A stretch of DNA of 31,031 nt from a virus. The notes below the pieces were generated by a model, which was given only the letters and a program-made list of their open reading frames with translations, was not told the origin of the DNA and ran no database searches. Made by a program: the position numbers and the translations under genes. The stretch covers positions 1 to 31,031 of IMG/VR virus record IMGVR_UViG_3300017742_000062; one strand, 5' to 3'. Below, piece after piece: positions 1 to 31,031 of the stretch; within the stretch, counting starts at the first letter, position 1, and every line of letters starts with the position of its first letter.

Positions 1-258
1 AAGGGTTTCACTGTGGTAAACGCAGAAGGGCCATTTGAACCGTGTGAGGACTATCCTGCCGCAGAACTTGTAATGGCAGAACCTATCGGTGGTAGAAAAA
101 TTCTGAGACTAATTCCAGTTTCCAAAAAAGGAAAGTGGACTATGTTCGGTGGGAACTATGCGGGTTGTTCAGACTCAAGGTTCTCAAGACTCTGTGACCA
201 GTTACTTGGTGGTTCGTTCTACGGTGCGGTTGCAGTTCACGATAGGGTGGAAGGATGA
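1..258 (+). CDS. Hypothetical protein, 5' end outside window
   Basis: The reading frame is open to the left edge (codons for K-G-F-T precede the GTG at position 13), so only the C-terminal part of at least 85 residues is visible. GTG-13 is probably an internal valine rather than a start. The tail contains M-F-G-G-N-Y-A-G-C-S-D-S-R-F, a glycine- and serine-rich segment of the sort seen in small conserved marine phage proteins, but I do not recognise a family. No membrane segment or signal peptide is visible. Its TGA stop overlaps the ATG of the next small gene (ATGA), so the two are probably translationally coupled. Function unknown. Confidence 0.7.
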   Translation, partial: KGFTVVNAEGPFEPCEDYPAAELVMAEPIGGRKILRLIPVSKKGKWTMFGGNYAGCSDSRFSRLCDQLLGGSFYGAVAVHDRVEG

Positions 259-377
259 AGGGTTATAAAAAAGGTACTCTGTTACAGGAGTACTTCTTGA
301 ACCCGCACTTCAAACCTACGAAGAAGGAAAAGAAGGAATTAGAAACTTTTTTTCAAAATAAGGTAAATAAGTCTTGA
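255..377 (+). CDS. Small basic protein, 40 aa
   Basis: This short frame starts at the ATG of an ATGA overlap with the preceding gene and encodes a 40-residue lysine-rich peptide (MKGYKKGTLLQEYFLNPHF, then a K/E-rich tail). The overlap, same-strand position and use of otherwise empty sequence support it as a real gene. Its TGA stop lies inside the TTGACA -35 box of the next promoter, an arrangement repeated elsewhere in this window. No domain is recognised and no function can be assigned. Confidence 0.6.
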   Translation: MKGYKKGTLLQEYFLNPHFKPTKKEKKELETFFQNKVNKS

Positions 378-402
378 CATTACTTGTCGGACTTGTTATA
401 AT
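374..402 (+). promoter_or_regulatory. Sigma70-like early promoter
   Basis: TTGACA at 374-379, a 17 bp spacer and TATAAT at 397-402 match both hexamers exactly. A TG one base upstream of the -10 gives an extended -10 (TGTTATAAT). It lies about 35 bp before the ATG of the 437-691 gene, whose ribosome binding site (GAAAGGAAA) follows. It most likely drives the 437-1660 pair, with the terminator at 1678-1707 ending the unit. Confidence 0.9.
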
Positions 403-436
403 AACAACTTAATAATCAAACGAAAGGAAATATATT

Positions 437-691
437 ATGATTAGTACAAAACTAAAACAGGAACTCCTCAACCTGAACTCTGCACAAGAGTTGAATGAGG
501 TAATCGCATTCGCTAGGGATGCAATCTCCATGAAGGCAAAAGCTTCAATTAACGTTGGAACTAAAGTCTACGTGGTTCAAAAGACCAAGAAAACTCTTGG
601 TGAAGTCGTTAAAGTGAACATCAAGAAGGCAATCGTTATGTTGCCTGAAGGAAGATACAGTGTTCCATTATCTATGTTGGAGGTGGCGTAA
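437..691 (+). CDS. Small KOW-like protein
   Basis: An 84-residue protein. The first half is a predicted helix (LKQELLNLNSAQELNEVIAF). The second half looks like a small beta-barrel of the KOW/SH3 type: V-G-T-K-V-Y-V-V-Q, then G-E-V-V-K-V-N-I-K-K-A-I-V, ending Y-S-V-P-L-S-M-L. Similar short proteins are common in marine T4-like phages. KOW-like folds often bind RNA or ribosomal/transcription factors, but that is family knowledge and not shown here. A strong RBS (GAAAGGAAA) precedes the ATG. The gene ends directly against the next start (TAA then ATG), so it is co-expressed with the DUF932 gene from the promoter at 374. Confidence 0.75.
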   Translation: MISTKLKQELLNLNSAQELNEVIAFARDAISMKAKASINVGTKVYVVQKTKKTLGEVVKVNIKKAIVMLPEGRYSVPLSMLEVA

Positions 692-1660
692 ATGAGTCAT
701 GAAGTAGAAATTATAGACGGTCAAGCACAGATGGCGTATGCGGGTGAACTCCCGTGGCACGGTCTGGGTACTAAAGTTGCGAGTGACCTTGCACCGTCTC
801 AAATAATGCAACAGGCAGGACTTGATTGGTCTGTCGAAAAGGAGACTATGACCACTGCGTCTGGTGTCGAGATAGAAGGAAAAAAAGCACTTGTAAGGTC
901 TTCGGACAGTAAAGTGTTGGATGTAGTTGGTGACAACTGGAATCCAGTCCAAAACAGTGAGGCATTTGAGTTCTTCTCAGAGTATTGTCTTGCGGGTGAT
1001 ATGGAAATGCATACTGCGGGTTCACTGAAAGGTGGTCAAATGGTATGGGCATTGGCAAAAATCAAGGAGTCATTTGACATCCTTGGTGGTGACCAAGTCG
1101 ATTCATATCTCTTGTTCTCAAACCCACATAAGTATGGTAAAGCAATTGATGTTAGATTCACTCCAATCAGAGTAGTATGTAACAACACATTGTCATTATC
1201 ACTTGGTCAAAACGTTGCAAACTCTGTGTCACTAAATCACAGAACTGCGTTTAATCCTGAGTCTGTTAAACAGACAATGGGTATTGCACATGAGAAATTT
1301 GCGAAGTACAAAGAAACTTGCGAATTCCTTGCGTCCAAGAAGTTTAATATGGAATCATTGATTCAGTATTACAACGAAGTCTTCCCAAGAACTTACCAAG
1401 GTAAGAACGAAGTGACTGTAAAAGGTTATGAAGACTTGACCAACAATGCACAGAAAGCGTTTTCATTCTTGGAAACACAACCTGGCGCTAACTTTGGGGA
1501 AGGTTCATGGTGGTCTGCACTTAACAGTGTGACTTACTTGACTGACCACAAAATGGGAAGGGAATCTGATTCAAGATTGACTTCTGCATGGTTTGGTGCG
1601 AATCAAACTAGGAAAGTGAAAGCAGTTGAGAAAGCAGTAGAGTTCGCACTCGCATCTTAA
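692..1660 (+). CDS. DUF932 family protein
   Basis: A 322-residue protein recognised as a DUF932 (phage/plasmid-like) protein. The N-terminus H-E-V-E plus G-E-L-P-W-H-G-L-G-T-K-V, the central S-Y-L-L-F-S-N-P-H and the V-R-F-T-P-I-R-V-V-C-N-N-T-L block are characteristic of the family. These proteins are widespread on phages and plasmids; their biochemical role is not established, although association with recombination or replication functions has been suggested. It starts immediately after the TAA of the preceding gene. A clear hairpin-plus-T-run terminator follows 18 bp after the stop, so this is the last gene of the 374 transcription unit. No truncation is evident. Confidence 0.85.
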   Translation: MSHEVEIIDGQAQMAYAGELPWHGLGTKVASDLAPSQIMQQAGLDWSVEKETMTTASGVEIEGKKALVRSSDSKVLDVVGDNWNPVQNSEAFEFFSEYCLAGDMEMHTAGSLKGGQMVWALAKIKESFDILGGDQVDSYLLFSNPHKYGKAIDVRFTPIRVVCNNTLSLSLGQNVANSVSLNHRTAFNPESVKQTMGIAHEKFAKYKETCEFLASKKFNMESLIQYYNEVFPRTYQGKNEVTVKGYEDLTNNAQKAFSFLETQPGANFGEGSWWSALNSVTYLTDHKMGRESDSRLTSAWFGANQTRKVKAVEKAVEFALAS

Positions 1661-1677
1661 TCAACTGATATATAATC

Positions 1678-1707
1678 GGGTAGGGGAGAAATCCCCTACC
1701 TATTTTT
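1678..1707 (+). terminator. Rho-independent terminator
   Basis: A perfect 8 bp GC-rich stem (GGTAGGGG at 1679-1686 with CCCCTACC at 1693-1700) closes a 6-base loop and is followed by TATTTTT. It sits between the DUF932 stop and the RBS (AGGAG) of the 1722 gene. Confidence 0.9.
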
Positions 1708-1721
1708 CATAGGAGAAAAAA

Positions 1722-2021
1722 ATGGGACAACCAGTAAACGGTTTTGATACAAATGATGTTGTTGCAGTTATGTGTAACAGTGGTGAGTATGTTGGTAAGT
1801 ATGCCGCAGTTCAACAGACTGCTGATACTGTTACCCTTGAAGACCCACGAATGGTAGTGAGTAACGAACAAGGTTTGGGATTTGCACATGGTATTTGTGT
1901 AACAGGTGAAGCAGATGTTAACTCTGTTAATATCTTTCATTCAAGTATTTGTTTTGTAACCAAAGTTAATGATGACTTGCGTAAAGCATATATCAAAAAT
2001 ACGAGTGGACTTATAGTCTAA
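1722..2021 (+). CDS. Hypothetical marine-phage protein, 99 aa
   Basis: A 99-residue protein with an AGGAG ribosome binding site 6 bp before the ATG. The sequence pattern G-F-D-T-N-D-V-V-A-V-M-C-N-S-G-E-Y-V-G-K-Y, then V-T-L-E-D-P-R-M, then G-L-G-F-A-H-G looks like a small all-beta barrel, possibly Sm-like, but this is inference from strand periodicity only. The gene follows a terminator and no good promoter is visible right upstream, so it may be reached by read-through. Its TAA overlaps the ATG of the ATP-grasp gene (TAATG), which points to translational coupling and possibly a shared role. Confidence 0.7.
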   Translation: MGQPVNGFDTNDVVAVMCNSGEYVGKYAAVQQTADTVTLEDPRMVVSNEQGLGFAHGICVTGEADVNSVNIFHSSICFVTKVNDDLRKAYIKNTSGLIV

Positions 2022-3187
2022 TGAAACGTAGGATTTTATGCATAGATTACGGTCTATGCAATTTCCACAATCTTAGAATTTTAGTTGAATCTGGACATAA
2101 GGTCTGGGTTACCAATACCTCAGATAAACCCCATCAAGCACCAATTAGATATTATGAGTCTTTAGGGATAACACTTATACGTGACAAAAGTGTCACTGAA
2201 CGTGAAAGTGTTGTACGTAAATTTGTAGAGGATAATAAGATTGATACTATTATCAACTCTTGGCCACATTACCAAGTTCCTCGGAAGTGGATACGTGAAC
2301 TAGATTATATTGGACATACCGATATTTCTAGAGACCTAGAAATACAAAAGAAAGCAACTCGACATAAGATTGAACAGCTTGGAGTTAAGTGTCCAAAGTT
2401 ACTTTCGGACTTGACCATACCTTGTGTAGTAAAACCATGTCACGTTAATAGACCAAATCCAGACCATTCTGAAATTGTATTGAATCAAGAACATCTTGAT
2501 TATGCAAGAAAAGAAACTGGTGACGTGTATATTGAAGAGTACATCCCTGATAACATTGAAACTAATGTAGAATTTGTTATGTCTGAGGGTAAATGGTCTA
2601 TTCAACATTGGCAAGAAGTAATTGGTGAAGACGAAGCAAAACTAGCGGGTAATTTTATCCACTGGACTAAGTTAGTCTCATTTAACTACTTGACCACCGA
2701 AGATAAAGAATTGACTCTGAAGAACTGTGAAAAGATTCTTGAATGGGCATCTACCTTGGGTGGTAGTTATATTGGTCAGATTACGGGAGTCATTAAGGAT
2801 GGTGTCTGGTATTTCATTGAGATAAATGTTAGACCTGAACAATCCAATAGTCTACCCTACTTTATTACTGGGGACGAATGGTTGGAAGCAATGCATGGAA
2901 AACCTGAGATAATCGGGGATTCCTATCCATGGGATATCAATAAGGTAGTATTACAACCTACAGAACCAAATGCACCCTATCCATTCCATCTTCATGAGAA
3001 ACATGGGGTCAGTATTCCCTGTGGATTAGACATTCTGAAGGATAAACACCGTGTTGCACGTCAATTTAGGAATAGGTCAGATGACCAATGTATGGGAATC
3101 ATCGTTGTAGACCGTGATATCCCCCAAGAATTTGTCGATGATGTGAAAAAAGATGGTAAATTTATTGTAAGTCATTGTTTTATATAG
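2021..3187 (+). CDS. ATP-grasp ligase, PurD (GARS)-like
   Basis: A 388-residue protein with the order of an ATP-grasp carboxylate-amine ligase: an N-terminal segment (MKRRILCIDYG), a substrate-binding-like region, then the ATP-binding lysine strand C-V-V-K-P (about 135-139), the acidic strand V-Y-I-E-E-Y-I (169-175), and the metal/ATP motif F-I-E-I-N-V-R-P-E (265-273), close to the E-x-N-x-R of glycinamide ribonucleotide synthetase. Family enzymes form an acyl-phosphate with ATP and join the acid to an amine. It is somewhat shorter than bacterial PurD (about 430) and its N-domain is diverged, so I would not call it PurD: the substrate is unknown. It is translationally coupled to the 1722 gene. 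Confidence 0.75.
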   Translation: MKRRILCIDYGLCNFHNLRILVESGHKVWVTNTSDKPHQAPIRYYESLGITLIRDKSVTERESVVRKFVEDNKIDTIINSWPHYQVPRKWIRELDYIGHTDISRDLEIQKKATRHKIEQLGVKCPKLLSDLTIPCVVKPCHVNRPNPDHSEIVLNQEHLDYARKETGDVYIEEYIPDNIETNVEFVMSEGKWSIQHWQEVIGEDEAKLAGNFIHWTKLVSFNYLTTEDKELTLKNCEKILEWASTLGGSYIGQITGVIKDGVWYFIEINVRPEQSNSLPYFITGDEWLEAMHGKPEIIGDSYPWDINKVVLQPTEPNAPYPFHLHEKHGVSIPCGLDILKDKHRVARQFRNRSDDQCMGIIVVDRDIPQEFVDDVKKDGKFIVSHCFI

Positions 3188-3208
3188 GAAACTTATTTTC
3201 AAAATAAG

Positions 3209-3237
3209 TTGACAAACCCTGCTCAGTTTGATATAAT
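3209..3237 (+). promoter_or_regulatory. Sigma70-like early promoter
   Basis: TTGACA (3209-3214), a 17 bp spacer and TATAAT (3232-3237), with an extended -10 TG (TGATATAAT). The sequence after the -35 (AAAC) matches the promoters at 26760, 27095 and 27736. It drives the zinc-peptidase pair that begins at 3270. Confidence 0.9.
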
Positions 3238-3269
3238 GTATATGTAAAGTCGAGTTGAGAGAAAAATGT

Positions 3270-3734
3270 ATGATGGGAAACTATGTTCAACCAGAAGAAG
3301 TCTTCGTTGGAGTCGTAGGTGGTAACAAATACCAACGTGAGATAGTTCAAAAGGTTGCAGATTACTGTGTTGTTAAAATGATGCCAAGGATGCGTAAACT
3401 TGAAGTCCTGATTACTCTGAAGAGTTTGAAGTCTGAGGGTGTTGAAGGTTGGTGTATGCAACAAGATGACCGATTGTTTGACCTTGAGGTTGAAAAGAAT
3501 CTGAGTCTCAAAAACTTAATCACTTGTGTTTGTCACGAGATGGTTCACGTCAAACAGTATGCACGTAAAGAGATGGTTGACTACTACGACAAGAAAGCAC
3601 AGAGTCGTAAGATTCGTTGGAAAAAAACTGTGTATGGTTACGGTACTGCATATGCCCGTCAACCTTGGGAGAAGGAAGCATTCAAGATGCAAGAAACTCT
3701 CTGTGAAGAAATTTGGGAAAAAGGAATTATATAA
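3270..3734 (+). CDS. Putative zinc metallopeptidase (HExxH)
   Basis: A 154-residue protein with a zincin motif, H-E-M-V-H-V-K-Q-Y-A-R (HEMVH at residues 89-93). Acidic residues in P-W-E-K-E-A-F-K-M-Q further on could supply the third zinc ligand, a layout seen in SprT-like and related minimal peptidases. A TTG at 3255 could extend it by five residues, but that would leave almost no leader after the 3209 promoter; ATG 3270 (or 3273) sits at a good distance from GAGAGA. The stop overlaps the start of a second HExxH protein. Possible roles are cleaving host proteins early in infection or an inactive scaffold; the substrate is unknown. Confidence 0.7.
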   Translation: MMGNYVQPEEVFVGVVGGNKYQREIVQKVADYCVVKMMPRMRKLEVLITLKSLKSEGVEGWCMQQDDRLFDLEVEKNLSLKNLITCVCHEMVHVKQYARKEMVDYYDKKAQSRKIRWKKTVYGYGTAYARQPWEKEAFKMQETLCEEIWEKGII

Positions 3735-4324
3735 TGGAACAATTGAAAATGCGTTATGAAACCTACTTGTTAAAACACAAGGCAAAACAGAATCGTGGTG
3801 CGAAGTATTCTCGTGATACTGAGAAGACTAAAACCTATCGTGCGGAATGGTCATTCCAATCTCGTGCGGAGATACCTGATTTCAAAGATTTGAAGGAAGC
3901 ACAAAAGTTCGCAAAGAAACTCTACAAGAGTAAAACGTGGATTAAATTGTGGCAGAAATCTGTCGAAGAAGATGTTGGTAAAATCTTCAACGGTCAACCT
4001 CAAGTAGTTGGTATGGAACGTAGAAGTAAAACCATGTCTGGATACACTAACGGTAGTACCGTTACACTTTGTCCTGTTACTGGGATGAACAAGTATGTAC
4101 TGTTACATGAACTTGCACACTGTCTAGGACATATGCACCACGGACGTTCGTTCCGTCAATGCGTCCTGAGTCTGGTTGGTGCATTCATGGGTGCAAAAGA
4201 AAAGAAAATTCTCAAGGAAGAATTTAAGAAAAAGAAACTGGCCTGCGGTGAACCTCGTAAACCAATGAGTTACGAGAACTGGGTTGCGTCAGTAAGACGA
4301 ATGGAGAAAGTACGTGGTGAATAA
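3734..4324 (+). CDS. Putative zinc metallopeptidase (HExxHxxGxxH)
   Basis: A 196-residue basic protein with H-E-L-A-H-C-L-G-H-M-H-H-G (residues 125-137), which fits the HExxHxxGxxH metzincin pattern; the following H-G-R-S-F also resembles the H-G-x-x-F of phage metallohydrolases of the TIGR04338 type. The N-terminal half is lysine-rich with no recognised domain. ATG 3734 is chosen because it overlaps the preceding TAA (TAATG) and has AAGGA upstream; a TTG at 3713 would extend it inside the previous gene. The two adjacent zincins share the 3209 promoter and are likely early proteins. The zinc-site call is from the motif; activity and target are inference. Confidence 0.75.
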   Translation: MEQLKMRYETYLLKHKAKQNRGAKYSRDTEKTKTYRAEWSFQSRAEIPDFKDLKEAQKFAKKLYKSKTWIKLWQKSVEEDVGKIFNGQPQVVGMERRSKTMSGYTNGSTVTLCPVTGMNKYVLLHELAHCLGHMHHGRSFRQCVLSLVGAFMGAKEKKILKEEFKKKKLACGEPRKPMSYENWVASVRRMEKVRGE

Positions 4325-4700
4325 AGCAATAAAACGTGCAGATAAAATTGATAAGATGATGAAGGAGTCTGTAAAACTTTCAGAAAAATTAAGTAAAGCA
4401 GAACAAGAACTACCATCTATGGAAGAGATTGCAAACAGTAATCGATGGTTCAAATCTGCAACACCAAAACAAACATTAGACTGGTATGTCAAATGGGTTG
4501 CATCTTCGATGTTACTCATAGGTATGTCAATGCGTGGTATCGAAGGATTGCAGTTATATGACTTGACAATCAGTATCGGAGGTGTTATACTCTGGTTATG
4601 GGTTTCGATATTGTGGAAAGACCGTGCATTGATTGTTGTTAATTCAGTTGGTCTATTACTACTTACACGAAACTTAATAACTATGTTAAACGGATTATAA
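4314..4700 (+). CDS. Small membrane protein
   Basis: A 128-residue protein: a charged helical N-terminus (about 1-50, K/E-rich, probably coiled), then hydrophobic segments at roughly W-Y-V-K-W-V-A-S-S-M-L-L-I-G-M-S, I-S-I-G-G-V-I-L-W-L-W-V-S-I-L-W and A-L-I-V-V-N-S-V-G-L-L-L-L, giving two or three membrane helices. Similar short membrane proteins occur in marine T4-like phages (DUF6552-like, from memory). Two tandem GTG codons (4314 and 4317) follow a GGAGAAAG ribosome binding site and either could be the start. The gene overlaps the preceding one by 11 bp. Function unknown. Confidence 0.7.
   Translation: MVNKAIKRADKIDKMMKESVKLSEKLSKAEQELPSMEEIANSNRWFKSATPKQTLDWYVKWVASSMLLIGMSMRGIEGLQLYDLTISIGGVILWLWVSILWKDRALIVVNSVGLLLLTRNLITMLNGL
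4563..4591 (+). promoter_or_regulatory. Probable internal early promoter
   Basis: Inside the membrane-protein gene, TTGACA (4563-4568) is followed after exactly 17 bp by TATACT (4586-4591) with an extended -10 TG (TGTTATACT). This matches the other early promoters of the window and lies about 110 bp before the exonuclease start. It could be a chance match in coding sequence, but all three elements fit. Confidence 0.5.
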
Positions 4701-4702
4701 TT

Positions 4703-5380
4703 ATGAATTTTATACACGAACAAATTGAACTGACTGAAATGGATGCGGTCACTACCGATACGGGGAGACAATACAAAACCCCTGACGGAATCAACCTACC
4801 ATCTATTACTACAGTACTGTCGATACTGTCTCGTGATTCTATTGCAAAATGGCGTAAACGTGTGGGTGAGGAAGAGGCAAATCGTGTCTCTACTCGTGCA
4901 TCTGGACGTGGTACACGTGTTCACGAAATCTGTGAGAAGTATGTAGACAATGACCCAAACTATAAAGAAGGTTATACACCTGATATCATTGAGTCATTCA
5001 ATCAGTTGAAACCTATCCTAGATGAACGTCTGACTAAAGTTCATGCACAAGAAGCACCTCTCTACTCTACCCATCTGGGTGTTGCGGGTCGTGTTGACTG
5101 TGTGGGTATCTTTGATGGTAAACTATCCATCATTGATTACAAGACATCTATGAAACCTAAGAAACTAGAATGGGTCAAAAATTACTTCATGCAAGAAGCT
5201 GGTTATGCTGTAATGTGGGAAGAACGTACAGGAATGCCGATTACACAACTCGTTACTATCATTTCTGTGGACAACAATGAACCTCAAGTGTTTATTGAAC
5301 ACCGTGATAACTGGATAAACACATTAAAAAATACCATTAAACAGTACAATGAGGAAAATTCCACTTCCGTTTTATTATAA
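4703..5380 (+). CDS. PD-(D/E)XK exonuclease (RecB/MGME1-like)
   Basis: A 225-residue single-domain nuclease. It has an N-terminal G-R-G-T-R-V-H-E-I-C-E helix (H74), the metal-binding aspartate in A-G-R-V-D-C-V-G (D132), the I-I-D-Y-K-T-S core (D145 and K147 of the (D/E)xK motif), and the Q-E-A-G-Y-A helix (about 165-170) typical of RecB/Cas4/MGME1-type exonucleases. Such enzymes degrade DNA ends and are regular members of marine T4-like genomes, where they probably act in replication, recombination or host DNA breakdown. It starts 2 bp after the membrane gene and may have its own promoter at 4563. The late box at 5376 overlaps its last codons. Confidence 0.85.
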   Translation: MNFIHEQIELTEMDAVTTDTGRQYKTPDGINLPSITTVLSILSRDSIAKWRKRVGEEEANRVSTRASGRGTRVHEICEKYVDNDPNYKEGYTPDIIESFNQLKPILDERLTKVHAQEAPLYSTHLGVAGRVDCVGIFDGKLSIIDYKTSMKPKKLEWVKNYFMQEAGYAVMWEERTGMPITQLVTIISVDNNEPQVFIEHRDNWINTLKNTIKQYNEENSTSVLL

Positions 5381-5383
5381 ATA
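5376..5383 (+). promoter_or_regulatory. T4-type late promoter box
   Basis: TATAAATA in the short gap before the 5420 gene matches the T4 late promoter consensus, with no -35 hexamer needed. By the T4 geometry (box at -13 to -6) transcription would start near 5389, leaving a leader of about 31 bases. It marks the change from early to late genes. Confidence 0.8.
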
Positions 5384-5419
5384 GATGTATAATTACAGTT
5401 TATAACTTATGGGATATCG

Positions 5420-6709
5420 ATGCTTCAGTTTAATCAACTTACAGAAACCTCACTAACCTTTGGGGAAATTGTGCGTCCTGATAGGGCGTATCGTGCTGAC
5501 CTATTCATTACTAAGTACAAATCGGGTGAAGCATTCGAGACCACCAAGGGTGATTCGATTGTTCTACAGTATGACCCCGCAATTGAAAAGGCAATACGTA
5601 CAGGTAACAAGAAAGGTTTACCAAAACTAAAGTCACTTGATGGTACGGTCATCGCTTTTGGTCTACTCAAAAAGACTCTAGAGTTTGGTGGTGGTACATC
5701 TGGTTCTGGTGGTGGTTCAGATAATACTCGTGCAACCGAATCCGCACAATGTGTCTATGCACAATTGATGTGGGACAATCCCAAGACCCAATTCTCACCT
5801 GACGAACTCAAGTCTGCATTCCAGAAAACAAATACCGATGCCAAGTTAGACGAGATTCTACTGGGTGATGACGAGTGGATTGCATCATCTATTAATGGTG
5901 CAAAGATTCTTCATAAAGTATTGAAGAAGAAACAGTATACGTGGCATCGTGGTTCACAGTGGGTGTCTAAACTTGAAGAAGTATACAAGAAACTCAATCG
6001 TGAAGAGAAACTATTCAGTAACGTAAACAAATGGACTCCCGCAGATATATGGGCAGTTGCTCGTGGTGCAGAAAACAAATACAACATTCATGATGCACTA
6101 AGTTTCTCAGAACTTAATAATGAACTCTTGAAAGCATATGCCGCTCGTGATATAATGGGTATATCACTCAAGAAGATTGGGAAGAAACCTAAGTTGTCAC
6201 AAGTAAATTTCCGTAAACCGTTTGTTCCACCTCAGTTTACCAAACAAACATTTGGTAAGAGAAACTTCTATGGTGCAATGGACGGATACTTATATGGGTC
6301 TGGTGGATTCCAATTACAGTTCCGATTATTCCCAACCTTCCAATGTGAAATTATTGGTAAGAAAGCAAAACATGGTAAGGTGTCCTTTGGTGGTATCAGT
6401 GATGCAATGAAGGAAGCGACTGGTAGACCTCTGACACAGAAGAAAGTCGTTGAACAATTACTTCTGAAAAACCCACAACAATTCTATGATAACTTCTGGA
6501 AGAACTATTCAATGACTACTGAGAAAGAAAGTAAAGATGAACTGTTTAAGAATCTACAGAAGAAAAAGTTTGAATGGCAAGTATCTAAATACATGGTAGT
6601 AGAACTATTTACTGCAATCAAAGGTCGGGAACAACAAGTACTTGACTATTTGGTTCGTATCGCAAAGTCACAAACAAAGAACTCTGCTGTTCACTTGAAG
6701 GTGTCGTAA
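5420..6709 (+). CDS. Late protein, possible PD-(D/E)XK-like nuclease
   Basis: A 429-residue protein I do not recognise by name. Residues 1-9 (MLQFNQLTE) end in L-T-E, a possible prohead-protease site. Residues 89-100 form a Gly/Ser linker separating a small N-domain from the main domain. N-K-W-T-P-A-D-I-W (203-211) and, 38 residues later, G-I-S-L-K-K-I (247-253) resemble the P-A-D-I-W ... I-S-L-K pattern of many restriction-endonuclease-like folds, with D209 and K251 as candidate catalytic residues and Ser in place of the usual Glu. The nuclease call is inference. It is the first gene after the late box, and its stop overlaps the start of the ligase-like gene. Confidence 0.6.
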   Translation: MLQFNQLTETSLTFGEIVRPDRAYRADLFITKYKSGEAFETTKGDSIVLQYDPAIEKAIRTGNKKGLPKLKSLDGTVIAFGLLKKTLEFGGGTSGSGGGSDNTRATESAQCVYAQLMWDNPKTQFSPDELKSAFQKTNTDAKLDEILLGDDEWIASSINGAKILHKVLKKKQYTWHRGSQWVSKLEEVYKKLNREEKLFSNVNKWTPADIWAVARGAENKYNIHDALSFSELNNELLKAYAARDIMGISLKKIGKKPKLSQVNFRKPFVPPQFTKQTFGKRNFYGAMDGYLYGSGGFQLQFRLFPTFQCEIIGKKAKHGKVSFGGISDAMKEATGRPLTQKKVVEQLLLKNPQQFYDNFWKNYSMTTEKESKDELFKNLQKKKFEWQVSKYMVVELFTAIKGREQQVLDYLVRIAKSQTKNSAVHLKVS

Positions 6710-7929
6710 TGAAGTTTAATGATTTTATAACAGAACAGAAAAACACTCACATGACCCACATTGAGGATAAGGTTCTCTATGGGGGTGTCAATGGTACACG
6801 TCAAGCAATCAATGCACTACGTGAACTCCGTGACATGTTATCTGGACAAACTGACTCTAAACTGTCCACAAAATGGGATGGCGCTCCCGCAATCTTCTGT
6901 GGTCAAGACCCTAGTGACGGAAACTTCTTTGTTGCGAAGAAAGGTATCTTTGCGAAGAATCCTAAAATCTACAAGTCTGAAGCGGACATTAAAGCGGACA
7001 TGAGTGGTGACCTTGCAGACAAGATGAGTCTTGCATTGAAACATCTACCAGAACTTGGTATTAAAGGTGTGATTCAAGGAGACTTCTTGTTTTCAAAACC
7101 AGACGTTAGTACCGATACTATTGATGGTCAGAAGTATACAACCTTTCACCCGAATACAATCATCTATGCAATACCCTATGACCAAGCGGATGCAGTCCGT
7201 AAAGCAAAGATTGGTATTGTATGGCATACCACCTATACTGGTAAAGACTTTATGTCGATGAAAGCGACATATGGTGTAAACGTGTCGAAATTTAAGAGTT
7301 CTGTAAACATATGGTCACAGGATGCAATGTTGCGTGATGTGTCTGGTGCGACTATGAATAAGAAGGAATCCGCAGAGGTAACCAAACATTTGTCCGATGC
7401 GGGTAAGATATTCAATAAGATATCTGGTTCTACTCTGCGTGAGTTAGAAAATAATAAAGACCTTGCAACCCTGATTGAACAGTACAATAACACTTTTGTG
7501 CGGAATCAAACTGTGATTGGCAACACTAATACGCACGTTCAAGGTCTAATCAAGTGGTTGAACGAAAAATTTAAGAAAGAAGCAGATAAACGTAGTACTG
7601 ATAAAGGTAAGATGGTACAATTTAAGAAGTTAGAAGAGTTAATGAAGTTCTTCTCTCCAAGAAATAAAAAGAACTTAGTTGCAATGTTTGACTTACAAAA
7701 GAATATAGTTCTTGCAAAATTAAAACTTATAAATAAACTTAATAGCATAAGTTCATATGACACCTTTGTTCAGACCAAGAAAGGTTATAAGGTAAAGACT
7801 GGTGCAGAAGGATTTGTTGCTATTGACAAACTGGGTGGTGATGCGGTCAAGTTGGTTGACCGTCTTGAATTTTCATATAATAACTTCAGTCCAGATATAC
7901 TGAAGGGATGGGATAAACCAAAGAGGTAA
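6709..7929 (+). CDS. DUF6267-like, ligase-type nucleotidyltransferase
   Basis: A 406-residue protein, conserved in marine T4-like phages (DUF6267 from memory). Its sequence carries the ordered motifs of the ATP-dependent ligase/capping-enzyme fold: motif I K55-W-D-G-A-P, a strand F-F-V-A-K-K-G-I-F (73-81), motif III-like V-I-Q-G-D-F-L-F (121-128), motif IV E367-G-F-V-A-I and motif V K381-L-V-D-R. A long helical, lysine-rich insert (about 200-350) lies between. If active it would adenylate K55 and join or modify nucleic acid ends. The N-terminus MKFNDFITE ends in I-T-E and looks like a head-targeting peptide, so the enzyme may be packaged. The fold call is motif-based; the reaction is inference. 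Confidence 0.7.
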   Translation: MKFNDFITEQKNTHMTHIEDKVLYGGVNGTRQAINALRELRDMLSGQTDSKLSTKWDGAPAIFCGQDPSDGNFFVAKKGIFAKNPKIYKSEADIKADMSGDLADKMSLALKHLPELGIKGVIQGDFLFSKPDVSTDTIDGQKYTTFHPNTIIYAIPYDQADAVRKAKIGIVWHTTYTGKDFMSMKATYGVNVSKFKSSVNIWSQDAMLRDVSGATMNKKESAEVTKHLSDAGKIFNKISGSTLRELENNKDLATLIEQYNNTFVRNQTVIGNTNTHVQGLIKWLNEKFKKEADKRSTDKGKMVQFKKLEELMKFFSPRNKKNLVAMFDLQKNIVLAKLKLINKLNSISSYDTFVQTKKGYKVKTGAEGFVAIDKLGGDAVKLVDRLEFSYNNFSPDILKGWDKPKR

Positions 7930-7932
7930 ACT

Positions 7933-8316
7933 ATGTCCAAACCAATAGGACTAAAAGAATTCTTAAAAATTCTAGAGCAACCAGATGAAGCGTTGAATAT
8001 GCAACAACGTATGAAACTGGCACGTTCGCTCAAGAAGAATAAAGCAAAAATTGCAATGGGTCGCAAACGTGCGGCACGTAAAGTTGCATCTCCAGAGAAA
8101 CTCAAAAAACGTGCAATGAAACAAGCACGTATGACTTTCCTCAAGAAAATCACTAAAGGTGCTGATAAGGGTGACCTATCTATGGGTCGTAGAGCATCAA
8201 TTGAGAAACGCCTAGATAAGATGAAACCCAAAATACAGAAACTCGCAAAGAAATTACTTCCAAAAGTTCGTAAGGGTGAATTGGAACGTAAACGAGGTGG
8301 AAACAAAAGTGATTAA
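7933..8316 (+). CDS. Highly basic conserved protein
   Basis: A 127-residue protein with about one third Lys+Arg and long stretches such as R-K-R-A-A-R-K and R-A-M-K-Q-A-R-M. The N-terminus G-L-K-E-F-L-K-I-L-E-Q contains I-L-E, a possible gp21-type cleavage site. The L-S-M-G-R-R-A-S-I-E-K-R-L and L-A-K-K-L-L-P-K-V-R-K blocks are conserved features of a family I recall from marine T4-like phages. Composition suggests a DNA-binding protein inside the head. It starts 3 bp after the ligase-like gene and overlaps the next gene by 8 bp, so the genes are co-expressed. Confidence 0.75.
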   Translation: MSKPIGLKEFLKILEQPDEALNMQQRMKLARSLKKNKAKIAMGRKRAARKVASPEKLKKRAMKQARMTFLKKITKGADKGDLSMGRRASIEKRLDKMKPKIQKLAKKLLPKVRKGELERKRGGNKSD

Positions 8317-9697
8317 AGATTTTAAATCATATCTAGTCGAAGAGGCAAAAGAAGTTTATTTTACATTTGGTAGAATGAACCCGCCTACGATTGGACATGG
8401 AAAAGTATTAGATACTATAGCAAAAAAAGCAAAGGGTGCAGACTATAAAGTCTATGTATCCCAATCAACGGGCGCTAAAGACCCGTTGTCATATTCTGAC
8501 AAAGTAAAACACCTACGTAAGATGTTACCAAAACATGGTCGTAATATCATGGTAGATAAAGGTGTAAGAAATGTATTTGATATTGCTGCAAAATTGTATG
8601 ACCAAGGATACAAAAAAATAACCATGGTAGTCGGTGAAGACCGTCTCCGTGAGTTTGAAGTATTGTTGAACAAATACAACGGTAAGAAAGCACGTCATGG
8701 GTTCTATAACTTTGAATCAATCAATGTTGTATCTGCGGGAAGGAGAGACCCAGACGCAGAAGGTGTGGAAGGAATGTCTGCATCTAAACAACGTGCGAAC
8801 GCAAAGGACAATGATTATCAAGCGTTTATTCAAGGTGTTCCATCTGGAATGTCTGACCGTGATACACGTAAGTTGTTCAATGATGTAAGGAAGGGGTTAG
8901 GTCTCAAGGAAGAGACATCTTTCAAACGTCATATTGAAATGGGTCATCTTTCAGAAACAAGAGAACAATTCGTCAAAGGTGAGTTGTTTGAACTTGGTGA
9001 TACTGTTGTTATTAAAGAAAGCGAAGAGGTCGGTGTCATTACAGTCCTTGGTGCAAACTATGTCATTGTAGAATGTGGTGACAGAAAGATGCGTAAGTGG
9101 TTAGATGCAGTAGAATTAGTAGAGAAGAAAGCTGTACAAGACCCTGACATCAAAGACAAAGAAGGTACTCAACCCGCCAAGTATCACAAGGGACTAAAGA
9201 AGTCTACTAAAAACAAACGTGACGCACACTTCAAGAAACATGGTAAGAAAGCAGACGATGATGAGTCTGCATATAAGCCAGCGCCTGGCGATAAGACTGC
9301 AAAGACTAAACCATCCAAGTACACCAAAGCATTCAAAGACATGTATGACGAAGATTGTTGGGATGGGTACAAACAAGTTGGTATGAAGAAAAAAGGTAAC
9401 AAGAGTGTTCCTAATTGCGTACCAGTAAATGAGTATGGCGGCCCTAAAATCTCCAAAGCAGATTACCTGAAGAAACAACGTAGTGGTATTACTATCTCTA
9501 CATCCGAAAATGCGGGTGAAGAAGGAACAAATAAACTTCTCAAGAAGTACAAAAAAGATACTCCAATGGAAGATGCAGTTGCAAACGCAAAAGATAGAAT
9601 CAAAGCAGAGAAGGAAAGGGACAAAAAGAAACATGATGGAATTCTTGACCGTGCCAGACTTGCTCGTGCAAAAGCAAAAAATAGGGAAACCAAGTGA
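8309..9697 (+). CDS. NMNAT-like nucleotidylyltransferase with C-terminal extensions
   Basis: A 462-residue multi-part protein. Residues 17-165 are an HxGH-type nucleotidylyltransferase: Y-F-T-F-G-R-M-N-P-P-T-I-G-H (TIGH at 27-30) and G-M-S-A-S-K-Q-R (155-162), as in phage nicotinamide-nucleotide adenylyltransferases. Residues about 224-272 form a KOW-like barrel (E-L-G-D-T-V-V-I-K through K-W-L-D-A-V-E-L-V). The remaining 190 residues are lysine-rich and disordered, with C-W-D-G-Y-K-Q-V-G-M (350-359), a motif I associate with marine phage virion proteins. GTG 8309 is preferred over GTG 8276 because the resulting N-terminus (MIKDFKSYLVEE) matches its neighbours and ends in L-V-E. An H-I-E (208-210) between domains may be another cleavage site. 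Role in NAD metabolism or head content is inference. Confidence 0.75.
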   Translation: MIKDFKSYLVEEAKEVYFTFGRMNPPTIGHGKVLDTIAKKAKGADYKVYVSQSTGAKDPLSYSDKVKHLRKMLPKHGRNIMVDKGVRNVFDIAAKLYDQGYKKITMVVGEDRLREFEVLLNKYNGKKARHGFYNFESINVVSAGRRDPDAEGVEGMSASKQRANAKDNDYQAFIQGVPSGMSDRDTRKLFNDVRKGLGLKEETSFKRHIEMGHLSETREQFVKGELFELGDTVVIKESEEVGVITVLGANYVIVECGDRKMRKWLDAVELVEKKAVQDPDIKDKEGTQPAKYHKGLKKSTKNKRDAHFKKHGKKADDDESAYKPAPGDKTAKTKPSKYTKAFKDMYDEDCWDGYKQVGMKKKGNKSVPNCVPVNEYGGPKISKADYLKKQRSGITISTSENAGEEGTNKLLKKYKKDTPMEDAVANAKDRIKAEKERDKKKHDGILDRARLARAKAKNRETK

Positions 9698-9921
9698 ACA
9701 AATTTAATCAACATATCGAAGAAGGTGCGTTGGCAGACAAGTCCAAGAAGTCTGGTATCTCTGTAGACACTCTTCGCAAAGTTTATAATCGTGGTGTTGC
9801 CGCATGGAAGACTGGTCATAGGCCAGGCACTACTCCTCAACAATGGGGATATGCACGTGTGAACGCCTTCATAGTAAAGAAGAAAAAAGGTGGGTTGAAC
9901 CACGATAAGGATTTAGCGTAA
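9694..9921 (+). CDS. DUF5824 domain protein
   Basis: A 75-residue protein that is almost entirely the DUF5824 domain: K-S-G-I-S-V-D-T-L-R-K-V-Y-N-R-G, then A-W-K-T-G-H-R-P-G-T-T-P-Q-Q-W-G-Y-A-R-V-N. The domain is widespread in T4-like and other large phages, with no known biochemical role; the helix plus conserved W/G/R residues suggest nucleic-acid contact. It starts at a GTG overlapping the previous stop (GTGA). The N-terminus MNKFNQHIEEG carries an I-E-E site like the T4 internal-protein leader peptides, which suggests head packaging. Confidence 0.8.
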   Translation: MNKFNQHIEEGALADKSKKSGISVDTLRKVYNRGVAAWKTGHRPGTTPQQWGYARVNAFIVKKKKGGLNHDKDLA

Positions 9922-11108
9922 TGAAAACATTAGAACAAATACTCGAAGGTAAAGACTTCGAACCTCATATGATGTATGACCCAAAGACTGGTAAAGGTTA
10001 CAAGGCAGAAAAACCTGAAGACCATGAACATATGAAGAAGATGGGATACTCTCATGAGAAACCAGAAGTCAAAGAAGACTTAAAAGAAGAGATGATTTCT
10101 TACAGAGTTAAGAAGATGCAGAAACCTGAAGAAGATAAGTTTCAAAAATCTGCTAAGATGATGGGTTTAAAGTATACTAGTAATAAAGGTAGAGACGATA
10201 CAGTAATCGTTATAAGTGGCACTAAAAAGAAACTCAGAGACTTTGATTCAGTAGTTAGAGGCAAATCATCATACGGTGACCCTTCAACAATCAAACATTT
10301 TGACGAAGGTCAGTTCTGGGGTCAAGACAAAATGGCAAAATCTATAGACAAAAAGATGTCAAAGACTCATGTCAGACTTACAAGAGACAGTAAGGGTGGA
10401 TACGAAAGAGCGACAATACCTAAGAAAGACAAAAAGAAAATTGCACAAATGAAGAAAGACGGATACAAAATAGACCCTACGTTTTCTAAAGAGTCTTTAG
10501 ATGAACAACACCAAGAAGCATTAGATATGTTGCAAGAAAACTACAGAACTCTTGCACGTAAAGGTATGGGTACTGAGACTAAGAAGGATGCACGAGTAGG
10601 TTTGGAGTTAGATTTCTATGAGACTGAACGTGGTGACAAAGTATTCGGTAAGATTATCAAAGTAACTGGTACTGGATACACTGTACAAGCAATGGAACGT
10701 GGTAATAGTAAGAAGTATACCTTCAAGTTCCATGACCGTGCAAAAGCAAAGAAACTTCTTGAAGCAAGAGACTTCATGGAAAACTACCGTGCAAAACGTG
10801 ATGCAATGAGAGATATGCCTAAACGTGGAAAAGACTCTGCGGATGATGACATTGAAGCGAATGACGATGACCGTAAAGCTGCATCTAAGAATGTTCTTAT
10901 GCAAATCCGTAAAGCATCTGACCTACCTAAAGGTGGCCCGATTGAATTTGAAGGTGGTAAGAAAGGTAAGATTTCACAAGACGATGCAAAGAAAATATCT
11001 AAACTATTTGATATATTAAAGAAACCATCTGACAAACAAAAGTTTCAGAAAGTAATATCAAAAGACTTGAGAAGTATTCAAGCACTATTAAAAAGGTTAG
11101 GTAAATGA
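9921..11108 (+). CDS. Lysine-rich late protein, probable head-internal
   Basis: A 395-residue, very lysine-rich protein with no recognised enzyme domain. The leader MKTLEQILEG contains I-L-E followed by G, a very close match in style to T4 internal-protein leader peptides. Later blocks include a G-x-E-L-D-F-Y-E ... K-I-I-K-V-T-G-T-G-Y-T-V-Q-A strand region (about 230-270) and a related pair of E-N-Y-R segments (near residues 209 and 290), perhaps an internal duplication. The C-terminal 70 residues are helical and basic. Several internal L/I-x-E sites could be processed. The start overlaps the preceding stop (TAATG). Likely a core or packaged protein. Confidence 0.65.
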   Translation: MKTLEQILEGKDFEPHMMYDPKTGKGYKAEKPEDHEHMKKMGYSHEKPEVKEDLKEEMISYRVKKMQKPEEDKFQKSAKMMGLKYTSNKGRDDTVIVISGTKKKLRDFDSVVRGKSSYGDPSTIKHFDEGQFWGQDKMAKSIDKKMSKTHVRLTRDSKGGYERATIPKKDKKKIAQMKKDGYKIDPTFSKESLDEQHQEALDMLQENYRTLARKGMGTETKKDARVGLELDFYETERGDKVFGKIIKVTGTGYTVQAMERGNSKKYTFKFHDRAKAKKLLEARDFMENYRAKRDAMRDMPKRGKDSADDDIEANDDDRKAASKNVLMQIRKASDLPKGGPIEFEGGKKGKISQDDAKKISKLFDILKKPSDKQKFQKVISKDLRSIQALLKRLGK

Positions 11109-11314
11109 AAGATTTAAAGAATTTTATGGAAGCAAAAAAGATGAAAGGACTGAGTCTTTATGGTTCTGAAATATCGAACATAAAAGGAAAAGACGGTAAA
11201 CTATATAATGCAAAACCCGTACTTATGGGTGGTAAATTATCATATAGAGTTGAAGACCAATTTGGTAAATTTGAAACTCTTCCGTTAAAAAAATTCGCTG
11301 CTAAGTTCGGTTAG
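11105..11314 (+). CDS. Small late protein, probable head-internal
   Basis: A 69-residue basic protein: leader MKDLKNFMEAKK (F-M-E, a near match to the L/I-x-E rule), then a small beta-rich part with G-K-D-G-K-L-Y-N-A-K-P-V-L-M and S-Y-R-V-E-D-Q-F-G-K-F-E. Its ATG overlaps the preceding TGA (ATGA) and its TAG is directly followed by the next ATG. No known domain. The matching leader and tight coupling put it in the same presumed packaged-protein group. Confidence 0.65.
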   Translation: MKDLKNFMEAKKMKGLSLYGSEISNIKGKDGKLYNAKPVLMGGKLSYRVEDQFGKFETLPLKKFAAKFG

Positions 11315-11569
11315 ATGAAAAAGTTTAGTGCATTCTCTACAATCTATGAGGAAGAAAAACGTCTTCATAAATTAAAAGAAAAAAGTATGTTAATTACTGG
11401 AGATGACCACGCCCTAGATATAGTTCTAGGAGACTTAAAAAAGAAAATGTTTAATAACATTCGACATAACAAAATGGGTTTTGTGAATGGTATTGCAAAG
11501 ATGGTAAGATATAAGTTGGATAAGGCTAAGCAACAAAAAGGTAAAGTGGCACTAGTGCCGATTAAATAG
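11315..11569 (+). CDS. Small late protein, probable head-internal
   Basis: An 84-residue basic protein starting immediately after the previous stop. The leader MKKFSAFSTIYEEE contains I-Y-E followed by E, consistent with a prohead-protease site. The rest is mostly helical, with D-H-A-L-D-I-V-L-G-D-L-K-K-K-M and a C-terminal K-V-A-L-V-P-I-K. No family recognised. The next gene begins 1 bp after its stop. Confidence 0.65.
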   Translation: MKKFSAFSTIYEEEKRLHKLKEKSMLITGDDHALDIVLGDLKKKMFNNIRHNKMGFVNGIAKMVRYKLDKAKQQKGKVALVPIK

Positions 11570-11570
11570 T

Positions 11571-12311
11571 ATGCCTAGAAATTATAAAAAAGAATATGAG
11601 AATTATCATTCTCGACCTGACCAAAAGAAAAGACGTGCAGCACGTAATGCCGCTCGTAAAATGCTAAAGGGAAGAAAAGAACTTACCGATGAGAAAGATG
11701 TTCATCATAAGGATAATGACCCATTAAACAACGATAAATCTAATCTCTCTATTGTATCACAAAAGTATAACAGAAGAGAACCTAGATTGAGGACTGAAAT
11801 GAAAACATTTAGTGACCACTGTAAATGTGGACACGAATCTGGACTAGTAGAGAGTAATCTTTACAGAGTAGGTTCAGAAGCGTATTTTAAATACTGGAGA
11901 GACATTCGAGAAGAGTGGGAAAAAGGTAACGTAATGATTGAACCATCTGAAGTGGAAATCATGGAAGGTGACCTTGGTAAATTCGCACGTTTTAATAATG
12001 AGAATGTTGCACTAGATTGTATCTTCGAAGAGGAGAAACAACCAGAACTAAACAAACCAAAAGCGGGTGGGCCGAAGAAATACTATGTGTATGTCAAAGA
12101 CCCCTCTTCTGGTAATATTAAAAAAGTATCTTGGGGTGACACCACTGGACTCAAAGTCAAGTTGAGTGACCCGAAGGCACGTAAGTCATTTGCTGCAAGA
12201 CATGATTGTGCAAATAAGACAGACAAAACAAAAGCGGGATACTGGGCATGTAGATTGCCTAGATATGCTAAACAATTAGGATTAAGTGGTGGAGGAAATT
12301 TCTTTTGGTAA
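11571..12311 (+). CDS. HNH-like domain fused to DUF5872 domain
   Basis: A 246-residue two-domain protein. The N-terminal 70 residues are basic with K-D-V-H-H-K-D-N-D-P-L-N-N-D-K-S-N-L (about 42-59), which matches the core of HNH nucleases (H-H-x-D-x-N-x-x-N-N-x-x-N-L). A middle part has C-K-C-G-H. The C-terminal 75 residues match DUF5872: K-Y-Y-V-Y-V-K-D-P, K-K-V-S-W-G-D, then K-S-F-A-A-R-H-D-C and A-G-Y-W-A-C-R, ending G-G-G-N-F-F-W. Between them lies C-I-F-E-E-E (I-F-E), a possible processing point. DUF5872 occurs in many marine T4-like virion-region genes. Nuclease activity is plausible but not proved. Confidence 0.7.
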   Translation: MPRNYKKEYENYHSRPDQKKRRAARNAARKMLKGRKELTDEKDVHHKDNDPLNNDKSNLSIVSQKYNRREPRLRTEMKTFSDHCKCGHESGLVESNLYRVGSEAYFKYWRDIREEWEKGNVMIEPSEVEIMEGDLGKFARFNNENVALDCIFEEEKQPELNKPKAGGPKKYYVYVKDPSSGNIKKVSWGDTTGLKVKLSDPKARKSFAARHDCANKTDKTKAGYWACRLPRYAKQLGLSGGGNFFW

Positions 12312-12574
12312 AACCTTATACTGAGTTGAAGTGTAGTAATGGTAAGATAAGGGTTTTTAGGGAAAATGTCAAAGAAGAAGATTTAATCTGGCACAGAGAT
12401 TTAAAAGATAGAAGTGTACATGTACTGGAAGGTCATGGATGGTGTTTACAGAAGGATAACGAAGTACCACTTGACCTGTTAGAAGGACATACTTACAGTA
12501 TTAACAAGATGGAATATCATCGTGTTATTAAAGGTAAAGGTGATTTGGTTATTAGAATATATGAAGGTACTTAA
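12305..12574 (+). CDS. Cupin-like protein
   Basis: An 89-residue protein with a single small cupin-type barrel: H-V-L-E-G-H-G-W-C-L-Q (about 39-49), then L-L-E-G-H-T-Y-S-I-N-K-M-E-Y-H-R-V-I-K-G (58-77) and a final L-V-I-R-I-Y-E. The glycine, histidine and glutamate positions fit a metal-binding cupin, but the substrate is unknown. The start is a TTG supported by a strong GGAGG 9 bp upstream inside the previous gene; no ATG or GTG fits. It overlaps both neighbours. The N-terminus lacks the leader peptide of the surrounding genes. Confidence 0.65.
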   Translation: MVKPYTELKCSNGKIRVFRENVKEEDLIWHRDLKDRSVHVLEGHGWCLQKDNEVPLDLLEGHTYSINKMEYHRVIKGKGDLVIRIYEGT

Positions 12575-13253
12575 TGTAATTTATCGTGGTGGGGCTGGTG
12601 GTGAATTTTTTGGTGGACTCTTACAAGAACTTGAAGAGATTGCAACCAAAGAAATCATAACTAATCCTGAGACGGAAAGATGGTTTTTGAAGAGAGAAGA
12701 TTACCAGTCACATGAAATAGAAGTGACCAGAGGGAATCCTAGAGAAGTTCAGAAACCAAAATGGGATAAAGACTTGTGGAATGTTAGACTAGACCACGGG
12801 TATGGATTCCCAATTAATCAAGAGTTCTGGACAGAGTATTGTTGGAACGATTGGGATGAGACGAAGACTATTGTGTTCCTCTCAAAAACTAGAGAAAGTT
12901 TGGATTATACTCAACAACTTGCAAAGTGTAAGTTAGTTAGAGATGAAGACAGAGAAGCTGGTATGAATATGATTAAGGATGGTATTCTTGCTCATGACCA
13001 GTTTTGGAATAGACCGTGGGAATCACAGGCAGAGATGTTTGCGATGTGGATGGATACAATACCCACAGAACATTCCATGTTATTGGTTGACCCTTGTGAG
13101 TTGTTTTTTAATAACAAGGATGATACCAAGACAGAATTAAAGAGAGTCAGTGAATATTTGGGTATGAAAATACCAAGTAACTGGCAAAATAAGGTAGAAA
13201 GTTATAGAGTTAGAAATCAAACTCTTATAAATAACACTATAACTTACATTTGA
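12561..13253 (+). CDS. Possible sulfotransferase-like protein
   Basis: A 230-residue acidic protein beginning MKVLNVIYRGGAGGEFFGGLL. The first strand plus glycine-rich loop resembles the phosphosulfate-binding loop of sulfotransferase-like P-loop proteins, and the C-terminal L-L-V-D-P-C-E-L-F-F ... V-S-E-Y-L-G-M-K-I-P resembles their C-terminal helix region. The K/T of a true Walker A is missing. ATG 12561 is preferred over the in-frame ATG 12522, which would lie deep in the cupin gene; the overlap is 14 bp. The family call is weak; a nucleotide-binding role is the most I can support. Confidence 0.5.
   Translation: MKVLNVIYRGGAGGEFFGGLLQELEEIATKEIITNPETERWFLKREDYQSHEIEVTRGNPREVQKPKWDKDLWNVRLDHGYGFPINQEFWTEYCWNDWDETKTIVFLSKTRESLDYTQQLAKCKLVRDEDREAGMNMIKDGILAHDQFWNRPWESQAEMFAMWMDTIPTEHSMLLVDPCELFFNNKDDTKTELKRVSEYLGMKIPSNWQNKVESYRVRNQTLINNTITYI
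13226..13233 (+). promoter_or_regulatory. T4-type late promoter box
   Basis: TATAAATA lies in the last codons of the 12561 gene. The predicted start near 13239 is 27 bases before the ATG of the 13266 gene, leaving room for its GGGAAC ribosome binding site. This spacing supports a real late promoter for 13266 onward. Confidence 0.65.
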
Positions 13254-13265
13254 TGGGAACAAGTA

Positions 13266-13580
13266 ATGCCACAAGAAACGCAATCAGCTAAACTTACTAG
13301 AATAGAAGTAGAATCTAGCAACAGGTTTGACCGAATTGAGAACAAAATCGACAAGCTTGCTGAGGCATTAGTAGCACTTGCTCGTGTCGAGGAAAAGATG
13401 ATATCCGTGGAACAGAACAATAGTAATAACTTCGACAGAATGAATCGTTTCTCTCAGAAGTTAGATGAGATAGAAAAAAAGGTTGATGCAAATGCAGCAA
13501 CTGTTTCAATAATTAACAAAGTAGTTTATTTAATAAGTGCGGCAATAATTGCTAGTGCTGTAAAATTCTTTTGGATGTAG
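13266..13580 (+). CDS. Coiled-coil protein with C-terminal membrane anchor (XhlA-like)
   Basis: A 104-residue protein. Residues 8-80 form a long amphipathic coiled coil with heptads (R-I-E-V-E-S-S-N-R-F-D-R-I-E-N-K-I-D-K-L). Residues about 83-103 are one membrane helix (V-V-Y-L-I-S-A-A-I-I-A-S-A-V-K-F-F-W-M). This layout is that of XhlA/haemolysin-type accessory lysis proteins and of small phage membrane adaptors, but no sequence-specific motif confirms it. It has its own late box at 13226. Confidence 0.65.
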   Translation: MPQETQSAKLTRIEVESSNRFDRIENKIDKLAEALVALARVEEKMISVEQNNSNNFDRMNRFSQKLDEIEKKVDANAATVSIINKVVYLISAAIIASAVKFFWM

Positions 13581-13591
13581 GAGAACATAAC

Positions 13592-14836
13592 ATGAGAACT
13601 AAAGATATGAAATCGCTAATGGATGCCTACAACCAAGTCATCCTCGGTGAATCAGTAGAAATTGACGAAGCACGTCAAATGAAAGACCCTAAGAAAGACT
13701 CTATGGTCTCTAAGGGTGGTAAAACAATCGTAATCGATAAGTCAAAAGAGAAAGAATACCTCAAGAAAGGTTGGTCTCTCGCAGAGAAGAAGAAACTTGA
13801 CCCTGTCGATGACAAAGCAAACGATAAGAAATTCAAAGACCGTAAAGACAAAGACATCGACAATGATGGTGATGTAGATAGTTCTGACGAATATCTTCAC
13901 AAAAGACGTAAAGCAACCGATGATGCAATCGATGGTGGTAAAAAACCTGCTAAGAACGAAGGTAAAAGAGGTTTTATCAAAGCTGCTAAAGACGCAAAAG
14001 CAAAAGGTGAAAAAGACTTTATGTTTGCGGGTAAGAAATACAATTGCGAAGATGCATTGAACGGAGACGAAGAAGAGTCCGAAGATAAACCTAAGAAGAA
14101 GAATCCTTTTCCACCTAAGAAAGACGGTGAAGAAAAAGATGAGAAAGATTCTGAAGATAAGGATGATGACAAAGAGTCCGATGACGAAGAAGAGAAAGAA
14201 GTACCTAAAGTAGCTGGTAAGAAAGATGACAAGAAGAAAGTTGCATCTAATGCCAAGACTGCCGAAATCTCTAAGATTGGTGAAAACTCTGCGGATGCAA
14301 AAGCGGCTGGTGTTGGAAGAACAGGTGAGACTTACAGAGACAGAATGAAAAGATTAGGTAAGACACAATCTGAATCATTAGACTTAGTTGATGCAATTAA
14401 AGACCTACATAAGATGTGGGAAAGTGCTGCAAAGAAGAGTGTTAAAGGTGCTACAGATAAAGGTGAAGAGATTGATTCTAAACAGTCACCTAAGTCTAAA
14501 GAATTTGACAACGCTCATGATAAGTCTGATAAGAAAGTTGAAGACAATGTCGAAGATGCAAAAAAGAAAAACAAAGTTGCTCAAGACGCAACTAAGGCAA
14601 AGTCTGGTAAACGTCCTGTAGACCACGAAGTTGGTGACAAGAATGTTGTTAAGTCTACCGAAGTTAAGGAAGACGCAGAACAAATAGTTAAACAAGCACA
14701 GGATATCATTCAAGGTAAGACTATGTCTGAGATTGCTGACTTAAACTCTGAGAAACCAAAGAATCCTCATGATGCACGTACTAGAGAAGCAAAAGCATTC
14801 TTGAAACGTATGGCTAAGAAACAAGGTACAGTATAA
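13592..14836 (+). CDS. Highly charged head-core-like protein with EF-hand motif
   Basis: A 414-residue, extremely Lys/Asp/Glu-rich, largely disordered protein, typical in composition of T4-like prohead core or internal head proteins. The first 26 residues (MRTKDMKSLMDAYNQVILGE then V-E-I-D-E) end in I-D-E, a possible gp21-type site. A canonical EF-hand loop is visible at D88-I-D-N-D-G-D-V-D-S-S-D99, suggesting calcium binding. A low-complexity acidic stretch (about 150-215) follows, then helices near L-D-L-V-D-A-I-K-D-L-H and a C-terminal A-K-A-F-L-K-R-M-A-K-K. ATG 13592 is supported by AGGAG; a GTG/ATG further up is inside the previous gene. It overlaps the next gene (TAATG). Confidence 0.7.
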   Translation: MRTKDMKSLMDAYNQVILGESVEIDEARQMKDPKKDSMVSKGGKTIVIDKSKEKEYLKKGWSLAEKKKLDPVDDKANDKKFKDRKDKDIDNDGDVDSSDEYLHKRRKATDDAIDGGKKPAKNEGKRGFIKAAKDAKAKGEKDFMFAGKKYNCEDALNGDEEESEDKPKKKNPFPPKKDGEEKDEKDSEDKDDDKESDDEEEKEVPKVAGKKDDKKKVASNAKTAEISKIGENSADAKAAGVGRTGETYRDRMKRLGKTQSESLDLVDAIKDLHKMWESAAKKSVKGATDKGEEIDSKQSPKSKEFDNAHDKSDKKVEDNVEDAKKKNKVAQDATKAKSGKRPVDHEVGDKNVVKSTEVKEDAEQIVKQAQDIIQGKTMSEIADLNSEKPKNPHDARTREAKAFLKRMAKKQGTV

Positions 14837-15096
14837 TGATTGTATTACAAGGAACTCAAGCTGCATGTGGTACAACCAGTGGTGCAGCATCAACTTTCGG
14901 TGACGCAAGTGCAGTAAGACTATTTAATAGTGGTACTACAATTCGTCTAATTACGTTAGAAAAGGCAGATGGTACTGATATAGGTACTATCTCCTTAAAC
15001 GCAAAAGCGGAGATAACATTACGTAAATCTCCTACTGATAAAATATTCGCTGCAAATGCCGAAGTACTTGGTGTCGCAGTCGGATTTTCATACTAA
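14836..15096 (+). CDS. Small conserved late protein, possible virion component
   Basis: An 86-residue protein of alternating strands: MIVLQGTQAACGTTSGAAS, V-R-L-F-N-S-G-T-T-I-R-L-I-T-L, G-T-I-S-L-N-A-K-A-E-I-T-L-R-K-S, D-K-I-F-A-A-N-A-E-V-L-G-V. It is small, Ser/Thr/Gly-rich and all-beta in appearance, and I recall close relatives in many marine T4-like phages. The make-up fits a small capsid-surface or decoration protein, but that is inference. TAATG overlap with the charged core-like gene. Confidence 0.65.
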   Translation: MIVLQGTQAACGTTSGAASTFGDASAVRLFNSGTTIRLITLEKADGTDIGTISLNAKAEITLRKSPTDKIFAANAEVLGVAVGFSY

Positions 15097-15112
15097 AAGA
15101 AGGTAAAATATT

Positions 15113-15457
15113 ATGACAATTAAAGCTCCCGCATGGTGCGAAAACGCAGTTCCTACTGCAAATGGATGGGAAGACCCTGATACAGGTGAATTATATGCAT
15201 CTGGTGGATTCACTCCAGACCAAATTGCAGAGTTCCACGGAACTCCCCCTGCCCCTAAAGTCTTAAAAGAAGCACCTCCAGTGAATGATTTTGTAAAGAC
15301 TCCAACAATGCTTCATGAAGCACCTGTTGGTGGTAAGTCTCTAGAAGAGATGACTAAACTTGAATTAGAAGCACTTGGACGTACTCACGGTATTGAATTA
15401 GACCGTAGAAAATCTAAAGCAGACCTAATAGACGAAGTGAATGCAGTCATAGATTAG
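15113..15457 (+). CDS. Late protein with HeH/SAP-like C-terminus
   Basis: A 114-residue protein. The N-terminal half is Pro-rich and flexible (A-P-A-W-C-E-N-A-V-P, D-P-D-T-G-E, G-T-P-P-A-P-K). The C-terminal 40 residues, T-K-L-E-L-E-A-L-G-R-T-H-G-I-E-L-D-R-R-K-S-K-A-D-L-I, form the helix-extended loop-helix (HeH/LEM/SAP-like) motif found at the ends of several phage proteins and usually taken to bind DNA or protein. RBS-like AAGAAGG precedes the ATG. It closes the 5.4-15.5 kb late block and is probably a virion-associated protein. Confidence 0.7.
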   Translation: MTIKAPAWCENAVPTANGWEDPDTGELYASGGFTPDQIAEFHGTPPAPKVLKEAPPVNDFVKTPTMLHEAPVGGKSLEEMTKLELEALGRTHGIELDRRKSKADLIDEVNAVID

Positions 15458-15467
15458 TAGATTTATT

Positions 15468-16208
15468 ATGAATCTTCTGGCGAAGGCAAACGAATATATT
15501 GTAGGAAATAGTGGATACGGAATCATAGGTCTGTTCTACATAAGTCTTGTAGTTGTCGGATATGATTTAGCAATCAATCAGAACTGGTCATTATTATGGT
15601 GGTATCCAATAGGAACTGTCATAATGTTAATACTCAGTTCTGCATTCTATCACCGTGCAATCGCACACCCAACATGGAAATGTCCAAACTGGTTGAGATA
15701 TCCTTTAACGTTTATCTCTACTGGTCTTGGATTAGGTGCAGTAATCCCTTGGGTCGCAACCCATAGACAACACCATTATCATTCAGAAGAAGAAGGTGAC
15801 CCACATGGGCCTCAGTATTCTCTTCTACACAATCTGAATATATATCTTACTAAACCAAACTTTATGTATGTCAGAGACATACTGAGAGACCCTCTATATG
15901 TTGCACAACTAAAATACTTTTGGTTATGGGCAGCAATTACTATTGGTCTCTTTAGTGCAATGTTTGGATTTGTTGAATGGGCATTCGTATATGTTACCAT
16001 GATTGTACACCAAGTATTCTTGTTGTATGTTGGTCATATCAGATGGATTCCACAGAATGGATGGAAAGGACATTTCCTTGGACTCATTTATTCACCTGAA
16101 ATCTATCATCTAAAGCATCATGATAAACCCATGAACGCTAGACTTGGTAAAGTTGATTTACCCTATTTGTTATTAATTAAGTGGTTCAAACACAATGGTG
16201 TTAAATAG
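15468..16208 (+). CDS. Fatty acid desaturase
   Basis: A 246-residue membrane di-iron desaturase. The three histidine boxes are present: H62-R-A-I-A-H67 (HxxxxH), H99-R-Q-H-H103 (HxxHH) and H214-L-K-H-H218 (HxxHH). Four or more hydrophobic segments flank them. The D-P-H-G-P motif after box two is typical of acyl-CoA/acyl-lipid delta-9 desaturases. It would introduce double bonds into host acyl chains and change membrane fluidity. It is a little short for the family but has all metal ligands. It overlaps the 16195 gene by 14 bp, and its placement beside adenylation-like genes suggests linked lipid chemistry. Confidence 0.85.
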   Translation: MNLLAKANEYIVGNSGYGIIGLFYISLVVVGYDLAINQNWSLLWWYPIGTVIMLILSSAFYHRAIAHPTWKCPNWLRYPLTFISTGLGLGAVIPWVATHRQHHYHSEEEGDPHGPQYSLLHNLNIYLTKPNFMYVRDILRDPLYVAQLKYFWLWAAITIGLFSAMFGFVEWAFVYVTMIVHQVFLLYVGHIRWIPQNGWKGHFLGLIYSPEIYHLKHHDKPMNARLGKVDLPYLLLIKWFKHNGVK

Positions 16209-17175
16209 AAATCTAATTCATTCCGACTTTATATTATACCCACATAGAATAAAACGAGAAAAGTTCTTTGAGGAGATTGACCGTGCAAAGAACTATCTAT
16301 CAACACGATTCTCTAAGGGTGACCATATAACGATTGGATATACCAGTAATGACATAAAAGGTCTTGCGTTTATATTCGCATCTTTTGAACTGGGTATCGC
16401 AGTAAAAGTAATGAGTGAACCATTCTTCTGTGGCCCTGAGTTTGACCCAAAACGTTTTGAACATCTATTGACATTGATGAAAGACTATGATACAATAGAC
16501 GGACGTTGGATACTTGATGGTATGGTCAACGATAGAGATGACCCTATACTAGGTGGACGTGCTACAAAAAGAGATGTCTTTGGTAGTTCATTCCAAAAGT
16601 TAATAAATGAACTGGGTGTCCCAAACTATTATATGGGAGATTATAAGTCTTCTTCAACAAACGTGATTGATGTTGATGTGAGACCAACAGATAACGCAAC
16701 ATCTTATTTTGAAGGTGGAGATTGGTTATCAGTTCCCCCAGTAAAATTTAAATCACATGAATATATATTAGACCAAGTTAATAAACAACACATATGTTTT
16801 GAAAACAAGGTTGTTGGATTAACAAAAAACATACATCATGATAATGCATTGGAAAGATTAATACTACCCGCAATGATGCAGAGTGGTAACCTTGTTGACT
16901 TCCAGATTCCTGAACCAGACTTTGGTGGATTCTTTGTTACAAATGACAAGATAAGTGCTGAACAAATGTTTGAATATATTATGATATATGGAAATAAACT
17001 TATTGATGCATTTAAAATTGATATTATTATGTCACCAACAGACGATACATTATTTAAATTTCTTAATCACAGAGATAAAGACTTTGATAAAACACTAGAA
17101 GTTATACTTCATGATGAAATTACCGATGAACACAGAAAATGGGAATCTAAGATGGATATTAAATTTCTGATATAA
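16195..17175 (+). CDS. Degenerate ANL adenylation-like protein
   Basis: A 326-residue protein that I recognise only by comparison with the intact ANL protein at 24718. Shared segments in the same order: G-D-H-I-T-I-G-Y ... I-F-A-S-F-E-L-G (versus G-D-I-V-T-I-G-I ... I-F-A-C-A-E-L-G), then L-T-K-N-I-H-H-D-N-A ... L-I-L-P-A-M-M (versus S-R-N-L-H-H-A-S-A ... L-L-P-A-L-M), then D-I-I-M-S-P-T-D-D-T-L-F-K-F-L. The A3 nucleotide loop (S-T-S-G-T-T in the relative) is replaced by F-E-G-G-D-W-L-S-V-P-P, so it should not adenylate. It may be a partner subunit or a binding protein. The GTG start lies in the desaturase gene. Confidence 0.6.
   Translation: MVLNRNLIHSDFILYPHRIKREKFFEEIDRAKNYLSTRFSKGDHITIGYTSNDIKGLAFIFASFELGIAVKVMSEPFFCGPEFDPKRFEHLLTLMKDYDTIDGRWILDGMVNDRDDPILGGRATKRDVFGSSFQKLINELGVPNYYMGDYKSSSTNVIDVDVRPTDNATSYFEGGDWLSVPPVKFKSHEYILDQVNKQHICFENKVVGLTKNIHHDNALERLILPAMMQSGNLVDFQIPEPDFGGFFVTNDKISAEQMFEYIMIYGNKLIDAFKIDIIMSPTDDTLFKFLNHRDKDFDKTLEVILHDEITDEHRKWESKMDIKFLI
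16468..16496 (+). promoter_or_regulatory. Possible internal early-type promoter
   Basis: TTGACA (16468-16473), 17 bp, TACAAT (16491-16496) with an extended -10 TG (TGATACAAT), inside the 16195 gene. The fit is good, but the nearest downstream start (17193) is about 700 bp away, so this may be chance. Confidence 0.3.
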
Positions 17176-17192
17176 CTTATATACATACCTAT

Positions 17193-17561
17193 ATGATGAA
17201 ACTTACAAAAGATAACCTTACGATATACGCTGCTCAGCATTATCATAATCCACGTTGTATTGACTCAGAAGAATTCTTCGAAGATTTAAAGAAATTCAAA
17301 TACATTAAAAGGTTACTCAATAGGTATCGTGATACAGATATCCTGTCCGAACGACTTATACTAAATCATCTCATTGTAATATTCAATGTGTTTGGTTTTG
17401 AAGCGGGACTTAACATCTTAGAACTCAAGATAGAACTTGAACATTGGGGAGTTTTAAAACCCTTCCTAATATTCCTCAAGGCAATCAAGAATACTGAATA
17501 CACCAACATTGAAATGGATGCAAAAGTAGTTGAGGCACTAAGAAAAATAGCACGAGAATAA
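17193..17561 (+). CDS. Conserved marine-phage protein (DUF7207-like)
   Basis: A 122-residue helical protein matching, from memory, a family very conserved in marine T4-like phages: the signature runs L-T-I-Y-A-A-Q-H-Y-H-N-P-R-C, then E-E-F-F-E-D-L-K-K-F-K-Y-I-K-R-L-L-N-R-Y, then L-S-E-R-L-I-L-N-H-L-I-V-I-F-N-V-F-G. No catalytic motif is seen, so a structural or regulatory role is likely but unproved. Two ATGs in tandem (17193, 17196) are possible starts and no clear ribosome binding site precedes them. The stop overlaps the next ATG (TAATG). Confidence 0.7.
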   Translation: MMKLTKDNLTIYAAQHYHNPRCIDSEEFFEDLKKFKYIKRLLNRYRDTDILSERLILNHLIVIFNVFGFEAGLNILELKIELEHWGVLKPFLIFLKAIKNTEYTNIEMDAKVVEALRKIARE

Positions 17562-18013
17562 TGGAACAACAAATTGACCGATGTGGTGATTGTCATTCCT
17601 GTTGTAAATCCTTTGGGGGGATTGATAATCAAATAAAATTAATTGAGTTAGACATTCAATACGAATGGGACAGATGTAGTAAACTCTGTGATAACAATCG
17701 ATGCACCATATATAATAAAAGACCACAAACATGCAGTGATTTCGAATGTCTCTATGTAGAGTCAGACTTACCTGAAGAATATCTTCCTGATAAAATAGGG
17801 TTTGTTACCGAGATGCGAATAGATGCAGAAGGTCATTTTTTAAATATCGTTCCTAATCAATCTGCAAAATCTGGTGTAACTCCCGAAGAATTTTGGGAAA
17901 ACAATTACAAAAATATCCATGTTATGATAACAACAGCGGAAGAAGTATGGTCGATACGAGTCCATACAATCAATATATCAACTGCATCTGGGTCACAGGA
18001 TTTCAATGTCTAA
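17561..18013 (+). CDS. YkgJ-type zinc/iron-chelating protein, copy 1
   Basis: A 150-residue protein with the cysteine pattern of the YkgJ (CxxCxxCC) family: C-G-D-C-H-S-C-C (residues 8-15), then C-S-K-L-C-D-N-N-R-C-T-I-Y-N-K-R-P-Q-T-C-S-D-F-E-C (39-63). The family is thought to bind zinc or an iron-sulfur cluster; its role is mostly unknown, with some members near peptide-modifying or methyltransferase genes. The C-terminal half is a mixed alpha/beta region without known motifs. It is followed by a related gene that overlaps it by 8 bp and then by an asparagine-synthetase-like gene, suggesting a functional unit. Confidence 0.8.
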   Translation: MEQQIDRCGDCHSCCKSFGGIDNQIKLIELDIQYEWDRCSKLCDNNRCTIYNKRPQTCSDFECLYVESDLPEEYLPDKIGFVTEMRIDAEGHFLNIVPNQSAKSGVTPEEFWENNYKNIHVMITTAEEVWSIRVHTINISTASGSQDFNV

Positions 18014-18464
18014 TATAATTCCTACAGAATCTAAGTGTGGTGACTGTACTGTTTGTTGTGAAATCATGGGTTATACTGGTCTATGGAAGAGTGCAGACAG
18101 ATATAATGAAGCAGAATTTTATGGTGTAGATTACGGTGCATGGAGTACTTGTAATAAACTATGCGATACAGGTTGTTCTATTCAAGCGGACAAACCAAAA
18201 ATATGTGACGAATTCTTTTGTTCTTACGTAGAACATGACCTAGAAAGCATATATAGACCAAAGGACTTTGGTTTTGTTGCACATGTACAGAAGTGGGATG
18301 GTCGAGTTGGTATCCTATCCATGGATAAAACATTACCACCAGAGATTCAATACAACAACAATAAAAGAAGACTAGATGACTTAATAGAAGAAATACTGGT
18401 AAGTGAAGGTAGACGCTTATCGGTGGATTTACATACCAAACAGGGAACAATACAACTACGATGA
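18006..18464 (+). CDS. YkgJ-type zinc/iron-chelating protein, copy 2
   Basis: A 152-residue relative of the preceding protein: C-G-D-C-T-V-C-C (11-18) and C-N-K-L-C-D-T-G-C-S-I-Q-A-D-K-P-K-I-C-D-E-F-F-C (49-72). The two share the cysteine spacing, the F-x-C-x-Y-V-E block and a C-terminal strand region, so they come from a duplication, but identity looks low outside the cysteine parts. Copy 2 has longer spacing between the two clusters. It overlaps the asparagine-synthetase-like gene by 4 bp (ATGA). A paired or heteromeric metal-binding role is possible; no activity can be stated. Confidence 0.8.
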   Translation: MSNIIPTESKCGDCTVCCEIMGYTGLWKSADRYNEAEFYGVDYGAWSTCNKLCDTGCSIQADKPKICDEFFCSYVEHDLESIYRPKDFGFVAHVQKWDGRVGILSMDKTLPPEIQYNNNKRRLDDLIEEILVSEGRRLSVDLHTKQGTIQLR

Positions 18465-19861
18465 AATATTTTATATGCAAAGACTCAAGTAAGTTTAAAA
18501 AACATGAGTACACACAGTTCGGTCAATGGTGTTATTACCATGACGAACTGGTGAATGTCTGGAAAGGGCCAGACTATATTGTCATATATTCTGGTTACCT
18601 TATTGAAGGTGACATCGAAGACGCATGTGAACGTTGGAGTTTCAATGAAGAGAATGGAAACTTCTTTGCAATCAAATTGACCTCAGATAGATTTGAGATT
18701 GCGGTTGATTACTTCCAAAATCATAAAGTGTTTGTTGGACGTAGGTATGGAACAGAAATTAGTAATTACATTCCGTTCATGACGATTGAGAAAGAAGACA
18801 TTCGATATAGTTATCTTGAATATGGTCAAGCAGACCCACAGAAACGTGAGTTCAAACCTTTTGAAAACTCCACCTTTTATAGACACATCAATTCATATAT
18901 TCCAGATTATGATTATGTGGGTGATTGTAAGAAAGCACTTGAAGAAGAGAAGTGGACTGATACTAATGCACTTGCAGATTATATCCATGAATGTATGGAA
19001 CAACATTCAAATCTAATTAAGTCTCGTTATAAGAACAGGTTTATTTCTCTCAGTGAGGGAATAGATTCTGCACTCCAATCACAATACTTCTATGATGACC
19101 CACAACACATCTATAATATGATGCCGTGTCATGCGGGAGATGAGGGACTCAAGTGGAAAATGATTGCCGCAAAGAATTTCCCCGATGTGACACATGACGT
19201 GTGGGACAGTAATTTATCGATACAACATACTAAAGATTATATGAAAGATAGTAGTACAAGATGGGGTTCTATCTTACCTACGATGAAGATGGTTGCAGAC
19301 TGTAAAGTAAAACCTGATATTGTTATGTATGGAGTTAACGGAGATGAAATGTTCTTCCGTGATTTGATTCCACATCTACACATGTTAATGGTAGAACATA
19401 AGGATGAAAGATATCTAGAAGCTGCAATTCAAAATATTATTGATGAGAAGACGCATCATTATGGTGCATCCTATACACTGGGTACACATAAGACTACACA
19501 AACCTATCTAGACGAATGGTTCAAGGAGTGGATTGTTGAGGACATAGACTGGGAGAATGCAGAGTACAATATGTTAAAACTTTTGACTCCAAAACTTTAT
19601 AGTCGTAGTATCAGTGTAAATAATGATGTACTTACTGCATCTCTATATAATGACAGAAGGATATATCATGAAGTGTTTAAGACACCCAAGTCATTCCTTC
19701 TGGGTGATTCTATGGACTCACCTATACAAAGAGAGTTGTTAAAAAGATTTGATTATGACTTTCAGACACCACATAAAGATGTATTATATGCGGTATATGA
19801 ACCAATACTTTTAACCATTTTTGATGCAACTGTTGGACGAGATATATCACAACATATCTAA
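18461..19861 (+). CDS. Asparagine-synthetase-like amide ligase without glutaminase Cys
   Basis: A 466-residue protein with the two-domain plan of asparagine synthetase B and relatives. The C-domain has the pyrophosphatase-loop I-S-L-S-E-G-I-D-S-A (195-204; S-x-G-x-D-S) and the acidic G-V-N-G-D-E-M-F-F (291-299). The N-domain looks like a class II glutamine amidotransferase fold (Y-I-V-I-Y-S-G-Y-L ... N-G-N-F-F-A-I-K-L), but the protein starts M-K-Y instead of M-C-G, so glutamine hydrolysis is lost. Beta-lactam synthetase and lasso-peptide cyclase share this loss and adenylate a carboxylate to form an internal or external amide. The substrate here is unknown. Confidence 0.75.
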   Translation: MKYFICKDSSKFKKHEYTQFGQWCYYHDELVNVWKGPDYIVIYSGYLIEGDIEDACERWSFNEENGNFFAIKLTSDRFEIAVDYFQNHKVFVGRRYGTEISNYIPFMTIEKEDIRYSYLEYGQADPQKREFKPFENSTFYRHINSYIPDYDYVGDCKKALEEEKWTDTNALADYIHECMEQHSNLIKSRYKNRFISLSEGIDSALQSQYFYDDPQHIYNMMPCHAGDEGLKWKMIAAKNFPDVTHDVWDSNLSIQHTKDYMKDSSTRWGSILPTMKMVADCKVKPDIVMYGVNGDEMFFRDLIPHLHMLMVEHKDERYLEAAIQNIIDEKTHHYGASYTLGTHKTTQTYLDEWFKEWIVEDIDWENAEYNMLKLLTPKLYSRSISVNNDVLTASLYNDRRIYHEVFKTPKSFLLGDSMDSPIQRELLKRFDYDFQTPHKDVLYAVYEPILLTIFDATVGRDISQHI

Positions 19862-19879
19862 TTTAAAAGTTTTTTAGAG

Positions 19880-19887
19880 TATAAATA
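19880..19887 (+). promoter_or_regulatory. T4-type late promoter box at a start codon
   Basis: TATAAATA ends 5 bases before the ATG of the 19893 gene. By T4 geometry (box at -13 to -6) the transcription start falls on the A of that ATG, implying a leaderless message. There is no Shine-Dalgarno sequence in between. Confidence 0.75.
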
Positions 19888-19892
19888 GAACT

Positions 19893-20486
19893 ATGGGATT
19901 ATTAAAAACAGCAGCAGACTTAGTATACACGATTCGATTCTTGAAACTATTGGTTACTCCAATTGAGAAAACCAAAGCATTCGAGGCGGGTATTATTGAT
20001 GAGACTGGTAAGAAACGTAAGGACTTCAATACGAATAGTACTGATGACCGTGAAGCATATCGTTCTCATTACACACCCTTCCATCGTCTTGTGTTCAATC
20101 TTAAAAAGATTATGGCAAAAGCGCCAGGCGGTACATCCATAGTCGCAAGATATGGTGCTGCTCTTGCCCTTATTAAAGAACACGGTGAATTAAAAGATTC
20201 ACATATTATGGACATACATGCAGAAACAGGGATTGATATCCTTGATGTTCTTGCAGAAAACTCGCAGTGGTTTGTCTTAAATGATAAACAATTGTCGCCT
20301 GGCATTTATCGTATCAAACATGATACCATGAATGGTCTATGTGAAGATGTCCATAAAAATGATAAAATACGAGTAGAAGAAGATGCATATCCATTTGAAG
20401 AGATTTTAGGTATCGACATCTATAAAGGAATACACCTTGCAACAATGAGTGAAGTGTATTTTACAACTGGGGAGTTAACCAGATGA
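19893..20486 (+). CDS. Conserved marine T4-like phage protein, 197 aa
   Basis: A 197-residue basic protein beginning MGLLKTAADLVYTIRFLKLL, a start I recall as conserved in marine T4-like phages. Next comes K-A-F-E-A-G-I-I-D-E-T-G-K-K-R-K-D-F, then Y-T-P-F-H-R-L-V-F-N-L-K-K-I-M-A-K-A-P-G-G and a helical A-L-A-L-I-K-E. The hydrophobic N-terminal helix is amphipathic rather than a clear signal. Family function is unknown; the late promoter suggests a morphogenesis or virion role. Its stop overlaps the next ATG (ATGA). Confidence 0.7.
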   Translation: MGLLKTAADLVYTIRFLKLLVTPIEKTKAFEAGIIDETGKKRKDFNTNSTDDREAYRSHYTPFHRLVFNLKKIMAKAPGGTSIVARYGAALALIKEHGELKDSHIMDIHAETGIDILDVLAENSQWFVLNDKQLSPGIYRIKHDTMNGLCEDVHKNDKIRVEEDAYPFEEILGIDIYKGIHLATMSEVYFTTGELTR

Positions 20487-20641
20487 AGAAATTCAGAGAT
20501 TTCGAAGAGGACATGACAACCAGTGCCGTTGCGGGTGCTGGCGATGATAGTACGACTGTCCCTGTCCATTTGAAAAAGAAGAAGAAGAAACCAGAAGTAC
20601 TTTCTAGGTTTAAAGAAATGAGAAAACGTTGGAGTAAATAA
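20483..20641 (+). CDS. Small late protein with head-targeting-like leader
   Basis: A 52-residue protein: MKKFRDFEEDMTTSAVAGAG, then acidic D-D, a proline-rich V-P-V-H-L, six consecutive lysines and F-K-E-M-R-K-R-W-S-K. Overlaps at both ends (ATGA with 19893, TAATG with 20641) show that it is a real coupled gene. The start (M-K-K-F-R-D-F-E-E) resembles the leader peptides of the 5.4-14.8 kb block, and the M-T-T-S-A-V segment recurs in small marine phage proteins I recall. Function unknown; a minor head protein is plausible. Confidence 0.7.
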   Translation: MKKFRDFEEDMTTSAVAGAGDDSTTVPVHLKKKKKKPEVLSRFKEMRKRWSK

Positions 20642-21102
20642 TGCTAAGTGGATTATTAGGTAGTGTGCTAGGTTTTGGGGGTTCAGTTGTACCCGCAATC
20701 ACAGACCACTTTAAACAAAAGTCAAACAACAAATTTGAATTAGAAAAGATGGAAAAGATGGCAGAACTCCGTGCAAAGGGTTATGACCATGAAATCAAAA
20801 TGTATGAACAGATGGGTGCTGATAAAGAGCATGACCGACTGATTCAACATGACATCTCAATCAACCAAGGTACTGGTATTATTGCGGGTCTACAGAAGTC
20901 TGTACGTCCTGTAATCACATACTGTTTCTTTGGATTATTTTGTGCAATCGAAGTCGCTCTTTTGAGGGAAGCACTTAACAGTGGATTACCTCTTGCAGAG
21001 TCTTTAGGTCTTCTTTGGGATGGTGACACCAAGGCAATTTTTGCTGCAATTATTTCGTTCTGGTTCGGTTCTAGAGCAATCGATAAAAGACTTCAGAAAT
21101 AA
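20641..21102 (+). CDS. Putative holin (3TM-type, DUF3154-like)
   Basis: A 153-residue protein. An N-terminal hydrophobic segment (L-L-G-S-V-L-G-F-G-G-S-V-V-P-A-I) is followed by a charged helix (about 22-75) and then V-R-P-V-I-T-Y-C-F-F-G-L-F-C-A-I-E-V-A-L-L and L-W-D-G-D-T-K-A-I-F-A-A-I-I-S-F-W-F-G-S-R-A-I, the membrane region and W-F-G-x-R signature of phage three-TM holins. Such proteins open the inner membrane at lysis. The probable endolysin at 30000 lies far away. The RNR promoter begins 2 bp after its stop. Confidence 0.75.
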   Translation: MLSGLLGSVLGFGGSVVPAITDHFKQKSNNKFELEKMEKMAELRAKGYDHEIKMYEQMGADKEHDRLIQHDISINQGTGIIAGLQKSVRPVITYCFFGLFCAIEVALLREALNSGLPLAESLGLLWDGDTKAIFAAIISFWFGSRAIDKRLQK

Positions 21103-21103
21103 C

Positions 21104-21132
21104 TTGACATTTTACCCTTAATTGGGTATAAT
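21104..21132 (+). promoter_or_regulatory. Sigma70-like promoter for the RNR operon
   Basis: TTGACA (21104-21109), 17 bp, TATAAT (21127-21132), both exact. Unlike the other early promoters it has no extended -10 TG (GGG precedes). It lies about 75 bp before the NrdA start, with a hairpin in the leader. Confidence 0.9.
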
Positions 21133-21149
21133 ACAATAACTGAAAAAAC

Positions 21150-21178
21150 TCAGGGGTATATATAATATTACCCCCTGA
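21150..21178 (+). promoter_or_regulatory. Leader hairpin upstream of nrdA
   Basis: TCAGGGG (21150-21156) pairs with CCCCTGA (21172-21178) around an AT-rich loop that can pair further (TA with TA past a bulged C). It is flanked by A-runs (AAAAAA before, AAAAA after). On the + strand no T-run follows, so it is not a standard terminator; on the - strand a T-run follows, so it could end antisense transcripts. It lies inside the nrdA 5' leader and could stabilise or regulate the message. Confidence 0.5.
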
Positions 21179-21205
21179 AAAACTATACTCTATGGAAAAG
21201 TAAAA

Positions 21206-23194
21206 ATGCCCGTCAAACTTGATAAAAAGAAAGATGCCCTACTGGAAGAATATGCAGTAGGAATGTTAAAAGATTTTTACTTACGTGATTATGAAAAGAG
21301 TCCTCAAGAAGGATTCAGACGAGCAGCAGAAGCTTGGTCTAAGTATAGAGAAGAAATGGACGATGAACTCGCCCAACGTCTCTATGATTATGTAAGTAAT
21401 AAATGGTTTATGTTCGCCTCCCCTGTGCTATCTAATGCACCCAATGGAGAAACTAAGAAAGATAAAGGGATGCCAATCTCTTGTTTCTTGACCTATGTAC
21501 CAGATACCCTCGAAGGATTAATCGGTCACTCATCTGAGTTGAGATGGTTGTCTGTCTATGGTGGTGGTGTAGGTGGTCATTGGTCAGATGTAAGAACCGT
21601 ATCAGACATAGCGCCTGGCCCGATTCCGTTCCTACATACTGTTGATGCAGATATGATTGCATACCGTCAAGGTAAAACTCGTAAGGGTTCTTATGCCGCA
21701 TACATGGATATATCACATCCTGATATTGTAGAATTCATGAACATGCGTATACCTACAGGTGACGTACAACGTAAAGCATTAAACTTACACAATGCAATCA
21801 ATATCTCAGATGAGTTTATGAATGCGGTAATGTCTAATGATACGTTTGACCTACGTGACCCTAAAGACGGAACAGTTAAAGAATCTATTGATGCACGTAA
21901 ATTATGGGAACGTCTAATAGAGATTCGTTTCCGTACAGGTGAACCTTACCTAAACTTTATTGATACCGCAAATGCGGGTCTACCAGAACCTCTTAAAGAA
22001 AAGGGGTTAAAGATACATGGGTCTAACCTATGTAATGAAATACATTTACCGACATCCGAAGACAGGACTGCGGTATGTTGTTTGTCCTCATTAAATTTGG
22101 AGTATTATGATGACTGGAAAGATACGACAATCGTTCGTGATATTACTAGGATGCTTGACAATGTCTTGCAGTACTTTATTGAAAACGCCCCCGATACAAT
22201 ATCAAGAGCAAAGTATTCCGCAGAAAGAGAGAGAAGTATTGGAATCGGAGCAATGGGATTCCATTCCCTCTTGCAACGACACGGAGTTGCATGGGAGTCT
22301 GAAGCTGCAAGAGATATTAACCGCACAGTGTTTGCTCACATTAAATCAGAAGCAGTACTGGAAACTGAACTGCTCGCAGAAGAACGTGGTGCATATCCAG
22401 ATGGGGAACTGTCTGGAAGAAGAAACTCCCATCTTCTTGCGATTGCTCCAAATGCCTCGTCTGGTGTAATTTTAGCGACAAGTCCATCTATTGAACCATT
22501 GAAGGCAAATGCATATACACATCGTACACGTGCGGGTTCATTTCTTGTAAAGAATAAATACCTCGGCAGATTACTAGATGAAAAAGGTGAGAACAATGAA
22601 TCTACTTGGACATCTATTATAACTAAAAAAGGTTCGGTACAACACTTACCATTCCTTAATGAAGGTGAAAAGGCAATCTATAGGACTGCGGATGAACTTG
22701 ACCAGACATGGATTATTACCCATGCATCTGAACGTCAAGAATATATCTGTCAAGGTCAATCAGTAAATTTATTTTTCCCTACTGGTTGTGAAAAGTCTTA
22801 TGTAAACAAGGTGCATCTAAAAGCATGGAGTGACGGACTCAAAGGTTTATATTACCTAAGAACTGAGTCTAAACAACGTGCAGAGAATGTATCTGAAAAA
22901 GTAGAACGTGTTGCACTTGCGGGTGATACCCGTAGTATAGTCTATAGTAAAGCAGATTGTCCTTTTTGTTCTATGGCAATGGAAGAACTAAAACTAAGAG
23001 GAATACCTTATGACAAGATTGACCTCAAGGATATTGGTAAGACTGCCGCAGAAGTAACAGGACGTAAAGTAAAAACAGTACCACAAATTTACATCGAAGG
23101 TGAATATGTCGGTGGGTACGAAGAATTGATGGAATATTTAAACAAACCAATAGAAACAAACGAAGACGATGAATGTCGTGCTTGCGAGGGATAA
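21206..23194 (+). CDS. nrdA: Class Ia ribonucleotide reductase alpha subunit with built-in glutaredoxin
   Basis: A 662-residue protein that reduces NDPs to dNDPs. Catalytic residues visible: C93 (G-M-P-I-S-C-F), N274/C276/E278 (S-N-L-C-N-E), the partner Cys in A-V-C-C-L-S-S-L-N (291/292) and the Y549-Y550 radical relay. The N-terminal ATP-cone is absent, so overall activity feedback by dATP should be lacking. Residues about 577-648 are a glutaredoxin: C585-P-F-C588, T-V-P (624-626) and G-G-Y (636-638). The C-terminal redox tail D-E-C-R-A-C-E-G (C657, C660) comes after the glutaredoxin. The domain therefore sits between the catalytic barrel and the tail cysteines it would reduce. Followed 3 bp later by nrdB. 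Confidence 0.95.
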   Translation: MPVKLDKKKDALLEEYAVGMLKDFYLRDYEKSPQEGFRRAAEAWSKYREEMDDELAQRLYDYVSNKWFMFASPVLSNAPNGETKKDKGMPISCFLTYVPDTLEGLIGHSSELRWLSVYGGGVGGHWSDVRTVSDIAPGPIPFLHTVDADMIAYRQGKTRKGSYAAYMDISHPDIVEFMNMRIPTGDVQRKALNLHNAINISDEFMNAVMSNDTFDLRDPKDGTVKESIDARKLWERLIEIRFRTGEPYLNFIDTANAGLPEPLKEKGLKIHGSNLCNEIHLPTSEDRTAVCCLSSLNLEYYDDWKDTTIVRDITRMLDNVLQYFIENAPDTISRAKYSAERERSIGIGAMGFHSLLQRHGVAWESEAARDINRTVFAHIKSEAVLETELLAEERGAYPDGELSGRRNSHLLAIAPNASSGVILATSPSIEPLKANAYTHRTRAGSFLVKNKYLGRLLDEKGENNESTWTSIITKKGSVQHLPFLNEGEKAIYRTADELDQTWIITHASERQEYICQGQSVNLFFPTGCEKSYVNKVHLKAWSDGLKGLYYLRTESKQRAENVSEKVERVALAGDTRSIVYSKADCPFCSMAMEELKLRGIPYDKIDLKDIGKTAAEVTGRKVKTVPQIYIEGEYVGGYEELMEYLNKPIETNEDDECRACEG

Positions 23195-23197
23195 CAA

Positions 23198-24199
23198 ATG
23201 GCATTATTAGAATTTAGCAAAACATATAAACCTTTCCTCTACCCTTGGGCGGTGGAATTAACAAAGAAACATGAAGAAGTTCATTGGGTCGAAGATGAAG
23301 CGGAACTATCCGAAGACATCCAAGACTGGAGAACAAAACTGTCTGGTGAAGAGAAGGAATTTATTACTCAAGTATTGAGATTGTTTACTCAATCAGATGT
23401 ACAGGTGGGTGAGAACTACCATGAACTGTTAATCCCTAAGTTCAAGAACAACGAGATTCGTAACATGTTGTCTTCATTTGCAAACCGTGAAGGTGTACAC
23501 CAACGTGCATATGCATTATTAAATGATACACTAGGATTACCAGACGAAGAACATTCTGCATTTATGGAATACAAAGAGATGGCAGACAAGATTGACTTCA
23601 TGTCTCAAGGTGACATTAACACCCAAACAGGTCTTGCACTTGTACTTGCACAATCTGTATTCAACGAAGGTATGTCTCTGTTCGCATCATTTGTAATGTT
23701 GTTGAACTTCCAACGTTTCGGTAAGATGAAAGGTATGGGTACTATTGTAGAGTGGTCTATCAGAGATGAGACTATTCACGTACAGGGTAATGCAAAACTC
23801 TTCAGAGAGTTCTGTGAAGAACATCCACGTATCGTCAACGATGAGTTGAAGTCTAAAATCTATCAGATGGCACGTAATGCTGTTAAGTTAGAAGACCGAT
23901 TCATTACACTTGCATATAAGTCTGGTGATATCGAAGGTTTATCTGAGGCAGATGTTAAACAATACATCCGTCACATTGCAGACCGTAGATTACTACAACT
24001 TGGTATGAAACCTAAGTTTGGTGTAAAGGACAATCCACTACCGTGGTTGGACTGGGTACTGAATGGTGCATCTCATGATAACTTCTTTGAAAAACGTGTG
24101 ACTGAATATTCAGTTAACGGTATGGAAGGTGACTGGGGTTGGGTCGAAGAAGGTGACCCTGAAAGTTGTGGATTGGATGGAACTGGTTGTGCCGCCTAG
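23198..24199 (+). CDS. nrdB: Class Ia ribonucleotide reductase beta subunit
   Basis: A 333-residue subunit that carries the di-iron tyrosyl radical for NrdA. Candidate ligands: D67 in F-T-Q-S-D, E98 and H101 in R-E-G-V-H, E157 in F-N-E-G, E191 and H194 in R-D-E-T-I-H. The radical tyrosine is Y105, four residues after H101 as in E. coli (H118/Y122). It is thus an ordinary Tyr-type R2. The tail W-V-E-E-G-D-P-E-S-C-G-L-D-G-T-G-C-A-A has two cysteines and differs from the usual acidic/aromatic R1-binding end, which is unusual. Its TAG overlaps the GTG of a zinc-ribbon microgene. Confidence 0.95.
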   Translation: MALLEFSKTYKPFLYPWAVELTKKHEEVHWVEDEAELSEDIQDWRTKLSGEEKEFITQVLRLFTQSDVQVGENYHELLIPKFKNNEIRNMLSSFANREGVHQRAYALLNDTLGLPDEEHSAFMEYKEMADKIDFMSQGDINTQTGLALVLAQSVFNEGMSLFASFVMLLNFQRFGKMKGMGTIVEWSIRDETIHVQGNAKLFREFCEEHPRIVNDELKSKIYQMARNAVKLEDRFITLAYKSGDIEGLSEADVKQYIRHIADRRLLQLGMKPKFGVKDNPLPWLDWVLNGASHDNFFEKRVTEYSVNGMEGDWGWVEEGDPESCGLDGTGCAA

Positions 24200-24321
24200 T
24201 GGAAGACGACATAACCTACAATTTGGAATGTCATCTTTGTGAAACAGAAACGGAAGTACTCGTAAAGAATTGCGAGGAAGAACCCCAATATTGTCCCATG
24301 TGTGGGGTAGCAATAGACTAG
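24199..24321 (+). CDS. Zinc-ribbon microprotein, 40 aa
   Basis: A 40-residue protein starting at a GTG that overlaps the nrdB stop. It has two cysteine pairs: C11-H-L-C14 and C32-P-M-C35-G, a classic zinc ribbon with an acidic linker. Its position in the RNR operon and the overlap support expression. I recall a zinc-ribbon microprotein after nrdB in related phages. It may regulate or bind RNR or nucleic acid; no direct evidence. Confidence 0.75.
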   Translation: MEDDITYNLECHLCETETEVLVKNCEEEPQYCPMCGVAID

Positions 24322-24330
24322 TTATATATA

Positions 24331-24350
24331 CTCGTATGTGGATATACGAG
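24331..24350 (+). promoter_or_regulatory. Hairpin covering the start codon of the GIY-YIG-like gene
   Basis: CTCGTAT (24331-24337) is exactly complementary to ATACGAG (24344-24350) with a 6-base loop. The predicted start codon ATG 24336 lies partly in the stem. T4 uses RNA hairpins to hold back translation of homing-endonuclease genes such as I-TevI, so a similar role is plausible here. Confidence 0.5.
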
Positions 24351-24740
24351 AATAAAGAGTTTAACCCTGAAGAAGAATTCTTGGAGGAATACCAAGGATT
24401 CGTCTATTGCGTTACAGAAGTATCAACAGGTAAGAAGTATATTGGTAAGAAATTCTTCTGGAAACCTAAGATACTTCCTGTTACAAAAACAAGAAAAAGA
24501 CGCAAAAGAACAAGGGTTCAATCGGACTGGCGGAACTACTATGGTTCGTCAGAAACAGTAAAAACACTCGTAGAAGGGGGTCAGGACTTCCAGAGAACCG
24601 TTCTAAGACTATGTCGTACTAAAGGTGAGTGTTCATACTACGAAGCGAAACTACAATTTGAATATGATGTTTTGTTGAGTGATGAATACTATAATGAGTT
24701 TATAGGTTGTAAGATTCATGCAAAACATATTAAATCGTGA
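24336..24740 (+). CDS. GIY-YIG-like putative endonuclease
   Basis: A 134-residue protein with a GIY-YIG-type core: G-F-V-Y-C-V-T (residues 21-27) and K-K-Y-I-G-K-K-F-F-W (about 34-43), followed by a basic K-T-R-K-R-R-K-R-T-R stretch, D-W-R-N-Y-Y-G-S-S, and G-E-C-S-Y-Y-E-A-K-L-Q-F, whose Glu matches the catalytic E helix. This version is very common in marine T4-like phages. ATG 24336 is chosen; a longer frame upstream runs back through the zinc-ribbon gene. No Shine-Dalgarno sequence is seen and the start lies in a hairpin. It overlaps the ANL gene by 23 bp. Confidence 0.75.
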   Translation: MWIYENKEFNPEEEFLEEYQGFVYCVTEVSTGKKYIGKKFFWKPKILPVTKTRKRRKRTRVQSDWRNYYGSSETVKTLVEGGQDFQRTVLRLCRTKGECSYYEAKLQFEYDVLLSDEYYNEFIGCKIHAKHIKS

Positions 24741-25953
24741 TGCAATTTCCTCTGGACGAGGATTTGTATATGATAAGGTCGGCAAAAACACCGTCTGTTT
24801 AGAAATAAACAAAATAAAGAATTTACTCTGGGATGCGGGTGCAAGAAAAGGTGACATAGTAACTATCGGTATTATGGTAGTTGATGTGAAACATATCGCT
24901 TCTATCTTTGCATGTGCGGAACTAGGATTGAAAGTCTTTATCCTCAATAGTCCAGCAACAAAAGAATCCCTACCATTTACTAAACTTGCACTCCATGGCC
25001 CGAGTGATTTCACTATCTACAGTTCTCAAGAAGATACCACACAAGTCTATAATGGTCTTCACGATGAGATGATAAAACTATACGGTGGTATTCGTATTGA
25101 TGTCATGGAAGATTCGTCTGATAGAAATATCCAAGGTGAGTTAGTATATCCAGAAGACACATTCTTAATAAGTTCTACCAGTGGAACAACTAAAGCATCT
25201 AGACCAATATTGTTTTCACACCAAGAAACAATGGCAATCGCCAAACGTAATATAGATATATTTTGGTTTGGACATGATGCAAAGGTTATTCATTCTAGAA
25301 ATCTACATCATGCATCCGCAATCATGACGCATCTGTTACCCGCACTTATGAATGCATACTCACATAGTTCTTTTGCACTGGGTCATGATGGGTCGCACGA
25401 AGAAGATTATGACTATTTAAAGGGTCTGAAAGATTTATCAGACAGTCCTCCATCAAACATTATGATGCCTAATAAGAATGTTCTCTTTGATTTTCTAGAG
25501 AGTTTTGGGGGTGCATTCAAAAGAACTGTCAATGTCAATATGTGTGGATTCTTAATGGATGCAGATTTCGTTGACCTTGCAAAAGAATACAATGTTTGTT
25601 TTCAGTCACATTACGGTAGTATTGATACCGCTATTCCCTTATTAATAAACCGTGTAGACAAAGATACGGTACATGTTCCTAATTCATTAGGGGTACTATG
25701 CGATGACTTTTATAAGACAACCCTTGAGGATGGTCGTATGAAGGTAGAATGCCCATTCTGGAACGAACCAAGATACATGGATGATGAGATAGCTTTGTTT
25801 GATGGTGAATATATTTTAATGAGTAATCGTCCAGTATCCCTAAAAGATATGGGTGTACCAGAAGGATTTGATATAACTCCATTTTCCCATGATACTAAAA
25901 TCGACTTTGAACAGTTGAGAGGATACTTAGATGTTACTAATAGCAGGGTGTAG
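24718..25953 (+). CDS. ANL adenylation-domain protein (acyl/aryl/aminoacyl-activating)
   Basis: A 411-residue ANL-superfamily protein. Motif A3 is clear: L-I-S-S-T-S-G-T-T-K-A-S-R-P (150-162), then F-S-H-Q-E. A5 is S-H-Y-G-S-I-D-T-A (about 295-303; usual Y-G-x-T-E). A7 is M-D-D-E-I-A-L-F-D-G-E-Y-I-L-M-S-N-R (usual T-G-D ... D-G-y ... G-R). The chain ends shortly after, so the mobile C-domain and its A10 lysine are missing or very short. Family enzymes activate a carboxylate as acyl-AMP for transfer to CoA, a carrier or an amine. It overlaps the SGNH gene by 23 bp. It is the intact relative of 16195. Confidence 0.8.
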   Translation: MQNILNRDAISSGRGFVYDKVGKNTVCLEINKIKNLLWDAGARKGDIVTIGIMVVDVKHIASIFACAELGLKVFILNSPATKESLPFTKLALHGPSDFTIYSSQEDTTQVYNGLHDEMIKLYGGIRIDVMEDSSDRNIQGELVYPEDTFLISSTSGTTKASRPILFSHQETMAIAKRNIDIFWFGHDAKVIHSRNLHHASAIMTHLLPALMNAYSHSSFALGHDGSHEEDYDYLKGLKDLSDSPPSNIMMPNKNVLFDFLESFGGAFKRTVNVNMCGFLMDADFVDLAKEYNVCFQSHYGSIDTAIPLLINRVDKDTVHVPNSLGVLCDDFYKTTLEDGRMKVECPFWNEPRYMDDEIALFDGEYILMSNRPVSLKDMGVPEGFDITPFSHDTKIDFEQLRGYLDVTNSRV

Positions 25954-26752
25954 TTTTGCATGGGGAGATGAGTTGGTTGGTTCAAGAAGCAAACCACCAA
26001 CACATTATGATTTAGTATTCGGTAGTATTTTATCATTAAAGTTAGGGTTAGAGTACAATAATATATCTGCATGTGGTAATTCTAACTACAAGATATTCCG
26101 TGACGTTATGAATAATATGCATCTAAACCCTAGTCACATCTTTATCTTGTGGTCTGACCCTTTGAGAAAAGAGAATCTATTAGAAGTAGATAACCATCAA
26201 AGAGACCTGTTAAAGGTACATACTACTATGTCTATGACTCAGTGGCACGAGAATCGATGGGATGACTTGATGCTTTCTATGGAAGAAGGTGTTGCACACA
26301 AGTGGGCAAGACATCATCCATTTAATTATATGACCTCGTTTGGAAGAAGTGAAAAAGCAATCGATGCATATGGTACAGGATTGTGTACTGGATTTACTCA
26401 CCTATTACCTCAAATGATTGCAATGCAATATATGTGCGATGGTATGGGGATTAAGATTTCTCAAGGTGTATTCCATGGAGAAGTTTTCTCTGAAGTGCAA
26501 AGATACATGGCAAAGATTGAAAGATTCCCTTCAAGTAATCAACTCAAAAAATGGAACACATGGGTATTAGATTCACTTGACAAACTAAGACCAGAGAATA
26601 AACTGGGAATGAACCCCGACAAGTCATTCGATGAGAACGTCACCATAAAGTCTCTAATGGGGGACAGACCCATGAAGAAATGGGGTCATCCCGATGAAAC
26701 TGCACATGTAGACTATGCAGAATACCTCTATAAAATCATAAAAAATCTATAA
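25931..26752 (+). CDS. SGNH/GDSL-hydrolase-like protein
   Basis: A 273-residue protein. Block I is M-L-L-I-A-G-C-S-F-A-W-G-D-E-L, with S8 as the likely nucleophile; block II N-I-S-A-C-G-N-S-N supplies the oxyanion Gly/Asn; and the C-terminal G-H-P-D-E-T-A-H-V-D-Y-A-E-Y-L (252-266) gives the Asp/His pair. The block III G-x-N-D is not obvious (I-L-W-S-D-P-L-R stands in its place). SGNH proteins are esterases, thioesterases or O-acetyl-transferring/removing enzymes. Coupling to the ANL gene suggests that it acts on the same acyl group, for example to transfer or remove it. Activity is inference. Confidence 0.7.
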   Translation: MLLIAGCSFAWGDELVGSRSKPPTHYDLVFGSILSLKLGLEYNNISACGNSNYKIFRDVMNNMHLNPSHIFILWSDPLRKENLLEVDNHQRDLLKVHTTMSMTQWHENRWDDLMLSMEEGVAHKWARHHPFNYMTSFGRSEKAIDAYGTGLCTGFTHLLPQMIAMQYMCDGMGIKISQGVFHGEVFSEVQRYMAKIERFPSSNQLKKWNTWVLDSLDKLRPENKLGMNPDKSFDENVTIKSLMGDRPMKKWGHPDETAHVDYAEYLYKIIKNL

Positions 26753-26759
26753 AAAAAGC

Positions 26760-26788
26760 TTGACAAACTCTGCTCTTGTTGTTATAAT
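26760..26788 (+). promoter_or_regulatory. Sigma70-like early promoter
   Basis: TTGACA (26760-26765), 17 bp, TATAAT (26783-26788) with extended -10 (TGTTATAAT). The AAAC after the -35 is shared with the promoters at 3209, 27095 and 27736. It drives the 26818 gene. Confidence 0.9.
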
Positions 26789-26817
26789 AAGTATATAAAA
26801 TGAGAAAAGGAGAGAAA

Positions 26818-27111
26818 ATGTTAACGTTTAATCAAGAAGTGGGTTATCCTACCAACACCGAGAAAGGTCAATTCATTGAATACCTGATGTGTTTCTATGG
26901 TAAAGACCCTAAATGGGATGCGGTTTATCCCGAAATTGCAATGGGTACTATCGATGCAGTTGAGTGTATGGAAGAATTCCTCAACGGTAAGTACGAGAGT
27001 GCAGTGGTTAAAGGTGAACATATCTGGGGTGGTGGAGACACTATCGACAGAGAAATAGTTAGGGATATTTTCTTAAAAAAGTGTGAAAAAACCCTTGACA
27101 AACCTTGTTAA
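26818..27111 (+). CDS. Small early protein, 97 aa
   Basis: A 97-residue acidic protein (MLTFNQEVGYPTNTEKGQF ...), helical in the middle (E-Y-L-M-C-F-Y-G, then A-V-E-C-M-E-E-F-L-N-G-K-Y). ATG 26818 is preferred over ATG 26800 because a strong AGGAGAG lies 3-9 bases upstream of it. The -35 box of the next promoter lies inside its last codons. No family is recognised; probably one of the many small early proteins that affect host processes. Confidence 0.7.
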   Translation: MLTFNQEVGYPTNTEKGQFIEYLMCFYGKDPKWDAVYPEIAMGTIDAVECMEEFLNGKYESAVVKGEHIWGGGDTIDREIVRDIFLKKCEKTLDKPC

Positions 27112-27123
27112 TCTTGTTATAAT
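27095..27123 (+). promoter_or_regulatory. Sigma70-like early promoter
   Basis: TTGACA (27095-27100), 17 bp, TATAAT (27118-27123), extended -10 (TGTTATAAT). The -35 box overlaps the 3' end of the 26818 gene. It drives the 27155 gene. Confidence 0.9.
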
Positions 27124-27154
27124 AATAACATAAACTGAAGAAAGGAGATAAATT

Positions 27155-27574
27155 ATGGCGTTTGTGAGTCAAGAAGATAAAAAGAAACTTGCGGTTGGAA
27201 TCAAAGAAGTCTGCAAGAAATATGGATACAAAGTATCTTTGGGTGTTAATCACCACAGTACTTTGGTTGCAAAGGTCAAAGGTGCAGAAGACATCTTGAC
27301 TGAATACTGTGAGGTTCAGATGCATCCTCAGAAGGTTTTGGAAAGAGAGAACAGACACTACACGTTTGACCCTGTTGAAGTAATGGAAGATTCTAAGAAG
27401 TGGGGACATAGAGTCAACGAGTATTGGATTCCCGAAAACTATGGTGAGAAAGGTATTCCTTTCTTGACTGAATTAAAAGGTGCAATGGAAGGTGAAGACT
27501 TCTTCAATGAAGATGACGCAATGACAGACTACTTCCACAGAAGTCACTATATTGAAATAAGTCTGTACTCATAA
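27155..27574 (+). CDS. Conserved small phage protein, 139 aa
   Basis: A 139-residue protein with a strong AAAGGAG site. The start MAFVSQEDKKKLAVGIKEV then K-Y-G-Y-K-V-S-L-G-V-N-H-H-S-T-L-V-A-K-V-K matches a small alpha/beta family I recall in many phages (M-x-F-V-x-Q-x-D-K start, S-T-L-V/L strand). The C-terminal half is acidic (G-E-D-F-F-N-E-D-D-A-M-T-D-Y-F). Family function is unknown. It is driven by the 27095 promoter and followed 12 bp later by another small gene. Confidence 0.7.
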   Translation: MAFVSQEDKKKLAVGIKEVCKKYGYKVSLGVNHHSTLVAKVKGAEDILTEYCEVQMHPQKVLERENRHYTFDPVEVMEDSKKWGHRVNEYWIPENYGEKGIPFLTELKGAMEGEDFFNEDDAMTDYFHRSHYIEISLYS

Positions 27575-27586
27575 GGAGATATTGTA

Positions 27587-27739
27587 ATGGAAATGTATTT
27601 TGAAATTTTAGATGACTTGAGAGAGTCTGGTGAAATCAACATGTTTGCTGCACCAAGGGTGTTACAAGAAATGTTTGATTTGAGTAAATTTGAGGCAAGG
27701 GACATCGTCTCTGCGTGGATGAAACAATTTAATGGTTGA
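27587..27739 (+). CDS. Small conserved early protein, 50 aa
   Basis: A 50-residue protein beginning MEMYFEILDDLRESGEINMF and ending V-S-A-W-M-K-Q-F-N-G, with a TAAGGAG site upstream. Helical throughout, with the E-A-R-D-I-V-S-A-W-M-K segment; I recall related short proteins in marine T4-like phages. Its TGA stop is part of the TTGACA -35 box of the next promoter. Function unknown. Confidence 0.75.
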   Translation: MEMYFEILDDLRESGEINMFAAPRVLQEMFDLSKFEARDIVSAWMKQFNG

Positions 27740-27764
27740 CAAACCATGTACTTAATGTTATGAT
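27736..27764 (+). promoter_or_regulatory. Sigma70-like early promoter
   Basis: TTGACA (27736-27741), 17 bp, TATGAT (27759-27764) with extended -10 (TGTTATGAT). The TGA of the preceding gene is inside the -35. It drives the 27791 gene. Confidence 0.85.
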
Positions 27765-27790
27765 ATATAATTAAATAAGGAGTTACTTCA

Positions 27791-27976
27791 ATGTCTATAA
27801 CTGTTGAAGAAATTGAAAAGAAAGTATCTGCAATCGAATCAATGATTGCGGGTGCGGAAAAGCTACTTGTGGCATCACAAGAAACTGGAAATGAAGAAGG
27901 TGTCGCATCTGCGACATATCTGGTCGTTGAATATGAACAAATGTTGAAAGAATTTTGTAAATATTATAACGTTTAG
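27791..27976 (+). CDS. Small coiled-coil protein, 61 aa
   Basis: A 61-residue protein with a TAAGGAG site 10 bp before the ATG. It is probably two helices: I-T-V-E-E-I-E-K-K-V-S-A-I-E-S-M-I and A-T-Y-L-V-V-E-Y-E-Q-M-L-K-E-F, separated by a polar G-N-E-E-G-V turn. No known family. It may dimerise through its coiled coil. It lies in an early-gene array and is followed by an AT-rich gap before the next gene. Confidence 0.65.
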   Translation: MSITVEEIEKKVSAIESMIAGAEKLLVASQETGNEEGVASATYLVVEYEQMLKEFCKYYNV

Positions 27977-28013
27977 AGAATCTTTTTCGTATATATAATA
28001 TTAAGAGGAAAAT

Positions 28014-28436
28014 ATGCAGAAAGAAGTATTTGAAATCTTCGAGGATTTCACTAAACTCAAAGCACGGAAAGATAAAATTACTTTCCTAAGAGAACAAGGG
28101 AATGAAGTCCCTGCCATTAAAGACATAGTCCGAGGTGCATTCGACACCCGACTAAAGTTTGTCTTACCCGTAGGTAAACCACCTTACTCCCCAAACAGAC
28201 CTGAGTCTGTACCATCATCACTGAGAAAACTGCACAAACAGTTCGGTGACTATGTGGAAGGTGCAAGGTCATCCGCAATGGGTCAAATCAGACTAGAAAC
28301 AAGATTCATCCAACTATTAGAAAGTATCCATGCAGAGGATGCTCTAATCGTTCTGGATATGGTGGCAAAGAAACCACCAGTAAAAGGATTGACAAAGAAA
28401 ATAGTGGAGGAGGCTTTTCCAAACCTATTGACTTGA
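28014..28436 (+). CDS. DUF6433-like conserved protein
   Basis: A 140-residue protein with the layout of a family common in T4-like phages: E-I-F-E-D-F-T-K-L-K-A-R-K-D-K-I-T-F-L, V-R-G-A-F-D-T-R-L-K-F-V-L-P-V-G-K-P-P-Y, F-I-Q-L-L-E-S-I-H-A-E-D-A, and a C-terminal V-K-G-L-T-K-K-I-V-E-E-A-F-P. The P-P-Y and G-L-T-K-K blocks are the most conserved. The family name is from memory. RBS AAGAGGA. The function is unknown; neighbours suggest an early or middle regulatory role. Confidence 0.75.
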   Translation: MQKEVFEIFEDFTKLKARKDKITFLREQGNEVPAIKDIVRGAFDTRLKFVLPVGKPPYSPNRPESVPSSLRKLHKQFGDYVEGARSSAMGQIRLETRFIQLLESIHAEDALIVLDMVAKKPPVKGLTKKIVEEAFPNLLT

Positions 28437-28441
28437 TATTT

Positions 28442-28450
28442 TGTTATGTT
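28442..28450 (+). promoter_or_regulatory. Possible extended -10 promoter
   Basis: TGTTATGTT resembles the extended -10 of the 27736 promoter (TGTTATGAT) and lies about 40 bp before the 28489 gene. A TTGACT (28428-28433) and a TTGATA (28433-28438) are present but not at 17 bp, so the promoter is weakly supported. Confidence 0.3.
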
Positions 28451-28488
28451 GTTACGTAAACTCACAACAGCAACCGTAAGGAGCAAAT

Positions 28489-28665
28489 ATGCCAAGAAAC
28501 CAAATAGAACGATTAAAGAGTGACAGTCGAGAACTTGATAACTATATCCACCGTCTCAAGAAAAAAGGACGAGACAACCTTGCTCATAAGTTATCGATTA
28601 AAAAATCATTCTTAAATCAGACTATTACCGAGTACGAAAATCTGGACACTCAAATTCTAGCATAA
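28489..28665 (+). CDS. Small basic protein, 58 aa
   Basis: A 58-residue basic protein (MPRNQIERLKSDSRELDNYI ... then H-R-L-K-K-K-G-R-D-N-L-A-H-K-L and S-I-K-K-S-F-L-N-Q-T-I-T-E-Y) with a TAAGGAG ribosome binding site. Predicted helix-turn-helix-like pair of helices, but no firm DNA-binding motif. It is followed by a terminator-like hairpin. Function unknown. Confidence 0.65.
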   Translation: MPRNQIERLKSDSRELDNYIHRLKKKGRDNLAHKLSIKKSFLNQTITEYENLDTQILA

Positions 28666-28690
28666 CTAAGGTAGGTGGTCAAAATCTCGT

Positions 28691-28712
28691 AGGGGGTGCT
28701 TAGGCACCCTCT
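28691..28712 (+). terminator. Terminator-like hairpin
   Basis: AGGGGGTGC (28691-28699) pairs with GCACCCTCT (28704-28712) around a TTAG loop. Only a weak pyrimidine tract (CTTCGTC) follows, not a T-run, so it is either an imperfect terminator ending the small-gene array or an RNA-stabilising hairpin before panD. Confidence 0.55.
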
Positions 28713-28736
28713 TCGTCAATTGGAATTATTATTATT

Positions 28737-29075
28737 ATGACAATAACAATGCTGAAATCTAAAATCCATGGTGCAAAAGTGACTGAGTGTGATTTGCATT
28801 ATGAAGGGTCAATCAAAATTGACCGTTTCTGGATGAAAAAAGTCGGAATCCTTCCCAACGAACAAGTAGATGTTGTTAACCTAAATACAGGTGGACGATG
28901 GACTACTTATGCTATCGAAGGAGAAACATGGCAAATTGGTGTCAATGGTGCGGGTGCAAGATTAGCTGTACCTGAAGATGAACTAATCATCATGGCATAC
29001 TGTCAAGTTTCTACCCTGAGAGCAAGAACTCTATCCCCCAAAATATTAATAAACAAAGAGATGTATAAAATCTGA
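28737..29075 (+). CDS. panD: Aspartate 1-decarboxylase (pyruvoyl enzyme)
   Basis: A 112-residue homologue of PanD, which makes beta-alanine from L-aspartate for pantothenate and CoA. Its self-processing site is intact: H-Y-E-G24-S25 with cleavage before Ser25 to give the pyruvoyl group, at the same numbering as E. coli. K9, H11, R54 and Y58 (G-R-W-T-T-Y-A-I) also match E. coli positions, and V-N-G-A-G-A follows. It is shorter than E. coli PanD (126) at the C-terminus. All active-site residues being present suggests a working auxiliary metabolic gene. It overlaps the 29075 gene (TGATG). Confidence 0.85.
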   Translation: MTITMLKSKIHGAKVTECDLHYEGSIKIDRFWMKKVGILPNEQVDVVNLNTGGRWTTYAIEGETWQIGVNGAGARLAVPEDELIIMAYCQVSTLRARTLSPKILINKEMYKI

Positions 29076-29320
29076 TGCCCCTATATACAGTAGTAAATGA
29101 AAAAACTGGAGAAACAGAGGACTGTTTTTGTTCTTATGTACGTCTCCAAAAAAGATTAAAAGAACTAGGTTCTGATTGGAAACAACAGATTGGCGCTCCC
29201 GCATTAATAAGTGGTACTGGTAATGTTGTTAACAAAACAAGTAGTGATTGGAAAGACCACTTGAAGAATATCGAGAAAGGTGCTGGCGGTAAACGACAAG
29301 GGGTAGATTTTAAAAGATGA
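29075..29320 (+). CDS. Conserved small protein before phoH
   Basis: An 81-residue protein: MPLYTVVNEKTGETEDCFCS, then R-L-Q-K-R-L-K-E-L-G, then W-K-Q-Q-I-G-A-P-A-L-I-S-G-T-G and T-S-S-D-W-K-D-H-L-K-N-I-E-K. It resembles FmdB-like zinc-ribbon regulators of marine phages that have lost the cysteines; only C-F-C remains. I recall a counterpart near phoH in several T4-like cyanophages. Overlaps its neighbours at both ends. Function unknown. Confidence 0.7.
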   Translation: MPLYTVVNEKTGETEDCFCSYVRLQKRLKELGSDWKQQIGAPALISGTGNVVNKTSSDWKDHLKNIEKGAGGKRQGVDFKR

Positions 29321-30003
29321 CAATGAAGCGTCTCAAGATAGACCATTTGATGACATACGATGCAATAACATCCAATCAACAAATTGCATATGAATCTTGG
29401 AAAGACGGAGACCATTTAGTTCTCTGCGGTTCTGCGGGTACTGGTAAGACCTTTGTTGGTATGTATCTTGCACTACAGGATGTCCTTGATAAATCTTATG
29501 AACAGGATAAACTTGTTATTGTAAGAAGTGTTGTTCCTACCAGAGAAATGGGTTATTTGCCTGGCAGTGTTGAAGAAAAGATTGATGCCTATGTTGCACC
29601 CTATAAATCAATTGCAACTGAACTCTTCAATGAGAAGATGGCATATGAGAATTTAGAACAACAAGGAATTATTGAGTTTGTATCAACATCGTTTATACGT
29701 GGTACAACTCTAGATAACTGTGTGGTATTGGTTGATGAGATGCAGAATCTTACCTTCCACGAACTAGACAGTATCATTACAAGGGTGGGTAAGAATAGTC
29801 GTATTATCTTCTCTGGTGATTATTATCAGTCTGACCTGAAGTCCAGTTCAGATAAAAAGGGTATTCTTGACTTCATGAATATTATGGAAGTCATGAATAA
29901 TTTTACAACTATAGAATATGGATGGGCAGACATCGTCCGTTCAGACTTTGTTAGAGACTATATAATGACAAAGGAGATGGTTGAAAGAGGAAACATAAAA
30001 TGA
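29317..30003 (+). CDS. phoH: PhoH-like ATPase
   Basis: A 228-residue P-loop ATPase of the PhoH family. Walker A G-S-A-G-T-G-K-T (38-45), Walker B C-V-V-L-V-D-E-M-Q-N, a G-Y-L-P-G-S-V-E-E-K-I-D block (about 80-91) and the G-D-Y-Y-Q-S-D sensor region are in family order. It belongs to the helicase superfamily 1-like core; the phage role is unclear, often discussed as phosphate-linked but not proved. It is the single-domain form without a PIN domain. The start ATG 29317 overlaps the previous stop; ATG 29323 is an alternative. Confidence 0.9.
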   Translation: MTMKRLKIDHLMTYDAITSNQQIAYESWKDGDHLVLCGSAGTGKTFVGMYLALQDVLDKSYEQDKLVIVRSVVPTREMGYLPGSVEEKIDAYVAPYKSIATELFNEKMAYENLEQQGIIEFVSTSFIRGTTLDNCVVLVDEMQNLTFHELDSIITRVGKNSRIIFSGDYYQSDLKSSSDKKGILDFMNIMEVMNNFTTIEYGWADIVRSDFVRDYIMTKEMVERGNIK

Positions 30004-30464
30004 AATTAAGTAAAAATTTTACACTCAATGAGTTTACTAAGTCTATGACTGCAACTCGTTTGGGTATCGATAACACTCCCCAAGACGAACATCTAGAAGC
30101 TGCAAAGGAATTGTTTGAGAACTGTGTACAGAAAGTTCGGGAACACTGGGGTATCACACGTATTAGTTCGGGATATAGAAGTCCCGCATTAAATAAAGCA
30201 ATTGGTGGTTCTACTAGGTCACAACACAGTAAAGGTCAAGCAGTTGACTTTGAATGTGATGGAACAGACAATCTAGAAGTCGCAAAATGGATTAGAGATA
30301 ATCTAGACTTTGACCAAGTTATCTCTGAGTTCTATGTAGAAGGTGACCCAACGTCTGGTTGGATTCATCTATCTTACGTAAATCCTGAAGAGAATCGTAA
30401 CAGGTGTTTGACTGCAAAACGTGTAGATGGTAAAGTCCAATATAGTGTTGGATTACCTGAGTGA
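30000..30464 (+). CDS. M15-family peptidase, probable endolysin
   Basis: A 154-residue single-domain D-Ala-type peptidase. Zinc ligands are visible in S-S-G-Y-R-S-P-A-L-N ... S-Q-H76-S-K-G-Q-A-V-D83-F and W-I-H123-L-S-Y, the order H, D, H of peptidase M15 (VanY/L5-type). Such enzymes cut peptidoglycan cross-links or stem peptides, so a lysis endolysin is the likely role; a tail-associated lysin is possible. It overlaps phoH by 4 bp (ATGA). The candidate holin is at 20641, separate from this gene. Confidence 0.85.
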   Translation: MKLSKNFTLNEFTKSMTATRLGIDNTPQDEHLEAAKELFENCVQKVREHWGITRISSGYRSPALNKAIGGSTRSQHSKGQAVDFECDGTDNLEVAKWIRDNLDFDQVISEFYVEGDPTSGWIHLSYVNPEENRNRCLTAKRVDGKVQYSVGLPE

Positions 30465-31031
30465 ATTTAATATTCCAGTACATGATAACAAACGAGGAGA
30501 CGGAAAAACGAGCTCCTGTCCCACAATATCCTCAAGGTACTAGGTCTGAATTATATCGTGTAACTGGTGATTTATCTGCAAAGTCGTTTCAAATCTATGC
30601 AGATAAGATTGGATGCAAACACCAATATTCTACTAAACAAGTGTACACCAAACACTTTGAAGGGTCAACCGTTCTTTTATTTGAATGTCTAAGAATCATC
30701 TTTGACCCTATTTACGACCAATTTGAGAAGATTGCGTTTATTGATACCGACATAATCTGTAATACTGAAGAGAACATCTTTGACCAATGCGGTGAGTATG
30801 AGGTAACAGGTGTCTTAGAATCAGAGATTAAAACATCTAAAGGTGGTGGATATAATACTTGGGATTACAATGATAAAACAAAAAAGTCCTTAATAACTAA
30901 GTATGAACGCAATGGTATCCCTATTGTCCCTACAAAACCCCCACATCGTGCTTCTTGCGTTACAACATTCAATACTGGTGTGTTGGTGTGGACTAAACAA
31001 GCACGTCTCAAAGCACGTAGGGAGTTTGACC
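30461..31031 (+). CDS. Putative glycosyltransferase, 3' end outside window
   Basis: The frame is open from a GTG at 30461 (overlapping the previous stop) or ATG at 30482 to the right edge, giving at least 183 residues. F-E-K-I-A-F-I-D-T-D-I-I-C-N-T-E-E-N-I contains the D-x-D motif of GT-A (GT8-like) glycosyltransferases, which holds a nucleotide-sugar metal ion. Later F-N-T-G-V-L-V-W also fits this family (the N-T-G-V strand). No strong ribosome binding site marks either start. It may glycosylate a phage or host component. The C-terminus is not seen. Confidence 0.7.
   Translation, partial: MNLIFQYMITNEETEKRAPVPQYPQGTRSELYRVTGDLSAKSFQIYADKIGCKHQYSTKQVYTKHFEGSTVLLFECLRIIFDPIYDQFEKIAFIDTDIICNTEENIFDQCGEYEVTGVLESEIKTSKGGGYNTWDYNDKTKKSLITKYERNGIPIVPTKPPHRASCVTTFNTGVLVWTKQARLKARREFD

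Follow-up and report, generated by a model that had tools for sequence, protein, structure and literature searches.

The closest described systems are the internal proteins IPI, IPII, and IPIII of phage T4, mostly basic proteins with a short N-terminal hydrophobic or aromatic leader ending in (L/I)-x-E, the capsid targeting sequence (CTS). According to the available text of PMC9026906, T4 genetics assigns targeting to residues 4 and 7 of the leader and processing to residues 8 and 10, and the T4 head also holds an enzyme, the ADP-ribosyltransferase Alt, which is processed by gp21 and ejected; Alt differs from the enzymes considered here, its N-terminal propeptide is 7 residues long, and its C-terminus is also cut. 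In a different phage, P1, an N-terminal segment steers the anti-restriction-system protein DarB into the head, and the available part of that account (PMC9024508) states that the authors saw no consensus among Dar protein N-termini. The locus described here shares with the T4 internal proteins the leader, the mostly basic character of the proteins, a gp21 in the genome, and a late promoter motif; it differs in that the T4 internal proteins are small, whereas here a ligase-like protein and a nucleotidyltransferase bear the leader as well, and in that cleavage here is predicted.

The window (the whole stretch of DNA analysed, 31,031 nucleotides) is 99.9% identical to positions 34935-65968 of G001, a contig of the same phage comprising 149,135 bases. 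Leaders are densest at 5420-11569, where eight consecutive genes begin with 9-15 residues ending in (L/I/F)-x-E, each fitting an N-terminal propeptide of about 7-19 residues with that terminal motif, and a longer variant is found at 13592:

5376..5383, + strand, T4-type late promoter motif TATAAATA, 36 nt before the first leader gene
5420..6709, + strand, 429-aa protein, phrog_1462; leader MLQFNQLTE at 5420-5446
6709..7929, + strand, DUF6267 protein, RNA/DNA-ligase-like; leader MKFNDFITE at 6709-6735
7933..8316, + strand, small, very basic protein (pI 11.2); leader MSKPIGLKEFLKILE at 7933-7977
8309..9697, + strand, cytidylyltransferase/NMNAT-like protein, GTG start; leader MIKDFKSYLVE at 8309-8341
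9694..9921, + strand, DUF5824 domain as its own gene, GTG start; leader MNKFNQHIEE at 9694-9723
9921..11108, + strand, 395-aa charged protein; leader MKTLEQILE at 9921-9947
11105..11314, + strand, 69-aa basic protein; leader MKDLKNFME (F-x-E) at 11105-11131
11315..11569, + strand, 84-aa basic protein; leader MKKFSAFSTIYE at 11315-11350, with a longer spacer, like T4 IPI
13592..14836, + strand, 414-aa highly charged protein; long variant leader MRTKDMKSLMDAYNQVILGE at 13592-13651
20483..20641, + strand, 52-aa protein outside the block with a leader-like start; resembles T4 gp61.1

An initial annotation had placed T4-like head-targeting leaders throughout 5420-14836. The nine N-termini that it named are all present in the sequence (GLKEFLKILE of the 7933 gene sits within MSKPIGLKEFLKILE, and I-D-E of the 13592 protein comes further along from MRTKDMKSLMDAYNQVILGE), among them, at 11105 and of the F-x-E type, MKDLKNFME, which it considered a near match; the range itself holds for 5420-11569 and the 13592 variant, but not for 11571, 12305, 12561, and 13266, which have no convincing leader. 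Outside the block, leader-like starts also occur at 20483 and, beyond the window, at G001 141302 (directly before gp21) and 83322 (a P-loop kinase). The ORF list puts the beginning of the 8309 gene at 8276, and the leader is read from the GTG start at 8309.

The register of T4 IPII and IPIII (MKTYQEFIAE) is common to the window leaders of 6709, 8309, and 9694 only, in which the positions that serve targeting in IPIII (its residues 4 and 7, or P7 and P4) are hydrophobic or aromatic, with H at P4 in 9694. The remaining five of the eight (5420, 7933, 9921, 11105, and 11315) have shorter or longer spacing, with the hydrophobic residue at another distance and off the exact IPIII register. Exact spacing does not define a CTS, however, because IPI, an accepted CTS protein, misses the register too; it is the long-spacer build of IPI that MKKFSAFSTIYE resembles.

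Enrichment in the block was scored in G001 with several patterns. The motif of the initial annotation ([LI]-x-E with E at residue 7-16), which also occurs at about 10% of internal positions, is found in 7 of 13 block genes versus 23 of 163 others (Fisher p=0.0018); a fuller pattern (a hydrophobic residue a fixed distance ahead of [LIVF]-x-E) in 8/13 versus 10/163 (p=2e-6); a strict pattern with an extra aromatic position in 3/13 versus 3/163 (p=0.006); and the T4 IPIII register in 3 of the 8 genes of 5420-11569 versus 6 of 168 others (p=0.005). When residues 2-26 of the 13 block proteins were shuffled in 5000 rounds, 8 matches were never reached (mean 0.81, maximum 6). All of these p-values are optimistic, since the patterns were drawn up with the block already in view, and block enrichment taken singly in HTVC008M, DLP6, P-HM2, Syn9, and S-CREM2 is not significant; conservation in relatives and published virion proteomes are better evidence.

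The genomic context is that expected of T4-type leaders cut by gp21. G001 encodes a gp21-type prohead protease (PF03420, 135 bits, E 1e-40); none was found in the other 7 contigs searched (53-103 kb). The G001 capsid protein has a candidate cleavage site, GFMTE, with E at residue 56 and M at P3, and [LI]-x-E occurs at 51-65 in the capsid proteins of nine other phages (for example FLTE, FLSE, FLAE, or FLGE). The late promoter motif alone is not significant, because its 4 exact matches in the window compare with 2.4 expected; NATAAATA, however, begins 31-72 nt upstream of the 5420 orthologue at 31/31 loci examined (31 from a set of 41 loci, several being near-identical), with about 0.05 expected per locus. 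The gene adjoining gp21 (G001 141302) starts MKSYKEILQE, and the capsid protein itself starts MQSYDNLIE. These like motifs, and the small size and basic character of several leader proteins, would suit a reading in which the leaders tag scaffold-like, prohead-shaping proteins for binding to the core, a structural role in which nothing active reaches the host. We consider that reading unlikely in view of the conserved motifs of the two putative enzymes described below.

Aligned across related phages, as the initial annotation had proposed, the leaders evolve as a signal would. In all 79 DUF6267 relatives the domain is preceded by [LIVFM]-x-E; I or L occupies P3 in 75/79, P4 is F, Y, or H in 58, and P7 is F in 58, while the remaining positions vary, leader length ranges from 8 to 16, and the exact IPIII register is found in 56 of the 77 with an assigned start. 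N-termini are CTS-like in 89 of 100 distinct DUF6267 sequences, 83 of 86 for the 8309 nucleotidyltransferase, and 22 of 29 for 5420, compared with 1/18 and 0/17 for the comparison genes 12305 and 19893. The leader is absent from the cytidylyltransferases of HTVC008M and P-HM2 and from the DUF6267 proteins of P-HM2, Syn9, and S-SM1.

For 7933, 9694, and 9921 the leader is retained in part of the relatives only: 9694 orthologues are CTS-like in 34 of 68 distinct N-termini and have [LIVFM]xE in 53 of them, and the membership of 7933 is weaker because only 26/81 are CTS-like and several of the orthologues listed keep the hydrophobic start without the E. It is conceivable, if rather doubtful, that the true cargo consists of 5420, DUF6267, the nucleotidyltransferase, and perhaps 9694, the leaders of 7933, 9921, 11105, 11315, and 13592 being weak or fortuitous; CTS-like starts are also few for 9921 (6/17) and 13592 (2/20, by the short pattern), the high fractions for 11105 (5/6) and 11315 (3/3) come from just 6 and 3 distinct N-termini, and the first four of these five miss the exact IPIII register while 13592 was left out of that scoring. 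Yet 8 of the 13 block genes match where shuffles yielded at most 6, and the 13592 relatives repeatedly have a different, longer start, which in several of those listed ends in S-E, D-E, or similar and is followed by KKxDP (for example MEAYLEVVSE). The short motif by itself is unspecific: exonuclease 4703 has [LIVFM]xE in 28/28 distinct N-termini, and 13266 fits the pattern in 10/41; 4703 is not convincing as a member, and neither are 11571 (HNH), 12305, 12561, and 13266.

The initial annotation had also predicted enzyme folds for these proteins, which is reasonable for DUF6267 (ligase-like) and 8309 (cytidylyltransferase/NMNAT-like); the 5420 protein gave no recognisable fold and no convincing match in the PDB. 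The 6709 protein matches PF19782 (DUF6267, 3e-103) and has no relevant match by sequence in the PDB; with its structure model, Foldseek gave no hit at E 0.001, and the 13 best rows of a VIA-align comparison are RNA/DNA ligases at Z 8.4-6.5, although row 14 is DnaK, also at 6.5, and Z near 8 can reflect a common arrangement. T4 Rnl2, T4 Rnl1, and Naegleria RNA ligase align at Z 7.4, 6.6, and 8.4, respectively, with only 10-14% identity, and DUF6267 differs from them in a helical part at about 218-345. Across 46/46 aligned DUF6267 sequences, i) the ligase active-site motif I (K-x-D-G) is retained as K55-W56-D57-G58; and ii) QGD (123-125), EG(F/Y)V (367-370), K381, and R385 are retained as well, QGD, EG(F/Y)V (EGxV), and the K381/R385 region presumably being motifs III, IV, and V. 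DUF6267 has ligase-like motifs, K-x-V-(D/N)-R among them, and probably a fold of that kind too.

The 8309 protein matches phrog_3041 (8e-70) and scores 19.6 bits against PF01467 (cut-off 21), its S-SM1 and S-CREM2 orthologues scoring 30.4 and 22.3; TIGH is present in the window, and [TH]xGH lies near the start in 137/137 loci. That the ligase-like motifs and [TH]xGH are kept throughout suggests selection for catalysis and argues against a scaffold-like role.

The claim that the leader proteins are packaged in the head gains support from purified virions, in which other groups have detected orthologues of 8309 in three phages: S-SM1 GC190, S-CREM2 ORF154, and S-SCSM1 gp91 (ORF91), as described in the available portions of those papers. 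All three begin with the same kind of leader, which in the S-SM1 nucleotidyltransferase is kept in 80/80 loci (of 126 found, 74-100% identity). The virion-detected S-CREM2 proteins annotated as SAM hydrolase and kinase, the former confirmed by Pfam as SAM lyase family (2e-19), both carry a leader, again at odds with a structural role. In S-CREM2 the strict leader is found in 5/52 detected proteins versus 1/120 undetected called genes (p=0.010, the pattern having been tightened after some matches were known; p=0.055 for a broader pattern over all proteins). In S-SCSM1 leader and virion flag are not significantly associated (1/48 flagged versus 1/184), and gp89, 90, 92, and 93, around the NMNAT, are flagged virion proteins that lack the canonical form; there must be other routes into the virion besides the leader. 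The available text of the three virion papers makes no mention of a leader, a gp21 site, or a targeting mechanism.

The leaders could instead have nothing to do with packaging and be conserved extensions of a domain or features of the translation start, the orthologues in virions being contamination. The S-CREM2 and S-SCSM1 authors themselves raise the possibility that virion enzymes are left-over contaminants and, in the text available, leave packaging versus contamination undecided; moreover, exonuclease 4703 suggests that an N-terminal L-x-E may belong to a domain. We nevertheless regard this as very improbable: i) apart from P7, P3, and P1, which are mostly constant, the leaders differ in length and in most of their residues; ii) leader residues 1-9 have pLDDT <50 in the models of both 6709 and 5420; iii) leaders occur on unrelated proteins, including the P-loop kinase (G001 83322; MIKFKKFMTE, leader in 51/51 loci); and iv) in S-CREM2 and S-SCSM1 the nucleotidyltransferases, which have the leader, are listed as virion proteins and the DUF6267-like proteins are not (two cases only), the examined DUF6267-like proteins of these phages and of S-SM1 being leaderless, unlike 6709.

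Composition, conservation pattern, and genomic context are as expected for a gp21-cut CTS, in line with the initial annotation. We consider it very likely that the leaders serve T4-type capsid targeting, and that their cargo would be packaged, cleaved by gp21, and ejected with the DNA; given the orthologues detected in virions, the leader proteins of this marine bacterial virus probably enter the bacterium together with the viral DNA, injection, as the last step, being plausible by analogy with T4. Packaging in this phage, cleavage, injection, and an enzymatic role are what we infer. Late in infection the hydrophobic or aromatic leader residues would bind the prohead core, building the protein into the prohead; gp21 would cut after (L/I/F)-x-E during core digestion, leaving the mature protein free in the shell before DNA packaging; and the ejected cargo (the ligase-like DUF6267, the NMNAT-like nucleotidyltransferase, 5420, and several small basic proteins) would work in the first minutes of infection, ahead of phage gene expression.

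We wish to stress that a broader reading, taken as a whole, is tentative: the leader may be a portable cargo code of Kyanoviridae and relatives for ready-made enzyme kits, which in this phage would be a set for nucleic-acid repair and nucleotides comprising the DUF6267 ligase-like protein, the NMNAT-like nucleotidyltransferase, and the P-loop kinase; delivered jointly as infection begins and ahead of all phage gene expression, they would mend nucleic acid that host defence has cut, or replenish nucleotides or NAD; in S-CREM2 the SAM lyase, the kinase, and a nuclease annotated as Cas9 would be delivered likewise. For the NMNAT-like enzyme that several groups have found in cyanophage virions, the leader supplies a mechanism and a prediction of precisely where the mature protein starts, and it points to more cargo from sequence alone. 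If the capsid-targeting explanation is right, many marine T4-like phages inject preformed enzymes, including the ligase-like family DUF6267, and uncharacterised phage genes could be searched simply by the leader for proteins that act early or against host defence. The phages in question have Synechococcus, Prochlorococcus, Pelagibacter, and other ocean bacteria as hosts.

Other leader proteins show further relationships. The 9694 protein matches PF19141 (DUF5824, 3e-20); in HTVC008M and Melnitz a single protein contains the nucleotidyltransferase domain and, downstream of it, the DUF5824-matching region, and the window gene, split from the nucleotidyltransferase, carries its own leader. The 9921 protein has no family in profile matches and shares a 41-residue module with Melnitz gene 20, whose product likewise starts with a leader, MTRYNKTMSE. 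The 13592 protein contains 100 K/R and 96 D/E. The P-loop kinase has weak polynucleotide-kinase similarity, and its HTVC008M homologue is located within that phage's own block. Finally, the 20483 protein, CTS-like in 5/5 distinct N-termini, aligns weakly with T4 gp61.1 (E 0.015 in a two-sequence comparison).

The window, a complete IMG/VR virus record of 31,031 bases, corresponds to positions 34935-65968 of G001, the 149,135-base contig IMGVR_UViG_3300017727_001923 of the same phage, at 99.9% identity. A search with DUF6267 retrieved, among named relatives, Phage C48C1 (64% identity), Stenotrophomonas phage DLP6, Methylophilales phage Melnitz, Pelagibacter phage HTVC008M, and many cyanophages; the most likely source is a T4-like phage of marine origin near Kyanoviridae. 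A near-mode comparison of the block DNA with the phage collection gave no match.

The initial annotation had described a block, 5420-14836, whose proteins begin with T4-like head-targeting leaders ending in, or followed by, (L/I)-x-E. All the N-termini it quoted are present in the window sequence, with the nucleotidyltransferase most likely starting at the GTG at 8309, but the dense leader run covers 5420-11569 rather than the whole block. On G001, with starts set by our own gene caller, which is blind to leaders, the motif as first proposed matches 7/13 block genes vs 23/163 others, and a fuller pattern 8/13 vs 10/163 (Fisher 2e-6); in 5000 trials with the 13 block proteins shuffled over residues 2-26, the mean was 0.8 matches and 8 was never reached. 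Only 6709, 8309, and 9694 fit the exact T4 IPIII register, the other five leaders being spaced differently. Of 206 genes annotated in C48C1 the caller recovered 151, its start agreeing in 121, and in S-CREM2 it called 171 genes vs 221 features in the record; it under-counts small genes, and some of its starts may be wrong. Across eight genomes, with the block delimited by synteny, 26/81 block genes match vs 91/1341 others; P-HM2 has 0/9, and enrichment in HTVC008M, DLP6, Syn9, and S-CREM2 taken singly was not significant.

Distinct N-termini resembling the T4-type capsid targeting sequence (CTS), by gene family, genes named by start position; minus-strand matches and matches starting past query residue 70 left out
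Nucleotidyltransferase 8309: 83/86
DUF6267 6709: 89/100
5420: 22/29
9694 (DUF5824): 34/68
7933: 26/81
9921: 6/17
11105: 5/6
11315: 3/3
13592: 2/20
Comparison genes: 12305, 1/18; 12561, 0/7; 19893, 0/17; HNH, 0/1
Comparison genes: 13266, 10/41; exonuclease 4703, 6/28

The short motif alone is unspecific, because exonuclease 4703 has [LIVFM]xE in 28/28 distinct N-termini. We rejected as leader genes i) exonuclease 4703, whose L-T-E is apparently part of its own domain and is absent from the HTVC008M counterpart; ii) HNH 11571, 12305, and 12561, ruled out by the N-terminus counts among relatives; and iii) 13266, whose 10/41 matches we judged false positives of the pattern. Residue 77 onward (MKTFSDHC...) of HNH 11571-12311 matches the end of the Melnitz cytidylyltransferase protein, and GAGG directly before the internal ATG at that residue makes a second start possible. 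Outside the block, 20483-20641 encodes a 52-residue protein with a leader-like start, MKKFRDFEED (MKGFKQFTEE in relatives); it resembles the T4 hypothetical protein gp61.1 (MKTFKEFIKED), which itself looks CTS-bearing. Comparison of 19893 with T4 gp61.2 as a possible homologue was negative.

Judged by its sequence, the DUF6267 leader evolves like a signal. In 79/79 relatives (79 of 80 loci; L187, whose match begins at residue 51 and whose N-terminus is absent, was dropped), the stretch from the start to KNTHMTHIED, where the conserved domain begins, contains an [LIVFM]-x-E, and 77 of these leaders are distinct, among them MNFKEHITE, MDNFASYITE, MKSFTNYVPLQE, and MIKSFSTHVLSE; they are 8-16 residues long where a start was assigned, none being assignable in L166 and L185. 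Taking the last such site in each leader, P1 (the residue preceding the presumptive cut) is E in 79, P3 is I/L in 75, P4 is F/Y/H in 58, and P7 is F in 58. Column identity in the DUF6267 alignment (46 sequences; L156 and L178, with an in-frame stop just past the leader, left out) is 0.85 at F3 and 0.91 at E9 but 0.15-0.46 elsewhere in the leader; over residues 11-20 it is 0.83-1.0. The register is that of MKTYQEFIAE in T4 IPII/IPIII, with an exact IPIII fit in 56 of the 77 leaders that have an assigned start; a review assigns IPIII residues 4 and 7 to targeting and 8 and 10 to processing (PMC9026906), and these residues correspond to P7, P4, P3, and P1. In AlphaFold2 models of DUF6267 (pLDDT 86) and 5420 (pLDDT 77, pTM 0.44), residues 1-9 fall under pLDDT 50.

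We read a gene fission as a natural test of the leader. The region matching 9694 lies downstream of the nucleotidyltransferase domain within one protein in HTVC008M and Melnitz; in the window and C48C1, DUF5824 is a separate gene with its own leader, MNKFNQHIEE or MITFKKYLEE. The DUF5824 start differs in other relatives, L-x-E often being kept (MNLYE, QLIE, QLTE).

A gp21-type prohead protease is encoded in G001 and in all eight named phage records searched; the gene immediately before it in G001 starts MKSYKEILQE, with TATAAATA beginning 13 nt upstream. The G001 capsid protein carries GFMTE, ending at residue 56, the counterpart of SFLTE at 65 in T4, and capsid proteins of relatives have LLTE, FLAE, VLTE, FLSE, FLGE, ILTE, LLGE, or FLTE at that site. 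The leader block is probably expressed late, because in each of the 31 loci examined (31 of 41 used) NATAAATA starts 31-72 nt upstream of the 5420 orthologue (0.05 expected per locus). Further TATAAATA motifs at 13226-13233 and 19880-19887, directly upstream of 13266 and 19893, are possible late transcription starts.

In published virion proteomes, i) the 41 proteins detected in S-SM1 virions include T4-GC190, a putative citidylyltransferase (PMC3037559), which begins MKKFSAFLNE|AERSF; ii) S-CREM2 virions yielded 3 unique peptides of the cytidylyltransferase ORF154 (PMC10665884), which begins MKNFSSFLTE|ADEKQ; and iii) the NMNAT ORF91, which begins MKSFLQFLKE|AAESG, was detected in S-SCSM1 virions (PMC9602691), where the flanking gp89, 90, 92, and 93 are also marked as virion proteins in the record. 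The leader is present in all 80 loci kept, of 126 in IMG/VR, for the S-SM1 protein; these are close relatives by search design. In S-CREM2 the strict leader occurs in 5/52 detected proteins (SAM hydrolase ORF6, ORF13, kinase ORF14, ORF136, and ORF154) vs 1/120 called genes that went undetected (p=0.010); as the pattern was tightened after some of its matches were known, we count this as supporting evidence and not as an unbiased test. A broader pattern gave 5/52 vs 3/120 (p=0.055). The S-CREM2 intervals OR473000 3837-5081, 7704-10313, 10310-10546, and 10579-12846 together hold three virion-detected proteins with leaders, the SAM hydrolase (MKDFDSFLEE), ORF13 (MKDLHSFLTE), and the kinase (MKRFDAFLTE), and a Cas9-annotated nuclease. 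A Pfam search found the SAM lyase and no family for the "Cas9" protein, in which LRFASFMAE occupies residues 17-25. The S-CRM01 kinase, which the S-CREM2 paper says was detected in virions (PMC10665884), starts MISFDQFLSE; three others of its family are less canonical (MKSLKLFEGQE, MKSLKIFEAQE, MKRLGRLLAE). Applied to S-SCSM1, the leader test gave no significant difference, with 1/48 virion-flagged proteins vs 1/184 others (48 by our own count of the record; the paper gives 45). In both S-CREM2 and S-SCSM1 the DUF6267-like protein is leaderless and absent from the virion list, which fits leader-based packaging, though in two cases only.

Where they discuss such enzymes, the S-CREM2 and S-SCSM1 authors suggest that they are possibly packaged or left over from infection (PMC10665884, PMC9602691); the sections on virion proteins mention no leader or protease site. 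We consider T4-type capsid targeting the best account of the block leaders: the leader would bind the prohead core and be cut off by gp21, and the cargo, confined in the head, would then be ejected with the DNA. We wish to stress that virion presence of an orthologue comes from published data for one block member, and that we infer cleavage, injection, and function. In T4 the same route serves to package Alt and small internal proteins, whereas here, in a large group of marine phages, the leader is found on a ligase-like protein, a nucleotidyltransferase, and a kinase, among others; in the open-licence PMC papers listed, we found no description of such leader-marked cargo in marine T4-like phages, and none of leaders of this kind in cyanophages or on NMNAT proteins.

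As to the cargo, DUF6267 is probably a member of the ligase family, catalytically active and interrupted by a helical insertion. Its model gave nothing significant by Foldseek alone, and its sequence only one weak, irrelevant match among PDB sequences; RNA/DNA ligases take the 13 top rows of a second-look structural alignment (Naegleria RNA ligase, Z 8.4; T4 Rnl2, Z 7.4, and Rnl1, Z 6.6, among them), row 14 being DnaK, tied with the last ligase row. All 46 aligned sequences retain KWDG, QGD, EG(F/Y)V, and K-x-V-(D/N)-R, D384 being N in three. The 8309 protein has no match among PDB sequences; its PHROG matches are to cytidyltransferase families (8e-70 and 4e-64), and it has TxGH and SxSxxR motifs, with a Pfam score just below its cut-off. 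For 5420 (model pTM 0.44) the best VIA Z was 2.9, Foldseek found no match at E 0.001, and a weak Colicin-DNase match (E 0.089) was not counted as evidence. Beyond the window, a further leader gene at G001 83322-84002 (L034:3322-4002, minus strand) encodes a P-loop kinase that matches AAA_33 and Zeta_toxin and, weakly, polynucleotide kinase. Its leader, MIKFKKFMTE, is present, with variations, in 51/51 related loci, and its HTVC008M homologue, gp129, lies inside the HTVC008M leader block.

The small block proteins are basic (pI 9.8-11.2). The charged tails of 13592-14836, 8309-9697, and 9921-11108 contain short modules, a DIDNDGDVDSSDEYL-like stretch, CWDGYKQVGMKKKGNKSVPNCVP, and HMMYDPKTGKGYKAEKPEDH, some of them common to relatives. 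Runs of enzyme-like genes occupy 15468-19861 and 24718-26752; Pfam is blank for 15468 and 18461, which by eye are desaturase-like and asparagine synthetase-like, and 24718 has a weak AMP-binding match (5e-5, below cut-off).
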